The position numbers were made by a program, and so were the translations under genes. Of a stretch of 64,000 nucleotides of DNA, positions 1-64,000 are shown piece after piece. The stretch comes from Porphyromonas sp. (GTDB taxonomy: Bacteria; Bacteroidota; Bacteroidia; Bacteroidales; Porphyromonadaceae), in the NCBI GenBank assembly GCA_022772085.1, contig JALFBN010000011.1:124001-188000 (forward strand), read 5' to 3'. Each line of letters starts with the position of its first letter. The stretch's first letter is position 1. Below the pieces are notes generated by a model. That model was not told where the DNA came from, did no database searches, and saw only the letters and a program-made list of their open reading frames with translations.

Positions 1-1
1 G

Positions 2-2425
2 GAACGTATCGAGCACTTCTTAACTGATAGTCGTTCACTCTCTCATCCCGAGAGTTCCCTGTTTTTTGCCATCCGTACAGTCACCGGTGACGGTCATCTT
101 TATATAGATCAGTTGTACCAGCACGGTGTTCGTAACTTTATCATTAAAGACGACTTTGACAAGTATGCCAAACAATATCCCGAAGCGAGCTTCCTGGAGG
201 TACGAGATGTAGTACGCTCTCTGCAAAAGGTAGCTTCCGAATGGCGTCAAGAGTTCCAAATTCCTGTCATAGGCATCACCGGAAGCAATGGAAAAACCAT
301 CGTAAAAGAATTCCTCTATCAACTGCTAGCTGATAGTTATCAGGTGGTACGGTCACCTCGGAGCTACAATTCTCAATTAGGCGTCCCTCTGTCTGTACTT
401 AAGATGACTAGCGAAGATCAATTAGCGATCTTTGAAGCCGGGATCTCCCAATTGGGAGAAATGTCTCGCATCGAAGAGGTGATCAAGCCAACAATAGGGG
501 TGATCACCAATATAGGATCTGCCCATCAAGAGAACTTCAGTAGTATTGCACAAAAGGTAGATGAGAAGCTCAAACTTTTTGAAGGATGCGAACATATTGT
601 CTACAACCTCGATGAACCCGAAATTGTGGCAGGGCTCAAAAGAATGGATTTACTCTCCCGAGCTTCGGGATGGAGTCGAAAAGATCCTAATGCCATGCTT
701 TTTATTCACGACATCGATACGCAACGGGATTCGACCCTCCTTGAATTCACAACCCAAGGGAGAGCCTATTCTTTGGAGATTCCATTCACGGATCAAGCCT
801 CTATCGAGGATGTACTCACCTCGATCCTCACCCTCGTACTGATCAATCCAGATCTTTTAGATCGTGCTGATCTGTTTGCTAAGTTAGAACCCGTCGAGAT
901 GAGACTGGAACTTATTGAGGGATACAGAGATAATCTGATCATCAATGACGTCTACAACAATGATATCAATTCGCTCAAAATCGCTCTTGACTTCCAACAG
1001 CAGCGAGCCAAGGATGCGGACTTGGCACCCGTACTGATTCTTACGGAGATCCAACAAAGTGCCTTAAATCAACGCCCCTTGTACAATCGTGTAGGCGAAC
1101 TCATCAGTAAATACAAGATCCACAAATTCTATGGTATTGGCAGAGACCTTTTCGCGTACCGAGAGTTTTTTCCTACCGAGATTGACGAGAAGAATTTCTT
1201 TCCCAGTGTCGAAGACTTTTTGGATAGCGATATACCACTGCAATTAAGCCACTCCTGCATCCTGATCAAAGGAGCACGATCTTTCCACTGTGAGCGCATC
1301 TCCGACAGACTCTCACGCAAGATCCACGAGACAACGCTTGAGGTGGATCTGGATGCCATTGCACATAACTTGCAATACTACCGATCCAAACTACCGCAAG
1401 ATGTGCGGTGCATAGCGATGGTCAAAGCCCAAGGCTATGGTGTGGGGGCCTACGAAGTAGCAAAAAAATTGGATCAAATGCATATAGGTGCACTTGCCGT
1501 AGCGGTAGCCGACGAGGGACGAGAACTCCGAAGCCAAGGCATCCTCACCCCTATTCTTGTAATGAATCCGGAGCCTGCAGCCTTTGATACCCTTCTGGAG
1601 TGGCACCTAGAACCTGTTATCTTTTCATGGAATCTCCTGCGTGCCTTCACCAACAAAGTGAATAAGCAAGGCTTTGACAATGTCAGTGTGCACCTAGAGA
1701 TTGATACCGGAATGCACCGCTTGGGATTCCGTCCTGAGGAAATCGAAGAAATTGCCCGATTCTTTGCAACGAACCATTGGGTGCGTGCTCGGAGTATCTT
1801 TACCCATCTTGCAGCAGCGGATCTCCCCGAGGAAGATGCCTTTACACTCAATCAGCTAAATACATTCCGTTCGGTAGCCGATCGTTTCTCCGAAATTGCA
1901 GGATACAAACCGCTCTACCATGCCCTCAATACAGCAGGGATTGAGCGATTCACCGAATACGCATTCGACCGAGTGCGGTTAGGCATCGGACTCTACGGCA
2001 TTTCACCCACGATGGACACACACCTTCTGCCGGCGGTACGACTTCGCACAACGCTACTCCAAAAGTCATACGTCACCCCAAACGAAAGTATTGGATATGG
2101 TAGACGTGGACACCTATCTAAAGGAGGTGAAATTGGGATAATCCCGATTGGTTATGCCGATGGTTACGACCGACGCATGAGTTGTGGCAGGGGTTGGGTC
2201 GTTGTACGAGGGAAGCGTTGTCCCATTGTAGGCAATGTGTGCATGGACACCTGCATGATCGATCTAAGTGCCTGCCCTGAATCCCAGGAGGGCGATGAAG
2301 TGATCCTTTTCGGAGCTCCCGAAGCACGTATAGAGGATTTGGCCAAAGCGATCGATACCATCCCCTATGAACTGATAGCCGACTTAGCACCTCGCGTACG
2401 GCGTGTGTACTATCAAAACTCTTAA
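2..2425 (+). CDS. murF-alr: Bifunctional MurF / alanine racemase, 5' partial
   Basis: Cytoplasmic peptidoglycan precursor enzyme fusing two activities. The N-terminal half is a MurF ligase that adds D-Ala-D-Ala to UDP-MurNAc-tripeptide; the C-terminal half is a PLP-dependent alanine racemase that makes the D-Ala. The frame is open to the window edge and the residues before the first TTG (position 113) still read like MurF (LTDSR, then LFFAIRT), so the true start lies upstream. The MurF ATP loop TGSNGKT is visible near 290. The racemase part starts near 1340 with the PLP-lysine region (MVKAQGYG) and ends with a typical GNVCMD motif. The fusion is usual in Bacteroidota. It stops 20 bp before dnaG and is probably cotranscribed with it. 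Confidence 0.95.
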   Translation, partial: ERIEHFLTDSRSLSHPESSLFFAIRTVTGDGHLYIDQLYQHGVRNFIIKDDFDKYAKQYPEASFLEVRDVVRSLQKVASEWRQEFQIPVIGITGSNGKTIVKEFLYQLLADSYQVVRSPRSYNSQLGVPLSVLKMTSEDQLAIFEAGISQLGEMSRIEEVIKPTIGVITNIGSAHQENFSSIAQKVDEKLKLFEGCEHIVYNLDEPEIVAGLKRMDLLSRASGWSRKDPNAMLFIHDIDTQRDSTLLEFTTQGRAYSLEIPFTDQASIEDVLTSILTLVLINPDLLDRADLFAKLEPVEMRLELIEGYRDNLIINDVYNNDINSLKIALDFQQQRAKDADLAPVLILTEIQQSALNQRPLYNRVGELISKYKIHKFYGIGRDLFAYREFFPTEIDEKNFFPSVEDFLDSDIPLQLSHSCILIKGARSFHCERISDRLSRKIHETTLEVDLDAIAHNLQYYRSKLPQDVRCIAMVKAQGYGVGAYEVAKKLDQMHIGALAVAVADEGRELRSQGILTPILVMNPEPAAFDTLLEWHLEPVIFSWNLLRAFTNKVNKQGFDNVSVHLEIDTGMHRLGFRPEEIEEIARFFATNHWVRARSIFTHLAAADLPEEDAFTLNQLNTFRSVADRFSEIAGYKPLYHALNTAGIERFTEYAFDRVRLGIGLYGISPTMDTHLLPAVRLRTTLLQKSYVTPNESIGYGRRGHLSKGGEIGIIPIGYADGYDRRMSCGRGWVVVRGKRCPIVGNVCMDTCMIDLSACPESQEGDEVILFGAPEARIEDLAKAIDTIPYELIADLAPRVRRVYYQNS

Positions 2426-2445
2426 CAGAGAAGGGCACCCCATTC

Positions 2446-4470
2446 ATGATAGACGAGGTAACCAAACAGCGCATCATCGATGCCGCCCAAATAGAGGACG
2501 TGGTCAGTGACTTTGTTTCGCTCCGCAAATCAGGAGTAGATTTCATCGGCTTATGTCCCTTCCATGCGGATCGTCGGCCGTCATTTCACGTATCTCCCTC
2601 CAAAAATATCTGTAAATGCTTTGCCTGTGGAGAGGGTGGAACGCCCATCTCCTTTCTGATGAAACTAGAGCGGATGACCTTCCCCGAGGCATTGCGTTAT
2701 CTGGCACGAAAATATGCCATCCCCATAGAGGAACACGAAGAGAGCGCAGAGGAGCGAGAACGTCGCAACCAGTTGGAGAGTATGTTTCTCGTCCAAAAGT
2801 TTGCCTCACAGTTCTTTGGCGAGCAATTGCTACACACTCCTGAGGGACGCAGTACAGCACTTTCCTACTTTATGTCTCGTGGCGTTACAGAAGATATCAT
2901 CTCGAAGTTTCAACTTGGCTATGCCCCATCGGGTCATGATGCGTTACTCACGGCTGCCACACAAGCGGGCTACAATGTCAAATATCTCTACGACACGGGA
3001 TTATGCTTCGAGCCTGGTGAGGGACGTCGCGGAGGTGATCGCTTCCGAGAGCGAATCATGTTTCCCGTACACTCTGTGAGTGGACGCATTGTTGCTTTTG
3101 GGGGGCGCATCATGGGGAAAAGCGATAAACTAGCCAAATACATCAACTCTCCCGAAAATCTTATTTACTCAAAAAGCCGAGAATTATATGGATTGTTCCT
3201 AGCCAAGAAAGCCATAGCCCGTGAGGATAAAGCCTTTTTGGTGGAGGGTTATATGGATGTTATTGCAATGCACCAAGCGGGGATCGAAAATGTCGTTGCC
3301 TCTAGTGGTACAGCCCTAACGCAAGATCAAATCCGTCTGATCCGTCGTTTTACCAAAAACATTACCGTACTCTATGATGGCGATGCCGCAGGACTCAAAG
3401 CCGCGATACGAGGGATTGACCTTTTATTGGAGGCAGGAATGCACATTAAAGTGGTCGTACTTCCCTCGGGTGAAGATCCCGATTCCTTCTCAAGAAGCCG
3501 TAGCAAAGAAGATTTTTACAATTATATTGCAAAAAAAGAGGCGGACTTTATTTCCTTCAAAATGACACTTTTTCGAGAGGAAATAGCCTCTAGTCCCGGA
3601 CGACGAGCCGAAGTGATCAACGACTTAGCACACAGCATCGGTCTCATCCCCGACCCTATCGAACGAAGTGTTTACGCCCAAAACGTAGCTCAAAATCTCC
3701 ACATTGACGAGGTACTCCTGCTCCGCCAGGTCAAGATGACACGCACCCGACACCTCGCAGGCAAAGCGACAGAAGAGCGGTATCATACCCGACAAGAGGA
3801 GCTTCGCAAGGAGCAAGCAACGACTATTGAAGAGACAACGGAGGTACCCACTCCCGAAGAGGAGCAGGAAAACATTCTACGAAAAGATCCGCCTAGTCGT
3901 CTTGAGTCCGAACTCTTACGTCTCATGGTGCGTTATGGCGAGCGTCGGATTCCAATCATCAATAGTGAGGGAACAGAGGATGAGATGTCGCTCATCCGTT
4001 ACATTTGCGAGTGGTTGGGAGAGGAAGGTATCACGCAATCATCGCCCCTTTTCCAGCTCATGATGGAGGAGGCAATCGCACAAATGGAGAGCCCTGAGAG
4101 CAACACGAACTTTAAGCCGGCACATTACTTTGCCAATCACGAACGGAGAGCCATTGCCGATCTCTCACTCGATCTCTTGAGCGACCGCTACCAATTGTCG
4201 GAGTCTCGACGTCAGGCCTTAGGAATTTTCAGCGAAGATAATAGTCCCGACCTGCAAACGCTTATCAATATGACTCTGCGTACAATCCATGCCCTACAAG
4301 CTGAACGGGTTTTGAAAAAATTGGAACAATGCAGGGTGGCACTGAACGAAGCACAACGCCAAGGAGATTCGGATCAAATCATGCAACTACTACAAAAAAT
4401 AACCGAGCTCAATGCGATAAAAAAAGATCTTGCCGAAAAGCTCGGAGGCATCACGATCTTTCCCCACTAA
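2446..4470 (+). CDS. dnaG: DNA primase DnaG
   Basis: Makes RNA primers at the replication fork with the DnaB helicase. The 674-residue protein starts with a CHC2-type zinc finger (CPFH, then CKCFACG, residues about 38-65). A TOPRIM catalytic core follows, with EGYMDVIA near residue 268 and the metal-binding YDGDAAG near residue 310. The C-terminal third is a poorly conserved helical, charged region of the kind that contacts DnaB. The length is normal for Bacteroidota. It follows murF-alr after 20 bp and precedes the rRNA methyltransferase by 63 bp, so the three may share a transcript. Confidence 0.96.
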   Translation: MIDEVTKQRIIDAAQIEDVVSDFVSLRKSGVDFIGLCPFHADRRPSFHVSPSKNICKCFACGEGGTPISFLMKLERMTFPEALRYLARKYAIPIEEHEESAEERERRNQLESMFLVQKFASQFFGEQLLHTPEGRSTALSYFMSRGVTEDIISKFQLGYAPSGHDALLTAATQAGYNVKYLYDTGLCFEPGEGRRGGDRFRERIMFPVHSVSGRIVAFGGRIMGKSDKLAKYINSPENLIYSKSRELYGLFLAKKAIAREDKAFLVEGYMDVIAMHQAGIENVVASSGTALTQDQIRLIRRFTKNITVLYDGDAAGLKAAIRGIDLLLEAGMHIKVVVLPSGEDPDSFSRSRSKEDFYNYIAKKEADFISFKMTLFREEIASSPGRRAEVINDLAHSIGLIPDPIERSVYAQNVAQNLHIDEVLLLRQVKMTRTRHLAGKATEERYHTRQEELRKEQATTIEETTEVPTPEEEQENILRKDPPSRLESELLRLMVRYGERRIPIINSEGTEDEMSLIRYICEWLGEEGITQSSPLFQLMMEEAIAQMESPESNTNFKPAHYFANHERRAIADLSLDLLSDRYQLSESRRQALGIFSEDNSPDLQTLINMTLRTIHALQAERVLKKLEQCRVALNEAQRQGDSDQIMQLLQKITELNAIKKDLAEKLGGITIFPH

Positions 4471-4533
4471 TCTCGTGGAGTAGATCAATAAAATCGGAGA
4501 AAAATCCAATAATCAACCCATATAGATCAATCA

Positions 4534-5733
4534 ATGACCCCATCTACCATTATACTACGTACAGGTCGAGACGAAGCCGTTCGACGCTTTCATCCCTGGA
4601 TTTTTAGCGGAGCCATTGCTCACAAAGAGGGCTTGCCTTTGGAGGGCGACCTCGTGGAGGTAGTCTCTCATGAGCGCCAAACACTGGGCTTCGGCTTCTA
4701 CGAAGGAGGGAGTATTGCCGTACGAATGCTCTCCTATGGATCAGAAAAAATGCTTGATCTCACCACTTTTTTTACAGAGAAAATCGAAGCCGCTTACCAA
4801 CTTCGGCTACGTCTTGGGTTGGGTAATCCGGCGAATAGCGTCTACCGACTCATCCACGGAGAAGGAGACGGACTCTCAGGATTGGTAGTAGATGTATACG
4901 GATCTACAGCCGTGGTACAGGCACATAGCATGGGGATGTACGGACAGATCAAACTTATTACGGAGATCCTCCTTAAAGTATTATCACCTCAAGTTACAGC
5001 GATTTACGATAAATCATCTGCCACTCTACCCTCGCACTCGGAGGACTTTTTAGGAGACGGATTTTTAGTAGGGCATAATCCTCCCGAAGCAGTTCGGGAA
5101 AACAACATCCAGTTTATTCCGGACTGGGAGCACGGACAAAAGACGGGATTTTTCATTGATCAGCGAGACAACCGCCAACTCGTCGGCTCCATGTCGGAAG
5201 GCAGACGAGTGCTAAATATGTTTTGCTACTCAGGCGGATTTAGCCTTTATGCCCTCAAAGGAGGAGCTGAAGAGGTCGTATCGGTCGATAGTTCGGCACG
5301 AGCTCTCTCTTTGGTGGAGCAGAATGTTGCTTGCAACTGGGGAAATACCATTGCAGATGGTCGACACGAAGGCGTCGTATGCGATGCTTTTGAATACCTC
5401 AAAGGGATCAATAAAGGGGCTTTTGACCTCATCGTATTGGATCCACCTGCCTTTGCCAAGAAACGCTCCGCTATAAAAAATGCCCTCAACGGTTATCGCA
5501 AACTCAATGCACTAGCCTTGGAAAAGATCGATCGAGGAGGGCTACTTTTTACGTATAGTTGCTCCCAAGCGGTATCTCCCGAGGACTTCCGACTGGCGGT
5601 ACTCACGGCAGCAGTACAGGTCGGACGTAGTGTGCGTATCCTACGGCAGATGCGACAAGCCACAGATCACCCCGTAAGCATATATCACCCCGAGGGCGAG
5701 TACCTCAAAGGACTCCTCCTATACGTGGAGTAA
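4534..5733 (+). CDS. rlmI: Class I SAM-dependent rRNA methyltransferase (RlmI/RlmK-like)
   Basis: A probable 23S rRNA cytosine-5 methyltransferase of 399 residues. It has an N-terminal PUA RNA-binding domain (about residues 1-75, beginning with a conserved RHPWIFSGAI-like segment), a linker domain, and a Rossmann methyltransferase domain from about residue 200. In that domain VLNMFCYSGGFSLYA binds SAM and LDPPAFAKK is the catalytic motif IV. The family (YccW/RlmI) is clear; the exact target base is inferred from the E. coli relative. A strong terminator lies about 40 bp after the stop codon. Confidence 0.88.
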   Translation: MTPSTIILRTGRDEAVRRFHPWIFSGAIAHKEGLPLEGDLVEVVSHERQTLGFGFYEGGSIAVRMLSYGSEKMLDLTTFFTEKIEAAYQLRLRLGLGNPANSVYRLIHGEGDGLSGLVVDVYGSTAVVQAHSMGMYGQIKLITEILLKVLSPQVTAIYDKSSATLPSHSEDFLGDGFLVGHNPPEAVRENNIQFIPDWEHGQKTGFFIDQRDNRQLVGSMSEGRRVLNMFCYSGGFSLYALKGGAEEVVSVDSSARALSLVEQNVACNWGNTIADGRHEGVVCDAFEYLKGINKGAFDLIVLDPPAFAKKRSAIKNALNGYRKLNALALEKIDRGGLLFTYSCSQAVSPEDFRLAVLTAAVQVGRSVRILRQMRQATDHPVSIYHPEGEYLKGLLLYVE

Positions 5734-5771
5734 TAGGTGTATTCAACAGGAGATCGCAACTCCCCACAAAG

Positions 5772-5807
5772 AAGGTCGACAAATCATACTGTCGACCTTT
5801 TTTTTTT
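5772..5807 (+). terminator. Rho-independent terminator after rlmI
   Basis: A perfect 9-bp stem (AAGGTCGAC with GTCGACCTT) with a 10-nt loop is followed by an uninterrupted T run. It ends the murF-alr/dnaG/rlmI transcription unit. Confidence 0.92.
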
Positions 5808-5901
5808 GCACAAAGCGATCCAAGGAAGCCACCTTAATACAGAAATCTGCAAGATAAACAAATCACACACTGACAAAACGAAATAAAATAAACGCAAAAC
5901 A

Positions 5902-5932
5902 CTTGCTAATTGTATTTTTATTAGTAACTTGG
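5902..5932 (+). promoter_or_regulatory. Bacteroidota-type promoter for the EF-G paralogue
   Basis: CTTG at about 5902-5905 and TAACTTGG at 5925-5932 are 19 bp apart. This matches the TTTG / TAnnTTTG pattern with one mismatch in the -7 box. The expected start would give an mRNA leader of roughly 80 nt before the ATG at 6021. Confidence 0.6.
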
Positions 5933-6020
5933 GGGCACAATAGGATAAATACCCTCTAGAGTGCAGGGCATGATCCTATAAAACTAGAAGTATAACAGTT
6001 TAAGACAAGGTTCCTTTATC

Positions 6021-8180
6021 ATGAGATCGTACAAAACAGAAGAGATTAGGAACATCTCGCTTTTGGGAAGTTCCGGCGCAGGAAAAACCACTCTCGCAGA
6101 GGCTATGCTTTTCGAGAGTGGGGTGATAAAACGTCGCGGAGACATTGCCTCAGGCAATACTGTGTGCGACTATTTTCCGGTAGAGAAAGAGTATGGATAT
6201 ACTGTTTTCTCTACCGTTTTTAGTGTAGAGTGGGCAGATCGCAAACTGAACTTCATTGATTGTCCCGGTAGTGACGACTTCGCTGGCGGTGCCGTATCGG
6301 CTATCAATATCACGGACTGTTGCCTTATGGTCGTTAACGCACAGTATGGCGTGGAAGTCGGGCTGATCAATCAATTCCGCCATGTAGAGCGTTTACACAA
6401 ACCTGCAATATTCATTATAAACCAACTAGATCATGACAAGGCGGACTTCCAAGCGAGCGTTGCCCAATTGCGCGAGCGCTACGGCTCCAAGGTGGTTGTC
6501 ACCCAATACCCCGTAGCCTGCGGTCCGAACTTCAATCAAGTGGTGGATCTCCTCCGCATGAAGATGTATCAATGGGGACCCGAAGGAGGCAAGCCTCAAG
6601 TATTGGATATCCCCGAGGATCAACGTGCTATTGCAGAGGAAATGCACCAGCAACTCATCGAGAGTGCAGCCGAACACGAAGAGACCCTTATGGATCGTTT
6701 CTTTGAGCAGGGCAGTCTATCCGAAGAGGACATTGTACAAGGGATGCGCAAGGGGATTGTCCTTGGCGATATGTACCCCGTCTTCTGCGTATCGGCATCC
6801 AAAGATATGTGCGTGCGGCGTACCATGGAGTTCTTGGGCGATGTGGCTCCTCATGTAACAGAAATGCCCAAGCCCGTAACAACTGAAGCTGAAGAGGTAA
6901 ATCCCGATGCTTCCGGTCCCATCAGCCTATACTTTTTCAAGACTACGGTAGAGCCTCACATTGGTGAAGTTTCGTACTTCAAAGTAATGTCGGGTACTGT
7001 ACGCGAAGGGTGCGATCTCATCAATATAAACAGGAAAAGTAAAGAGCGATTGGGACAACTCTATATGGTTGCAGGACAAACACGCACCAAAGTCGAAGAG
7101 CTCATGGCGGGCGATATCGGTGCAACTGTCAAGCTCAAGGATGTACGCCGAGGCAATACCCTGAACGAAAAGGATTGCCCATGGCAGTATCCTGCGATCG
7201 AATACCCGGAACCCAAATTTATGCGTGCGATCAAACCGGCCAATAGTGCCGATGCCGAAAAGCTGAGCGAAGCCCTCCATCGCATGATGGAAGAGGATCC
7301 CACCTGGATCGTGGAGCAGAGTAAAGAGTTGCGTCAAACGATCGTTTACGGTCAAGGGGAGTTTCATCTACGCACACTAAAATGGCGATTGGAACATAAT
7401 GATAAGATCGCTACTGAATTTAGCGAGCCTCGTATCCCTTATAGAGAAACTATCACCAAGGCTGCACGGGCAGACTACCGTCACAAGAAACAATCGGGCG
7501 GTGCCGGACAATTCGGGGAGGTGCACCTGATCATTCAACCCTATAATGAAGGCGATACTCTACCCGAAGTATACAAATTCAATGGACAGGAGTTTAAGAT
7601 CACCGTGCGTGATCGTCAAGAGATTCCTTTGGCATGGGGCGGTAAACTCGTCTATATCAACAGTATTGTAGGAGGCTCCATTGATGCTCGCTTCATGCCT
7701 GCAATCCTCAAAGGAATTATGGAGCGTATGGAGCGTGGCCCACTGACGGGATCATACGCACGAGATGTGGCGGTGATCGTCTATGACGGAAAGATGCACC
7801 CCGTAGATAGTAACGAGGTCTCCTTTATGCTGGCAGGACGCCATGCCTTTAGTGAAGCATTCCGCGAAGCAGCACCCAAGATCCTTGAACCGATATACGA
7901 TGTAGAAGTGTCTGTACCGGCTGATTATATTGGTGATGTGATGAGTGATCTACAAGGTAGACGCGCCATTATCATGGGTATGAATAGTAAGAAGGGCTAC
8001 GAACAACTCCTGGCAAAAGTGCCTCTGAAGGAACTCATGAATTACAGTACGGCACTGAGCTCCCTTTCAGGTGGACGTGCCTCCTTTACGATGAAGTTTG
8101 CTGACTACGAACTGGTACCCTCCGATATTCAAGATAAATTACTGAAAGCATACGCTGAAGAGCAGGAAGCAGAAGACTAA
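6021..8180 (+). CDS. EF-G paralogue (EF-G2 type) with altered GTPase motifs
   Basis: A 719-residue ribosomal translocase-like protein with the full EF-G domain order: a G domain (residues about 1-280), then domains II, III, IV and V. The P-loop GSSGAGKTT (residues 16-24) is intact. The G3 motif reads DCPGSDDF, so the catalytic His of canonical DTPGH is Ser84, and G4 reads NQLD (134-137) instead of NKxD. These changes match the second EF-G of gut Bacteroides (EF-G2), reported to support translation with little or no GTP hydrolysis during carbon starvation. That function is inferred here from the motifs. The gene stands alone between its own promoter and terminator, away from any str operon. 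Confidence 0.88.
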   Translation: MRSYKTEEIRNISLLGSSGAGKTTLAEAMLFESGVIKRRGDIASGNTVCDYFPVEKEYGYTVFSTVFSVEWADRKLNFIDCPGSDDFAGGAVSAINITDCCLMVVNAQYGVEVGLINQFRHVERLHKPAIFIINQLDHDKADFQASVAQLRERYGSKVVVTQYPVACGPNFNQVVDLLRMKMYQWGPEGGKPQVLDIPEDQRAIAEEMHQQLIESAAEHEETLMDRFFEQGSLSEEDIVQGMRKGIVLGDMYPVFCVSASKDMCVRRTMEFLGDVAPHVTEMPKPVTTEAEEVNPDASGPISLYFFKTTVEPHIGEVSYFKVMSGTVREGCDLININRKSKERLGQLYMVAGQTRTKVEELMAGDIGATVKLKDVRRGNTLNEKDCPWQYPAIEYPEPKFMRAIKPANSADAEKLSEALHRMMEEDPTWIVEQSKELRQTIVYGQGEFHLRTLKWRLEHNDKIATEFSEPRIPYRETITKAARADYRHKKQSGGAGQFGEVHLIIQPYNEGDTLPEVYKFNGQEFKITVRDRQEIPLAWGGKLVYINSIVGGSIDARFMPAILKGIMERMERGPLTGSYARDVAVIVYDGKMHPVDSNEVSFMLAGRHAFSEAFREAAPKILEPIYDVEVSVPADYIGDVMSDLQGRRAIIMGMNSKKGYEQLLAKVPLKELMNYSTALSSLSGGRASFTMKFADYELVPSDIQDKLLKAYAEEQEAED

Positions 8181-8205
8181 AGACTGTACCATAACGCAAT
8201 GAATG

Positions 8206-8242
8206 AGGGGTGGGTCGAATTGCTTCGACTCTCCCCTTTTTT
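8206..8242 (+). terminator. Terminator after the EF-G paralogue
   Basis: A 14-bp stem with one mismatch (8206-8219 with 8224-8237) and a TTGC loop is followed by a T6 run, 25 bp after the stop codon. Confidence 0.9.
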
Positions 8243-8613
8243 GTGTCGTTGCAGAGATCAAGAAAAAATAGAGGGCTGAAACTAAAAAAATCCAGCCCAA
8301 GAACAAAAGAAATGGTGGGCTGTAATTCCAAACATCTTGTCCAAGAAAAACTACCCATCACACTACCCTCTGCCTCCTTACTTCTAAAAAGAGAACCAGC
8401 ATCACCTTAAAACAAAAAAAATAGGTTCTCTCCACTATGAGAGAGAACCCATGATCCTTAGTAAAATATGAAGGGAATCCCTAAATCAACGATTAGCAAC
8501 TACGTGGGAAGACATGGCTCAGATCCTTCTGATTGCTTCGCTTTGAGCAACTAGCACTGACAAGAGACTCCCTCTTTAATTCAATCCTCGGGACAAAGAT
8601 ATACAAAAGTATC
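8243..8613. other. Intergenic region, possible small RNA on the minus strand
   Basis: About 370 bp between convergent genes. No convincing protein-coding frame is seen. On the minus strand a TATCTTTG box (8594-8601) sits just after the peroxiredoxin stop codon. It is followed by short hairpins (for example TTGCT...AGCAA near 8533-8550) and ends in the strong terminator at 8411-8449. Confidence 0.5.
8411..8449 (-). terminator. Minus-strand terminator downstream of the peroxiredoxin gene
   Basis: On the minus strand a perfect 9-bp stem GGTTCTCTC/GAGAGAACC with an 8-nt loop runs into a T8-rich tail. It would end the peroxiredoxin transcript about 165 nt after its stop codon, or a separate small RNA. 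Confidence 0.88.
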
Positions 8614-9324
8614 TTATTTACCTAATTTCGCCTCAACATCTTCTTTGCTCACCTGCTTGGTACAGAAGAACCAGTCGTAGCAATGAAGATCCTTTTCCTT
8701 ACCTGCGGCACGATCGCTTGCAATGGCGCATGTAGTGGCGGGAGGAACGATCATTTCGTCCCCGGGACGCCAGTCGGCCGGGAGAGCAACCCCAAAGTTA
8801 TCGACCGTCTGCAAACCGATGAGTACACGCTTGATCTCATCGAAATTACGACCCAAAGAGAGAGGATAGTACATAATGGTACGGATCTTATCCTGAGGGT
8901 CAATGAAGAATACTGCACGCACAGCTGCCGTATTGCTTTCACCAGGTTGGATCATACCATACTTGTGCGCAACATCCATAGAAACATCTACAACTAGAGG
9001 GAATTTAATCTCCACGTTTTTGTACCCGTGCCAGTCAATCTTCTCCTCAATGGTACGAAGCCATGCAATATGACTCTGCAAACCATCTACCGAAAGACCT
9101 ACCAACTGGCAATTCAAAGCCTCAAACTCACTAGCCATATGACCAAAAGTCATAAACTCCGAGGTACAAACAGGGGTAAAATCGGCAGGGTGGCTAAAGA
9201 GGATTTTCCACTGCCCCTTATAATCTGAAGGAAAGTTGATAACACCTTGTGTCGTTACAGCAGTAAAGCTGGGTGCATCCTCGCCAAGACGAGGCATTAC
9301 AATGTTTTGATCGAGTTCTGTCAT
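8614..9324 (-). CDS. Peroxiredoxin (AhpC/TSA, Prx6-like)
   Basis: A 236-residue cytoplasmic thiol peroxidase that would reduce H2O2 and organic peroxides. The peroxidatic cysteine is Cys53 in the PADFTPVCT motif; the conserved Arg follows in the FDEIKR region. The long C-terminal extension, with cysteines near 198, 215 and 221 (CYDWFFC), is typical of Prx6-subfamily enzymes of archaea and anaerobes, where a C-terminal Cys can resolve the sulfenic acid. It is monocistronic with a near-consensus promoter, which fits oxidative-stress defence in an anaerobe. No regulator is adjacent. Confidence 0.93.
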   Translation of the reverse strand: MTELDQNIVMPRLGEDAPSFTAVTTQGVINFPSDYKGQWKILFSHPADFTPVCTSEFMTFGHMASEFEALNCQLVGLSVDGLQSHIAWLRTIEEKIDWHGYKNVEIKFPLVVDVSMDVAHKYGMIQPGESNTAAVRAVFFIDPQDKIRTIMYYPLSLGRNFDEIKRVLIGLQTVDNFGVALPADWRPGDEMIVPPATTCAIASDRAAGKEKDLHCYDWFFCTKQVSKEDVEAKLGK

Positions 9325-9369
9325 ATCGTTATCGTTTTATTGATTGATGATTCATTTTTATCTTTGATG

Positions 9370-9401
9370 CAAAGGTAAAAGGCGTAGGTTATGAGATCAA
9401 A
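9370..9401 (-). promoter_or_regulatory. Promoter of the peroxiredoxin gene
   Basis: On the minus strand TTTG (9398-9401) and a perfect TACCTTTG (9370-9377) are separated by 20 bp. The ATG is about 45 nt downstream of the box. Confidence 0.85.
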
Positions 9402-9411
9402 TGTTTTTGTC

Positions 9412-9419
9412 TATCTTTG
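9412..9419 (+). promoter_or_regulatory. Divergent -7 box for the five-repeat protein
   Basis: A perfect TATCTTTG on the plus strand, 85 bp before the ATG at 9505. No clear -33 box is seen at the usual spacing. It overlaps the divergent peroxiredoxin promoter region, so the two genes may be affected by the same regulator. Confidence 0.55.
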
Positions 9420-9504
9420 CATAGACAAGGTCTATCTACTGAAGGGAAACACTCCGGAGGAGGGACTTTGGATTGAGATCATTAACCCCATTAATCAATG
9501 TAGT

Positions 9505-9924
9505 ATGAAGAAACATCTCTTTGTAATCCTCACAGTACTCTGTGCCCTACTCGCTAGTGTACAGTGGAGTCATGCCCAAAACATTTACAACGCCAACGGA
9601 CAACAAGTTGCCAAGGTAGAATCCGATGGTACACTTCGAGATCGCAACAATCATGCCGTAGGCAAAATCGACCAAGATGGTACGATACGTGATGAGCGGG
9701 CACATGCCGTAGGAAAAATCGAAAGCAATGGAACCATCCGCAATGAACGTGGACAAGCCGTAGGCAAGGTGGAGAGTGATGGTACCGTACGCGACGATCG
9801 CAACAGCAAAGTGGGCAAGATCGAAAGTGATGGCACCGTACGTGATAGACAAAACAGGTCCATCGGAAAAGCATCCGGAGTCAAGAAAGAATGGGCTGCC
9901 GTGGTCATATTCTTTAGATTTTAA
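9505..9924 (+). CDS. Exported five-repeat protein (5-fold beta-flower-like)
   Basis: A 139-residue protein with a signal peptide (MKKHLFVI..., cleavage expected after SHA near residue 24). Five consecutive 17-residue repeats follow (residues 35-119) of the form VGKIESDGTVRDRNNxA. The ORF can be extended upstream to 9391, but the ATG at 9505 puts the signal peptide at the N-terminus and leaves room for the promoter box at 9412, so I chose it. Five identical units suggest a five-bladed closed beta structure, like proteins named 5-fold beta-flower in Bacteroidota. Function is unknown. It ends with a hydrophobic segment (AAVVIFFRF). Confidence 0.8.
   Translation: MKKHLFVILTVLCALLASVQWSHAQNIYNANGQQVAKVESDGTLRDRNNHAVGKIDQDGTIRDERAHAVGKIESNGTIRNERGQAVGKVESDGTVRDDRNSKVGKIESDGTVRDRQNRSIGKASGVKKEWAAVVIFFRF
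9607..9861 (+). repeat. Five tandem 51-bp coding repeats
   Basis: Five in-frame units of 51 bp encode V(A/G)K(I/V)xxDGT(I/L/V)RDxR-type 17-mers. The units have diverged at DNA level (roughly every third base differs), so they look structurally constrained rather than recently expanded. Confidence 0.85.
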
Positions 9925-10016
9925 GCCCATGTCCCCCTCTTAATGGAGCATAACACCCTTAAAGAAGGAAGAGGGACGAAACAGAAAAGGCAGGTTCAAA
10001 CTCATCGGTGCTACAC

Positions 10017-11378
10017 TTAAGCCCGAATGTAGAGTTTGGGACTGCCTTGAAACTTTTTGTAAGCAGCGAGCGAACTCAATATCCACAAAACTTTGCGACG
10101 TGTGCGAATCTGTGGCAGAGGTGCACATCCGTCGGTGAATATAATCAGTCCATCATAAGCGGGGTGTTCCTCAAAAAAAGAGATCAGTGGAGTGAAACTC
10201 GTTCCTCCTCTGGCCATCACCTTAATACCTCGATGCGCCCGATACATCTCCACCAGTGGAAGATGCAACTCAGAATCAAACTGCACCACATCAATCCGCT
10301 CCACTCCCTGAGTAAAAAAGTGGTTGATGACACTTAAAAAATTCTGTATATCTCCATTAGGAATCGACCCACTGACGTCAATACCCACCAGCACTCGAGT
10401 CGTGTAGGGATGGCGAATACCCATCTGCCGAAATCCGTACCGGCGACTGGGCTTCATACGACTCAATACAACTCGGTTGGAGAGGATCCCCATACGAAAA
10501 AGAGCTAGCTGGCGGCGAATATTCACCTGAACTAGCATGGATTGCTCCAGATATTGCTGTATGGGGCGAGGGAGCGCCCCCCATGCATCCGTCTTCACCG
10601 CTTTTTTGAGCAGCATCTCAATGGCTTCGTTATGCACCTCATCCTCCTCCCACAGAGCGGTAAGCTCTTCCCACTCCTCCGCTCTCCGTTGTAAATGCTC
10701 CAATGCATTGTATTGTACTTTGGAGGTAGAAACCGAAGCGGTGGCGATGGCTCGTGCATCTTGTTGATCTGAAGAGTAATGAATAGAATCGGGCAAAGTG
10801 CCGACCGCCTCCTGCTCCGACTTTTTTTCCGAATGGAAGCGAGCATTGCCCCTGCCCCGTCCGCCTTCGGGACTGCGCTCGCCGGCCCCTCCATTCATCC
10901 CCCTCTTTTTGCCGTCGCTACTGCCTTGATCCAAACCACCCTTGGAGGTGGTGCTCTCCTTTGAGGGTATCCCTTGAGGCGGTAATAGGGCATCAACCAT
11001 CGAATAATACTCCTCAAAACTACGGTGAGCAGGCAACTTGAGCATCGTACGTGTCGCCATCGTTTCGTTGGCATCGTAGTACTCAGCAATAGTCATATCA
11101 CTCGCTATCGCCAGACAGAGAGAACGAGAGTTCAACGGCTGACGCTGGTAAGGATGGCGCAACAAGATACGCACAACTTCAATCCGAAGTCGCTTGGCAA
11201 TATACCCTTGGGATCGTCCCTTCAGCAATTCAGAGTTATATTCCAGTACTCCCCCACCAACACGCATCTCCACTTTGAGTTGTAGATTCTCGGAAAGCTC
11301 GTGTGTACAGAGTACATCAAACAACAGTGGATCAGTAAAAAACCAATCATTGGCTATCTGTTGCAATAGCTCTTTCAT
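10017..11378 (-). CDS. vWA-domain protein (VWA-like / DUF2201 type), partner of MoxR ATPase
   Basis: A 453-residue cytoplasmic protein. The C-terminal 130 residues form a von Willebrand A-like domain with a metal-site motif (GIDVSGS) and a later FTDG segment; the N-terminal half is helical and metallopeptidase-like, as in VWA-like proteins of the COG3864 type. The middle (about residues 140-215) is low-complexity, charged and Gly-rich. It overlaps the upstream MoxR gene by 4 bp (ATGA), the usual coupling in MoxR-vWA pairs that act as chaperone-like or metal-insertion machines. The client here is unknown. Confidence 0.85.
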   Translation of the reverse strand: MKELLQQIANDWFFTDPLLFDVLCTHELSENLQLKVEMRVGGGVLEYNSELLKGRSQGYIAKRLRIEVVRILLRHPYQRQPLNSRSLCLAIASDMTIAEYYDANETMATRTMLKLPAHRSFEEYYSMVDALLPPQGIPSKESTTSKGGLDQGSSDGKKRGMNGGAGERSPEGGRGRGNARFHSEKKSEQEAVGTLPDSIHYSSDQQDARAIATASVSTSKVQYNALEHLQRRAEEWEELTALWEEDEVHNEAIEMLLKKAVKTDAWGALPRPIQQYLEQSMLVQVNIRRQLALFRMGILSNRVVLSRMKPSRRYGFRQMGIRHPYTTRVLVGIDVSGSIPNGDIQNFLSVINHFFTQGVERIDVVQFDSELHLPLVEMYRAHRGIKVMARGGTSFTPLISFFEEHPAYDGLIIFTDGCAPLPQIRTRRKVLWILSSLAAYKKFQGSPKLYIRA

Positions 11379-12442
11379 AACTCCCGAATGTAATCCGTTA
11401 TAAGGGTATAGACCGAAGGCTTTTTAGTCATTACGAAGAGGTTGGCATTGGGATAGGTAGCTGACGAAAAAAGATTGATCAAATGCATCAAAGCCTCACG
11501 CAAATCATTTTTTTCGAGCCAATGAAGATATTTCTCTAAGTTGGTACCGACTAAATCGGTTTGATTCTCCGGGTAACCTCGGGCTTCCAGACAACGGAAA
11601 ATATGATCGTTGATCAGGGCGAATTGGGGTAACTTCATCGACTTTAATCGCTTCTGAACAGTCGAGAAATGCAACAGCAGATCTGCTCCGCTGATCACAG
11701 AATTTTCGGTCAAAGACTCGGCAAAGCGAGCAGTAGCCTTGGCTCCAATAATCCCACCTATCAGCAAAAGAGTTGTTTCGTCCAACTCATCCATCCCTTG
11801 GATCACGTCTGAGACCCGCTCCCATGCACGCCGATCGGCACACTTGTCTATCGAGTCTGCATTGACATTGAAGGGGGCATCTAGGGCATCTTGGTTGTTC
11901 TCTATAAAGCGAAGAATCCGCTCATCTACCCCTTTCTGCTCCGCCCAAAACAACCACTCGGACACCGTTGGACGGAATAGATATACGTTGAAACGCGAGA
12001 CAAGGGCGGGATCCAATTCCGTAATTTGGTACTCCTCTCCATCATTCACAGCCGAGATAATGCGAGAACCTGCGGGCAAACTCCTCCCTGCTAACTTGCG
12101 ATTGAGTGCCAAATCCATCACAGACTGCAACATCTCCGGACGGGCACGATTGAGTTCATCCAAAAAGAGAACGATCGGTTTATCGCCCTCAGGGAACCAA
12201 TAGGGAGGCATAAACTCAGTCCTCCCCGTGGCCTCATTGAGGTGAGGCAAGCCGATCAGATCGCCGGGATCACTCATTTGCCCCAAGAAAAGTGTCACAA
12301 CCTCCACCCCACGAGCTCGATAATAATCCGATATAATCCGAGACTTACCGATACCGTGAACACCGACCAACATGATATTGTGATGTGCGGGCGTCCGCTC
12401 TAAGATAGACTGTAATTGCTTATTGTTGATTGAGATAGCCAT
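11375..12442 (-). CDS. MoxR-family AAA+ ATPase
   Basis: An AAA+ ATPase of 355 residues from the chosen start. Walker A is GVHGIGKS, Walker B is VLFLDELNRA, and sensor and arginine-finger regions follow (PALVSRFNVY). The frame extends upstream to 12496, but that would overlap the preceding gene by 47 bp; the ATG at 12442 leaves an 8-bp gap and begins with a typical helix (MAISINNKQL), so I prefer it. It is translationally coupled to the vWA gene downstream. MoxR/vWA pairs remodel or activate partner proteins; nothing here identifies the partner. Confidence 0.88.
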   Translation of the reverse strand: MAISINNKQLQSILERTPAHHNIMLVGVHGIGKSRIISDYYRARGVEVVTLFLGQMSDPGDLIGLPHLNEATGRTEFMPPYWFPEGDKPIVLFLDELNRARPEMLQSVMDLALNRKLAGRSLPAGSRIISAVNDGEEYQITELDPALVSRFNVYLFRPTVSEWLFWAEQKGVDERILRFIENNQDALDAPFNVNADSIDKCADRRAWERVSDVIQGMDELDETTLLLIGGIIGAKATARFAESLTENSVISGADLLLHFSTVQKRLKSMKLPQFALINDHIFRCLEARGYPENQTDLVGTNLEKYLHWLEKNDLREALMHLINLFSSATYPNANLFVMTKKPSVYTLITDYIREL

Positions 12443-12449
12443 ATATTGT

Positions 12450-13304
12450 TTACGAAAGAGATTTCGAGGGATCGACCCACGGATGATTATTGCCATAGGT
12501 TCTTAGTGTCGCATGGGGTAGTTCCATTTGCACTAAAGACTCAACTTCACACCACGAGGCAGTCGCCTTGCAACGATCGACAAAAGAGGGTAAAAAATGC
12601 AATTGATCCATATAATGGCATGTCGAAAGAGCCAGTGTCAATCTCTTTTTTCGTTGCAAACGAAAAGAAAGAAGAGCCTCATGAGCGATAAGTTGTAGAC
12701 TGTACACATGGTGCCCCTGATTCAAAAAAGTAGCGACAACACTTGGGATTGTTTTGAGGAATAGGGAACGGATTTTTTCCTCCTTCGCTTGAGCCACGAC
12801 CACGGTGTCCAATTCATCCGATAACGCAGTTAGCGCACTCTTTGAGGAGAGGAGAAACTCCAAAAGAGCCTCCATCTTCGGAATACATTTTCTGTGCTCC
12901 AATGCATAACCTTCCTGAGGCAGACGATCATATTCCAGAAAGAGGAAAAAGGGATCGTAATACCACGATGTACACCCACCGCAGAGACGGCGATAGGCAT
13001 TACGAGCAATCTTATTGAACAGAATATAGAGCGATATATTATGGAAGCGAATGCGCAACCCTCCGCGAATCGGATACCAAAGATGCGTAAAATGCCGACC
13101 ATCCTCTAAAGCCTCCACTGTCAAACCCAAAAGCAAACATCGCTCACAAAGGCTAGCCATATAGTCCGAAGCCAAAATGCGGTAAGTGGCACGACCCACG
13201 TGGTACTGCTCTGCCGATCCAATCTTAGGACAGACCTCCCCTAACCACGCTCCTAACCGTTGCCTAATCGTTTCAGATAAATCGGGACCGGATACTCCCT
13301 CCAT
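12450..13304 (-). CDS. Conserved-operon protein of unknown function
   Basis: A 284-residue soluble protein, first gene of the MoxR-vWA operon. I do not recognise its family. It has no signal peptide or clear membrane span, is rich in aromatic residues and cysteines (for example LCGGCTSWYYDPFF near residues 103-116), and is mostly helical in composition. Placement 8 bp before the MoxR gene and behind a good promoter suggests it is the dedicated partner or substrate of the MoxR-vWA machine. That is inference from position only. Confidence 0.7.
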   Translation of the reverse strand: MEGVSGPDLSETIRQRLGAWLGEVCPKIGSAEQYHVGRATYRILASDYMASLCERCLLLGLTVEALEDGRHFTHLWYPIRGGLRIRFHNISLYILFNKIARNAYRRLCGGCTSWYYDPFFLFLEYDRLPQEGYALEHRKCIPKMEALLEFLLSSKSALTALSDELDTVVVAQAKEEKIRSLFLKTIPSVVATFLNQGHHVYSLQLIAHEALLSFRLQRKKRLTLALSTCHYMDQLHFLPSFVDRCKATASWCEVESLVQMELPHATLRTYGNNHPWVDPSKSLS

Positions 13305-13410
13305 TTCTTATTGTACTCTCTAATTTAAAGTGATCTCAAGCTCCACCTAGTAAACAAGAGAGGAAGCTAGTTGTTCACCTCACAAGTACCTATCGCAAAG
13401 CTCCTTGGCG

Positions 13411-13444
13411 CAAAGGTACAAAGGATAAGGAGATACCGCTCAAA
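13411..13444 (-). promoter_or_regulatory. Promoter of the unknown-MoxR-vWA operon
   Basis: On the minus strand TTTG (13441-13444) and a perfect TACCTTTG (13411-13418) are 22 bp apart, about 105 bp before the ATG at 13304. Confidence 0.75.
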
Positions 13445-13452
13445 ATGGGCAC

Positions 13453-13498
13453 AAAAAAGCGGCACCATCCCCCTCCACAAAGGAAGAACAGTACCGCT
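13453..13498 (-). terminator. Terminator of the Rnf operon
   Basis: On the minus strand an 8-bp stem AGCGGTAC/GTGCCGCT (one G-T pair) closes a 25-nt loop and is followed by T6, about 45 nt after the rnfA stop codon. Confidence 0.8.
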
Positions 13499-13543
13499 CA
13501 CGTCTCTTTCAAAAATACTTATGTCGTATCCCTTTTACCTCTC

Positions 13544-14116
13544 TTAGGCAATACCACTAAAGCCCATGAAGGCCATAGCTAAGATACTTGCACTAATCAT
13601 AGCAATAGGGATATTGCGCATAGCTTTGGGGAGATTGGCTTTGGAAACCTGCTCGCGGATACCCGCAAACACAACCATAGCCAAGAAAAAACCAAGCCCT
13701 GTAGAAATCGCATAAATCAAGCTTTCAAGGAAGGTAAATTCCTTTTGGATCACGAGGAGAGCAACCCCCAAAACACAACAGTTTGTCGTAATAAGAGGGA
13801 GGAACACCCCGAGCGCTTGATACAAAGGAGGCGAAACCTTCTTGAGTACCATCTCGAGCATCTGTACCAAGGCGGCGATCACAAGGATAAAGGCAATCGT
13901 CTGCAAAAACTCAAGTTGATTGGGTACCAATACAAATTGATTGATCAGAAAGGTTACCATCGTACTGATAGCCAATACGAATGTAACGGCAGCACCCATC
14001 CCTGCGGCGGTATCAATTTTCTTAGAAACCCCGAAGAAGGGACAAATTCCTAAGAACTGCGACAGTACAACGTTATTGACAAAGATAGCCGCAATAATAA
14101 TCATTATATAATGCAT
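13544..14116 (-). CDS. rnfA: Electron transport complex subunit RnfA/RsxA
   Basis: A 190-residue integral membrane subunit with six predicted spans, homologous to RnfE and to NqrE. It forms part of the ion-conducting core of the Rnf complex, which couples ferredoxin:NAD+ oxidoreduction to Na+ or H+ pumping across the inner membrane. The N-terminus MHYIMIIIAAIFVNNVVLSQ and the internal NCCVLGVAL segment, whose cysteine helps bind an intramembrane iron-sulfur centre in characterised complexes, are typical. It is the last gene of the operon, 30 bp after rnfE. Confidence 0.96.
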   Translation of the reverse strand: MHYIMIIIAAIFVNNVVLSQFLGICPFFGVSKKIDTAAGMGAAVTFVLAISTMVTFLINQFVLVPNQLEFLQTIAFILVIAALVQMLEMVLKKVSPPLYQALGVFLPLITTNCCVLGVALLVIQKEFTFLESLIYAISTGLGFFLAMVVFAGIREQVSKANLPKAMRNIPIAMISASILAMAFMGFSGIA

Positions 14117-14146
14117 AGAGCAATCGTATTAATGGTTCTACTTAAA

Positions 14147-14737
14147 TCAAGACTTCTTCGTAATCACGTTGAATAGAGCAATAAGGCAACCCAACACCAT
14201 GAATGCCCCCGGAGGAAGGATGAAAAGGAGTGCTCCATACGTATCGGGATAGATAAGTTGCTCAAACACCTTACCGGACCCCATAAACTCACGCACTGAT
14301 CCAAGGATCGTCAGAGACATCGTGAACCCCAAACCAATGCTTACTCCATCGATGATGGATAGGATCGGATTTTGTTTTGAAGCTACCGACTCTGCACGTC
14401 CGAGAACGATACAGTTCACCACAATAAGAGGAATGAATATACCCAAACTGCTATTGAGCGCGGGAAGGTAGGCTTGGATGAGAAGTTGCAGTACCGTTAC
14501 GAAACCGGCAATCACCACGATAAACGCAGGAATGCGTACTGCATCGGGGATTAACTTTTTGAGGAGGGAGATCACCAAGTTAGAGCAAATAAGCACAAAG
14601 GTGGTGGCCAGTCCCATCATCAAACCATTCGATCCGGAGGTAGTTGTCGCCAAGGTAGGACACATACCAAGGAGCAACACGAAAGTAGGGTTCTCCTTGA
14701 TGAATCCATTGGTAAGCGTCTTTACGTATTGATTCAT
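14147..14737 (-). CDS. rnfE: Electron transport complex subunit RnfE/RsxE
   Basis: A 196-residue multi-span membrane subunit, paralogous to RnfA, with six hydrophobic segments. The LGMCPTLATTTS segment near residues 23-34 and VNCIVLGRAE near residue 108 are family marks, each carrying a cysteine that ligates the intramembrane iron-sulfur centre shared with RnfA in known Rnf/Nqr structures. Its start overlaps the end of rnfG by 4 bp. Confidence 0.96.
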   Translation of the reverse strand: MNQYVKTLTNGFIKENPTFVLLLGMCPTLATTTSGSNGLMMGLATTFVLICSNLVISLLKKLIPDAVRIPAFIVVIAGFVTVLQLLIQAYLPALNSSLGIFIPLIVVNCIVLGRAESVASKQNPILSIIDGVSIGLGFTMSLTILGSVREFMGSGKVFEQLIYPDTYGALLFILPPGAFMVLGCLIALFNVITKKS

Positions 14738-15462
14738 TTGTTTTCTCCTTTCTCGGCAGTAGCCGTATTATCTTCAGTTTCGGGAGCTTCGTCAGCCTCT
14801 TTCGCAGGAGTGGCGTCACTTCCGGTAGCAGCAGAAGATGCATCAACAGCATCTGCAGAAGCTACACCGGCAGCTTCTCCATAATACTTATAGGCTCGAT
14901 TAACGGCATCGAGGAAAGCACGACTGGTAATCGTAGAGGCCGTAATGGCATCAACCCTACCACCATCCTTAGAAACCGTAAGCTGACCATTCTCGGCAGC
15001 CATGTCTACTCCTTTCATATTTTGGATGTTACCACCCTTGGCATCTGTGTGGAACCATTCGTCCATCTTAGCACCAAGTCCGGGAGTTTCGCCATGCTTG
15101 AGTACTGAGAAGTCACAGATAACACCTTTGGCATCGAAGCCCACCATAAGGTCAATGCGACCACCAAAACCATTTTTGGTAAAAGTCTCTATGGCATAAC
15201 CAACAGGCTCTCCACCTTTTTTGGCAACATATACTTTGATGATATCCTTTTCACCTTCCTTAAATTCCATAACCTCATCCAATGGATTGTTATCGAACTC
15301 AGGTACTACCTTTTTAATGGCTTCCGTCTTATTCTTTAGCTCAGTAGCAGCGATCGGCTCATCCGTTACACTTTTCATGACTCCAAGGATCGCACCCACC
15401 ACCAAACAGATGATGGTTAGCGAAAGGATCATATTTGGGAATGTAGATGCTAGCTTTTTCAT
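14734..15462 (-). CDS. rnfG: Electron transport complex subunit RnfG (flavinylated)
   Basis: A 242-residue protein with one N-terminal membrane span and a periplasmic FMN-binding domain (residues about 55-200). The covalent FMN threonine motif, classically (S/T)GAT, here reads TAST in DAITASTITSRAF near residue 175; the last Thr would carry FMN. The last 40 residues are Ala/Asp/Glu-rich, low-complexity and not part of the family core. It overlaps rnfE by 4 bp and rnfD by 4 bp, so the three genes are tightly coupled. Confidence 0.93.
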   Translation of the reverse strand: MKKLASTFPNMILSLTIICLVVGAILGVMKSVTDEPIAATELKNKTEAIKKVVPEFDNNPLDEVMEFKEGEKDIIKVYVAKKGGEPVGYAIETFTKNGFGGRIDLMVGFDAKGVICDFSVLKHGETPGLGAKMDEWFHTDAKGGNIQNMKGVDMAAENGQLTVSKDGGRVDAITASTITSRAFLDAVNRAYKYYGEAAGVASADAVDASSAATGSDATPAKEADEAPETEDNTATAEKGENK

Positions 15463-16457
15463 TTCTTCTCCTCCTTCTTAATCTTTTCACCAAAATGCTT
15501 GGGTTTTGCATAGAGGTTGATGATAGGCGTAAAGGCATTCATGATCAAAATGGCAAACGACATACCCTCAGGATAGGAGCCCCAAGTTCGGATAATTACC
15601 GTTAGGAGTCCGATACAACAACCGTAGATGAGTTGACCGCGATGCGTGATGGGCGATGTAACATAGTCAGTAGCCATGAAGATAGCACCAAGCATGAGAC
15701 CACCCGTTGTGAGGTGTTGGATAGGATCGGGATAAACGGCAGGATTAACAAGCCAAAGAATACCACCGAATACAATCACTGCTAGGAAGATCGAAACAGG
15801 AGTATGCCATGAGATAATCTTACGACAGAGCATGAAGACAAGCCCGATAAGCAATGCAATGGCAGAGATTTCTCCCATCGAACCGGGATTCATTCCAAGG
15901 AATAGATCGATGTGTGAGGGAAGTTGCTCCAATGCACCGGCGTCACCTTGGATAGCTTGCTTCATAAGAGCCAAAGGTGTAGCCATCGTCTCTCCATCCA
16001 CCGTCGCTGCAAGACTATTAGCCACAGGCCAAGTAGTCATTTGAGCCGGGAATGAAATAAGGAGGAATACACGTCCCACCAAAGCAGGATTGAAGACGTT
16101 GTTACCCAAACCTCCGAAAGCCATCTTACCGATAGCAATGGCGACAAAGGCACCAAAGACCACGATCCACCAAGGCAAATTGGCAGGTAGGTTAAAAGCA
16201 AGAAGTACAGCCGTCAGGATCGCAGATCCATCAAGGACATAATTCTCACGACGAAGCATAAAACGAGTTATAAACCACTCGGTGAAGCAGCAAGTAACCA
16301 AACAAAGTGCGGTCACAAGTAACGCATGCCAACCGAATTGGTATGCAGAGAAGAGAAATGCAGGGATAAGTGCAATAAGTACCCCGTACATATTCTTGCT
16401 AATGCTATCCCCACTGTGAATATGAGGGGAGGGCGTTATGATTAATTTATTTTCCAT
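15459..16457 (-). CDS. rnfD: Electron transport complex subunit RnfD
   Basis: An integral membrane subunit with about nine or ten spans, homologous to NqrB, that carries a covalently bound FMN. The conserved MATDYVTSPIT segment (about residues 260-270) is the expected flavin-attachment region. The start is placed at the ATG at 16457, since the codon before it is GTG. It ends 4 bp inside rnfG and follows rnfC by 28 bp. Confidence 0.94.
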   Translation of the reverse strand: MENKLIITPSPHIHSGDSISKNMYGVLIALIPAFLFSAYQFGWHALLVTALCLVTCCFTEWFITRFMLRRENYVLDGSAILTAVLLAFNLPANLPWWIVVFGAFVAIAIGKMAFGGLGNNVFNPALVGRVFLLISFPAQMTTWPVANSLAATVDGETMATPLALMKQAIQGDAGALEQLPSHIDLFLGMNPGSMGEISAIALLIGLVFMLCRKIISWHTPVSIFLAVIVFGGILWLVNPAVYPDPIQHLTTGGLMLGAIFMATDYVTSPITHRGQLIYGCCIGLLTVIIRTWGSYPEGMSFAILIMNAFTPIINLYAKPKHFGEKIKKEEKK

Positions 16458-16485
16458 CACTCTTGAATCACTGTATGAGGTTCTC

Positions 16486-17817
16486 TTATTGTTTACGCGA
16501 ACGCATGATACCCATTACCGTTTGCTTACCGATGCGAATATGATCCAAGAGCGGACGATCTGCGGGGCAAGTAAAGCTACAAGAACCACACTCGATACAG
16601 TCAGCAACGTTCATTTTTTCGCAACTATCCCACTCTTTGAAGATCGTATCACGCATGATGAAGGCAGGGTTAAGTCCCATAGGACATACACTGACGCACT
16701 TACCGCAACGGATACAGTCACGCATGGGACGACGGGTAGACTCCTTACGATTGAGGAGGAGTAGACCACTGGATCCCTTGGCAACGGGAACATCGGTGTT
16801 TACGAGGGCACGTCCCATCATGGGACCACCTCCAATGACTTTACCGGTGTCCTCGGGCATCCCACCGGCATGATTGATCAAATCAATCATAGGCGTACCA
16901 ATACGCACGAGGAGATTCGAGGGATTTTGGAGCATCTTACCCGTAACTGTTACAACGCGTTCCAAAAGAGGTTTATTCTTCTGTACAGCTTCATAAACAG
17001 CGTACACTGTTCCGACATTTTGCACAACGGCACCCGTGGAGATAGGCAACGCGCCACTTGACACCTGACGACGAATCACCGCATCGATAAGTTGCTTTTC
17101 CCCTCCTTGAGGATAGCGTTTCTTGAGGGGTACGATCTCAATACCCGGGAATGAGGCAGCGGCCTTTTGCATGATGTCGATAGCCTCAGGCTTATTGACT
17201 TCAATACCGATCTTCGTTTCACGAACGCCAATAGCTTTCATGATGATGGTACAACCGATCATGATCTCTTGGGCGTGCTCACGCATCAGTGCGTCATCAC
17301 TCGTCAAATAAGGCTCGCACTCCACGGCATTGATGATCAGTACAGTTGCCGTTTGTCCCGGAGGAGGTGACAACTTAACGTGTGTAGGGAATGTAGCCCC
17401 CCCCATGCCCACAATACCCATTTCAGCTATTTTGTCTACAATTTCCTTGGCAGACAAGGGGCATTCGCTCTTAATATCTGTGCTGCGATCTATGGATTCT
17501 TCCCATTCATCACCAACAACGTCAATGAAAATGGCTGGTTTCTTATACCCACTGGCATCGTAGATGGCGTCAATCTTGGCCACCTTCCCCGATACAGAGG
17601 AGTGGATGTTGGCCGAAACAAACCCGCCGGCTTTAGCGATCAACGTACCGACTTTCACTGTATCCCCCTTAGCCACCACGGCTTGTGCAGGAGCACCGAT
17701 ATGCTGCCCCAGAGGAATAACAGCCTGCTTAGGCAAGGGCAAAACCTCGATAGGACGCCCGGCCGACAACTTACTTTCGGGAGGATGAATACCTCCGATA
17801 CGAAAAGTTCTCTGCAT
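16486..17817 (-). CDS. rnfC: Electron transport complex subunit RnfC
   Basis: The soluble NADH/FMN-binding subunit of Rnf, 443 residues from the chosen ATG. The start is set at 17817, where the family N-terminus MQRTFRIGGIHPPESK begins; an upstream GTG at 17859 is less likely. The NADH/FMN domain includes GMGGATFPTHVKL. Two 4Fe-4S clusters lie near the C-terminus (CIRCGKCVSVCPMGL and CIECGSCSFTCPADRPL). It passes electrons between NAD(H) and the RnfB/RnfG flavin chain. It sits 45 bp downstream of rnfB. Confidence 0.96.
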   Translation of the reverse strand: MQRTFRIGGIHPPESKLSAGRPIEVLPLPKQAVIPLGQHIGAPAQAVVAKGDTVKVGTLIAKAGGFVSANIHSSVSGKVAKIDAIYDASGYKKPAIFIDVVGDEWEESIDRSTDIKSECPLSAKEIVDKIAEMGIVGMGGATFPTHVKLSPPPGQTATVLIINAVECEPYLTSDDALMREHAQEIMIGCTIIMKAIGVRETKIGIEVNKPEAIDIMQKAAASFPGIEIVPLKKRYPQGGEKQLIDAVIRRQVSSGALPISTGAVVQNVGTVYAVYEAVQKNKPLLERVVTVTGKMLQNPSNLLVRIGTPMIDLINHAGGMPEDTGKVIGGGPMMGRALVNTDVPVAKGSSGLLLLNRKESTRRPMRDCIRCGKCVSVCPMGLNPAFIMRDTIFKEWDSCEKMNVADCIECGSCSFTCPADRPLLDHIRIGKQTVMGIMRSRKQ

Positions 17818-17862
17818 AGTATCTATAATATTCGATATTTTCCTTCTAATGAAATACACGCA

Positions 17863-18768
17863 CTAGGCGTTGACACGAGGAGCTTCGGGAGTACTAGGAG
17901 CTGCTACTGCAGGATCCACTTTGGGAGCATCCGCTTTGGGTACTTCGGGCTTACGGGGAGGGAAGTTCTCTTCGTGAATGGCATGTGTAGGACACACAGC
18001 CACACACTTGCGACAGAGACGGCACTTCGTGTGATCAATGTAAGCCAAATTATTCTCTACCGTAATAGCACCAAACTGACATTCTTTGAAGCACTTACCA
18101 CAGCCGATGCAGGCATTCTTACAAGCTTTCATCGCCACGCCACCCTTGTCCTTATTGACACAAGAGACAAAGACACGGCGATCCTTGGGTCCCTTTTTAC
18201 GAAGCTCAATGATCGTTTTAGGGCAGGCCTTGACGCAGGCACCGCAAGAGGTACACTTATCTTGGTCTACAACAGGGAGCCCTGTCGTGGAATCCATATG
18301 CAACGCATCGAATCCACAAGAAGAGGCGCAGTCGCCTAACCCGAGACAACCAAAAGAACATCCTGTCTCGCCGGCATAGAGTACAGAAGCGATTTTACAG
18401 CTTTTAGCTCCCTGATACTCATTGATACGGGGGCGGGCTTCGCAAGTACCATTGCAACGAACTACAGCAACCATGGGATCGGATGCTGCACTTGCCATAC
18501 CCAGGATCTCTGCCACTTTACTCATAACAGTGGCACCACCTACGGGACAAAAGAGACCATCAAGCGAACTTGCTCCTGCACATGCCGATGCAAAGCCTCC
18601 GCAACCCGGATAACCGCAACCACCACAATTGGCTTGAGGGAGTACCTCTGCCACTGCGCCGATACGAGGATCCTCTTGAACTTCGAACTTCTTCGACACC
18701 ACATAGAGTAGCAATGCACTGATAATCGCGATTGCACCCAGTACAATAACTGTGTAAGTTAGTATCAT
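17863..18768 (-). CDS. rnfB: Electron transport complex subunit RnfB (ferredoxin subunit)
   Basis: A 301-residue subunit with an N-terminal membrane helix and an Fe-S domain with CGGCGYPGCGGFASAC near residue 50. Further CxxCxxC clusters follow (CTSCGACVKACP, CIGCGKCFKEC, CRLCRKCVAVCP). It accepts electrons from reduced ferredoxin and feeds Rnf. The C-terminal 30 residues are Pro/Ala-rich and probably disordered. The gene starts 5 bp after rseC. Confidence 0.96.
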   Translation of the reverse strand: MILTYTVIVLGAIAIISALLLYVVSKKFEVQEDPRIGAVAEVLPQANCGGCGYPGCGGFASACAGASSLDGLFCPVGGATVMSKVAEILGMASAASDPMVAVVRCNGTCEARPRINEYQGAKSCKIASVLYAGETGCSFGCLGLGDCASSCGFDALHMDSTTGLPVVDQDKCTSCGACVKACPKTIIELRKKGPKDRRVFVSCVNKDKGGVAMKACKNACIGCGKCFKECQFGAITVENNLAYIDHTKCRLCRKCVAVCPTHAIHEENFPPRKPEVPKADAPKVDPAVAAPSTPEAPRVNA

Positions 18769-18773
18769 ATCGT

Positions 18774-19202
18774 TTAGTTAGATTGGATTTTCTCAATGTA
18801 GAAGACAAACTTCTTGCTCAGCGACTTGCGAAAAAAAGATAGGATGAAGTAGTAAACGCCCACTGCACCCAATGTACCCAAAGCTGAGTAGAGATCACTC
18901 AAATGCCACACATGAACAAGCATCAGTGCCACCCCCAACAGCAAAATAAGAGGTACTACAAAACTGATGATTATGGCGGTACGCCCCATTGCATAGCGTC
19001 CTTTGAGGAGTACCGTCTCGCCCACCGTAAAATCGCCCATAGGGTGATTGATCGTAATTGGACGCTCCTTATGATCCGCAGCCGTGCACGCTTTAGCGGC
19101 ATGACAACCACTGCACGCACTAGATTGCGTGATGGTCACAATCACCCGATCTGCATGCACCGCACTGACTACGGCCCTATGCTCCAATACATTATTATCC
19201 AT
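18774..19202 (-). CDS. rseC: RseC/MucC-family protein (SoxR-reducing system)
   Basis: A 142-residue protein with an N-terminal cysteine motif (CSGCHAAKAC, residues about 31-40), two central membrane spans (about 75-120) and a basic C-terminus. This is the RseC/MucC family that commonly precedes rnfB in Bacteroidota and is thought to help assemble or regulate the Rnf/Rsx complex. It is the promoter-proximal gene of the operon. Confidence 0.9.
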   Translation of the reverse strand: MDNNVLEHRAVVSAVHADRVIVTITQSSACSGCHAAKACTAADHKERPITINHPMGDFTVGETVLLKGRYAMGRTAIIISFVVPLILLLGVALMLVHVWHLSDLYSALGTLGAVGVYYFILSFFRKSLSKKFVFYIEKIQSN

Positions 19203-19595
19203 TATAATATGGCTTTGATGGATCTACGTTTGTCTATTGCTCCACAAAAGTAGGTATAAAAATCTATTTCCACCACATCTTTATCCCTAAAAATTACGGC
19301 TATTGAAATCTAGAGATGACAATCACAACCATAAAAATACAGAATACCTCTCATTACGATAAGACTAAATAAAAGAAACGTGAGGGTGTTTTAAGAGATC
19401 TTATACGACAAATCCACCCTCTATCAGCAGATGGTAGGCGAGGGACTTTTCGCTCCGAATGCAACAAAATAAAACGCAACGAGACCGAATAGCGGCTCTA
19501 CTTAAATGAAGGTAACAACTAATAACTAGATACTTGTAGGTATCCCATTGCAAGCCAGGAGACACGCTTCCAGCCCTCACCCCAAAGGGTGGGGA
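19203..19595. other. Intergenic region between the Rnf and type III RM operons
   Basis: A 393-bp region without a credible ORF. The end next to rseC holds the Rnf promoter box. A 7-bp inverted repeat (GAGGGTG 19383-19389, CACCCTC 19416-19422) followed on the minus strand by a T-rich stretch may terminate the restriction operon. Nothing else is recognisable. Confidence 0.5.
19245..19252 (-). promoter_or_regulatory. -7 promoter box of the rseC-rnf operon
   Basis: A perfect TACTTTTG on the minus strand, 42 bp before the rseC ATG. No TTTG is present at the expected -33 position, so a regulator or a weak -33 is possible. Confidence 0.6.
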
Positions 19596-22500
19596 TCAAT
19601 CCATTTTGTTCAATTCATCCAACAAGTCGCTGTAACTGGTAACTTGATGATAGCGTACACGGCTCTCCTTGGGTTCATTGTACAGACGAGAGGCGCATTT
19701 GATCTTCGCCTCCTCCACCCTACGCAGGTAGAGCGACTCCATGCTCCCCTTGGTCTCTGCCACAAAGAAAACGTGCTTTACGTCCGCCTTGTCGTTAAAG
19801 GCAATCGCCCAGTCGGGAGCGTAACTTCCCATAGGGGTAGGGATCTTAAAGGAGCGAGGCAACTTGGCGTAGACGACCACTTCGTCTTCTTTGCCATCCA
19901 GTGTTGCGCCATCCAAAGCCTCGGCAAACTCTCGCTCTACCTTGCTATCGGTAAAAACATAGTCGAGAATGGACTTTTTGGCACGATAGGCATTCTTTAG
20001 TGAAGCCTCCGGATTTTTCTTCGTAAATATATCAAGATCGTACGTACCCTCCGTGCGATTGTAGCTGATACCCTCCACAATCATAGCAGCCTTCTCCGCC
20101 TTGATCATCTTGACCACCTCCCTTATAAACTCCTCTGGATTGTTACAAAACAACTGCCGACGAGCAGGCGTGAGCCCTTGCAGGATGCGTACTACCGTTC
20201 GCCTAGTAAGCGAAGCCCCTTGGGCAATCTCGCCCACAAGGTCGTAGGCGATAGTGGAGGGGCATACCTCTGTAATGACGTGCGTTTGCGTACTCTTAGT
20301 ACCTGAGAAGTCGAGGCTATCTGCCCCCTGACTACCAGTGGTTACCGTGTATTTGAGGGCTGTTATATGCAGGTCTCTATTAAGAGCATTTACCGCATTG
20401 CGGATCAGTTCTTCGCTATCATAGTGTACCGTGTAAACATATTTATGATTGATCTCTCGCCAAAGATCGAGGAACTCCTTCTTTTGTGCATTTTCGTTAA
20501 GCCTATTCTCCGGGGGAGCGGTACTCTCATTGCCGTCCTCAATCATACCCTTCAATACACTCGGATTGTAGATGCCCTCTATCATCTGTAGCACCTCCTC
20601 ACGTATGGGACTGAGCTTCGCACCCATAGGGGCTAAAGTACCCTCCGCTACATCTTGACGGTATTTTGGGGTAAGAAGATCGTTTTCATCTATATAATCG
20701 TTGCCGGCTAACCAAGCAACCACAAGGCTGGCCTCTTGCTGACTTAGGGTACGTTTCTCTCCGTTTTGGGGTATAGAGAAGCGCATAAAATAGTCAAGAC
20801 TGGCTTTTGTGGGACGCTCTCGCAGGGTCTCTTGTGTCTCTCTTTGTAAGGAGTCTACAAAGCTACTGTAGCTCTCGTTGGCTATTACGGTGAGTTTGTT
20901 TACCTCGTGTACCTCCTCGCCCAGCTCGAGGTAATCCATGCGAATGCCCTGCTGATTGACGCACAGGCGTAGCCCTCGCCCCACCTCTTGCCGTTTGGCT
21001 ATGGTAGAGGCGGCGTGCCGTAGAGTACAGATTTGAAATACATTGGGATTGTCCCAACCCTCGCGCAAGGCAGAGTGAGAGAAGATAAATCGGGTAGGTT
21101 CGGCAAAGTCGAGTAGCTGCTCCTTGTTTTTGAGGATCAGATCGTAGGCAGAGACATCTCCCGAGAACAGATCGCCACGAGTGGTTTTGCTATCTATGGC
21201 ATGTCCTTTTTTGTCTATCGAAAAGTAGCCGTTATGCACCTCCTCTGCCGAGAAACGGTGCAGATAGGCTTGATACTCGGGGGCAAAAAGACTTACATTG
21301 GCCGCCACAAAACGTTTGTATTCCTCCTCGAAGAGGGTCCATAGGTAGCCCGGTACCACTTGCCCCTCCTCGTTGTAGCCTTTGTAGTGGGCGACCTCAT
21401 CAATAAAAAAGAGTGAGAGGGTTTTAATACCTCGCTCAAACAGATATTGTTCTTTTTGGAAGTGCGACTCGATGGTCTGCCGTATCTGCACACGCTGAAT
21501 AGTGCGCTCGCTTACATCCCCCATTACCTCGCCTTGGTGCATCTCCTCACCATTGATAAAGAGTATCGTATTGGTATAGGGGTCTATATCTGAGAGGGTA
21601 AACCCTTTGTAGGCGGTGAGGTTGGCAATGGTGTCGAGCCGATCGCCTATGCCAAAAGTATGCAACTCGCGGCGTGTGCCTGAGGAGTGCTTTACCTCGA
21701 TCTCCAAACGCACCTTGGGAGGGTGATCTTGGGAGAGTTTAATGCTATCGAAATAGATATAAGCCTCAGAGCCTCGGAGGTTGTGTAGGGTAATGCCCTT
21801 GACTTGGATTTTTTTGACCAATTTCTGCTTGTAGGCATCGAGCGCATCGAGGGCGTAAATGCAGTTATGAGCGGTTTTGTGCGTGGCGGAGTAGTTGAGC
21901 ACAAAGAGGGGGCAGAACCTTTTAAGCCCCTCTTGGGTTGCCTTGCCCTCCATCTTCTGTGGCTCGTCCATGATGATAATAGGACGATTGGCAGAGAGTA
22001 CATCAATGGGGCGACGGCTGTAAAAGGCGTCTTGCGGTGTGTAGATAATACGTGCCTCATTGTTTCTCGCCCCCTCTCTGAAGGCGTTGAATGCCTGCGT
22101 GTTGATGATCATAACACTGATATCGGCACTCTTGGAGTAAGTATCGAGCGCATGCAGATTGTCCCTACTGTAAACAAAGAAATCTGCTTTCTTTTGATAT
22201 GTCTCGTGGAAGTGCTCCTCCAGCATCTCAAAGCTCTTTTTCACCCCCTCACGTATGGCTATACTCGGCACTACCACTATAAACTTGCTCCAGCCGTAGC
22301 GTCTGTTTAGCTCAAACATGGTTTTTATATAGACGTAGGTCTTGCCCGTACCCGTCTCCATCTCAATATCGAGGGAGCAAGCCCCCAGCCCATCGGGCTT
22401 TATCAGTGCGGTACTGCGTGTGATTTGGTTCTTGTCCTGTATCTTTTGTATGTTGGCCAGTAACGCTTGGGGCGTGAGGGTAATATCGTGATTGCGCATC

Positions 22501-22694
22501 CCGATAGACTCCTCCTCTTGCTCCTCTAGCTCATACTGAGCAAACTGGGGAAGCGGATTTGAGGTGGTAACCTTGCGCTTGCCTAGGTCTCTGCGATAGG
22601 GATTGCCTGCCTGCTTTACCTGCCCATCGAAGACCGCCATGGTACTCTCTACAGCCTCCGTTTGGTAGGGCTGAATCTTAAACAGAAACTTCAT
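19596..22694 (-). CDS. res: Type III restriction enzyme, Res subunit
   Basis: A 1032-residue restriction and translocation subunit. The N-terminal superfamily 2 helicase has Walker A ETGTGKT (113-119), a DEPQ box replacing DEAD near residue 243, SATHKT motif III and a late QEVGRGLRL motif VI. The C-terminal nuclease domain holds PDWAIAF and ETKG near residues 970-1000, matching the PD-(D/E)XK fold. With Mod it cuts DNA between two inversely oriented unmethylated sites. It begins 30 bp after the remains of the mod reading frame. The gene is full length with no frameshift. Confidence 0.94.
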   Translation of the reverse strand: MKFLFKIQPYQTEAVESTMAVFDGQVKQAGNPYRRDLGKRKVTTSNPLPQFAQYELEEQEEESIGMRNHDITLTPQALLANIQKIQDKNQITRSTALIKPDGLGACSLDIEMETGTGKTYVYIKTMFELNRRYGWSKFIVVVPSIAIREGVKKSFEMLEEHFHETYQKKADFFVYSRDNLHALDTYSKSADISVMIINTQAFNAFREGARNNEARIIYTPQDAFYSRRPIDVLSANRPIIIMDEPQKMEGKATQEGLKRFCPLFVLNYSATHKTAHNCIYALDALDAYKQKLVKKIQVKGITLHNLRGSEAYIYFDSIKLSQDHPPKVRLEIEVKHSSGTRRELHTFGIGDRLDTIANLTAYKGFTLSDIDPYTNTILFINGEEMHQGEVMGDVSERTIQRVQIRQTIESHFQKEQYLFERGIKTLSLFFIDEVAHYKGYNEEGQVVPGYLWTLFEEEYKRFVAANVSLFAPEYQAYLHRFSAEEVHNGYFSIDKKGHAIDSKTTRGDLFSGDVSAYDLILKNKEQLLDFAEPTRFIFSHSALREGWDNPNVFQICTLRHAASTIAKRQEVGRGLRLCVNQQGIRMDYLELGEEVHEVNKLTVIANESYSSFVDSLQRETQETLRERPTKASLDYFMRFSIPQNGEKRTLSQQEASLVVAWLAGNDYIDENDLLTPKYRQDVAEGTLAPMGAKLSPIREEVLQMIEGIYNPSVLKGMIEDGNESTAPPENRLNENAQKKEFLDLWREINHKYVYTVHYDSEELIRNAVNALNRDLHITALKYTVTTGSQGADSLDFSGTKSTQTHVITEVCPSTIAYDLVGEIAQGASLTRRTVVRILQGLTPARRQLFCNNPEEFIREVVKMIKAEKAAMIVEGISYNRTEGTYDLDIFTKKNPEASLKNAYRAKKSILDYVFTDSKVEREFAEALDGATLDGKEDEVVVYAKLPRSFKIPTPMGSYAPDWAIAFNDKADVKHVFFVAETKGSMESLYLRRVEEAKIKCASRLYNEPKESRVRYHQVTSYSDLLDELNKMD

Positions 22695-22724
22695 TGCAAC
22701 TGATCTCTAACGTTACCCTATAAA

Positions 22725-23158
22725 CTAAATAATACGTCTGCGTGTATGCGGACTGTAGTAGGCGAAAAGTTGGTCAAAGTTGTCCACTACCTGATCGGAG
22801 TGTATAGAGCTATCTCGCATGGCAAAGTGTTTAGGTTTGCGCTTGGCAATGGCGGTAATAACCTCTTCAGATATATCGCTATCGAAGCAAGCAATGAGTG
22901 TCTTTTTATTTACACTCCACACTTTTTTACCCGCAATTTCTTCGCATTCGATAGATGACGAAAGGGGAATCCCGAGGGAGAGCATCACTTGAAAGAGTAG
23001 ATCCTCCTCCGTGCGATCTTTTTTGATATTGTCTTCTAAGGTATCTAAATTACCCTCAAATAGGTTGTCTTTATACTCGGCAGGGGTGTAGTACACGTCT
23101 GCCATATTGGAGGTATCGAGCTTCAGTACACGGAAGCCCGTATCGAGAATCGGTTTTA
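22725..23158 (-). pseudogene. mod: Detached C-terminal coding part of mod (out of frame)
   Basis: About 145 codons that continue the Mod family C-terminus (GFRVLKLDTSNMADVYY, then KKTLIACFDSD and MRDSSIHSDQVVDNF) but lie in another frame from the upstream methyltransferase, separated by a G10 tract. A short ATG at 23175-23177 could in principle start this piece alone, giving a 150-residue protein, but no such free-standing family is known to me. With 9 or 12 G residues the two parts would fuse into a Mod of about 661 residues, a normal length. A homopolymer sequencing error is the simplest alternative to a real phase-off state. Confidence 0.85.
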
Positions 23159-24711
23159 CCCCCCCCCCGATTAACATTAGTAAACATTTCGGGCTTCTTT
23201 TCTCGTAACTCTCTCAAGATCTTACGCCCGGCACGGCGGATACGCTCCTTACCAATCTCGCAAATATTCTGATAACCAGCCTTGCGTGCCTCGCCCCCCT
23301 CGGGGGGCTCTTCGGGCAATTGCACCATGATGTACTTGCGCTTACCACCATCCTCCGCATTCAGTTGCATTACGGCATGCGCCGTCGTTGCTGACCCACT
23401 GAAGAAGTCAAGGATGAGGGAGTCGGGAGAGGTACCCAATTCTAATATACGCTTTATAGTATATGGAGATTTTGGGTAACTAAAAGAGGCTAATCCCAAA
23501 AGATCTTTCACAGCTTCCGTTCCTCTTTCATTAACAAACTCTTTCTCATCCCAAATACTTCGTTGCATTTTAGTCGATTTTCGATATTTTTGGACAATCA
23601 TGTAACCTCCATTCTGATTAGCTTTTCCAAATATCTCTTTATTCAACGCAGAACGAGCCTTTTCCTCCTTTCCCCAACGCCAAACAGTTTGAATGCCTTG
23701 GGATTTAGAGGGATAAACCTCAAAGAATCCGGCTTTGGGTTCTAAAGATATTTCCATCAATCCATTATTATCCTTATTTTGAGGATTGACATAAAAAGGA
23801 TAACACAGATTAGGACGATTCGTGCTATTGAACTTGACATTCCTATTTCGTAGCTCCATAAGATTAAAGCCACCTTCTTCGTCCTCAAAATGGAAGTGCT
23901 TATCTTTCTCTTCAATTAGATTAAAAGTTGCACGTTCTCCTTTACCATAGATAAGGAGATAGTCATGTTGCAGGGCTATCCCCCCATAATCTCTACCACC
24001 TCTATTATTCATCACAATAGATAGGCTCTTAAAATTACTAGCCCCGAAGACTTCATCGCAAATCTTACGGAGGTTGTGTACCTCGTTGTCGTCTATGGAA
24101 ATGAAAATTACGCCATCGTCACTCAGCAAATCACGAGCCACTAAGAGGCGAGGATAGATCATGCTACACCAATCGGAGTGATAGCTTCCGCGAGTCTCGG
24201 CATTGCGTACATACCTTTGGAGTAGCTGGTTCCCCTCCTCGTCGCTCTGCCCTCCTACTTCTTTCCAAGTCTCCCCATCCATAGAAAACTTGTCGTGGTA
24301 CACAAAGTCGTTGCCTGTATTGTAGGGAGGGTCTATATAGATCATCTTCACCTTCTTAAAATAGGTATTTCGCAGTATCTTGAGTACCTCTAGGTTGTCG
24401 CCCTCTATATAGAGATTTTGCGTAGTATCAAAGTCTACACTCTCAGCACGGCAGGGACGAAGTGTTTGGGTGGTCGGTGTATTGGCTAAGCGGATAGACT
24501 CTCGCTTGCCGGGCCACTCAAAGCGATACCGCTCTTCGTAACCCTCTACAGGCCCGAACGAAAGCTCCTGCCGTAGCAAATCAAAGTCGATAGCCGCAAC
24601 AACCTTGCCCTCGCGATCCATACGCTCAGTGCAACAATTGGGGAATAGCTCCCTAATGCGATTGATGTTCTCGGCAACCTTATCGGGAGTTGCCATATTT
24701 AGCTTTTCCAT
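23071..24711 (-). CDS. mod: Type III DNA methyltransferase Mod, frameshifted at a G10 tract
   Basis: An adenine-N6 methyltransferase of the beta class, 546 residues as it stands. The catalytic DPPY lies at IYIDPPYNTGND near residue 127. The central region (about 230-410) is the variable target-recognition domain. The SAM-binding motif DFFSGSATTAHAVM is near residue 445. After NVNRGGG the frame is lost and 28 unrelated residues follow before the stop at 23071. The missing C-terminal domain helps Mod dimerise and bind Res in characterised type III enzymes, so this copy may be inactive or partly active. It is the first gene of the mod-res operon; a promoter box lies 38 bp upstream. Confidence 0.92.
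   Translation of the reverse strand: MEKLNMATPDKVAENINRIRELFPNCCTERMDREGKVVAAIDFDLLRQELSFGPVEGYEERYRFEWPGKRESIRLANTPTTQTLRPCRAESVDFDTTQNLYIEGDNLEVLKILRNTYFKKVKMIYIDPPYNTGNDFVYHDKFSMDGETWKEVGGQSDEEGNQLLQRYVRNAETRGSYHSDWCSMIYPRLLVARDLLSDDGVIFISIDDNEVHNLRKICDEVFGASNFKSLSIVMNNRGGRDYGGIALQHDYLLIYGKGERATFNLIEEKDKHFHFEDEEGGFNLMELRNRNVKFNSTNRPNLCYPFYVNPQNKDNNGLMEISLEPKAGFFEVYPSKSQGIQTVWRWGKEEKARSALNKEIFGKANQNGGYMIVQKYRKSTKMQRSIWDEKEFVNERGTEAVKDLLGLASFSYPKSPYTIKRILELGTSPDSLILDFFSGSATTAHAVMQLNAEDGGKRKYIMVQLPEEPPEGGEARKAGYQNICEIGKERIRRAGRKILRELREKKPEMFTNVNRGGGKTDSRYGLPCTEARYLQYGRRVLHPCRV
23159..23168 (-). repeat. G10 homopolymer tract inside mod
   Basis: Ten consecutive C on the plus strand (G10 in the coding sense) at codon about 515. 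Frame analysis: length 10 gives the truncated product; lengths 9 and 12 restore the full Mod frame. Tracts of this length are classic slipped-strand mispairing sites. Confidence 0.9.
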
Positions 24712-24748
24712 TGCTCAGTAGAGTTATTATTGTTGTACTATCACTGTA

Positions 24749-24756
24749 CAAAGATA
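24749..24756 (-). promoter_or_regulatory. -7 promoter box of mod-res
   Basis: A perfect TATCTTTG on the minus strand, 38 bp before the mod ATG. No good -33 match at standard spacing. Confidence 0.55.
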
Positions 24757-24856
24757 GGCAGGGCAAAACGAAAAAGAGCCACTGCCCGGAAATTTTCCAG
24801 CTACCGGCTGTTTCCTCAAAAAGTTTTAGCCCATAATCTAGAAGTATATCAGGCAG

Positions 24857-24891
24857 AAAAAAATGCACCCCGAACCGAAGTCCGGAGTGCA
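24857..24891 (-). terminator. Terminator of the T9SS protease gene
   Basis: On the minus strand a stem of about 12 bp capped by a TTCG tetraloop (TGCACTCCGGAC / GTTCGGGGTGCA, with G-T pairs) is followed by T7, about 40 nt after the stop codon. Confidence 0.93.
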
Positions 24892-24931
24892 TAATAATTA
24901 GCCCTCTAATTAGGGGCTATCCGTATGGAAA

Positions 24932-27814
24932 TTAGTGCATGAGCTGCTGCGTATAAACAGCACCATCTTGCAACGTAAAGCGTAGGAGGTAGCTCCCCTG
25001 GGGCACTTCGCCTACCTCTAAAGAAGATTCGGGGGCAATCCATCGTTGTAAAACTTCACCCTTGAGCGAGATCAACTCCAACGAGGCCACCTCCTCCGCA
25101 TATACCACTTGCAAGCGAGTATCAAAGCGAGATGGGTAAGCCATGGGATGCGCAGACAGATCACGCGTAATTGGAGTTGCTGCCGTAGCCGTACGCCCGT
25201 CTTCATAAATGGGATAAACCCGTATATCGTCCTTATCACCGGCACCATTTATCCGATAGGAGTTGGCATTGGGATCGTTCAACGTGGCAACTTCAACGTT
25301 ATTAACCATAATCACATATCCCTTGACCTTGAGGAATGGTGCAGGATAAATCCCCATAGGGATCGTACCTGAAACATCAACGGGAGCTCCCTCGGGTGCG
25401 TTATCCAACAGGAGATCGAAAGTAAACGCCCCCTTGGCAGGGCTAAATCCATACCCTGCGGGCATCCAGTATCGGGTATCGAATGAGAGAACATTGTGTT
25501 CAGCACGACTCTTAGGGGCCTTGACATCCGCCATCACAATGCCACTATCATACCCCAATTCGGAGGTCAGTTTAACCCCTGCGATCAGCATCTCCTTGCT
25601 ATTGGGTCGGAAAGGTTTGGTCAATGCAATAAGCAAATGCTCCTGAGCTGCATAGCTCTGACCAATAACCTGATCGACCGTTGTCGTTGCATCATCGGCT
25701 GCGATGGCGTAATTGCCTGATCCATCCTGCGTATAATTGACCCCATTGCGAATATACAAACTATACCGATGCCCACGAGAGGAACGTGCCGTAACCAATC
25801 CCATACCCGCAATGCGTGCCTCGGGGAGCTGAGCAAACATCGTACCATTATAGCGACAACCCAAATAGAGACTGGGGAAGAGATAGCCACTCGTAGGGTA
25901 ATCGAACTTATCCCACGACTTGAGCTCTCCCCCTCGGGGCAAGCTCTGACTGATACGTTGACGCTGGATAGGAGGCTCCCATGTAAGGAGAACATCTGAA
26001 CCCTCCACCGTTGTCGTTGCCTTAGAGACTCCGGCAGGAGTTGTAAGGAGAAGCGAAACAATACTTTGCGCATAGGTTATAGGTGCATCCGCCCCCTCGG
26101 GCTTAAAGCCATAACAAACCCGATAGGTGGCAATACCTCCGAGAGAAGAGGGATTTTGTATGGTATAACTCTCCTCCGTTGCATCCACCACGGCAACCTG
26201 CTGATCCATCTCATCGGTAATATAAATCTGCCACTGGCCATCGGGAAGCTCTGCAGCACGTTCCCAAGAGAGCTTGACAGAGGGTGTTGCGGACTTCGAG
26301 AGATACTCTGCTTTGAGCCCCTTCATCGGTACGGATCGCAACTTGTTGGGAGCATATTGATAGGCTCCTTCCAGTTTCTTTGTAGAGCCTCCACCGACAG
26401 GATCCAGCCACGAAGCCATATCAAATTCGCCCTTGTTACTTGTCTTATAATGATCCCAATGGAAAGCCAACTTGCCGTACATGTTGCTTCCCTTGATATT
26501 TTTGTCACACTCGGCACTCCCCCCGGTCAGGGTAGCCACAAGGAGCCCCTCTTGATTGAACAGGCCCGAACCTGAGCTCCCCCCTTCCGTAACGCTATGA
26601 CCATGCTCCGTAGCATCAAAACGCATCTTCCAATGTGCATTACGATCGCTTACAAAGCCTTGGGTAGACCAAGTCCAGTCCGAAGGAGCCGTTGTTACGG
26701 TGGCAATCTTCATTACATCCCCCTTAGGATGGTGCAATCCATGCGCCTTGGTGAACACCTCTCCCGTACAATCCCAACCTGCATAATAGGCACCATAATA
26801 AGCCGGTACAGGTTGCAACAGCTCCAGCAAGAGACCGTCACTCTTACCCTGCTTATCCAAGATGGTGAGCTTCTTAGCTCCTGTAAGACTTCGACTTGTA
26901 CTCTTCACGGAATGGTTATTCTCACAATTTGGACGCTCGTAATGGAATGTAAAAACCCACTCCTTGAGGTCAGCTTCGCTCGCCTCCTGCTTGAGAGGGA
27001 TCGCACAATGCGCAGCTGTGATCACATAGGGTTTGAAGTCCTTTCTTGTATTGTTGAGCAACGTCCCTGTACAAAGAGCATAGTTCGAGCCTATCTTGGT
27101 GAGGATCTGCAACACCGCATCCTGCTGCTTACGCGTCTCATCACCCTCGGAGCAATTCACATTCACTTGGCATAAACCCGAACTACCCTCCTCGCCCGAA
27201 ATGTTCGGTGGCAGGTTACCAGCTTCACTGACAAGGCCATACATGTAGCCCAAGTGATCCAACTCGATTTGAGGCTCCGCTGTGTACTTGGGTGCTTCGT
27301 AGTGCAAGATGACCCGACTACCGGGCAAAGGTTGCGTAGCAAAGATATCTCCCGATGGGTTACTCTCCCGAGTAAAAGAGCCTAGGAGGTGGGCATGATC
27401 GGGCGTATAGATATACACACATGCTCCTTGAGGCAGAGCAAAACGGATAAATCCAAGCGAAAGGGCTTGTGCCCCTCGTGCCGAGAGGGATAGGATACGT
27501 ATATCCTTGGTAGGATGATCCATGCGCTGTGCATCCCGTGTCAGAGAGTATTGCGCTGTAACGGCACGTCCAACAATCAATGGTGTACCCTGCTGTTGCT
27601 GCATCCATTGACCCGAAGAGCGAAGATCCTCCCCGAAGAAGGGAACAGGTACTTCGTGCGTGACCAATGTAGAGGATTCTTGAGAGAGTTCACTAGGCAA
27701 GCCCCCAAAGCTAACCTGTGCTTGCGCTTTCCATGGAGCAAGAGAGCTGCCGCCTATACACAACAAGGTCGTAAAACCCAATTGCATAAGCCGTTTACGT
27801 GTAAAAGGTGTCAT
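24932..27814 (-). CDS. Secreted trypsin-like (lysyl endopeptidase-type) protease with T9SS sorting domain
   Basis: A 960-residue secreted serine endopeptidase. The start at 27814 (MTPFTRKRLM) gives a proper signal peptide ending near AQA; an upstream ATG at 27883 adds 23 residues and is less likely. After a propeptide the S1 domain shows VITAAHC (His), KSDGLLLEL (Asp) and EGGSSGSGLF (Ser), the arrangement of lysyl-endopeptidase/Achromobacter protease I relatives; substrate preference cannot be read with certainty. Fibronectin III-like and adhesin-like beta domains follow. The last 75 residues are a type A T9SS C-terminal sorting domain (PQGSYLLRF near the end). It would be surface-attached and supply peptides to this peptide-using bacterium. 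Confidence 0.87.
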   Translation of the reverse strand: MTPFTRKRLMQLGFTTLLCIGGSSLAPWKAQAQVSFGGLPSELSQESSTLVTHEVPVPFFGEDLRSSGQWMQQQQGTPLIVGRAVTAQYSLTRDAQRMDHPTKDIRILSLSARGAQALSLGFIRFALPQGACVYIYTPDHAHLLGSFTRESNPSGDIFATQPLPGSRVILHYEAPKYTAEPQIELDHLGYMYGLVSEAGNLPPNISGEEGSSGLCQVNVNCSEGDETRKQQDAVLQILTKIGSNYALCTGTLLNNTRKDFKPYVITAAHCAIPLKQEASEADLKEWVFTFHYERPNCENNHSVKSTSRSLTGAKKLTILDKQGKSDGLLLELLQPVPAYYGAYYAGWDCTGEVFTKAHGLHHPKGDVMKIATVTTAPSDWTWSTQGFVSDRNAHWKMRFDATEHGHSVTEGGSSGSGLFNQEGLLVATLTGGSAECDKNIKGSNMYGKLAFHWDHYKTSNKGEFDMASWLDPVGGGSTKKLEGAYQYAPNKLRSVPMKGLKAEYLSKSATPSVKLSWERAAELPDGQWQIYITDEMDQQVAVVDATEESYTIQNPSSLGGIATYRVCYGFKPEGADAPITYAQSIVSLLLTTPAGVSKATTTVEGSDVLLTWEPPIQRQRISQSLPRGGELKSWDKFDYPTSGYLFPSLYLGCRYNGTMFAQLPEARIAGMGLVTARSSRGHRYSLYIRNGVNYTQDGSGNYAIAADDATTTVDQVIGQSYAAQEHLLIALTKPFRPNSKEMLIAGVKLTSELGYDSGIVMADVKAPKSRAEHNVLSFDTRYWMPAGYGFSPAKGAFTFDLLLDNAPEGAPVDVSGTIPMGIYPAPFLKVKGYVIMVNNVEVATLNDPNANSYRINGAGDKDDIRVYPIYEDGRTATAATPITRDLSAHPMAYPSRFDTRLQVVYAEEVASLELISLKGEVLQRWIAPESSLEVGEVPQGSYLLRFTLQDGAVYTQQLMH

Positions 27815-27944
27815 AAGACAAAAGACAGAGTATTTGTGATTAAAAAAAGAGGTAGAGGGTAAACATCGAGCTTTCAATGCCATCGAGTCTACACACCCTA
27901 CCTCAGAAGTATCGATTTAGCTATATCAGTACAAAGGCTACAAC

Positions 27945-30152
27945 TTACTTAATAACCTTATAAGCAACACCTTCCACTTGAACAAAGTATATGCCACGGA
28001 GCATTGAAGAGAAGTCAATCTTGTGTTCTTTGGTTGCCAAAAGCATTTGACCCTTAGCGTCATAGACCTGAATCATCGCATCAGGAGCAATACCGTCCAC
28101 AACCAAAGTCATACCTTCAAAACAGATAACAACCGCATCGGTGGCGACCGCATCCACGGCATTCTTTTGGCTGAAGGCAACTTGAACCGTATGGGTTGTG
28201 CCTTCACTCCAAGACTGCTTGATGGCGAGTGCCTTAGCCAGGTCTCCCGTTACCTTCTTGCCATCGATTTCCCAATAAGAGAGTTCGTAACCTTCGGCAG
28301 GAGCAGCAACGAATTGGTATTCCTTGCCAAACTCACCCTTAAAGCCCGTAGGGCCTGTAACGCAAGTGAGTGTACCATTACCCTCTTTGACACTATAATT
28401 GACCGTAAAGGTCGTTACAGTTTTTTCTTTGAATGCGACCTTAATATCGTGCGTTTCTCCATCGGAGAATGTCTTGGAGATCTCCAAATCAGTGCGTGCA
28501 TCCTTGGTTCCATCGACTTCCCAGTAGGCAACTTCGTAACCATCGGCAGGAGTGGCAACAAATTTTACGGCATCTCCAAACGGGACTTTCGTATCAGTAG
28601 CAATCGCTCCATCCTTACCTTGGCAAGAGATTGTGCCCTTGCCCTCTTTTACGCTATAAGTCAAGACAAAGTTCGCAGGGGCTTTTTTCCGATATACAGC
28701 AACCACTTCACTATTTTTGTGGATCGTAAAACGAACGGTAGGACGCTTTAGTTCACCCTCTATCGTATGAGTAACATCCTCACCATTAACCGTATACTTC
28801 ACAAATTCATAAAGCTCTTGATTGTCATAGTTTAACGTCGCCGATACAATAACTTCTGCACCATCGGGTACCGGTGTATCATCGAATACCATGATAGGTT
28901 CTTCCTGACCAGATACTTTGGCATCAATCGTAAACGAAGCAATGGGAAGCCCCGTTTTAGAAAGAGGATCGGTCTTGGCTGTGACTGTATAGGTCTTAGG
29001 CTCTTCAGCAACCTTCTCTAAAGTAAAATCTTCTGTCGAATACTTTTCGTAAGATGTTACAATCCCGAGATAAGCTGCATTGGTCATATATATGCGAATA
29101 TCCCGACTCTCTTTTCCGGCAAGCACCTCAGACTTGAAAGTGAACTTACCATTCTCTACCGTAAACAGATCGCTAGGAATCGCCTTGCCATCGTAGTCAT
29201 CCAAATTTTCGTACCACCAGGGTGTAAACTCCGTTACCACTGTCTCTCCGGCATCGTTTACAGCGGAAGCTAAATGAGAGAGATCGACCGTAAGCCCCGT
29301 ATGATGCCCCTCCATGGGATATTCGTTTTGGTAGATCGAGTAGGTTGCAGCTGCACCCTTGAGAGGGATTTCGTCGTAACCTAAATAGCATTTCATTAAG
29401 TTGATCCCCTTTAACTTCTTGAGATCCTTTGCACCATAGAGATGACGCACGCCACTTCTGGCAAGAACCAAAAATTGGAGTTCGGTCAAACCCGTTACAT
29501 CGACACTGCCAATCTTTTGATTGGAGAGCCACAATGTTGTAAGTTTGGTGTATTTCTTCAGATCGAGATTATCAATTTTGAGACGAGCATACGTGGGATC
29601 ATCTTCCACCAAATCGGCATCGTAATTATTTTGGATATTGAGTTCTTTCAGATTGGGAGCTTCTGTGGGGAGAATTACTTCCTTCACGTTATTCATTCGG
29701 ATGGTACGCAACTTGCCATAGTTCGAGAGGTCGATCTTGGAGGTAGCGTAGAACTTGGTTTTTTGCATATTGATCCCTTCTAAATCGGGAGCATCCAATG
29801 CAGCCAATCCAATGATATTGCCATCGCCATTGCGCTCTCCATCGTGCAAACCGACAATATTCTCTCCATCAAGCGTAATGGTCGTATTTTTAGCAAGGGG
29901 AGCTGCATATTCATGGGTTACGCGATCCGCAAGAATGCTATACCCCGCCCAAGGAGCATTGTATTCCTGAATCGGAGTACCATCGCCCCAATCAATACGG
30001 ACGACTCCCTTCTGCTTGGCATTAAAACCAATAGCAACTTTTGTTGCACCTTTCTTGGCAATAAGCTCCACCTTGTGGGTGAAGTCATTTTGTGCAGAAA
30101 GAGCCAGGCACGCTACAAAGAGCGTCGCCATTGTGAGTAACATCTTTCTCAT
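27945..30152 (-). CDS. Leucine-rich repeat surface protein with InlB-type repeats and T9SS sorting domain
   Basis: A 735-residue exported protein. The ATG at 30152 (MRKMLLTMAT) begins a clear signal peptide ending at LSAQ; the open frame runs 43 codons further up but without signal-like sequence. Order: a beta-rich N-terminal part, irregular leucine-rich repeats (about residues 130-270, for example LTTLWLSNQKIGSVDVTGL), then at least two 75-residue repeats of the Listeria-Bacteroides type (VxYSVKEGxGT... and GYExxYWEVDGxK). The C-terminal 60 residues are a T9SS sorting domain (IQVYDAKGQ, LRGIYFVQVEG). It is likely a surface adhesin or ligand-binding protein; the ligand is unknown. Confidence 0.83.
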   Translation of the reverse strand: MRKMLLTMATLFVACLALSAQNDFTHKVELIAKKGATKVAIGFNAKQKGVVRIDWGDGTPIQEYNAPWAGYSILADRVTHEYAAPLAKNTTITLDGENIVGLHDGERNGDGNIIGLAALDAPDLEGINMQKTKFYATSKIDLSNYGKLRTIRMNNVKEVILPTEAPNLKELNIQNNYDADLVEDDPTYARLKIDNLDLKKYTKLTTLWLSNQKIGSVDVTGLTELQFLVLARSGVRHLYGAKDLKKLKGINLMKCYLGYDEIPLKGAAATYSIYQNEYPMEGHHTGLTVDLSHLASAVNDAGETVVTEFTPWWYENLDDYDGKAIPSDLFTVENGKFTFKSEVLAGKESRDIRIYMTNAAYLGIVTSYEKYSTEDFTLEKVAEEPKTYTVTAKTDPLSKTGLPIASFTIDAKVSGQEEPIMVFDDTPVPDGAEVIVSATLNYDNQELYEFVKYTVNGEDVTHTIEGELKRPTVRFTIHKNSEVVAVYRKKAPANFVLTYSVKEGKGTISCQGKDGAIATDTKVPFGDAVKFVATPADGYEVAYWEVDGTKDARTDLEISKTFSDGETHDIKVAFKEKTVTTFTVNYSVKEGNGTLTCVTGPTGFKGEFGKEYQFVAAPAEGYELSYWEIDGKKVTGDLAKALAIKQSWSEGTTHTVQVAFSQKNAVDAVATDAVVICFEGMTLVVDGIAPDAMIQVYDAKGQMLLATKEHKIDFSSMLRGIYFVQVEGVAYKVIK

Positions 30153-30341
30153 AATCAAAAATTCGTTAGTTTCTATTCTTTGTATGGAATCTCCACATTC
30201 GTTACCTTCTCTGTATGAATCAGTAAAAAGGATATCATGAAGATCTGTATAGACAAAGTCGCTCCCAGTCTCTTTTACCAATTAAGAAAAGGGGATTAGG
30301 AGCAACTTCATCTGTGTCAAATCACAAGCAATTAGTACGGA

Positions 30342-32168
30342 TTATCGGAGGAGGAGAGCTTGTTTAGCTCGGGCCTTAGCAGCCGAAGAATAAGAGTCTG
30401 CTTGCGTAAAGGTGAGTATCGGCATGGGACGTGTACCCTTATCCAGGAAGTAGCTGGCGAGGACTTTCTTCGACTCATTGTAGTAGGAATAATACGTTCC
30501 CTTTATAAACGAATCGATCTCTTCGGAACCTTTGAACCGATAGCCGTTCTTTTCGAGGAATACTCTAATGTCGGTATCGTCCGTTTTCTTTGTTTTCTTC
30601 CAAGTATCATTGAAAGAGATCGTAATGTTTGAGATCTTCCCTTCGGGATCACTCTTAAGACGGGAGTAGACGATAGCGGAGAGCCCGGCTTTGCCCGTGC
30701 CATCATAGCGAGAATACTCTACATCAAAAGGAGGAGTAGCCATGATCGATGCAGGGTAAAGCATGCCGTATTCTTCTTCCTCTGCTTTGAATTTAACGCT
30801 AAACTTACGATCCTTCTCCATCTGCATTACAGGGCTGGTCTCGGTCAAAGGCTGGCCAAAAGCTTCGTAAATGGGGAGGTAAAGGGCTTCGCGCTTCTTG
30901 TTGGGGTCTTCGGGTTCGGGCCCTTCACCTCCACCAGTGTAGGTAAATACGAAGAAACACTCCGAGGTTCCTTTAGCAGCAACAATCAGACTAAAATTAT
31001 ACTCCTTATTCGTATAAGAGTACATAGATGCATCTCCGTACGAAGTTTTCTTCACAAAAGTGAATCCATTGCTTTCGAGCCACTGTTTCTTCTCGGGCTG
31101 ATCAAGCATATCTAAATTGACTACACTCTTAGAGTATGCTACGATGTCGATATTCTTACCTGCGCGTTCATAAACCACTTTGTAGAAGTTGGTTTTGCTC
31201 TCTGTGTCTGCAGTTGTCGTAAAAGAGAGGTTTGCTCCTTGAGCAGTACAGGTCGGACGCAAACCGAGCTTCGTCTCATACGCCTTGATCTCTTCGTCCG
31301 TGTACTTGTCGACATTCTTCTTTTGAAAGAGGGGAAAGTCCTTAGCGGATGCAACAAAACCGGAGGAGGCATTACCGGCCGGGAGGTACATGATCAAAGC
31401 ATAATCAACGCCGTCCGTATGAGAGAAAGCAAGATTATAAGAACCATTGGTGTAAAGGATAGAACCATCCGTCGCAGGCATCTTTTTATACGAAGCCTGC
31501 TGGAGGAGAATAAGCATATTTTCGTTGAGATCCTTACCACTAAAAAGCAAAGTAGCTCGTATTGCAATAGCACAAGAGACAAGGGTAGATTTGCTCCCCA
31601 ATGAGTACATACGCTTGGGATTGTCTCCCTTAGGATCGCCTGTAGTAAAAACGATCAGCGTCTTTTTCGCAGGGTCACTCGTAAGTGTAGATCCGTATTC
31701 AGCCTCCCAAGCCTTGATCTCGGCTTCTCCTCCTTTAAAGTTTACAAAGGGATAAGGAATCTCTGCGAGTTCCCCGTTTTCGGTGTATTTAAGCAGAGGT
31801 TTGAAGTTGCTTGGAGTAGGTGTGTCGCCCTTAACTTTCTGCGACACCTTGAGAGAAAGTGATGCGGTACCCGCCTTGAGGGCAACAGTTGCAACACGAG
31901 CCTCTTGTGTCGCATTGGACCGGGCTGTAAGAGTGAGTGTCTTATCGGCATAAGAAGCAACCAACCAATCGACATTGGAAGTCGCCTCTATCGAAGCGGC
32001 ATCCGTCGTAACAGCCACTTTTTGGGTGCCACCCTCGGCTTCAAATATAACCTCCACAGGGTCGATGGAGAGGGTATTCTTAACATCTTTCTTGCAACCG
32101 GTCATTAACCCCATGGCTATCAGGGAGCAAAGGGCAACGAGCGTTGTCATCAACTTATTCATTTTCAT
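30342..32168 (-). CDS. Lipoprotein with BACON domain, paralogue of the upstream gene
   Basis: A 608-residue lipoprotein. A signal peptide with lipobox LMTGC places the lipidated cysteine at residue 25. A BACON-type beta domain follows (about 32-112, with NVDWLVASY), then a region repeated in the neighbouring lipoprotein, beginning EIPYPFVNFKGGEAEIKAWE and continuing through an EGSN-like beta core twice. The C-terminal part ends YSSAAKARAKQALLLR. Function is unknown; outer-membrane or surface localisation is inferred. It lies 77 bp downstream of its paralogue with a small hairpin between. Confidence 0.8.
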   Translation of the reverse strand: MKMNKLMTTLVALCSLIAMGLMTGCKKDVKNTLSIDPVEVIFEAEGGTQKVAVTTDAASIEATSNVDWLVASYADKTLTLTARSNATQEARVATVALKAGTASLSLKVSQKVKGDTPTPSNFKPLLKYTENGELAEIPYPFVNFKGGEAEIKAWEAEYGSTLTSDPAKKTLIVFTTGDPKGDNPKRMYSLGSKSTLVSCAIAIRATLLFSGKDLNENMLILLQQASYKKMPATDGSILYTNGSYNLAFSHTDGVDYALIMYLPAGNASSGFVASAKDFPLFQKKNVDKYTDEEIKAYETKLGLRPTCTAQGANLSFTTTADTESKTNFYKVVYERAGKNIDIVAYSKSVVNLDMLDQPEKKQWLESNGFTFVKKTSYGDASMYSYTNKEYNFSLIVAAKGTSECFFVFTYTGGGEGPEPEDPNKKREALYLPIYEAFGQPLTETSPVMQMEKDRKFSVKFKAEEEEYGMLYPASIMATPPFDVEYSRYDGTGKAGLSAIVYSRLKSDPEGKISNITISFNDTWKKTKKTDDTDIRVFLEKNGYRFKGSEEIDSFIKGTYYSYYNESKKVLASYFLDKGTRPMPILTFTQADSYSSAAKARAKQALLLR

Positions 32169-32201
32169 TTTGAGTCTTATTGGGTTCGTTATGCAATTAC
32201 A

Positions 32202-32221
32202 TTGCGATACACCTATCGCAA
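32202..32221. repeat. Perfect 8-bp inverted repeat between the two lipoprotein genes
   Basis: TTGCGATA and TATCGCAA flank a 4-base centre. No T run follows on either strand, so it is not a standard terminator. It may be an mRNA-processing or stability hairpin, or a protein-binding site. Confidence 0.6.
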
Positions 32222-32245
32222 GAAAGGGGTATCACGCAGGGTCAT

Positions 32246-33868
32246 TTACTTAGGATATTGAAGTTTTTTTTGCATGTGCGCATTCAGGCGGAGACCACGC
32301 TTCGCTTCACTATTGCTGAGGGCATAGAACATAAGTGTAGTCTTACCCACAGCCTCTTCCTTTCCATCATTGACCATGAATAGATTACTGACCTTGATCT
32401 CTATACCCATGGTCTTGTTTTGAAAAAACCAAGAATCCGAAGCAAAATAGGAACTCGCCTTATGCGTTTTGTCCTGTGTCATCTCGAATCCCCAAGCCTT
32501 GATCATCTTGGCAAGAGGTTCAAAATCCACATCACCTTCGCCATAACGTTGCGTGAAGTCAATATCGCACTCATAATATTTGCGTACATCCGACTCAGGT
32601 TCATCATATTCGGGATTAGCACCGTAGTAAGTCCATCCGATCACAGGGAGGGGAAGTTTGGCTCCAACTGCAGGAGCGACCACGAGGGTAGCCTGTTCAA
32701 AACCATATTCGCCATCGGGCTTCTCGGCATGAAATTCAACGGAACTACCTCTTGCTTTTTCAAATTGAGCAACTGCACCGTTCTCTTCAATCGACTCTCT
32801 GAACTTCGTGTAAGGTTTTAGAGCCTCGTCACTAGTCCCTTGTGAACCGCTATTTTTGGGGAAGAACAAGAGGGTGGAATTTCCTCCGATAAATGAGATA
32901 GAAAGCGTATAGTTTCCGTTTTCAGACAGTAGCATATCACCCTTCGGAGTGGGTTTAGGGAAGCCATTTCCGGTAAAGTAGCTCTCTACCGCTGCATCGT
33001 TATTGAAGATATCTTCAGAGAGTGCCACCGAGGAACTCGTAATGCAGGGTTGTGTGTTACCCTCTGCCGCCAAGATGTACTGTACAATTTGAAGGTTGTG
33101 TTCATTTTCTTTTAAAGAGACAAAAACCAACTTCGTAGCTGTGCTAGACTTCGTATTAAGCGTACGCCCTACCTTAGCTTCGTGAGCCTTGATCTTCTCT
33201 GCCGTTAGTTCACTAAAAGGAATTGAGATAAGGGGGAAATCCTTGCGGGTAGCATCGAACTTTTCGGTAGCAGCCTTAGTACTGCGAAGATAGATAATAG
33301 CAGAGTGATCCTTGTCCATCTTGGAAAACATCACAATGTACTTGCTATTCTGATAGATATTCTGTTCCAGAGCTATGTACTGATCCTTTTCAAGCAAATC
33401 TTGTACGTGTTCCAAAAGGGCATCCCCTTCGAATAGGAGAGATGTTTTGAGGATCACACCTGCGGACTTGAGCGTGCCGTTACCCTTCTTTTCAACCTCG
33501 TAGCGACGCATTGAAAATTGATCACGGTTGGGCTCCTCAGCCCCGGGGAGATAGAGGAAGGTCTTGAGGTCGCCCTCTACCTTATCGGATTTCAACGTGG
33601 ATTTATAGGGAGCTTCCCAAGCTTGCAACTCTTTAGCACCACCTGTAAAGTCCGCAAAAGGCACGGGGAGTGCTTTGAGTTTGCCCGCCTCGTCCAATTG
33701 AAGGAATGGCTCAGACGTATTCTTTTCATCGGGATTAGGTTGAGGGTTGGGGATCGGATCAGGGTTGGGCTGAGGCTGAACAGTCTGATCAGGACCGCAC
33801 GATGTAAACGTCATGCTTGTAAGCCCGAGGGAAAGGAGAATTGCTCCTACCAATAACAGTTTTTTCAT
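32246..33868 (-). CDS. Lipoprotein of unknown function, paralogue of the next gene
   Basis: A 540-residue lipoprotein from the ATG at 33868; a further in-frame ATG lies 12 bp upstream. The signal peptide ends with lipobox FTSC (Cys24), followed by a Pro/Asn-rich linker (PNPDPIPNPQPNP). Residues about 50-220 align by eye with the downstream protein (PFADFTGGAKELQAWEAPYKSTL versus PFVNFKGGEAEIKAWEAEYGSTL, read as separate halves), and a second similar block lies further on. The pair is a tandem duplication with diverged N-termini (linker here, BACON there). No enzymatic motif is seen. Confidence 0.8.
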   Translation of the reverse strand: MKKLLLVGAILLSLGLTSMTFTSCGPDQTVQPQPNPDPIPNPQPNPDEKNTSEPFLQLDEAGKLKALPVPFADFTGGAKELQAWEAPYKSTLKSDKVEGDLKTFLYLPGAEEPNRDQFSMRRYEVEKKGNGTLKSAGVILKTSLLFEGDALLEHVQDLLEKDQYIALEQNIYQNSKYIVMFSKMDKDHSAIIYLRSTKAATEKFDATRKDFPLISIPFSELTAEKIKAHEAKVGRTLNTKSSTATKLVFVSLKENEHNLQIVQYILAAEGNTQPCITSSSVALSEDIFNNDAAVESYFTGNGFPKPTPKGDMLLSENGNYTLSISFIGGNSTLLFFPKNSGSQGTSDEALKPYTKFRESIEENGAVAQFEKARGSSVEFHAEKPDGEYGFEQATLVVAPAVGAKLPLPVIGWTYYGANPEYDEPESDVRKYYECDIDFTQRYGEGDVDFEPLAKMIKAWGFEMTQDKTHKASSYFASDSWFFQNKTMGIEIKVSNLFMVNDGKEEAVGKTTLMFYALSNSEAKRGLRLNAHMQKKLQYPK

Positions 33869-34024
33869 AGGTCGTATCATAGTTTACTTTTAATTTTATC
33901 TCAACAAGTGGGTGTGCTCGATATAACCGATCCCCTGCATACTACATGATACACGCATATACACACAGGAGAGGCTATACACGTCAAAAAATCATTTTTG
34001 TGATCATTCGTTATTCAACAGCTC

Positions 34025-34056
34025 CAAAAGTAGCCATTTCCGCAGAAACAACCAAA
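34025..34056 (-). promoter_or_regulatory. Promoter of the tandem lipoprotein operon
   Basis: On the minus strand TTTG (34053-34056) and TACTTTTG (34025-34032) with exactly 20 bp between them. The leader to the ATG at 33868 is about 150 nt. Confidence 0.82.
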
Positions 34057-34555
34057 CAACCGTCTTTTTGACGAACTATATTTGCATAAATCGGGGAAAA
34101 TTAAGTCTTAAATAATACAGCAGAATGAATATATTAACGCTCCGAAGAGACAAAACAAGCATTTAATCGGGAATAAAACAGTCTGTAATGGATATTATTC
34201 TACCGACAAATAAGTTCCTCCGATATCCTCCACGACAGGCATCACAGATAATAAATATCTTTACAAAACCTTATTATTAGGGAAAGAAGGATGCCCGAAA
34301 AAAAATCACTTTCGTTGTAGTATAAAATTAGGGAAAGAGATACATTGAAACTCGTAGGCCCGGAGATTCGAAACCATAGGGCAACAGTTCAAAAAGTCTA
34401 GCCCTTTGGTTCTAAAAGTTGAGGCCAGTGTTTTTTCAGGTCTTAGTTGGCAGACTTAAAGGGAGGAGGGAGACCTATATTAGGTATGGCTGCCAAGAAG
34501 TCGTTCATCTTTATCCATTCAACACCTAACAACGGCGAGCTAACAGCGAAATGCG

Positions 34556-34563
34556 TACCTTTG
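34556..34563 (+). promoter_or_regulatory. -7 promoter box abutting the U32 start codon
   Basis: A perfect TACCTTTG ends 4 bp before the ATG at 34568. With the usual spacing the transcript would start at or within a few bases of that ATG. No clear -33 box is visible. Confidence 0.6.
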
Positions 34564-34567
34564 CAAT

Positions 34568-35884
34568 ATGGAAAAAGGGAATCATACCACCACTACGGAT
34601 CTGAAACCTGTATTGGAGATCATGGCCCCGGCAGGGTCGTACGAATCGCTCATGGCAGCGATCAATGCAGGAGCCGATAGTATCTACTTTGGCATCGAAG
34701 GGCTCAATATGCGCTCGAAGAGTGCCTACAATTTCACCCAACAGGATCTTTTTGAGATTGCGGAGATCTGCCGAAAAGCAGGGGTCAAGAGCTATCTCAC
34801 CGTCAATACGATTATCTATGACGGAGACCTCGGCTATATGCGTCAGCTCATTGACAGCGCAGCCCAAGCAGGGATTTCCGCCATCATAGCCTCGGATGTT
34901 GCGGCAATGACCTATGCTCGCCAAATGGGTGTAGAGGTGCATCTATCAACTCAATTGAACATATCCAACACAGAGGCGTTGCGCTTTTATGCTCAATTTG
35001 CAGATGTCGTTGTCTTGGCTCGCGAACTAAATATGGAACAGGTATACACCATCCATCAGTCAATCCTTCGGGATCCGATCTTCGGTCCAAAAGGAGAACC
35101 GATACGTATTGAGATGTTCGCCCACGGTGCACTCTGTATGGCTGTTTCAGGCAAATGCTATCTGAGTCTACACGAACTTAACAAAAGTGCCAACCGTGGA
35201 TCCTGCGGACAGATTTGTCGCCGTGCCTATCGGGTTTTTGACCGCACGAGCAATGTGGAGCTGGAGGTCGAGAATGCCAACATCATGTCACCCAAAGATC
35301 TCAAGACCATTCACTTCCTCAACAAGATGATTGATGCCGGAGTGCGCGTCTTCAAAATCGAAGGACGGGCAAGAGGACCGGAATATGTCGACACTGTAGT
35401 GCGTTGCTACAAGGAGGCGATAGATGCCATCAAACAAGGCTCCTACACTCCGGAGCGAATTGCCTATTGGGACGAACGCCTCTCCTCGGTATTCAACAGA
35501 GGATTTTGGGATGGTTACTACCTCGGTCAACGCTTGGGCGAATGGACCTCCATCTACGGATCGGCTGCTACCAAACAAAAGATCTACAAGGCTCGCGTAA
35601 CCAACTATTTCAGCAAACTCGGAGTAGCCGAGTTAGAATTGGAGGCCGGCAGCCTCTCCCTCGGAGACGAGATCCTTATCACGGGTCCCACCACGGGCTT
35701 GGTACACACGACACTCTCGGAGATCCGCTTTGACCTGCAACCCGTAAGTAAGGGAGAACAGGGCACACGTGTCTCTATCCCCGTAGCCCAAAAAGTACGC
35801 CCCAACGATCGGGTTTACCTCTTTGAAGATCGCACCGAGCAACAAGAGTCGTATGCCCCGGCTTCCCCAAAAGAGAATAATTAA
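34568..35884 (+). CDS. Peptidase U32 family protein (TrhP/YegQ-like)
   Basis: A 438-residue U32-family protein. The family N-terminus LEIMAPAGSYESLMAAI is followed by GADSIYFGI and the signature region (HGALCMAVSGKCYLS, then RGSCGQICRRAYRV) with the conserved cysteines. Relatives such as TrhP act in prephenate-dependent 5-hydroxyuridine formation on tRNA rather than as true collagenases, so tRNA modification is the best guess. The ATG at 34568 adds about 15 non-conserved residues; a start nearer 34612-34621 is possible given the promoter position. Confidence 0.87.
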   Translation: MEKGNHTTTTDLKPVLEIMAPAGSYESLMAAINAGADSIYFGIEGLNMRSKSAYNFTQQDLFEIAEICRKAGVKSYLTVNTIIYDGDLGYMRQLIDSAAQAGISAIIASDVAAMTYARQMGVEVHLSTQLNISNTEALRFYAQFADVVVLARELNMEQVYTIHQSILRDPIFGPKGEPIRIEMFAHGALCMAVSGKCYLSLHELNKSANRGSCGQICRRAYRVFDRTSNVELEVENANIMSPKDLKTIHFLNKMIDAGVRVFKIEGRARGPEYVDTVVRCYKEAIDAIKQGSYTPERIAYWDERLSSVFNRGFWDGYYLGQRLGEWTSIYGSAATKQKIYKARVTNYFSKLGVAELELEAGSLSLGDEILITGPTTGLVHTTLSEIRFDLQPVSKGEQGTRVSIPVAQKVRPNDRVYLFEDRTEQQESYAPASPKENN

Positions 35885-35929
35885 ACTAGGAACAAACTCA
35901 CTAAAATATAAAACCAAAAATAAGATCCT

Positions 35930-36346
35930 ATGAATGATCAAAAGTTTCTTTTTAGCCTCGATATGAAGGTACGTGACTACGAGTGCGACCTCCAAGGCGT
36001 CGTAAACAATGCCAACTACCAGCACTACATGGAGCATGCTCGTCATGAGTTTTTGGAGTCGTTGGGCGAGAATTTTGCTGCACTGCATGATGCGGGCATC
36101 GACGCCTTTGTTTACAAAGTGTCTATCACCTACAAGAAGTCTCTACGCAGCGGAGACCGTTTTACGAGTGCCATCAACTGTCGCAAAAAAGGTGTTAAGC
36201 TCATCTTTGATCAGTATATCCTCTTCCCCGACGGCACGGTAAGCGCGCAAGGTGAAATCGAAACCGTAGCGGTACAAAACGGAGTAATCACCCGAGGAGA
36301 AGTCTTCGATAACCTACTGAAAGGATTAGATATATCGGAGAAATAA
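35930..36346 (+). CDS. Acyl-CoA thioesterase, hot-dog fold (YbgC-like)
   Basis: A 138-residue single hot-dog domain of the 4-hydroxybenzoyl-CoA thioesterase family. The motif YECDLQGVVNNANYQHYMEHAR (read as two halves around residues 15-36) holds the catalytic Asp in the usual D-x-x-G-V-V-x-N-x-x-Y context. It probably hydrolyses short acyl-CoA thioesters in the cytoplasm. It follows the U32 gene by 45 bp and probably shares its transcript; a strong palindrome lies just downstream. Confidence 0.85.
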   Translation: MNDQKFLFSLDMKVRDYECDLQGVVNNANYQHYMEHARHEFLESLGENFAALHDAGIDAFVYKVSITYKKSLRSGDRFTSAINCRKKGVKLIFDQYILFPDGTVSAQGEIETVAVQNGVITRGEVFDNLLKGLDISEK

Positions 36347-36377
36347 AAAACACACTTCACTGATAAACAGTAAGATA

Positions 36378-36411
36378 ACGAGGTCGGAGAAAAAAATTTC
36401 TTCGACCTCGT
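36378..36411. repeat. Near-perfect 15-bp palindrome downstream of the thioesterase gene
   Basis: ACGAGGTCG...CGACCTCGT extends inward through GAGAAA/TTTCTT (one G-T pair) to a 4-nt A loop. There is no T run after it on the plus strand, so it resembles a terminator stem without a tail. It lies about 140 bp upstream of the lipoprotein-sigma-anti-sigma operon. Confidence 0.7.
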
Positions 36412-36548
36412 GCAGTATTCGGACTAGTTCTGCATTTACTTGATAGAACGTCGGAAAAAAAGCCCGATGCAATAAAAATAGAGACATAGAAAGGAAGACA
36501 AAACAAAAGAGCCCCTCTGGCTTCAAAAAAAAGAGAAAAGACAAAAAC

Positions 36549-37607
36549 ATGAAGTCCCCGAGCCCAACACACCAACAACACCAACACGCAACGGCGGCGC
36601 GTCCAACACACCAACACAGACTGTGCCATACTAAGTTTTTGTTCTTACTCCTGGTTGTAGTAGCGATTAGCGGTTGTTCTCTAGATCACCCCTTTAACGG
36701 CAATGAGCTCATTTGGGATTATCGAAATGAAAATCTCGAGATTACTCTTTTGGATGACGAGGGACAATCGCTGATCGATCCAACCACTGATGAAGGGCTC
36801 GCCCTCCTGAGTCAGATCTCTATTGACTATGATGGCAAGCACTTCCCCCTTAACGACCGAGCAGCCCGTGAAATGAGAGATATGGTGGAGGGGTATCGCG
36901 ATTTTTTCTTACGCTATCGAGATGGACGGTATGTGCTTAGTTTCGGAGAGTTCCAACCCAATTACAAGGATTTGCAAATCCTCTATTTGAATCTCCCCGG
37001 AGACGAGCAACATCGCATATCATTCACACACACCGTACGCAAAAACACATTTGACAGCTCCGTATGGTTAGACGACCAGCTGGAGCCTCATTCCAACAGT
37101 CTCCGAAATGTAGTTATCTATCCGAAAAATAACGGAGAGGCCTTTCGCGTTTCACCTCAAGCACGACCGGCTCCTGTGACCCTCTATATATACCCACTAC
37201 TCCCCACAACAAGTTTTGCCGTAGACGAGCTAACGCGAGATCGATCGATCCCTCAAGAGGAATTTGCCAACTATCAGATTACCCTGGATGGCAAGACCTA
37301 TCCACTCGTCTCCTCCAACGATGCCAACGGACTGAGCCTGACCACAGGCAACAGTCGGTTCATCCGCCAAGGAGGATTTTACAACAAAGAACCCTTCTTG
37401 GCTTTCGGTCCCATCCCCTTAGAAAACAACTATCACAACAAGGAGATTACCGTAAGCTACAAGGGGATAGAGAAGCAAATCCTGTTCAACTGTTACCTCG
37501 ATACGAATAAAAAAGCAGTATACGAAGCGTGGTCCGGTGATGACAACACGAAAAATATTCTTTACTTTCGTAACGGACCTTTGGTAATAGTGGACTGGAA
37601 CAGATGA
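36549..37607 (+). CDS. Lipoprotein of unknown function, first gene of the ECF sigma operon
   Basis: A 352-residue protein. An unusual 28-residue His/Gln/Pro-rich N-terminus (THQQHQH...THQHR) precedes a hydrophobic stretch and lipobox AISGC (Cys43). The rest is beta-rich, aromatic and without a family I recognise; a DUF-type periplasmic or surface lipoprotein is likely. No internal ATG would give a shorter signal peptide, so this start is used. Its stop overlaps the sigma-factor start by 4 bp (ATGA), so it is translated together with the sigma factor and may be a sensor or target in the same envelope response. Confidence 0.75.
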   Translation: MKSPSPTHQQHQHATAARPTHQHRLCHTKFLFLLLVVVAISGCSLDHPFNGNELIWDYRNENLEITLLDDEGQSLIDPTTDEGLALLSQISIDYDGKHFPLNDRAAREMRDMVEGYRDFFLRYRDGRYVLSFGEFQPNYKDLQILYLNLPGDEQHRISFTHTVRKNTFDSSVWLDDQLEPHSNSLRNVVIYPKNNGEAFRVSPQARPAPVTLYIYPLLPTTSFAVDELTRDRSIPQEEFANYQITLDGKTYPLVSSNDANGLSLTTGNSRFIRQGGFYNKEPFLAFGPIPLENNYHNKEITVSYKGIEKQILFNCYLDTNKKAVYEAWSGDDNTKNILYFRNGPLVIVDWNR

Positions 37608-38164
37608 CTGAAAAAGAATTGTGCGATGGCTGTAAAGCAGGGGAGCGCGAAGCTTTCCGACAACTTTATTATAGCTATGCACCATTCTTGATACACCTCA
37701 TACAGCGGTATGTAGGGGATATGGATACAGCAAAAGACCTCCTGCACGACTCGTTCCTAGCCATCTACGACAAGATCCGACAGTTCGAGTACCGAGGAGA
37801 AGGATCACTAAAAGCGTGGCTCTCGAGGCTCTGCCTCAACAACAGTCTCATGTGGCTGAGACAGAAGCAACGTATCACGTTTTTATCCCTAGACGAAGCA
37901 AGGGACTCAGATGATGTCGACACCCTAGACGCCCCCGGCGAGGAGGCAATTGAGGGTATCAGTGAAGAGACACTCCATCAGTTCATCCAAGAGCTACCCG
38001 ATGGGTATCGTATGGTATTCAACCTCTATGTATTTGAAGAGAAGTCGCACAAGGAAATTGGACAACTCCTAGGCATTAACGAGAAATCCTCTTCCTCACA
38101 GCTGACAAGAGCCAAGAAAATGCTCGCAACAAAGATCACAGATTGGCAACGCAAAAACGCCTAA
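37604..38164 (+). CDS. ECF-type RNA polymerase sigma factor
   Basis: A 186-residue sigma-70 family factor with regions 2 and 4 only. Region 2 contains DTAKDLLHDSFLAIYDKI (about residues 42-59) and the DNA-melting segment up to residue 90. Region 4 (about 125-180) has LPDGYRMVFNLYVFE and a helix-turn-helix (HKEIGQLLGINEKSSSSQLTRA). It would direct RNA polymerase to its own regulon and is very probably held inactive by the anti-sigma encoded 27 bp downstream. The arrangement matches the ECF21 type sigma factors paired with dual-membrane anti-sigma proteins in Bacteroides. Confidence 0.93.
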   Translation: MTEKELCDGCKAGEREAFRQLYYSYAPFLIHLIQRYVGDMDTAKDLLHDSFLAIYDKIRQFEYRGEGSLKAWLSRLCLNNSLMWLRQKQRITFLSLDEARDSDDVDTLDAPGEEAIEGISEETLHQFIQELPDGYRMVFNLYVFEEKSHKEIGQLLGINEKSSSSQLTRAKKMLATKITDWQRKNA

Positions 38165-38191
38165 AACAAGAAAAATAGCACACTCTAACAA

Positions 38192-39430
38192 ATGCTCCAC
38201 AATACACCATCCAAGAAACTAGAGCCGTGGCTCAAGGCCATCAGGAAAAAGGAGGAGACTCTCTCCAATCGAGAGAGCCTTCCCTTTGATCTTGATGAGG
38301 CATGGGCCAAACTTGAGGAGGCACTCCCTGCCGTTCCTGCCAAGCAGGTGTCTGCCCCAAAGTCGAGAAGGCACCTCACATGGCACGCATGGGTCGGCAT
38401 GGCTGCAAGCTTTGCACTCGTCGTCGGCATCGCTTGGAGCATTTGGAGTAGTCTGGAGCACCAAGCAATAGCACCAGACCAACCGCTGATAGCCCAACAG
38501 AACGGTTCTGCTCAATCGCCTCAGTCTCCTGACTTTATAGAGGCTCCATTGTCGATCCCAACGACTCCAAGCAATCAGCATCATGAAAAAGCAGACGATG
38601 CCGTGCGTTACAAGGAAGTTTATACCGAAAATCTCGATATCAAAGAGACGCTTCTCCCCCGGGAGGAGATCGCTCCCGATGAAGCCTCCTCTAGCGATGA
38701 GCCTCCCACACCAACCCCTCAGAGAAACATGGGCCCTGAACGAGACCTCTCGACTCCGAGCTATCAGGATATGGGGACTCCCTCCTACTCCGATTTCACT
38801 CCACAAGTACGTACGGGGGTATTCCTCTGCAACAACATAAGTTCGCAGAGTCAGCGCAATACGCCCAATTCCTTTGACGGAGGGGGGGGGATGCAGCTCA
38901 TGTCTCGCTCAATGAACCACTCTTTACTCCAAACAGAAATTGCACGGGCCTACGATGTCGCTTCATTTCGACACTTTCAACCCCTGCACGTCGGAGCAAA
39001 AATCAGCGTAGACCTCGGGAGGCGCACGGCCCTAGAGTCGGGCTTAGTCTACTCTTACCTAAGAAGTACCCTAAACAACTATGGGTCTGTCGATTGTAAA
39101 AACCTACAGCAGGTACATTACATAGGTATACCTCTCGGATTCAACTTCTCCCTCTACAAAACAGCACGCACACGTCTCTATACGGGGATCTCGGGACGGG
39201 TGGACAAAGCTATCAGTGCAACGCTACTCGAGGGTTCTCTCGGTGAAGAGCCTTGGCAAATGTCTCTACAAGGCAAGGTGGGAGCATCTTATGACATTGT
39301 GTCTCACTTCGGATTCTTTATGGAGGCAGGACTCGCCTACTACTTCAATGACGAATCCCGCCTGCAGACCTATTACAAGCAACATCCGCTGATCCTCTCC
39401 TTCTCTGCCGGTATTCAATTTAATTATTGA
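38192..39430 (+). CDS. Dual-membrane anti-sigma factor (Dma-like): cytoplasmic domain, TM helix, linker, OM beta-barrel
   Basis: A 412-residue protein with four parts: a charged cytoplasmic region (1-62) that should bind the sigma factor; one transmembrane helix (about 66-88); a Pro/Ser/Glu-rich periplasmic linker (about 89-200); and a C-terminal outer-membrane beta-barrel domain (about 204-412, with ALESGLVYSYLRST and a terminal FSAGIQFNY). This matches dual membrane-spanning anti-sigma factors described in Bacteroides, which couple the outer membrane to an ECF sigma factor and affect vesiculation. Here the coding sequence holds a G9 tract (codons 231-233, before Met234) at the first barrel loop. 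As sequenced the frame is intact. Confidence 0.83.
   Translation: MLHNTPSKKLEPWLKAIRKKEETLSNRESLPFDLDEAWAKLEEALPAVPAKQVSAPKSRRHLTWHAWVGMAASFALVVGIAWSIWSSLEHQAIAPDQPLIAQQNGSAQSPQSPDFIEAPLSIPTTPSNQHHEKADDAVRYKEVYTENLDIKETLLPREEIAPDEASSSDEPPTPTPQRNMGPERDLSTPSYQDMGTPSYSDFTPQVRTGVFLCNNISSQSQRNTPNSFDGGGGMQLMSRSMNHSLLQTEIARAYDVASFRHFQPLHVGAKISVDLGRRTALESGLVYSYLRSTLNNYGSVDCKNLQQVHYIGIPLGFNFSLYKTARTRLYTGISGRVDKAISATLLEGSLGEEPWQMSLQGKVGASYDIVSHFGFFMEAGLAYYFNDESRLQTYYKQHPLILSFSAGIQFNY
38882..38890 (+). repeat. G9 homopolymer tract in the anti-sigma/barrel gene
   Basis: Nine G encode Gly231-233 in frame. Loss of one G leads to a stop within nine codons; gain of one G leads to a stop about 65 codons later. 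Either change would remove nearly all the beta-barrel while keeping the cytoplasmic domain and membrane helix. Confidence 0.9.
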
Positions 39431-39775
39431 AAATCCTCTTCGTGAGAAGTCAGAGCCGTGAGACTCTATTTTAACAAGGGGAAATGATCTTCCATCTGTA
39501 ATTGAAGATTAGGGCGAACTTGCCCTCTTTGATCTCATGCTTAGCCTCTCATTCCAAAGAGCTATCTGTAAAGTCCCATTCTAAGCACGTCTAAAAAAAA
39601 AGTCGTACCTTTGGGTTCGGTATAGTGCCTTAAGTGTAGGGTACTTTAATGGATATAGAAGTAAATGCATACAATAAAGGTGTCCTAACCGACTCTAACT
39701 ACCCTGTATCATAAAGGGTATTTAGAAAAAGGAGACATAGAGATCCTCCGGACATACTTAGAGAGAGCTAGATAT
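39431..39775 (+). other. Intergenic region and gyrA leader
   Basis: Holds a weak stem (AGGGC/GCCCT at 39511-39526, followed by CTTT) that may end the sigma operon, an A9 run (39593-39601), the gyrA -7 box and a leader of about 160 nt. No ORF is supported. Confidence 0.55.
39606..39613 (+). promoter_or_regulatory. -7 promoter box of gyrA
   Basis: A perfect TACCTTTG just after an A9 run, giving an mRNA leader of about 155-160 nt to the gyrA ATG. No TTTG is seen at the expected -33 spacing. Confidence 0.6.
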
Positions 39776-42391
39776 ATGGAAGATAAAGAAGATCGGATAA
39801 TCAAAATAGACATAGAGACCGAGATGAAATCGGCGTACATTGACTACTCAATGTCCGTTATCGTATCTCGTGCTCTACCCGATGTGCGAGATGGGTTCAA
39901 ACCCGTACATAGACGTGTACTCTTCGCCATGAATGAGATGGGTAACGTCCACTCACAACCCACTCGCAAGTCCGCCAAAGCCGTCGGTGAGGTGCTCGCC
40001 AAGTATCACCCCCACGGAGATAGTGCCGTTTATGGTACGCTGGTACGTCTGGCTCAACCATGGAACCTCCGCTATACGCTCGTGGATGGACAGGGGAACT
40101 TCGGTTCGGTCGATGGTGACTCTCCCGCTGCTATGCGTTATACTGAGGCACGCCTTACGGAACTCGCAGGCGAAATGCTTCGAGATATTGACAAAGAGAC
40201 GGTGGACTTCCAGAATAACTTCGACGATACCACTCAAGAGCCCACCGTACTACCGACTCGATTCCCCAACCTCCTCGTCAATGGAGCTTCGGGTATCGCC
40301 GTAGGGATGGCGACCAACATGGCTCCACACAACCTGGCAGAGTCCATCGATGCTTGTGTAGCCTATATTGATGCACGTGGAGAGATCGAGATCGCTGACC
40401 TTATGCACCACATCAAGGCTCCCGACTTCCCCTCCGGAGGGTTCATCTACGGATATGCAGGTGTCAAGGAGGCCTTTGAAACGGGACGTGGACGTATCAT
40501 ATTGCGTGCTCGTACCGAAATAGAAACTGACAGCAATGGTAGAGAGAGTATCATCGTAACAGAGATCCCCTACCAAGTCAATAAATCCGAATTGGTTGGT
40601 TACATTGCCCAGCTGGTGAACGAACGCAAGATCGAGGGCATCTCCAACATCAGCGACGAGTCCAGCGGTAAGGGTGGTATGCGCATTGTTGTAGAGATCA
40701 AACGCGATGCCAATGCTTCGGTAGTACTGAACCACCTCTTCAAACAAACCGCTCTGCAAAGTTCGTTCAATGTCAATAACATTGCACTCGTCAAGGGACG
40801 TCCTTGTCTACTCAATCTCAAACAACTCATTGGCGAATTTGTCGATCACCGACACGACGTGGTACGCAGACGTAGCATTTTTGACCTTCGTAAGGCTCAA
40901 GAGCGTGCTCACATACTGGAGGGCTTGCTCATTGCCGTAGATCACATTGACGAGGTTATCCGACTGATCCGCTCCTCAAACAACGCTCAGGAGGCTCAAG
41001 AGAAGCTCCGTGATCGCTTCGAACTCTCTGAACTTCAGGCTCGTGCTATTGTAGATATGCGCTTACGTGCCCTCACAGGCCTCGAAAGCGACAAGCTCCG
41101 CGAAGAGTATGACGGACTCATGCAAACCATCGAATACCTCCAAAGCCTGCTTGCAGATGACAATCTACTGATGCAGGTCGTTAAGGAAGAACTCCTGGAG
41201 GTAAAAGATAAGTATGGTGACAAGCGTCGTACCGAAATCATATTCTCCAGCGAAGAGTTTAACCCCGAAGACTTCTACGCAGATGATGAAATGATTATCA
41301 CCATCTCGCACCTAGGATATATCAAGCGCACCCCATTGAGTGATTTTAGAAGTCAAGCCCGTGGAGGCGTTGGATCTAAGGGGTCAACCACTCGAGAGGA
41401 GGATTTCATTGAGTATATCTATTCAGCCTCCATGCACGCTACCCTATTGCTCTTTACGACCAAGGGGAGGTGCTTTTGGCTTCCTGTATACGAAATCCCC
41501 GAAGGAGCTAAGAATACCAAAGGTCGCGCCATACAAAACATTCTCAACATTGAGGGTGATGACCGTATAACAGCGTGCATTCGCATCAAGAAGTTGCAAA
41601 AAGACCCTGAGTTTGTGGCCTCACACTTCCTCGTATTTGCAACACAACAAGGGATGATCAAGAAGACCCCTCTCGAGGCCTACTCCAACCCAAGAAGCAA
41701 GGGGGTATTTGCCATAAAGCTCAACGAAGGCGATAGCGTAGTGAGTGTTCGCCTCACCAACGGTCGTACTGAAATACTCCTAGCCAACAAGGGCGGACGT
41801 GCCATTCGATTCCACGAAAGCAAGGTACGCTCTATGGGGCGTGTGACCACAGGGGTACGCGGTATGGTACTCGATGATGAAACCAACGATGCCATAGTAG
41901 GTATGGTGGCTCTCAAAGATCCTGAGAAGGAAACCATCCTCGTCGTGAGTGAACAAGGATATGGCAAACGTACAACCCTGGACAGCTACCGAGTAACCAA
42001 CCGTGGCGGTAAGGGTGTCAAGACAATGCAGATTACCGACAAGACGGGCTATCTTGTAGACTTCCGCTCCGTAACGGACGAACTCGATCTCATGATCATC
42101 AACCGTAGCGGTGTAGCGATCCGTATGCCGATGTCCTCCATCAACGTAATTGGCCGCGCCACCCAGGGGGTTAAATTAATCAACCTCTCCAGCCGTGGAG
42201 ACGAAATAGCTTCGGTATGTAGCGTTGCAAGTGAAGAGGACGAAGCCGAACGCTCTCTGCAAAAAGCCGAGGCTACTGAAGATGGAGGGGTAAACATCGC
42301 CCCACCCGTGGACTCTAATGAGTATAGCCGGGAGAATGAGCCTCTGGAGGAAGAAGTGATCGAAGAAAATCAAGAAGAAAACGAATTTTGA
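39776..42391 (+). CDS. gyrA: DNA gyrase subunit A
   Basis: An 871-residue type II topoisomerase subunit that introduces negative supercoils together with GyrB. The N-terminal breakage-reunion domain has the active tyrosine in MRYTEARL and the helix-turn-helix [19 protein letters not shown]. At the quinolone-resistance positions the Ser83 equivalent is kept, but the Asp87 equivalent is Gly (HGDSAVYG). The C-terminal beta-pinwheel includes the GyrA box-like [10 protein letters not shown] (about residue 530). The last 60 residues are acidic ([14 protein letters not shown]). It is monocistronic with its own promoter. Confidence 0.97.
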
Positions 42392-42559
42392 ATATGAACA
42401 AAAAAAGCCCTGAAGCTCTAGAGCGAAAAGGTGCCAAATGATAAGGAGGGGATTCTATTAAGAACTCGATCATAGGCTCCTCTACTCATCACCAAACATC
42501 TCCTCGCTCTAGTAGACGATGAAGGGTTATAGTGTAAACAATAAAACAGTTATTTGAGC

Positions 42560-43756
42560 ATGAAGACAATGAAGAAAGTAATGTCTATCGCCTTGGCGAC
42601 ACTCATGAGTAGTAGTTTTGCCATGGCACAAAAAGCCAATGTAAAGGGTGCTGAAAAAATTGCAGACAAGAAAGGAGACTTCAACGAAGCCAGAACCCTC
42701 ATTAAGGCTGCTCTCGAAAACGAAGAAACAAAGAATGACCCCAAAACTATGTACATCGCCGGTTACGTAGAGGAGAGTTATTTTACAAGCGAGAACGTCA
42801 AGCAATTAGAAGGTGTTGAGCCTAATCGGGAGCAGATGAATAAGGCTCTCATTGATATGTTTGGTTATTACATCGGTACCATTGATATGGAAACCGCAGC
42901 CAATGATGGCAACACCAAACCCGGGAAGTATGGAAAAAAAGTCAAAGAGGCCTTTGAAAATAATCTCCTCTATTTCATCAATGCCGGTGGCTATTACATG
43001 GAGAAACAGAACTACCCCGAAGCACTCAAGGCTTTCTCTGCATTCAAGCAAATCAAGAAGCTTCCTATGTTTGCCGATACTCCCATAGCAGCTGTTGACT
43101 CCAACTCCATGATGGTAGACTTTTTCTCCGTGATCACGGCTTACCAAACAGGAGATAAAAACCTCACGATCAAGCTCGCCGAAGAAATCAAAACCGTAGA
43201 GTATCGTCGTAATGACCTCATGCAGATCCTCTCTCAGACTTATCTGGAGAATGCCGATACGATGAAGTACATTGCCACAATGCAAGAAGGACTCGCCCTC
43301 TATCCCAATGAGTCCTATTACTCGGTGAACCTCATCAATACGCTCATCCAGATGGGACGCAATAGCGAGGCTATCGCATTGCTTGAAAAGACAATCGAAA
43401 AAGCTCCGAACAATGCCCAACTATACGATGTAATGGGTAAGTTGTACGAAGCCACTGATGAAGCAAAGAGCTTGGAATGGTATGCCAAGGCTCTGGCAAT
43501 AGATCCTGAATTCATGGAATCTAGTTTCAACATCGGACGTGTATATTACAACCAAGCCGTAACTCTGAAGTCAAGCGACAAGTACGATGCCGCTACCGAA
43601 AAGCAGATTACAGAACTTTTCAAAAAGGCATTGCCCTACCTCGAAAAGGTCTATGCAAAGAACCCGGATCAGTGCTACTATATCTTGGCTCAAGTATATT
43701 ATAACCTCAAAATGGGTGATAAGTACGATGCCATCAAAGCTGCATTTGGTCTCTAA
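42560..43756 (+). CDS. Periplasmic TPR-repeat protein
   Basis: A 398-residue exported protein from the ATG at 42560 (a TTG lies two codons upstream). The signal peptide ends FAMAQ. Then come helical repeats of the tetratricopeptide type, clearest at residues about 255-330 (LINTLIQMGRNSEAIALLEKTIEKAPNNA read as a pair of helices, then YDVMGKLYEATDEAKSLEWYAKALAIDPE). It probably acts as a periplasmic protein-interaction scaffold. The next gene, an outer-membrane barrel 51 bp downstream, is a plausible partner. The specific role is unknown. Confidence 0.83.
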   Translation: MKTMKKVMSIALATLMSSSFAMAQKANVKGAEKIADKKGDFNEARTLIKAALENEETKNDPKTMYIAGYVEESYFTSENVKQLEGVEPNREQMNKALIDMFGYYIGTIDMETAANDGNTKPGKYGKKVKEAFENNLLYFINAGGYYMEKQNYPEALKAFSAFKQIKKLPMFADTPIAAVDSNSMMVDFFSVITAYQTGDKNLTIKLAEEIKTVEYRRNDLMQILSQTYLENADTMKYIATMQEGLALYPNESYYSVNLINTLIQMGRNSEAIALLEKTIEKAPNNAQLYDVMGKLYEATDEAKSLEWYAKALAIDPEFMESSFNIGRVYYNQAVTLKSSDKYDAATEKQITELFKKALPYLEKVYAKNPDQCYYILAQVYYNLKMGDKYDAIKAAFGL

Positions 43757-43807
43757 CAGAAGTTACAAATAGACAAAATAGAAAAGAAAGACTAATCAAA
43801 CATCATC

Positions 43808-44521
43808 ATGAAAAAGTTTTTGATTTCACTCGCTGCTGCACTGCTCTGCGGTGTAACCGCATCAGCACAACAGTTCACAATCCGTGCAGAAGCTGGTCCT
43901 GCGTTCTCATTTTCGTCCTTGGCAACTCATGGCGTAAACATCCTCGGTAGCGGTACTAAGATCGGATACCACGTTGCCGGTATGGTTGATGTAAATCTTT
44001 ATAAAGGGCTTTATGCAAGTGCAGGGCTCTCCTTTGAAATGAAGGGTGCTAAGGGGAAACTCAAAGAGGACAACTCTCTTCTTGGGAAAATTGGTTCGAT
44101 GATCAATAAGGAAGCCCAAAACGAGATCACGATGCACTACCTCCAAATCCCCGTTAATATAGGGTATAAACTCTCCCTTACACCTAGCATCGGAATCGGT
44201 ATCCAGACGGGACCTTACTTTGCATTCGGACTCGGTGGTACGCAAAATACAGGGATCAAAGCGGCAGATGCTGTACAAAGCTTTAATGTATTCAAGGAAG
44301 GGATCATGGGATTGAATAAGGTTAAACGCTACGACATCGGCTGGGGTGCTTCGGCTATGGCTTACTTCAGTAACTACTATGCTACTGTCGGTGCAGACTT
44401 CGGATTCCTCAATATCGCAGAATCAGATACCCAAGGTACCGTAGCGCAAGTAGCAAACCAAGTCAAGGGTCTGTCATTTAAGAACTCAACCGTTTACGTC
44501 GGAATTGGTTATTGCTTCTAA
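43808..44521 (+). CDS. Outer-membrane beta-barrel protein (porin family)
   Basis: A 237-residue protein. The signal peptide ends SASAQ; it is followed by alternating hydrophobic strands typical of small Bacteroidota barrels (GYHVAGMVDVNLYKGLYASAGLSFEM around residues 56-82, read in parts) and it closes with VYVGIGYCF, an aromatic C-terminus used by the BAM machine. It resembles PorT-like/OMP_b-brl proteins. Cargo or ligand is unknown. It is probably cotranscribed with the TPR gene. Confidence 0.84.
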   Translation: MKKFLISLAAALLCGVTASAQQFTIRAEAGPAFSFSSLATHGVNILGSGTKIGYHVAGMVDVNLYKGLYASAGLSFEMKGAKGKLKEDNSLLGKIGSMINKEAQNEITMHYLQIPVNIGYKLSLTPSIGIGIQTGPYFAFGLGGTQNTGIKAADAVQSFNVFKEGIMGLNKVKRYDIGWGASAMAYFSNYYATVGADFGFLNIAESDTQGTVAQVANQVKGLSFKNSTVYVGIGYCF

Positions 44522-44541
44522 GATATAGAGAAAATAGTTTG

Positions 44542-44594
44542 TAACTTTGTGGGGGAATACTTCTTGGGAATAGCGTCCCGATAAGTATTCCCCC
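44542..44594 (+). promoter_or_regulatory. Promoter box followed at once by a 12-bp stem-loop
   Basis: A perfect TAACTTTG (44542-44549) is followed by GGGGGAATACTT (44551-44562) whose exact complement AAGTATTCCCCC is at 44583-44594, with an inner GGGA/TCCC stem. If the box is used, the transcript begins within this hairpin. There is no T run, so it is not an ordinary terminator. Confidence 0.65.
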
Positions 44595-44640
44595 CTTACC
44601 ATATAATAGGGGATCAATACAAACGACAATATGTATAGTG

Positions 44641-45165
44641 ATGAAGAAAACTCTGGTTATAGTGGTGCATCCCACGCTCCACACCTCTAAAATAAACAAA
44701 GCATGGAGCGAAGCAGCTCGTGGACACGCTACGTTACACTTCCTCTACGATGCCTATCCTGAGGGGAAACCCTTTGACGTTGCTTCAGAGCAAGCTCTTG
44801 TAGAGGCTCACGACCGCATAGTATTCCAATTTCCACTCTACTGGTATGCTGCGCCCTATCTTCTCAAAAAGTGGCTTGACGAAGTGATTACTTTTGGGTG
44901 GGCCTATGGAGAAGGTGGAGACAAGATGGAGGGAAAGGAGATTGCCGTAGCAGTTTCATGCGGTGGCAAGGAAGATCAGTTTACCGAAGGGGGCATACAA
45001 TGCCACACCCTCGCACACTATATGCAGGTTTTTGACGGTATTGCAGCCTTTGTACGAGGTAAGTATATAGGATTTCACGCCCTATATGACAGCTATAACC
45101 CCGCAATTGACAACACGTTAGAGGAGAACTGTACTCGCTATATCCAGTTCCTCAAACAGGACTAA
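44641..45165 (+). CDS. NAD(P)H-dependent quinone oxidoreductase, flavodoxin-2 fold (KefF/MdaB-like)
   Basis: A 174-residue cytoplasmic flavoprotein. The ATG at 44641 is used; a GTG directly before it is in frame. The N-terminal VVHPTLHTSKINKAW binds the flavin phosphate, PLYWYAAPYLLKKWLDEV is the conserved flavin/quinone segment, and AVSCGGKEDQF follows. This family reduces quinones or azo/nitro compounds by two-electron transfer. In an organism with menaquinone (menA is nearby) it may protect against quinone stress. Confidence 0.87.
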   Translation: MKKTLVIVVHPTLHTSKINKAWSEAARGHATLHFLYDAYPEGKPFDVASEQALVEAHDRIVFQFPLYWYAAPYLLKKWLDEVITFGWAYGEGGDKMEGKEIAVAVSCGGKEDQFTEGGIQCHTLAHYMQVFDGIAAFVRGKYIGFHALYDSYNPAIDNTLEENCTRYIQFLKQD

Positions 45166-45231
45166 TCCTCCCTATGACTGTTGCACTTCCTCCTCATCTC
45201 CCCGCCCATCAATCAGTCTCCTAGAACAAAA

Positions 45232-45984
45232 ATGAAGAACGCCATGACCTCAAAAAAAAACTCTCAAGAATACTCCATACACCTAGAAGGCGTGCGTGTA
45301 GCCCGTGCCGAAAATGACCTCATTCACGACGTAAACATCCGACTCGGATATAATGAGTTTGCCTACCTATCAGGACCAGTCGGTGGAGGTAAGAGCTCCC
45401 TTTTGGAATTGCTCTATGGCGAACTGCCCCACGTGGAGGGCGAAGCTCACGTATTGGGACACAATCTCAAAAAACTCAAGAGGAATGCACGTCAAGCCCT
45501 CCGCAGGCGCATGGGGATTGTGTTCCAGTCCTCTGATCAGTTATTGTACGACCGCACCGTAGCGGACAATCTCGACTTCGTACTCCGGGCTACGGGCAAA
45601 TATGCCCACCGAGATCGGCAACAACGGATCGAAGAGGCACTAACCAAAGTAGGCATGCAAGGGAAGGGGTACAAAATGCCTCACGAATTGTCCGGAGGAG
45701 AGGCGGAACGTATCTGTATTGCTCGGGCTATCATTGTCAATCCCGAACTGATCTTAATGGATGAACCTACCGCCGGATTAGATCCCGATACGGCACGCTC
45801 CATCGGGCAACTCATTCAGCAAATCTCCAAAGAGGGTACAGCTGTGCTGATGGCTACGCACAATCAGGAATTGATGCGCGATCTACCGGCCCCCATCTAC
45901 AAAATCGAACCAAAAAATCGCACGCTGGAGCTTATCTTCCCTGAAGGAATGGGTCCCGAAGCACCTAACGCTCCCGTAGAATAA
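45232..45984 (+). CDS. ftsE: Cell-division ABC ATPase FtsE
   Basis: A 250-residue ABC ATPase. The ATG at 45232 is chosen; an in-frame TTG at 45181 would add 17 unlikely residues. Walker A is GPVGGGKSS, the Q-loop is in GIVFQSSDQ, the signature is LSGGEAERI, and Walker B with D-loop is ILMDEPTAGLD. The best match is the FtsE ATPase of the divisome, which with FtsX controls cell-wall hydrolases. No ftsX is adjacent, so the partner must be elsewhere. It sits between the quinone reductase and lysC. Confidence 0.8.
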   Translation: MKNAMTSKKNSQEYSIHLEGVRVARAENDLIHDVNIRLGYNEFAYLSGPVGGGKSSLLELLYGELPHVEGEAHVLGHNLKKLKRNARQALRRRMGIVFQSSDQLLYDRTVADNLDFVLRATGKYAHRDRQQRIEEALTKVGMQGKGYKMPHELSGGEAERICIARAIIVNPELILMDEPTAGLDPDTARSIGQLIQQISKEGTAVLMATHNQELMRDLPAPIYKIEPKNRTLELIFPEGMGPEAPNAPVE

Positions 45985-46018
45985 TCCGTTACAACCTCAT
46001 CGTTCCAACAACTTACCC

Positions 46019-47389
46019 ATGATTGTACTCAAGTTTGGTGGCACCTCGGTAGGAAGTGCTCAGCGTATCCGAGCCGTAGCCCATCTTGTGTCGGCGATTT
46101 CCGGTCGCAAGATCATCACCCTGTCTGCCATGTCGGGGACGACCGACGCCCTCGCACAGCTGGCACACCTTATCGTAGAGGCTGAGAGGGAGAAGGCAAA
46201 AGAGGCTGTCTCGGCTCTCGAAAATCGCTACCGCTCAGTACTTGAAGAACTTTTTGACTCCCCAACCATACAGAAAGAGGTTTGGAAAGCCCTCACACCC
46301 ATTTTTGTCGAACTAGGAGAGCAAACCGAGAACGAAGCCTTTACCCTTAATGACGAAAAACGAATTCTTTCTCGGGGTGAGATCATCAGTACGACCCTCA
46401 TGCGATACACTCTTCGCGAATACGAAAAGGTACAGGCCATACACCTCGATGCTCTTTCTTTTATGCGGATCAACCACAACGGAGAGCCTGATCCCGAATA
46501 TATCGAATCACACCTTAAACCGCTCCTTGATCAAGGGACTCAAGCCCCCGATGCCCTCTACCTCACCGAAGGATACATCTGTATCAATGCCTTTGGAGAG
46601 ATAGACAACCTGCGCAGAGGGGGTAGTGACTACACTGCAACTCTGATTGGAGAAGCAGCCCATGCAGACGAGATTCAGATTTGGACTGACATCGATGGGT
46701 TACACAACAATGACCCTCGGGTGGTCAATGTAACCAGCCCTGTACGCAGACTTCACTTTGGAGAGGCCGCTGAATTAGCGCACTTCGGAGCGAAAATCCT
46801 GCACCCCACCTGCATCGAACCTGCACGACGAGCCAATATCCCGGTACGACTCCTCAACACCCTAGACCCACAAGCTCCCGGGACGCTGATCTCTTGCGAA
46901 ACCAGTCGTGACATGGTCAAGGCGGTTTCTGCTAAAGATGGTATTGCTCTCCTCACGATCCGCCGTCACCCTCACATTAGTGGAGGGCCCTCTCTTACGG
47001 ACTATATTGTTGCTATTACCCAGCTCATTGCCAAACACAACATACGTATGGATCTTCTAACCACAACGGGAGATAGCTACCTCATTGCCGTAGAAGATTG
47101 TCCCGAGGTCCTTGCCTTTATGACAGAGGCAGAGGAATGGGGAGACATCCTCTACCAACAGAATATGACCATTCTAGCCGTAGTGGGAGACATGGGATGG
47201 GATCGTATGGGATTTGAATCCCGTATCTTGGATGCCATTAACGACATTCCCATTCGTATGATTTCCTATGGAAGTAGTAATTACAGTTTGGTATTGGTAG
47301 TCGGGAGTATAGACAAGAAAAGAGCGATGATCGCCCTATCGGATCATCTCTTTGCAAATATCAATTTAGCATCACCTGAAATCGGATAA
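46019..47389 (+). CDS. lysC: Aspartate kinase
   Basis: A monofunctional aspartokinase of 456 residues, the first step of the aspartate pathway to lysine/diaminopimelate, threonine and methionine. The kinase N-terminus is VLKFGGTSVGSAQRI. The catalytic/substrate region includes EGYICINAFGEI and RGGSDYTATLI. Two C-terminal ACT domains (from about residue 300) would give feedback control. It starts 34 bp after ftsE and is followed by menA after 29 bp. dapA, the next lysine-pathway gene in this window, is 3.7 kb downstream. Confidence 0.95.
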   Translation: MIVLKFGGTSVGSAQRIRAVAHLVSAISGRKIITLSAMSGTTDALAQLAHLIVEAEREKAKEAVSALENRYRSVLEELFDSPTIQKEVWKALTPIFVELGEQTENEAFTLNDEKRILSRGEIISTTLMRYTLREYEKVQAIHLDALSFMRINHNGEPDPEYIESHLKPLLDQGTQAPDALYLTEGYICINAFGEIDNLRRGGSDYTATLIGEAAHADEIQIWTDIDGLHNNDPRVVNVTSPVRRLHFGEAAELAHFGAKILHPTCIEPARRANIPVRLLNTLDPQAPGTLISCETSRDMVKAVSAKDGIALLTIRRHPHISGGPSLTDYIVAITQLIAKHNIRMDLLTTTGDSYLIAVEDCPEVLAFMTEAEEWGDILYQQNMTILAVVGDMGWDRMGFESRILDAINDIPIRMISYGSSNYSLVLVVGSIDKKRAMIALSDHLFANINLASPEIG

Positions 47390-47418
47390 TCTCTCTCCCT
47401 CGAATATCAACTTTCTTT

Positions 47419-48324
47419 ATGACATTTCGGCAAGCGGTCTACCTAGCTCGGCCCCATACGTTACCGGCCTCCATCGCCCCTATCGTGGTAGCTCTCATCT
47501 TGGCAGGCTTTCACACACATCTGAATATACTTACGGCCATCTTGACCCTCGCCGTCGGAGTTGGAGCACAAGTCGTGAGCAACGTCGCCAACGACCTATT
47601 CGATTTTAAGAAAGGTGCTGATGGGAAAAAACGTCAAGGCTTCGAACGCCCCATCTCTTCAGGAAAGCTCTCTTATTCTGAGGTCAAGGCTTTTTTATTT
47701 GTAACCGTCGGATTTACGAGCCTTACGGGGCTTGTCTTGGTAGCATTGACCTCTCCGTGGTTACTCCTTGTGGGACTTGCCGTTATCGCAGGAGCCATTG
47801 CCTATACGGGAGGTCCCTATCCACTTGCCTATCATGGACTGGGAGAGGTGATGGTATTCCTATTCTACGGACTTATTGCAGGATGCATCACCTACTTTAT
47901 TCAGTGCCAAACACTCACATGGGAAGCCGTTACCCTAGCCTCTTCAATGGGGCTAGCAAGCTGCAATATCCTCATAGTCAACAACTATAGAGATATAGAA
48001 GAGGATACTACTTCGGGTAAAAGGACCATCTTTGTACGCTTTGGCAAACAACTTGCTCCCAAGCTCTACATGAGCAACCTCCTCCTATCAATACTGCTTC
48101 TCTTCCCATTTTACTCGATTATCGGGATGCTCTCCTCGGGGATCTATTTGGCACAAATGATGTACGTACAGCGCGTTATGGCTCGAACTGAAGGGGAGCA
48201 ACTCAATAATGTTTTGGTGCAAACGGCTCGTGGAGTGGTCTTTTTGGCACTCAACGTCGCTTTCGTCCTCATCATCCACTATGCAATTAGCCCCCACTGG
48301 GGAGAGTTGCACCACCACCATTAA
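47419..48324 (+). CDS. menA: 1,4-dihydroxy-2-naphthoate polyprenyltransferase MenA
   Basis: A 301-residue membrane prenyltransferase of the UbiA superfamily that attaches the polyprenyl tail in menaquinone synthesis. It has about eight or nine membrane spans. The two Asp-rich motifs that bind the Mg-diphosphate are NVANDLFDFKKGAD (about residue 55) and NNYRDIEEDTTSGK (about residue 190). It ends with a His-rich tail (HHHH). It supplies the quinone for anaerobic respiration, in keeping with the Rnf complex. Confidence 0.94.
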   Translation: MTFRQAVYLARPHTLPASIAPIVVALILAGFHTHLNILTAILTLAVGVGAQVVSNVANDLFDFKKGADGKKRQGFERPISSGKLSYSEVKAFLFVTVGFTSLTGLVLVALTSPWLLLVGLAVIAGAIAYTGGPYPLAYHGLGEVMVFLFYGLIAGCITYFIQCQTLTWEAVTLASSMGLASCNILIVNNYRDIEEDTTSGKRTIFVRFGKQLAPKLYMSNLLLSILLLFPFYSIIGMLSSGIYLAQMMYVQRVMARTEGEQLNNVLVQTARGVVFLALNVAFVLIIHYAISPHWGELHHHH

Positions 48325-48374
48325 ATCTCTCGATGTATGTACTACAAAGCCTCTCTACCACGTTATTGATATGT

Positions 48375-49415
48375 ATGAAAAGTAGTTATTTATCCCCTTT
48401 CCATAAGGTTTTGAGGTTTTCTCATACGATACATAGCGGCCTATTTCTACTTGCATTGTGTGTACCGCTCTCGCTCCGTGCTCAAGAGAGCGACCACTCC
48501 TACACCTTCCTCAATGTCCCTGTATCAGCTCAAACGATGGCGATCGGAGGACTGGCTATCTCCTACGTGGATGGCATGGACGGACAGGCATTCGATAACC
48601 CTGCCCTATACGGAGAAGAGGCCTCAGGGCATCTTTTTCTCTCTTATATTAACTACATGTCGGGGGTAAATGGTGCGAATGTGCTGTACGGGCTACCCAT
48701 TGGAGAGCGTGGATCTTGGGCCATTGGAGCTCGTGCAATGAACTATGGCAGACTCATCGGATACGACGTACACAATATAGCCGGAGGTTCATTTACCGCC
48801 ACAGATGCGGCTCTGGAAGGACTTTTCAACTACGAACTTACGGATAAGTTGCGTGGAGGAATTGCCCTAAAGGTGCTCTACGGCAACATTGAGCGGTACA
48901 GCAGTTGGGGTATTGCTACCGATGTCGGCGTAAGCTACTATGATGGAGATAAAGGGCTTTCACTCGGAGCCGCAATCACCAATGCCGGCGTTACAATCAA
49001 AGGCTATGGTAATCGTAAAACAGCTCCGGCTTGGGATCTACGCCTTGGTTTTTCGCAACGCTTTATGCATGCTCCATTTCGGATCCACGCCACCGCCTAT
49101 GGACTTAATCCTATGGTATTGCGCTCATCACTAAGCACTTCGCAGAAGTTCCTCGATCGGTTTATCAGACACCTCACCTTTGGAGTAGAGTACCTATATG
49201 ACGATAAATTTTGGATTGGACTTGGATACAACCCTAGGTTAGCCCAGGACCTAAAGATCCAAAACGGGAACTTTCTCTCTGGTTTTTCTATGGGATTAGG
49301 CTTTAATACTCCCTCCTTTCGTGTGGGCATAGCCGCTTCTCGTTACCACCCCTCGGCTCTCAGTTTTATGGTCACCTTCTGTACCAACTTTGGCAACGAT
49401 AAGTACAAATTCTAA
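48375..49415 (+). CDS. porQ: Type IX secretion system protein PorQ
   Basis: A 346-residue outer-membrane beta-barrel protein needed for surface attachment of T9SS cargo (the A-LPS attachment complex of PorU, PorV, PorQ and PorZ in P. gingivalis). The ATG at 48375 gives a signal peptide ending LRAQ; an upstream ATG at 48333 is unlikely. The PorV/PorQ-family N-terminus TMAIGGLAISYVDGMDGQAFDNPA is seen in two parts. The order porQ-cmk-ispH is, to my recollection, also found in P. gingivalis. It is relevant here because two T9SS cargo genes lie in the same window. Confidence 0.9.
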   Translation: MKSSYLSPFHKVLRFSHTIHSGLFLLALCVPLSLRAQESDHSYTFLNVPVSAQTMAIGGLAISYVDGMDGQAFDNPALYGEEASGHLFLSYINYMSGVNGANVLYGLPIGERGSWAIGARAMNYGRLIGYDVHNIAGGSFTATDAALEGLFNYELTDKLRGGIALKVLYGNIERYSSWGIATDVGVSYYDGDKGLSLGAAITNAGVTIKGYGNRKTAPAWDLRLGFSQRFMHAPFRIHATAYGLNPMVLRSSLSTSQKFLDRFIRHLTFGVEYLYDDKFWIGLGYNPRLAQDLKIQNGNFLSGFSMGLGFNTPSFRVGIAASRYHPSALSFMVTFCTNFGNDKYKF

Positions 49416-49424
49416 AAACACTTC

Positions 49425-50135
49425 ATGCAAGATATGACTCAACGCAAAATAACAATTGCCATCGATGGGTACAGCTCCTGTGGCAAGAGTACTATGGCAA
49501 AGGCTCTAGCTCACTCTCTCGGCTATATTTATATTGATAGTGGTGCGATGTATCGAGCCATAACCCTCTATTCATTGCGAGAGGGGATGTGGCATGACGG
49601 ACAACTTGAAGAGACTCGTTTGGCCTTGTCCATGCCTCATCTCAGGGTCGGATTTACACGCACTATATACGGACAATTGCGGACACTCCTCAACGGAGTG
49701 GATATTGAAGAGGAGATCCGTACTATGGAGGTATCTAACCACGTGAGCCCCATTGCAGCGTTACCTTTTGTTCGCCATGCCATGACTGAGCAACAGCGCG
49801 CTTTAGGTGAAGCGAAGGGGATCGTGATGGATGGGCGTGATGTGGGCACAACCGTATTCCCCTCGGCGGAATTGAAGATCTTTGTAACAGCACGCCCGGA
49901 GGTACGTGCCCAACGCCGTTTTGAGGAGATTCGTAGTAAAGGAGATTCAAAAACCAGCTTTGAAGAGGTACTTACAAATCTACAAGAGCGAGATCGAATT
50001 GATTCGACCCGAGCCGTCTCCCCTTTGCGCCAAGCCGATGATGCTCGAGTATTGGACAATTCGGACTTAACATTTGCAGAACAGGATGCACTTGCCCTCC
50101 AATGGGCGCAAGAGGTTATCAATACCCGAGTATGA
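49425..50135 (+). CDS. cmk: Cytidylate kinase
   Basis: A 236-residue nucleotide kinase that phosphorylates CMP and dCMP. The P-loop is [10 protein letters not shown] (residues about 15-24), followed by IDSGAMYRA, the CMP-binding [10 protein letters not shown] and the lid arginines ([10 protein letters not shown]). An ATG nine bases in is an alternative start. It ends with a 4-bp ATGA overlap with ispH, so the two are translationally coupled. Confidence 0.95.
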
Positions 50136-51031
50136 TTGTTATTGAGATTGACCGCCAATCGGGGTTCTGCAATGGAGTCGTTCATGCGATCCGTAAGGCA
50201 GAACAGGAGCTAGCCACCGCCCCTAAGGGTAAGAAGTTTTACTGCTTGGGCGATATCGTACACAACAAAAGCGAGGTGGATCGACTCGAAGCATTAGGAC
50301 TATCGACCATCAATTATCAAGAGTTTGAAGCCCTGGAGGGAGGAGAAAAGGTACTTTTTCGTGCTCATGGCGAACCCCCTAGCATCTACCGATCGGCACA
50401 AAAAAGAGAAATCTCCATTATAGATGCCACCTGCCCCGTTGTGCTTCAATTGCAAAAGCGTATCCGACAATACTATCAGGAGGGTGCTGCATCGCGAACT
50501 CAGATCGTGATTTTCGGGAAACGAGGTCATGCCGAAGTCAATGGACTCGTAGGGCAAACCAATGGAGAAGCGATTGTAATACAAGAGATCGAGGAAATTG
50601 AGCAATTGGACTTCTCTCGCCCCATCTCCCTCATATCCCAAACAACCATGTCGCTAGAGATCTTTGGGCAAATCGTCGAAGAGATCAAGCGTAGGATGCA
50701 TCCGGGAGTCCACTTTACCTTCGCAGACACCATATGCCGTCAAGTCGCTCTTCGCATCCCTCACATTGAGGAGTTTGCACGTAGTCATGATCGGATTTTC
50801 TTCATTGCAGGCAAAAAAAGTTCCAATGGAAGGGTTCTCTTCGAGAAGTGTCGAACGACCAACCCTCTAACCTACTTCTTGGATACTCCCGAGGACTTGA
50901 CCTCCGAGATGCTTCCCTCCTCCGGCGATGAATGTATCGGGATCTGTGGAGCAACCTCCACACCACGATGGCAGATGGAGGCCTTGGCTACGCATCTCCA
51001 ACACCAACTTCCCAACAGCATTGTTCGCTAA
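50132..51031 (+). CDS. ispH: 4-hydroxy-3-methylbut-2-enyl diphosphate reductase
   Basis: The last enzyme of the MEP isoprenoid pathway, 299 residues, making IPP and DMAPP with an iron-sulfur cluster. The start at 50132 overlaps the cmk stop by 4 bp; an upstream in-frame ATG at 50102 is inside cmk and not conserved. Conserved cluster cysteines are in [16 protein letters not shown] and DTICRQV. It supplies precursors for menaquinone (menA) and undecaprenyl phosphate. Confidence 0.95.
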
Positions 51032-51083
51032 AATGGGAAAATGACTTGCCTACGTTATTCCAAATCCGGCCAAAAAGAGTATT

Positions 51084-51114
51084 TTTGCTTGTGAATTAGA
51101 TCTCTGGTACTTTG
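51084..51114 (+). promoter_or_regulatory. Promoter of dapA
   Basis: TTTG (51084-51087) and GTACTTTG (51107-51114), 19 bp apart, one mismatch in the -7 box, 18 bp before the ATG at 51132. Confidence 0.65.
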
Positions 51115-51131
51115 TAGCAATACTCATCTGT

Positions 51132-52043
51132 ATGGTATACTCCCCCTTTCCTCCTGCTCAGTTTATGGGACTTGGCGTTGCCCTGGTAACTCCGTTCCTC
51201 GTTGATGGTCAAGTAGACTATCCCTCCCTTGGAGCTGTTGTACGCAACATTGTGGCTTCGGGGGCGGACTTCATCGTCGTTTTTGGAACTACGGGCGAAT
51301 CTCCGGTCGTCTCATGCGATGAGTTTGACAAAGTGCTGGCCTCTGTGCGGAGAGAGGCAGGCGAGCATTACCCTATCGTATTGGGGATCGGTGATAACTG
51401 CACACAACGCCTGATAGATCGTATCGGAGCTGCCAATAGCTATGATGTGCAGGGGATCCTTAGCGTTGCACCCTACTACAATAAACCCTCACAAGAGGGC
51501 ATTTACCAGCACTTTGCTGCCGCAGCCCAAGCCAGTGAAAAGCCCATTATTCTATATAATATCCTGGGTCGAACAGGGGTAGACATTGCCCCTGAGACGG
51601 TCTGTCGCCTGCGAAATAATTTCCCGGAAAAGATCGTTGCTATCAAAGAGGCCTCAGGTATTGAAGATCGCGTCACGCAACTTGCACATATGCTGGACCC
51701 TGCCTTTACAATCCTTTCGGGGGATGATCACAAGACACTGGAGCTGATGCATCAGGGAGCTAATGGGGCTATCTCGGTTGTAGCCAATGCCTACCCTCAT
51801 TGGGTCAAAGAGCTGATTGACACAGCAGGATCTACCCGATCGGTAGAGATTGACAATGCCTTTGCCGCCTGCTACCGTCTCCTTTTCGAGGAGGGTAACC
51901 CTGCAGGAATCAAGGAATGGCTCTATAAGATGCAACTCATCAATACCCCAACCTTAAGACTCCCATTAACCCGCGTATCGGATAACCTCTCGCACAAGAT
52001 CGAGCAGTCCGTAGCTACACTGATGAACCTCGGGGCACACTGA
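51132..52043 (+). CDS. dapA: 4-hydroxy-tetrahydrodipicolinate synthase
   Basis: A 303-residue (beta/alpha)8 aldolase that condenses pyruvate with aspartate semialdehyde in the lysine/diaminopimelate pathway. The N-terminal GLGVALVTPF, the GTTGESPVV signature, a YNILGRTGVD active-site segment and the Schiff-base lysine in VAIKEASG are all present. A start at 51168 (MGLGVALV) is possible and would give 291 residues. Confidence 0.95.
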   Translation: MVYSPFPPAQFMGLGVALVTPFLVDGQVDYPSLGAVVRNIVASGADFIVVFGTTGESPVVSCDEFDKVLASVRREAGEHYPIVLGIGDNCTQRLIDRIGAANSYDVQGILSVAPYYNKPSQEGIYQHFAAAAQASEKPIILYNILGRTGVDIAPETVCRLRNNFPEKIVAIKEASGIEDRVTQLAHMLDPAFTILSGDDHKTLELMHQGANGAISVVANAYPHWVKELIDTAGSTRSVEIDNAFAACYRLLFEEGNPAGIKEWLYKMQLINTPTLRLPLTRVSDNLSHKIEQSVATLMNLGAH

Positions 52044-52089
52044 TCCCCCTTTTGAACAAGCTAAACAAAGGGGAAAAGGGCTTGGTGAC

Positions 52090-53208
52090 ATGATACTTTC
52101 ACACCTAGAGATTATTGCATTTAAGAGCATTGCGACGGCATCGTGCGACTTTGCTCCCAAACTCAATTGCTTCTTCGGAGGCAACGGCATGGGGAAGACC
52201 AATCTGCTAGATGCGATTCATTACCTATCCATGGTACGAAGCCATCTAAATACGATAGATCGAATGGCAATTCGTCACGGTTCCTCCGAGTCAATTCTCA
52301 CCGCAGATTACCAAACGGACGGACCTGAAGAAATAGATCGTATTGCGCTACGGATTCGCCCCGACCAAGGAAAATTGCTCAGTCGCAACGGAAGAGTGTA
52401 CAAACGCCTGAGTGAGCACATCGGACGCTATCCGCTCGTGATTATATCGCCCCAAGACTACAAACTCATACGCGGCGGAAGCAACGAACGGAGAGCGTGG
52501 CTAGACAGGCTCCTATCTCAGCACGACACACTTTACCTCGATCAGCTCATTCGCTATGAACGGGCCTTGCAACAACGCAATTCGCTACTCAAAGGCGATC
52601 GCTCCGATCCCATCCTTCTCTCTATTGGAGAGGAACAACTGGCACATTTTGGCGTACAAATTGCTCAAAAACGTCGGCAATTTGTAGTTGATTTTATCCC
52701 AACATTTAATCGTATTTACCAAGAGATCTGTAACTCTGAAGAGGAGTCTATTTCCCTTCATTACATCACTCCGACGGACAACGATCCCGAGATCTATATG
52801 GAGCATTTACGCCAACAACGCGAAGTGGATCAGCTATCGGGACATACCGCTTATGGAGTACACAAGGATGATTTGGAAATGCTTTTGGGAGAAAACCTAA
52901 TGCGAAAGATCGGGTCAGAAGGTCAGAATAAAACCTACCTTACAGCCCTTAAATTCACTGAATATAGTCTTTTGGCTCAACGGCTACAGTGCCGTCCGAT
53001 TTTACTTCTTGATGACCTATTCGACAAATTGGATTCCGAGCGTGTGGAACGCATTATCCACATTGTATCCCGACCTCTTTTCGGGCAGATTTTCATTACC
53101 GATACCAACAGAAAATATCTCGACGACATCATAGAGGCTCAAAACGAGTCGTTTCATCTATACGCAGTGCGTCAAGGCGAGATCTCACTGCAAGCAACCT
53201 CTATCTAA
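52090..53208 (+). CDS. recF: DNA replication and repair protein RecF
   Basis: A 372-residue SMC-like ATPase that loads RecA at gapped DNA with RecO and RecR. Walker A is GGNGMGKTN (about residues 31-39), Walker B is RPILLLDDLFDKLD, and the signature is near SEGQNKTYLTALKF. It starts 46 bp after dapA and is 7 bp from the downstream DciA-like gene, a pairing common in Bacteroidota. Confidence 0.95.
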   Translation: MILSHLEIIAFKSIATASCDFAPKLNCFFGGNGMGKTNLLDAIHYLSMVRSHLNTIDRMAIRHGSSESILTADYQTDGPEEIDRIALRIRPDQGKLLSRNGRVYKRLSEHIGRYPLVIISPQDYKLIRGGSNERRAWLDRLLSQHDTLYLDQLIRYERALQQRNSLLKGDRSDPILLSIGEEQLAHFGVQIAQKRRQFVVDFIPTFNRIYQEICNSEEESISLHYITPTDNDPEIYMEHLRQQREVDQLSGHTAYGVHKDDLEMLLGENLMRKIGSEGQNKTYLTALKFTEYSLLAQRLQCRPILLLDDLFDKLDSERVERIIHIVSRPLFGQIFITDTNRKYLDDIIEAQNESFHLYAVRQGEISLQATSI

Positions 53209-53215
53209 TCTAGAG

Positions 53216-53506
53216 ATGCAACGAAAACATCCTCAGAAGCTGGGTGATCTTCTCTCGCAGATCATCGACGAAGATCCTCAATGGGCCCAAGAGCTTTACA
53301 AACAACGCGCCATCGACTTTTTTTGGGAACGATTCGGTACAATGCGTCCCTTCATTCGCGATATATCTTTTAGGCAAAATACCCTGCACATTCAGATGCG
53401 CTCTTCGACAGCTGCTCGTATGATTGCAGCACAAAAGGACAGCATTATGCACCTAATCAACGACCACCTACATTACCTCGTTGTAGAGGACATTCGCATA
53501 TACTGA
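53216..53506 (+). CDS. dciA: DUF721 / DciA-like protein
   Basis: A 96-residue protein with a single DciA/DUF721 domain (residues about 5-90; key parts FFWERFGTMRPFI and HIQMRSSTAARMIA). DciA is the ancestral loader or regulator of the replicative helicase DnaB in bacteria that lack DnaC. The small size is normal for Bacteroidota, where the KH-like domain stands alone. It is directly behind recF. Confidence 0.87.
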   Translation: MQRKHPQKLGDLLSQIIDEDPQWAQELYKQRAIDFFWERFGTMRPFIRDISFRQNTLHIQMRSSTAARMIAAQKDSIMHLINDHLHYLVVEDIRIY

Positions 53507-53690
53507 TGACCCACGTTGGAGACCTCTACCCGAATAGTTTTACTCCGTAGTACGGGAAGTGGACTGATGCTGCTCCGAGATCTTCATCGCAAAATCCTCA
53601 TCCATTTATCTCTTGGGGTCATTTTCTTACGATCAATTCTTCCAAAGGTTCCCATATCGATCTCAAACGACGACGGCCTACTCGTATTCT

Positions 53691-53722
53691 GTTGCGCACT
53701 AAGGAAAGATTTTTTACCTTTG
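53691..53722 (+). promoter_or_regulatory. Promoter with no protein gene behind it
   Basis: TTG (53692-53694) and a perfect TACCTTTG (53715-53722) are 20 bp apart. The next protein gene starts almost 400 bp downstream, so this probably drives a short RNA or a long leader. Confidence 0.65.
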
Positions 53723-53726
53723 CCCT

Positions 53727-53895
53727 GCGTTGGAGAAAAGGAAAAGTGAAGAACTTTATTTGGTACAACAAGCGTATAAGATCCGGTGAATGTAGGCATC
53801 AATCGCAGCAAACAACCTACGGTGCGTCATCAGATGACACACTAAGAAAAGATCGCCACTCCCCCCTGTGCTTCAGAGAGATGAGAGGGGGATTT
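53727..53895 (+). ncRNA. Candidate small RNA of about 170 nt
   Basis: Bounded by the promoter at 53691-53722 and a hairpin with CCCCC (53862-53866) against GGGGG (53887-53891) followed by ATTTT. Inside it is an 8-of-9-bp hairpin at 53822-53842 (GTGCGTCAT/ATGACACAC). I could not match it to 6S, SRP, tmRNA or RNase P. The terminator tail is short, so the 3' end is uncertain. Confidence 0.4.
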
Positions 53896-54109
53896 TCGTT
53901 CCAAGGTTATCAATATACCATAGGAGAAATTTTTTCATTATTCCGTAAATACAGTTTTACAAGCAACGAAAGACAAAGTACGATAAGATAAACACCCTCC
54001 CGCCTTTTACCCTATTCGTTAAAATGCAAAGAACTCGGGTATTTAGTCTCATCTCCAAGGGATTATAAGTAAGGAATGTGGAGGAGGAAGAGAGAGGCCG
54101 GGAAAAAAG

Positions 54110-56074
54110 ATGAATACGAACTTCAAGAGAAGAGTTAAACAACTCCTTCAGAATCGGGTTTTCAAGGATTTTATAGATCACCGTTATATTCTTTTATTTG
54201 ACACATTACTCGGTGGAGTTTCCGCCCTACTCGTAGGCTGGGGTATCAGTTGGTTGATCTCCGTACCCTTCTTGAGCAATAAACAATTCTTGATTGCAAT
54301 CGGGGTTGCCATCGTCTCAACCTTCATTACAGCCTATCTATTCAGGACTTATAAGCAGGTATTCCGATTTTCGACATTGGATATCAGTACTCGTACATTT
54401 CTGTATATAGTCTGCAATACACTTAGCATCAGCCTTCTGTCCACTACCATTTTTATGGTATCAGACATTGAGCTAAACTTCAAGATCCTTCTCTTGTACT
54501 CGCTCTCTTTCTTCATTACGTTCTTCATAGCCGTCGTAACCTCTCGCTTTTGCTTCATTGTATTGGCTCGCTGGGTTACCGAAGATACCACTACGAATGT
54601 CGTAACTCCCGTAGTGATTTACGATGCCAAAGAGGCATCGGTCTCATTAGCTCACTTATTGGAGATGAATCGGCACTACAATGTTGCCGGCTTCTGCAGC
54701 CGAAATGATCACAAAAGCTCCTTTACCATTGCCAACAAACCAATATTCCAAATCCACTCTCGTAAGGATCTGTCGGTCTTAATCAAGCGTTACAGGATTC
54801 GTGCGATCATCTTTGCCAATAAAGACGACCTCTTCAAGGAACGAACTAAACTCATAGAAGACTGCATTGCCCTGGGGATCTCTCCCATGATCGCCCCCCC
54901 TATCGAAAAAACGACTCCCGCAATACTTGCCGAGCAAGGAGTAAGAAATATCAAAATCGAAGACCTCTTATTGCGTGACGAAATCCACTTGGATCCCAAA
55001 CCTGTGGAAGCCCTCTATGCCGAAAAAACCATATTGGTAACAGGAGCTGCAGGGAGTATCGGAAGTGAAATTGCCCGACAAGTTGCTCAATTGAACGTAA
55101 AACATTTGATCCTATTCGACAATGCAGAGACTCCTCTACATAACATTCGTTTGGAGCTGCAAACACGATACGAAGATCTGATCTTCACTCCCGTCATCGG
55201 AGATGTGCGCAGCAAAGAGCGCGTAAATATGGTCTTTGAGCGGTATCATCCACAGATTGTACTCCATGCCGCAGCCTACAAGCACGTACCTCTCATGGAA
55301 GAGAATCCCTGTGAAGCAATACTCGTCAACTGCATCGGTACACAAAATATTGCCGATCATTGCCTCAAATATGGAGTTGAAAAGATGGTAATGATCTCTA
55401 CCGACAAGGCTGTGAACCCTACCAATGTAATGGGAGCCACCAAACGGTCGGCAGAGATGTATGTACAGTCTCTCGGCCATGCCATCGAAGAGGGTAAGAT
55501 CAACGGCAAAACCATCTTCCTCACAACTCGGTTTGGCAATGTACTGGGATCACAGGGGTCGGTGTTTCACCTCTTCCGAGAACAGATTGCCAAAGGAGGT
55601 CCCATCACGGTCACACATCCCGAAATCACACGCTTTTTTATGAGTATCAGTGAAGCATGTCGCCTCGTACTCCAAGCCAGTACCCTGGGAGATAGTACCA
55701 AAATTTTCGTCTTTGAGATGGGAGAATCGCACAAAATCGTCGAACTTGCACGGCAAATGATCCGACTATCCGGACTTGAACCCGACAAGCAAATTAAAAT
55801 TACCTTCACGGGACTACGACCGGGAGAGAAAATCTACGAAGAGGTACTCGATGATCACGAACTGACCGAACCTACAAACCTTCCAAAAATAAAAATTGCA
55901 CGAGTGCGTCCTCTCGACTTTACTCCCATTGCCGAAATCTTCGAGCAGATGCGAACCCTTGCAAAAGCCGTCGATATAGACAAATCCGTGGCTTTGATTA
56001 AGAAGTTGGTTCCCGAGTATAAAAGCAATAATAGTGAATTTGAGAAGCTGGACAAGGATAAGAACAAAAGATAG
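54110..56074 (+). CDS. Membrane nucleotide-sugar 4,6-dehydratase (WbpM/CapD/PglF-like)
   Basis: A 654-residue inner-membrane enzyme of surface-polysaccharide synthesis, probably acting on a UDP-N-acetyl sugar. Four membrane helices (about residues 25-150) precede a CoA-binding-like domain and then a short-chain dehydrogenase domain with VTGAAGSIGSEIA, AAYKHVPLMEENP and the catalytic MISTDKAVNPTNVMGATKR, where Met-Thr-Lys-type residues replace the usual Ser-Tyr-Lys. This is the standard state of the family. A C7 tract lies within codons near residue 264. It could feed synthesis of the A-LPS that anchors T9SS cargo. Confidence 0.9.
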   Translation: MNTNFKRRVKQLLQNRVFKDFIDHRYILLFDTLLGGVSALLVGWGISWLISVPFLSNKQFLIAIGVAIVSTFITAYLFRTYKQVFRFSTLDISTRTFLYIVCNTLSISLLSTTIFMVSDIELNFKILLLYSLSFFITFFIAVVTSRFCFIVLARWVTEDTTTNVVTPVVIYDAKEASVSLAHLLEMNRHYNVAGFCSRNDHKSSFTIANKPIFQIHSRKDLSVLIKRYRIRAIIFANKDDLFKERTKLIEDCIALGISPMIAPPIEKTTPAILAEQGVRNIKIEDLLLRDEIHLDPKPVEALYAEKTILVTGAAGSIGSEIARQVAQLNVKHLILFDNAETPLHNIRLELQTRYEDLIFTPVIGDVRSKERVNMVFERYHPQIVLHAAAYKHVPLMEENPCEAILVNCIGTQNIADHCLKYGVEKMVMISTDKAVNPTNVMGATKRSAEMYVQSLGHAIEEGKINGKTIFLTTRFGNVLGSQGSVFHLFREQIAKGGPITVTHPEITRFFMSISEACRLVLQASTLGDSTKIFVFEMGESHKIVELARQMIRLSGLEPDKQIKITFTGLRPGEKIYEEVLDDHELTEPTNLPKIKIARVRPLDFTPIAEIFEQMRTLAKAVDIDKSVALIKKLVPEYKSNNSEFEKLDKDKNKR

Positions 56075-56208
56075 AATATGAAAAGGGAATCCCTCTCCCT
56101 CCCTTGGCAACACACCGCTAAAGACAATAGCAATATACAATGCGCACGGATTTAGAGGGACGAAAGCAGAGAGGAGAGAGGGATTTTTATTCTCAAAAAA
56201 AGTAGACA

Positions 56209-58185
56209 ATGGAAGAAGGAAAGATGCAAGCGACCCGACTCCCCGACAACGCCTATCGGGAACTGACAAGTGGAGAAAAGTACCACCCCATCATGCCCGC
56301 AGGGACAAATCCGCGTGAGGTTACGCCCTACTCCATCCTCATGGGAATTATTATGGCAATACTCTTCTCCGCTGCGACAGCCTACCTCGGGCTCAAAGTG
56401 GGACAAGTCTTTGAGGCTGCAATACCTATTGCCATTCTGGCCGTTGGTATCGGCTCGCTATCCGGTAAAAAGAATATGCTGGGTCAAAATGTAATCATTC
56501 AATCCATCGGAGCCTCCTCTGGAGTAATAGTCGCAGGAGCGATCTTTACCCTACCGGCTCTCTACATCCTCCATTTAGAAGCTGGTTTTTGGCAGATCTT
56601 TCTATCATCGTTCATTGGCGGATGCTTAGGGATACTCCTTTTGGTTCCATTCCGTCGCTATTTCGTTCAGGAGATGCACGGCAAGTATCCTTTCCCCGAA
56701 GCAACGGCTACAACCGAAGTGCTCGTTACGGGAGAGAGTGCCGGTAAACAAACAAAACTCCTTGCCCTGAGCGGACTAATCGGAGGGTTGTACGACTTCA
56801 TCACAAGTACCTTTGGTTGGTGGACTGACGAACTCTCCTCACGTATGATGGCTTGGGGCGACATGGTGGCAGACAAATATAAGATGGTCTTCAAACTCAA
56901 TACGGGAGCAGCAGTACTCGGTCTCGGCTACATCATCGGCTTGCCCTACGTAGCCATCATCTGTGCAGGGTCATTCCTTGTTTGGTTTGTAATCATCCCC
57001 CTTATTGGCTACTTTGCCCCAGGACTGACCCTCCCCGTCGGAGGAGGTGTAGACCTCACAGTAAGTGCTATGAGCGTGGAGCAAATCTTTGCCAACTATG
57101 CGCGCCCCCTTGGTATCGGAGGTATCGCCATGGCTGGGATTATCGGAATCCTAAAATCCTCAGGAATCATAGGAAGAGCCGTAAAACTGGCTGCTGCCGA
57201 ACTAGGGAATAAACGAGATTTGAATCCGATCGCTTTGCGTACGGAGCAAGACCTCTCGATGAAATTCGTCCTCATCGGTATCATCGCCACTCTCATTACA
57301 ACGTTCGTATTCTTCCAATTCGGAGTAATCAACAACATCGGGCAAACTCTCATCGCTTTGGCAATTGTCTTCGTAATAGCTTTCCTATTCACGACCGTAG
57401 CAGCCAATGCCATTGCCATTGTAGGTAGTAATCCCGTCTCGGGCATGACTCTAATGACTCTCATCCTCACCTCCGTAGTACTCGTAAGCGTGGGTATCGA
57501 CGGAGAGCGTGGCATGATGGCTGCTATGATTATTGGAGGGGTTGTCTGTACCGCCCTATCTATGGCCGGAGGTTTTATCACCGATCTCAAGATCGGCTAT
57601 TGGCTAGGAACGACACCACAGAAGCAAGAGAAGTGGAAGTTCCTCGGCACGCTGGTATCGGCTCTAACGGTGGCAGGAGTCATGATCATACTAAGTAAGA
57701 CATACGGGTTCGAAGGCGAGGGATCGCTCGTAGCTCCTCAAGCCAATGCCATGGCAGCTGTCATCAAACCCCTTATGGAGGGTGGTCAAACACCATGGAT
57801 TCTTTACGGTCTAGGTGCAATCCTAGCCCTGATCCTCAACTCCATCAAAGTACCTGCCCTCCCTTTTGCCCTGGGAATGTTCATCCCAATCCAACTCAAT
57901 ATCCCTCTGCTCATTGGGGGACTTATCAGGAAATTCGTTAGCACCCGGAGCAAAGATGTCTACATCAATAAGGTACGTCAAGACAAAGGTACACTCATTG
58001 CCTCCGGGTTCATTGCCGGTGGTGCTCTGATGGGCGTCGTTAGTGCAATCCTCAAATTCAACAACGTTGATCTATTTGCCTCTGAATGGCACACTACCGT
58101 ATCGGCACACCAACTTACCCTTGCGATGTATCTACTCATTATCGGCTACTTTGCCTGGGACGCCATCAGAGGGGCTAAAAAATAA
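56209..58185 (+). CDS. OPT-family oligopeptide transporter
   Basis: A 658-residue inner-membrane secondary transporter with about 15 predicted spans; the OPT-family start PAGTNPREVTPYSILMG and the GSNPVSGMTLMTL segment are present. It would import oligopeptides with protons. A second ATG five codons in is possible. It is 23 bp upstream of pepT, so import and cleavage of peptides are coded together. A long-range inverted repeat (near 56087-56096 and 56176-56184) lies in the region before it. Confidence 0.93.
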   Translation: MEEGKMQATRLPDNAYRELTSGEKYHPIMPAGTNPREVTPYSILMGIIMAILFSAATAYLGLKVGQVFEAAIPIAILAVGIGSLSGKKNMLGQNVIIQSIGASSGVIVAGAIFTLPALYILHLEAGFWQIFLSSFIGGCLGILLLVPFRRYFVQEMHGKYPFPEATATTEVLVTGESAGKQTKLLALSGLIGGLYDFITSTFGWWTDELSSRMMAWGDMVADKYKMVFKLNTGAAVLGLGYIIGLPYVAIICAGSFLVWFVIIPLIGYFAPGLTLPVGGGVDLTVSAMSVEQIFANYARPLGIGGIAMAGIIGILKSSGIIGRAVKLAAAELGNKRDLNPIALRTEQDLSMKFVLIGIIATLITTFVFFQFGVINNIGQTLIALAIVFVIAFLFTTVAANAIAIVGSNPVSGMTLMTLILTSVVLVSVGIDGERGMMAAMIIGGVVCTALSMAGGFITDLKIGYWLGTTPQKQEKWKFLGTLVSALTVAGVMIILSKTYGFEGEGSLVAPQANAMAAVIKPLMEGGQTPWILYGLGAILALILNSIKVPALPFALGMFIPIQLNIPLLIGGLIRKFVSTRSKDVYINKVRQDKGTLIASGFIAGGALMGVVSAILKFNNVDLFASEWHTTVSAHQLTLAMYLLIIGYFAWDAIRGAKK

Positions 58186-58208
58186 AACGACCAAAAGCGA
58201 TTCTTTTT

Positions 58209-59420
58209 ATGGAACTGAAAGAACGATTTCTGCATTATGTTGGGTTCGATACCCAAAGTGACGAAACTTCCCATACATTTCCCTCTACGGAGAAGCAGCT
58301 TGTACTGCTCCGGAGCCTACACGATGAGATGATCGCCCTCGGACTATCTGAGGTGTCGATGGACGAACATGGCTATGTAATGGGGAGTATCCCTGCCACA
58401 GCAGGCATGGAAGACCGTCCTATCATAGGATTTATCTCACACGTAGACACTGCCCCCGATATGAGTGGGGCAAACGTCAAACCGCAGATTATTGAGAATT
58501 ACGATGGTACAGATATTCGGCTTAACGACTCGCTAATGATGACCGTTGCCGACTTCCCCGAACTCTCTTTCTACAAAGGACATACGCTGATCACCACAGA
58601 TGGGACAACCCTTCTAGGGGCAGACGACAAAGCCGGTGTGGCAGAGATTATGACCATGGCAGAGTATTTCATGAATAATCCTCAAATAGCTCATGGAAAA
58701 ATCCGCATAGGATTTACTCCCGATGAGGAGATCGGACGTGGAGTGGATTTCTTCGATGTTAAGCGTTTCGGGGCTCAATTTGCTTACACCGTCGATGGCG
58801 GATTTGAGGGAGAATTGGAGTACGAGAATTTCAATGCCGCCTCTGCCAAACTCGTCATCCAAGGACGTAACATACACCCAGGCTCCGCCAAGGGAAAAAT
58901 GATCAATGCCCTGCAAATAGCGTGCGACCTTCAGGCAATGCTTCCCGTAGGTATGCGCCCCGAGTTGACCGAGGAGTACGAAGGGTTCTTCCACCTCATT
59001 CACCTCTCGGGTAGCGTGGAGCAGGCCGAAATGAGCTACATCATACGAGATCACGACCGCAAGCTCTTTGAAGAGAAGAAGCAAATCCTTTCCAAAGCAG
59101 TCGCCTATCTGAATGCACGCCTAGGCGAGGAGGCTATCACACTCAAGCTCCAAGATCAGTACTATAATATGAAGGAGCAGATAGATCCCTATCCTGAACT
59201 AATCGAACGCGCTCAGCAAGCGATGAAAATGGCAGGGGTTACGCCCGTTGTCAAGCCTATTCGTGGAGGAACAGACGGTGCACGTCTCTCCTACATGGGG
59301 CTTCCCTGCCCCAACCTCTTCACGGGGGGAATGAATTTCCATGGCAAGTATGAGTACTGCTCTCTTACGACCATGTACAAGGCTCTGAAAACGATTATCC
59401 ATCTCGCTACGCTATTCTAG
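58209..59420 (+). CDS. pepT: Peptidase T (tripeptidase)
   Basis: A 403-residue cytoplasmic zinc metallopeptidase (M20B) that removes the N-terminal residue of tripeptides. Zinc ligands and catalytic residues lie in ISHVDTAPD, GADDKAGVAEI, TPDEEIGRGVDFFD and the C-terminal MNFHGKYEYC. The full length matches the family. It is in an operon with the OPT transporter, consistent with peptide catabolism. Confidence 0.96.
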   Translation: MELKERFLHYVGFDTQSDETSHTFPSTEKQLVLLRSLHDEMIALGLSEVSMDEHGYVMGSIPATAGMEDRPIIGFISHVDTAPDMSGANVKPQIIENYDGTDIRLNDSLMMTVADFPELSFYKGHTLITTDGTTLLGADDKAGVAEIMTMAEYFMNNPQIAHGKIRIGFTPDEEIGRGVDFFDVKRFGAQFAYTVDGGFEGELEYENFNAASAKLVIQGRNIHPGSAKGKMINALQIACDLQAMLPVGMRPELTEEYEGFFHLIHLSGSVEQAEMSYIIRDHDRKLFEEKKQILSKAVAYLNARLGEEAITLKLQDQYYNMKEQIDPYPELIERAQQAMKMAGVTPVVKPIRGGTDGARLSYMGLPCPNLFTGGMNFHGKYEYCSLTTMYKALKTIIHLATLF

Positions 59421-59517
59421 CGAACTAATTATACCTCTTCATTTGTTATTGAAGCAAGGAGGGGAAGGGTGAAGCTCCTCTCTCTTGACAAGAAATAGCA
59501 ATTAAGACCATAACATA

Positions 59518-60231
59518 ATGAATACGATAAGCTATCCTAGTGCTGAAGCAACGGCTCAGAAACTAGCCGAAAGAATACAACAAGAAGTAGAGAAAAGCGA
59601 AATCTATTACCTCGCTCTAACGGGAGAAATGACAGCCATTCCCCTCTATCAAGCTCTCGCCCAAGCCTCCATAGATTGGAACAAAGTGCAGGTGTATTAT
59701 GCCTCCGAGATTGTGAGTGGAGCAAAAAAAGGATTTCATCACACACTGGCACAAGCACACCTTTGGGACAAAGTGAATATCCCGACAAGCCATATTCACC
59801 CCATCCGAACAGAGGTGGCAGCTGATGCTGAGGCACGACGCTATGCCCAGGAGATCATGGATACCCTCCCCAAAGTAAGTGGAGTACCTCGTTTTGATTT
59901 AGTATTGATGGACATGACCTCCGACGGGCATGTTGCAGGGATCTTCTCAGGTCAGCATGAGCTATTTCTCGAAGAGAGTTTGACTCTGACCAACAACCAT
60001 CCCTCCTCAGGTGACGAGTATATTAGCCTTTCAATCCCAACGATTGAATCTGCCAAAAGCCTCGCACTCTATGCCTTTGGAGGCGAAGCTCGCTTCGCCA
60101 TCGGAGATATCATCAACCTACTGCCCGAAGCTAAAGCCTATCCCGCCAATTTTATAGCCTCTCGCTGCCCGTGGATCTATCTCTATGCCGATGCAGAGTC
60201 CATGAGAGAAAAAAGCTATTCGATCTACTGA
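59518..60231 (+). CDS. Divergent 6-phosphogluconolactonase-like protein
   Basis: A 237-residue protein of the glucosamine-6-phosphate isomerase / 6-phosphogluconolactonase superfamily. The fold marks are visible: LTGEMTAIPLYQAL where the sugar-phosphate loop GGSTP would be, YASEIVSG where DER(Y/C)VP is expected, and MTSDGHVAGIF instead of GMGxDGHxASLF. The His138 of the catalytic DGH remains, but the phosphate loop and DER motif are changed. It may be a real but divergent lactonase, or a paralogue with another substrate. It is followed by a strong terminator. Confidence 0.75.
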   Translation: MNTISYPSAEATAQKLAERIQQEVEKSEIYYLALTGEMTAIPLYQALAQASIDWNKVQVYYASEIVSGAKKGFHHTLAQAHLWDKVNIPTSHIHPIRTEVAADAEARRYAQEIMDTLPKVSGVPRFDLVLMDMTSDGHVAGIFSGQHELFLEESLTLTNNHPSSGDEYISLSIPTIESAKSLALYAFGGEARFAIGDIINLLPEAKAYPANFIASRCPWIYLYADAESMREKSYSIY

Positions 60232-60272
60232 TAACAGAGTGCTATTCCACACTCCTTCGGGAGTAGCCCACC

Positions 60273-60325
60273 AAGGGGTAAGCCGCTTCTTCGTTTCAGA
60301 ATTAGCAGCTTACCCCTTCCTTTTT
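60273..60325 (+). terminator. Terminator after the lactonase-like gene
   Basis: A perfect 11-bp stem AAGGGGTAAGC / GCTTACCCCTT with a 24-nt loop, then CCTTTTT. A smaller hairpin ACTCC-TTCG-GGAGT lies just upstream (60251-60264). Confidence 0.85.
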
Positions 60326-60413
60326 GGACTCATACCGAAGAAGAAGGGCTTTTTTTCGATCAAATCACTACTAATTGTCATACTCATTGAGGCAAAGTCA
60401 CTATAAATGGTGA

Positions 60414-60444
60414 TTGTGAGGCGGTGGAGCACTTTCTACCTTTG
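60414..60444 (+). promoter_or_regulatory. Promoter of the flavodoxin gene
   Basis: TTG (60414-60416) and a perfect TACCTTTG (60437-60444) separated by 20 bp; the leader to the ATG at 60483 is about 33 nt. It rules out the longer reading frame starting at 60444. Confidence 0.8.
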
Positions 60445-60482
60445 TGACGGAAATTGATAATGAAAGATTAATCGACTCTACA

Positions 60483-60986
60483 ATGAAAAAAATTGGTATT
60501 TACTTTGGTTCTTCTAGCGGTACGACCGCTGATGTAGCAAAAACAATCGCAAAGCGTCTCGGTATAGATGCAACAGATATTCACGATGTAGCTTCAGCTG
60601 ATGCGGCCTCTATGGCCAATTATGAAGTGCTCCTCCTAGGTAGCTCTACGTGGGGTATGGGCGATCTGCAAGACGATTGGGAAAGCTTCTTGCCCAAAGC
60701 TAAGGGTCAAAACCTCGCTGGCAAGTGTGTAGCACTCTTCGGTTGTGGAGACTCGTCTTCTTACAGTGACACGTTCTGCGATGCTCTTGCCACAATCAAA
60801 GAAGAGATGGACGGCACAAATTGCACATTCATTGGTGAGGTTGCTGCCGAAGATTATGGCTATGACGAAACACGTTGTGAGCAAGGTGGTAAACTTATCG
60901 GGCTCCTCCTTGACGAAATCAATGAGTCAGACAAAACAAGCGATCGCCTTGACAGCTGGATAGCTGCCATGCAACCCCATCTCTAA
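60483..60986 (+). CDS. fldA: Flavodoxin
   Basis: A 167-residue long-chain flavodoxin that carries electrons by FMN. The FMN phosphate loop is GSSSGTTADVA (residues about 8-18); the aromatic isoalloxazine contacts are in SSTWGMGDLQDDWESF and GCGDSSSYSDTFCDA. It can replace ferredoxin in iron limitation and may exchange electrons with Rnf-linked oxidoreductases. The start at 60483 is preferred over an upstream GTG that would overlap the promoter. A DUF2023 gene lies 64 bp downstream. Confidence 0.94.
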   Translation: MKKIGIYFGSSSGTTADVAKTIAKRLGIDATDIHDVASADAASMANYEVLLLGSSTWGMGDLQDDWESFLPKAKGQNLAGKCVALFGCGDSSSYSDTFCDALATIKEEMDGTNCTFIGEVAAEDYGYDETRCEQGGKLIGLLLDEINESDKTSDRLDSWIAAMQPHL

Positions 60987-61050
60987 GAAGTAAGTAAGCT
61001 AGAGATATTGCTCCTCCAAATATAATAATTACGAAAGGGTTACAACGGCT

Positions 61051-61470
61051 ATGGAAGAAGTGCTCATTCGTCGTGCGTTAGAAGCTGATGTGAAAGTTTT
61101 TTCGCATCTCATTTACGAATTTGAGAAAGGGGTGCGAAACCTCGTACTCTATACGTTGAGTGAGGAATACCTTCCACTGGCTCTAAATAAGCTTGATCAT
61201 CGAGAAATCGAATACTTTGTGCAACCTGTACCCAACAAGGGCAGTGTCAATATATTCTTCGGACGGAGCGAATGCCTAAAGACCTTGCGTAAATTCCTCA
61301 AAAAGAGACCGCTCAACAGTCTTTCGCCCGAAGAGGACTTTATCCTGGGGGCACTATTGGGATACGACCTCTGCCGTCAGTGTGAGCGATACTGTAACCG
61401 GGTGGAGCGTGCAGAGAAGACATACAAAGAAAACAATGAACCATTTGTGCCTATGTATGGCAATCTCTAA
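61051..61470 (+). CDS. DUF2023 family protein
   Basis: A 139-residue cytoplasmic protein of the DUF2023 family, small and probably dimeric. It contains FVQPVPNKGSVNIFFGRSE and a C-terminal cysteine cluster (LCRQCERYCNR, residues about 110-120). Its function is not established. In several Bacteroidota the family sits next to flavodoxin, as here, which suggests a role in flavodoxin maturation, partner binding or the same regulatory unit. Confidence 0.8.
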   Translation: MEEVLIRRALEADVKVFSHLIYEFEKGVRNLVLYTLSEEYLPLALNKLDHREIEYFVQPVPNKGSVNIFFGRSECLKTLRKFLKKRPLNSLSPEEDFILGALLGYDLCRQCERYCNRVERAEKTYKENNEPFVPMYGNL

Positions 61471-61615
61471 ATATCATCGCTAGACGACAAAAAACGTAGT
61501 CTCACCTCACTTTGAACAGAGAGAGGCTACTCGTTAGGTTGGAATGTTTTTCTAAACATGATGGAGAGGGGGTATCCTAAAAACAGGGTACTCCCTCTTA
61601 TCTTTGGAATAAAAG

Positions 61616-61646
61616 GTTGCTAAGTGCCGAAAATATAGTAAGTTTG
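61616..61646 (+). promoter_or_regulatory. Promoter of the DUF4294 gene
   Basis: TTG (61616-61618) and TAAGTTTG (61639-61646), 20 bp apart, 31 bp before the ATG at 61678. A hairpin (about 61563-61599) upstream may end the flavodoxin-DUF2023 transcript. Confidence 0.75.
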
Positions 61647-61677
61647 CTTCTAGAAATAACGAACAATAGGTACACCT

Positions 61678-62301
61678 ATGAAACAACATAATCTGATCCT
61701 CTCCCTCCTACTTCTATTTTTTTCATGGAGTGGATACGGCCAAGGCACCTTTGATCCTAAAGCCGTGGATACCATTACCTTTAGACCTAGCGTCATAGAT
61801 CATGATACAACCTACAACGCAGCTCTTCCTGAAATCACCGTACAGCATCATTACAGGATGCGCTTTGCCCCTTTATCCTATGAGGAGCAACAGACCAATT
61901 GGAAACTGATCCGTGATGTCAAGAAGGTGCTACCCTTTGCGAAAAAACTCACCAAAATCATGATGGAGACATACGAATATCTCGAAACGCTTCCCAATGA
62001 CCGCGCAAGAGATCGACACCTCGACCGCGTGGAAAACGATCTCGTTGCGGAGTATAAACCAATCATGAAAAACTTTACACTCAAGCAGGGATTACTGCTG
62101 ATCAAACTGATGGATCGCCAATCTTGCAGCACAGGATATGAATTGATCAAGGCTTTTTATGGAGGTTTTAAGGCAACCATGTACAATATGTTCGCGGGAT
62201 TTTACGGTGGGGATCTCAAGAGCAAATACGACCCTCGCTACAATCGAGAAGATGCGCTTACAGAGCGAATTATCTACCTCGTTGAGCATAAGCAACTATA
62301 A
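61678..62301 (+). CDS. DUF4294 domain exported protein
   Basis: A 207-residue exported protein with a signal peptide (MKQHNLILSLLLLFFSWSGYGQ). The rest is one DUF4294 domain (about residues 60-200; LIRDVKKVLPFAKKLTKIM, MDRQSCSTGYELIKAFYGG). Its function is unknown. The family is common and conserved in Bacteroidota. A short intergenic region separates it from a lipoprotein gene. Confidence 0.83.
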   Translation: MKQHNLILSLLLLFFSWSGYGQGTFDPKAVDTITFRPSVIDHDTTYNAALPEITVQHHYRMRFAPLSYEEQQTNWKLIRDVKKVLPFAKKLTKIMMETYEYLETLPNDRARDRHLDRVENDLVAEYKPIMKNFTLKQGLLLIKLMDRQSCSTGYELIKAFYGGFKATMYNMFAGFYGGDLKSKYDPRYNREDALTERIIYLVEHKQL

Positions 62302-62361
62302 TGGGACCTCCTCATTACAAACAACAGACAAGAGAATCAAACTCAGTAACAGAATCGGTAT

Positions 62362-63303
62362 ATGCATTTCATACGCACACTATTCCTAGGGATGCCCCTA
62401 GTATTCTCTTTGCTAGTTGCCTCGTGCCGTGGAAAAAGCAGTGAAAAAACCTACCGAGAGCTCCAAAAGGAGGTATCTCAAATCCAAGCAGAGGGCAATT
62501 TGGCCGATCGGGAAGCGCTTGACAACACGCTCCACCGTTTGGACCTATTCATCACGGAAAATCCAAAAAACAAACATACCGAAGAGCTTCGTAGATGGCG
62601 AGATGCCCTCGCTTCGCAACGAGATAAATGCCATCTCTTTTACATCCGTAATCAGTATGAACTTCTCACCTCCGACACTGAGCATCCTCTGAAGGAACTG
62701 CTTCAACGCACAAGCACACTCCTATCTGAGGTCAATACATCCGAAAGCCAAGCCCTACTCAATCGGCATCCTGAAGCCCCCGATTATGCCAAAGAACTGA
62801 TCGAATTTAGAGATTACATCCAAGCACTGGAGGGGATTGTAACGGCCGAGTATACCTCTTTGGAGGAATACAACAACATAGTAGAGAGCCGTCGCTTGCA
62901 CTTCGAAAAAGCCCCATTTCCTAGCATCTCCACCCTTTGGGCTAAGTTTACAGACTCCCGCCGCAAAAAGTTGATCAACATGGAGATAGAACGAGCCATT
63001 GACTCCATTGTACCTGCTCTAGAGCAAGAGGCATCAGCTCGCAGTCTGTACAATCATAAGCACTACAAAATACACAGCATTGAGCTCATCTCTAGATCGC
63101 AACCCTCATGGGTAAAGTCTCCTTCCAATGGTATGATCTGCGAAGCCACCTTTCGAGTTAATATGGTTGGCTCTTGGCTTGGGATAGACCGAGGTACTGC
63201 CAAAGTAGCCGTGAAAGGAGGGGTATTCCAAACCGATAGTATGGGCTCTCTAACCTACCGTATTTTGGATCATTCAGAGCTGGAGACAACGGGCGATTTA
63301 TAG
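62362..63303 (+). CDS. Helical lipoprotein of unknown function
   Basis: A 313-residue protein. The signal peptide has lipobox LVASC with the lipidated Cys at residue 22. Residues about 30-240 are strongly helical and charged, probably coiled coil; the C-terminal 70 residues form a small beta domain (SPSNGMICEATFRVNMVGSWLGIDRG in two parts). I do not recognise the family. It is 61 bp after the DUF4294 gene and probably cotranscribed with it. Confidence 0.72.
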   Translation: MHFIRTLFLGMPLVFSLLVASCRGKSSEKTYRELQKEVSQIQAEGNLADREALDNTLHRLDLFITENPKNKHTEELRRWRDALASQRDKCHLFYIRNQYELLTSDTEHPLKELLQRTSTLLSEVNTSESQALLNRHPEAPDYAKELIEFRDYIQALEGIVTAEYTSLEEYNNIVESRRLHFEKAPFPSISTLWAKFTDSRRKKLINMEIERAIDSIVPALEQEASARSLYNHKHYKIHSIELISRSQPSWVKSPSNGMICEATFRVNMVGSWLGIDRGTAKVAVKGGVFQTDSMGSLTYRILDHSELETTGDL

Positions 63304-63369
63304 AGATATCCCGATATCGTCTATCAGGATATTGGCTGTGAAACTCACCCTTCAGATACGTTTTTTTCG

Positions 63370-63377
63370 TACCTTTG
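63370..63377 (+). promoter_or_regulatory. -7 promoter box upstream of rseP
   Basis: A perfect TACCTTTG. The expected transcript start (about 63382-63384) coincides with the ATG of a 22-codon ORF. No strong -33 box is seen at standard spacing. Confidence 0.65.
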
Positions 63378-63382
63378 AGGGC

Positions 63383-63451
63383 ATGAAAGTGTGTGCATAC
63401 GGATTCTCCCGAGGAGGGAGGTTTCTCTTTTCTACCCATCTAGACTTATGA
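63383..63451 (+). CDS. Possible leaderless 22-residue upstream ORF coupled to rseP
   Basis: ATG at 63383 opens a 22-codon frame (MKVCAYGFSRGGRFLFSTHLDL in two halves: MKVCAYGFSRG and GRFLFSTHLDL). Its TGA overlaps the rseP ATG by 4 bp (ATGA). The ATG lies 5 bp after the TACCTTTG box, so an mRNA would begin at or next to it. It may be a leader peptide or a translational coupling device, or chance. Confidence 0.35.
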   Translation: MKVCAYGFSRGGRFLFSTHLDL

Positions 63452-64000
63452 TTACAGTATTCCTTGTAAAGACGCTGCAGTTAATGCTCTCTTTGAGCAT
63501 CCTCGTAGCTTTTCACGAATTGGGTCATTTCCTTGCCGCTCGCCTCTTTGGGGTGCGTGTCGATCGCTTCTTTCTCTTTTTCGACTGGGGAAGAGCACTA
63601 TTCAAATACCGTTCCAAACGAAGCGGTACGGTCTACGGGATCGGATGGCTCCCTTTTGGAGGCTATTGCTCCATGGCCGGGATGGTTGATGAACGGTTCC
63701 TTGAATTGGATGAAAAGAGTACACCTCAACCCTACGAATTCAGAGCCAAACCCGCATGGCAACGGCTTATTATCATGATTGCAGGAATTGTCTTTAACCT
63801 TCTTCTTGCAATTGTTATTTATAGTGGTATTGCCCTACATTGGGGGGATACACGCTTATCGAGTGCACAGATCTCCTCTGGAATGAGCTTCTCCCCCTCG
63901 GCTCAAAAAGCAGGATTTAGGGACAACGATATTATTCTCTCCGCCGATGGCAAGATGCTGGACGCCCTCTCTAATGATTTTATTCGTGAAGTCATATCCG
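63448..64000 (+). CDS. rseP: Site-2 intramembrane metalloprotease RseP, 3' partial
   Basis: An M50-family zinc protease of the inner membrane that cleaves anti-sigma factors and leftover signal peptides within the bilayer. The frame is open to the window end. The first span carries the zinc motif HELGH (residues about 25-29, in LVAFHELGHFLAARLFG). GYCSMAGM follows near residue 74, and a second hydrophobic span (WQRLIIMIAGIVFNLLLAIV) leads into a PDZ-like periplasmic domain. In known envelope stress systems RseP acts on a membrane anti-sigma after a site-1 cut; whether it acts on the anti-sigma at 38.2 kb is unknown. Confidence 0.93.
   Translation, partial: MITVFLVKTLQLMLSLSILVAFHELGHFLAARLFGVRVDRFFLFFDWGRALFKYRSKRSGTVYGIGWLPFGGYCSMAGMVDERFLELDEKSTPQPYEFRAKPAWQRLIIMIAGIVFNLLLAIVIYSGIALHWGDTRLSSAQISSGMSFSPSAQKAGFRDNDIILSADGKMLDALSNDFIREVIS

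Follow-up and report, generated by a model that had tools for sequence, protein, structure and literature searches.

The analysed window, a 64,000-nucleotide stretch of a Porphyromonas sp. contig, carries a type III restriction-modification unit on its minus strand in which the methyltransferase gene, mod, is divided between two reading frames. The first piece of mod (23071..24711, −) encodes the N-terminal, methyltransferase and target-recognition regions, as shown by PF01555, the MTase_III profile PDLC03634, EcoP15I (6k0w) and codon usage. The second piece (22725..23177, −), in the next frame, was assigned to an EcoP15I-like C-terminal domain from the PDLC03634 profile, relatives and predicted fold. 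Sequence and alignment place a homopolymer near the boundary of these two domains: C10 on the plus strand at exactly 23159..23168, which is G10 in the sense of mod. The adjoining res (19596..22694, −) is full length (1032 aa; ResIII, RE_endonuc and REase_III profiles, the last covering residues 1-1029) and, as expected of a type III system, combines a ResIII/DEAD helicase with SF2 motifs, among them TGTGKT (22338-22355, −) and DEPQ (21957-21968, −), and an endonuclease domain at residues 906-1020. It starts at 22694, 30 bases beyond the end of the second mod frame and 376 bases beyond the early stop of the short Mod.

A terminator-like stem of the upstream gene (24863..24892, −; 13 pairs, then T-rich) separates the mod-res unit from that gene. 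Terminator-like sites were somewhat more numerous between 19300 and 25000 than in shuffled sequence (9 found, 5.5 expected), while a Sigma-70 promoter scan of the same region gave no more hits than shuffling would (7 against 7.7 expected). The sequence TATCTTTG (24749..24756, −), about 40 bases 5′ of the mod start, may be a −7 element of the Bacteroidota type.

As assembled, the first mod ORF runs to 546 residues, with 514 before the tract and an out-of-frame stretch of 28 at its end. The second frame is open for 150 residues from an ATG at 23175-23177, six bases 5′ of the tract. Of the 621 positions of PDLC03634, the PADLOC type III methyltransferase profile, the first piece matched 2-486 (E 3.3e-167) and the second 488-616 (E 3e-34), placing the break at 486/488. 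Codon usage, scored after training on 18 long ORFs of the window, gave +0.217 bits per codon in the mod frame before the tract; over the 434 bases past the tract it was −0.75 in the assembled frame but +0.220 in the other, and the remaining frames scored −0.74 to −1.0. The 28-codon tail itself scored −0.106 bits per codon as read and +0.419 in the other frame. Since a single profile spans both frames and the coding signal shifts frame at the tract, we conclude that the two frames are one mod gene, containing within its coding sequence a repeat whose length sets the frame. At tract lengths that bring the frames into agreement, 514 residues, the linker glycines and 144 residues after the tract give about 661.

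A first-pass annotation had described a type III mod with G10 in its coding sense, a 546-residue product ending in a 28-residue junk tail, and a conserved C-terminus intact in the next frame, to be regained in a protein of about 661 residues at in-frame tract lengths. The run, the ORF length, the negative coding score of the tail and the profile match over positions 488-616 all agree with that description. Its assignment to type III also held, given the motifs, the PF01555 and MTase_III profiles and the intact res: DPPY (residue 127), the recognition region and DFFSGS (of the FxGxG type, residue 435) follow one another in the order of a type III, beta-class N6-adenine methyltransferase, and PF01555 spans residues 121-463. 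Both catalytic motifs lie 5′ of the tract, which falls at residue 515, so the assembled form keeps them and loses the C-terminal domain, as the annotation had also proposed.

Most relatives share a conserved helix ending like KERIRRAGRKI, followed by a linker of widely differing length and sequence and then by a stretch resembling LDTGFRV, and the tract sits inside this variable linker. In intact relatives the two parts of mod are continuous (L081, a Muribaculaceae MAG; L082, a Prevotella MAG; L006, L007, L008, L085 and others). The mod of L081, 638 residues from its first ATG, is 71% and 62% identical to the two pieces; the second piece matches L098 at 63% identity, and in both of these relatives the matching region belongs to a long frame continuous with the methyltransferase part.

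Conservation was scored by leaving out each row in turn and counting columns in which a residue was present in no fewer than five, and at least 80%, of the other rows and was the same in all of them. The first piece kept 74 of 74 such invariant columns (15-row alignment) and the second 30 of 31 (six-row alignment), where the relatives' own rows keep 67 to 100% in the first part and 79 to 97% in the second. Because the conserved columns are nearly all kept, the tract is, as far as seen, all that separates the two halves of mod. This shows that their intactness points to recency or to maintenance, without telling which.

In EcoP15I Mod, the methyltransferase domain comprises residues 62-262 and 390-516 and the C-terminal domain residues 539-644 (PMC4490356). 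Residue 497 of the present Mod aligns with residue 501 of the EcoP15I Mod chain. Searched by sequence against the PDB, the C-terminal piece by itself reached a best E of 0.53, and a six-row profile of it returned no hits; as these searches found no relative, its fold was predicted. The model of the second piece had a mean pLDDT of 74.4, with the first 21 residues mostly below 50. Foldseek ranked the two EcoP15I Mod chains, 4zcf_A and 4zcf_B, first and second (probability 1.00, E 2.1e-3 and 5.0e-3; TM by query 0.52-0.53, rmsd 3.2-3.3 over 109-110 columns), none of the PDB chains matching with E below 0.001. When the Mod of L081, an intact relative, was modelled (mean pLDDT 71.5), EcoP15I Mod again provided the top two PDB matches (E 1.4e-33 and 3.3e-33; 684-685 alignment columns including gaps; TM by query 0.56). 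The rmsd values of 11.5 and 16.2 indicate that single domains agree better than their arrangement.

The lost piece therefore looks like an EcoP15I-type C-terminal domain, judging from the models; as assembled it lies in the other frame, and the short Mod is without it. The present Mod thus appears to share with EcoP15I Mod (4zcf) its domain order and the predicted fold of both parts, C-terminal domain included, but the C-terminal piece has no HMMER-detectable sequence similarity to its counterpart. The strand that starts at LDTGFRV (residues 509-515 in the L081 model) lies 3′ of the tract and aligns to EcoP15I 512-518, partly inside the methyltransferase domain, at its very end. The short Mod probably also lacks this last strand of the methyltransferase fold. 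EcoP15I Mod is not known to have a repeat tract.

The closest parallel to this arrangement is ModH of Helicobacter pylori (HP1522/jhp1411/HPP12_1497). In its gene, modH, a poly-G tract lies 104 bp past the DNA recognition domain, and depending on the tract length the enzyme is either full-length or truncated and inactive (PMC5700931); among strains the tract ranges from G8 to G15, ON or OFF by length, and the recognition region ends near residue 449 (PMC3230613). Both genes are type III mods with a pure coding G tract past the DNA recognition domain, tract lengths around 8-15 and a truncated OFF product, the tract lying near residue 484 in ModH (by arithmetic on these published positions) and at 515 in the present Mod. 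They differ in that length variation, methylation and regulated genes have been reported for ModH, whereas the present mod is known from one assembled sequence; we also infer that the two belong to different phyla. In a second precedent, HP1369-HP1370 (M.HpyAXVII of H. pylori 26695), a type III mod is likewise carried in two ORFs through a late frameshift, near the 3′ end; PMC3936762 reports that the motif is unmethylated when the gene is split and that frame correction yields an active enzyme, a restoration of activity that sets it apart from the present mod. The first-pass annotation had regarded a tract three quarters along mod as unusual. The late position, downstream of the FxGxG motif, stands, but it is less unusual than supposed, the breaks of modH and HP1369-HP1370 also being late (PMC5700931, PMC3936762). 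With these direct precedents for a late position, we file the present mod as a candidate ModH-like member.

Elsewhere, the MmyCI mod of Mycoplasma mycoides has an AG dinucleotide repeat from nucleotide 320 of the gene (PMC3498834); there too a repeat in the coding region sets ON and OFF, but it lies so early that little of the protein is left in the OFF product. Simple repeats occur in 17.4% of type III mod genes, a figure cited in PMC7394358, which also describes inverting type I systems in Porphyromonas gingivalis and Tannerella forsythia. Inverting type I systems are described for Prevotella intermedia as well, two strains of which lacked any predicted type III system (PMC5608340). Our literature search found no phase-variable type III example from Porphyromonas or the Bacteroidetes, although its noisy results make this weak evidence of absence.

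We favour, with moderate confidence, the interpretation that this is a type III unit in which mod carries G10 in a variable linker, and in which slipped-strand changes in tract length switch between a full-length and a truncated Mod. Slipped-strand mispairing would most likely alter the length of the G tract at a raised rate. In the minus-strand order mod, then res, the tract lies between the methyltransferase domain and a C-terminal domain presumed to contact Res, such that lengths divisible by three would give a full-length Mod and other lengths one that lacks the C-terminal domain; the length in the assembled genome is an OFF one. In the OFF state, restriction would be lost for want of contact with Res, and polarity on res, behind its 376 untranslated bases, may add to that loss. 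By analogy with H. pylori, methylation would probably be lost too, and other genes might be affected, as in a phasevarion.

This phase-variable reading is favoured because the profile splits and the frame changes at the tract, signs of decay are absent and Res is complete, and because the break falls in a linker of variable length, at a run that, alone among the genome's 24 long G/C runs, was seen by eye to interrupt a gene, with modH and other repeat-bearing mods as precedents. If the tract varies, the lineage would have a reversible defence, possibly a phasevarion of the ModH type. The position of the tract at a domain joint would also allow a clean test of the methylating ability of a type III Mod that lacks the C-terminal domain.

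A chance G run that slipped once in a tolerant linker could also account for the locus. The mod would then be a young pseudogene, its reversal possible but unselected; we regard such recent inactivation as unlikely, though a number of observations in relatives and in the genome itself suit it and weaken the phase-variable reading. Relatives of the first piece occur in 7 of the 26 genus genomes searched (own genome included), with no conspecific among these 26; outside the own genome, the best long match is 50% identical (G020) and partial matches reach 62% (G016). For the C-terminal domain, a search of 393 genomes of the order found relatives in 21, and one of 395 genomes of the phylum in 24, the own genome being counted in both. 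None of 51 linkers from relatives' mods contained a G/C run longer than 5. This set consisted of 52 rows minus L086, which is another ORF, and includes the second mod of the own genome (L117); loci that the script's motif missed, or that were merged as duplicates, were left out of it and scanned as whole loci only (among them L083, L085, L087-L092, L094, L138, L141, L144, L157 and L162). Of 71 loci listed, one (L096) is the window itself, and in the remaining 70, some of them overlapping, there was no G/C run of at least 9, the longest being a run of 8 in L095, at 11001 and outside its mod. As the tract is absent from the 51 linkers and the 70 loci, it appears, as far as seen, to be private to its own lineage. 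We rejected the idea of a conserved switch of this Mod family on the same linker count.

An exact search of viral contigs for the flanks of the tract, with 0-15 bases allowed between them, gave no matches, and in a protein search of viral contigs 7 stretches matched a pattern and none was confirmed.

Inactivation also occurs in this family without a repeat. The own genome's other type III mod, 56% identical to the first piece, has an in-frame TGA in its recognition region and no repeat, which suits decay. The mods of L095 (Riemerella columbina, 4842-6712) and L097 are frame-split in the recognition region, not at the linker, and the longest homopolymers in their split zones are 6 and 4 bases. 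If both type III mods of the own genome are truly off, the strain may have no functional type III system of this family, and the pattern of two broken mods fits relaxed selection as well as switching. The HP1522 homologue of modH also counts against the phase-variable reading: frame correction restored jhp1411 but not HP1522 (PMC3936762), and an OFF tract can therefore mask a gene inactivated by something else. Against recent inactivation, no further damage was seen in mod or res, and the break lies inside the run itself, where reversal is easiest.

The second type III system of the own genome (L119, G000:C6:1-16000, at about 5184-15100) has an intact res (1040 aa) and adjoins a DUF4391 protein, a BRO-N protein and a 1080-aa SNF2/ResIII helicase. 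It is followed by an ORF at 15524 that is presumably transposase-like.

Run counts are a further point on the side of inactivation. The genome contains 24 G/C runs of at least 8 (32-41 expected), 10 of at least 9 (7.8-10.1 expected) and 4 of at least 10 (1.9-2.5 expected), where expectations were computed with composition and Markov models built on the window and overlapping matches were merged. Runs of at least 10 are thus barely more common than chance predicts, while the chance of one in a single gene of mod's size is about 0.002. When the 24 runs were assigned by eye to genes or gaps, using stop-to-stop frames and no annotation, 11 were in frame within genes, 12 were intergenic or in doubtful frames, and one, the G10 of mod, was seen to break an evident gene. 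The tract is therefore special by its effect and hardly by its number.

Longer runs are over-represented elsewhere in the genus, those inspected lying outside evident genes. In nine other species (G001-G009), there were 11 G/C runs of at least 12, overlapping matches merged, against about 1 expected (0.116 per 2.2-Mb genome at the window's composition). Two of the 11 lie at contig ends, and 10 were inspected together with two runs of 11, giving 12 runs of at least 11 in 11 regions. None of these was seen by eye to lie in an evident gene, although four fall in stop-to-stop frames of 153-700 codons, and a genus-wide use of poly-G tracts inside genes was not supported. The position of the inspected runs of at least 12 outside evident genes further weakens the phase-variable reading of mod.

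Homopolymers are the commonest place for length errors, and the genome is a 17-contig draft (99.95% complete). The assembled length could thus be a sequencing or assembly error, or the consensus of a mixed population, with the gene whole in the sequenced strain. We judge this improbable: in the same assembly, the 11 G/C runs of 8-9 bases inside genes were all in frame by eye, which disfavours frequent length errors, with the limit that no other genic run of at least 10 serves as a control.

An alternative of similarly low probability is a switch of restriction alone, in which the short Mod still methylates and Res, without the C-terminal domain, cannot dock, so that cells switching ON are already protected. 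Slippage would then toggle cutting while the genome stays methylated, which would avoid self-cutting when a silent type III system returns to ON. In EcoP15I, the Mod dimer forms through the N-terminal and methyltransferase domains and Res is contacted by the C-terminal domain of one of the two Mod subunits, ModA (PMC4490356); the present break leaves the dimerising and catalytic parts nearly whole and removes the C-terminal domain. However, the LDTGFRV strand, partly in the EcoP15I methyltransferase domain, is past the tract, the 28-residue foreign tail may destabilise the protein, and docking need not be lost, as the methyltransferase domain of ModA also touches Res (PMC4490356). The late-break OFF forms of H. 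pylori are described as inactive or unmethylated (PMC5700931, PMC3936762), and by analogy these precedents argue against an uncoupled Res beside a short Mod that is still active; the first-pass annotation had suggested a possible uncoupling of Res with a short Mod left.

Leaky or programmed expression, in which ribosomal or transcriptional slippage supplies some full-length Mod or the ATG at 23175-23177 starts a separate C-terminal chain, so that the gene is not truly OFF, is very improbable despite that ATG just before the tract, since no unusual RNA structure that might stimulate frameshifting was found near the tract (z −1.18, with 21 of 200 shuffles folding equally well) and the relatives' linkers examined have no tract.

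Other G/C runs were noted as well. Those in the other species of the genus (L163-L173) are 11-16 bases long, over-represented relative to composition and mostly intergenic by eye. In two species, C13 and C14 tracts (L170, at 2164, and L172, at 2227) lie between common flanks, GGCATTTTA and ATTTTACATTT, so that the position of the tract is kept and its length differs. Near a contig end in another (L166, G002:C12, 2347-2397), G13 and G11 are each preceded by the same 25-base sequence, forming a repeated unit with its own tract. Within the window, a G9 run at 38882-38890 lies in frame in a 413-codon stop-to-stop frame, where slippage might arise in future. A G14 (L121, G000:C11:54000-59000, at 2368-2381; 0.01 expected) is the genome's longest G/C run and possibly a promoter tract, upstream of a putative glycogen synthase gene.
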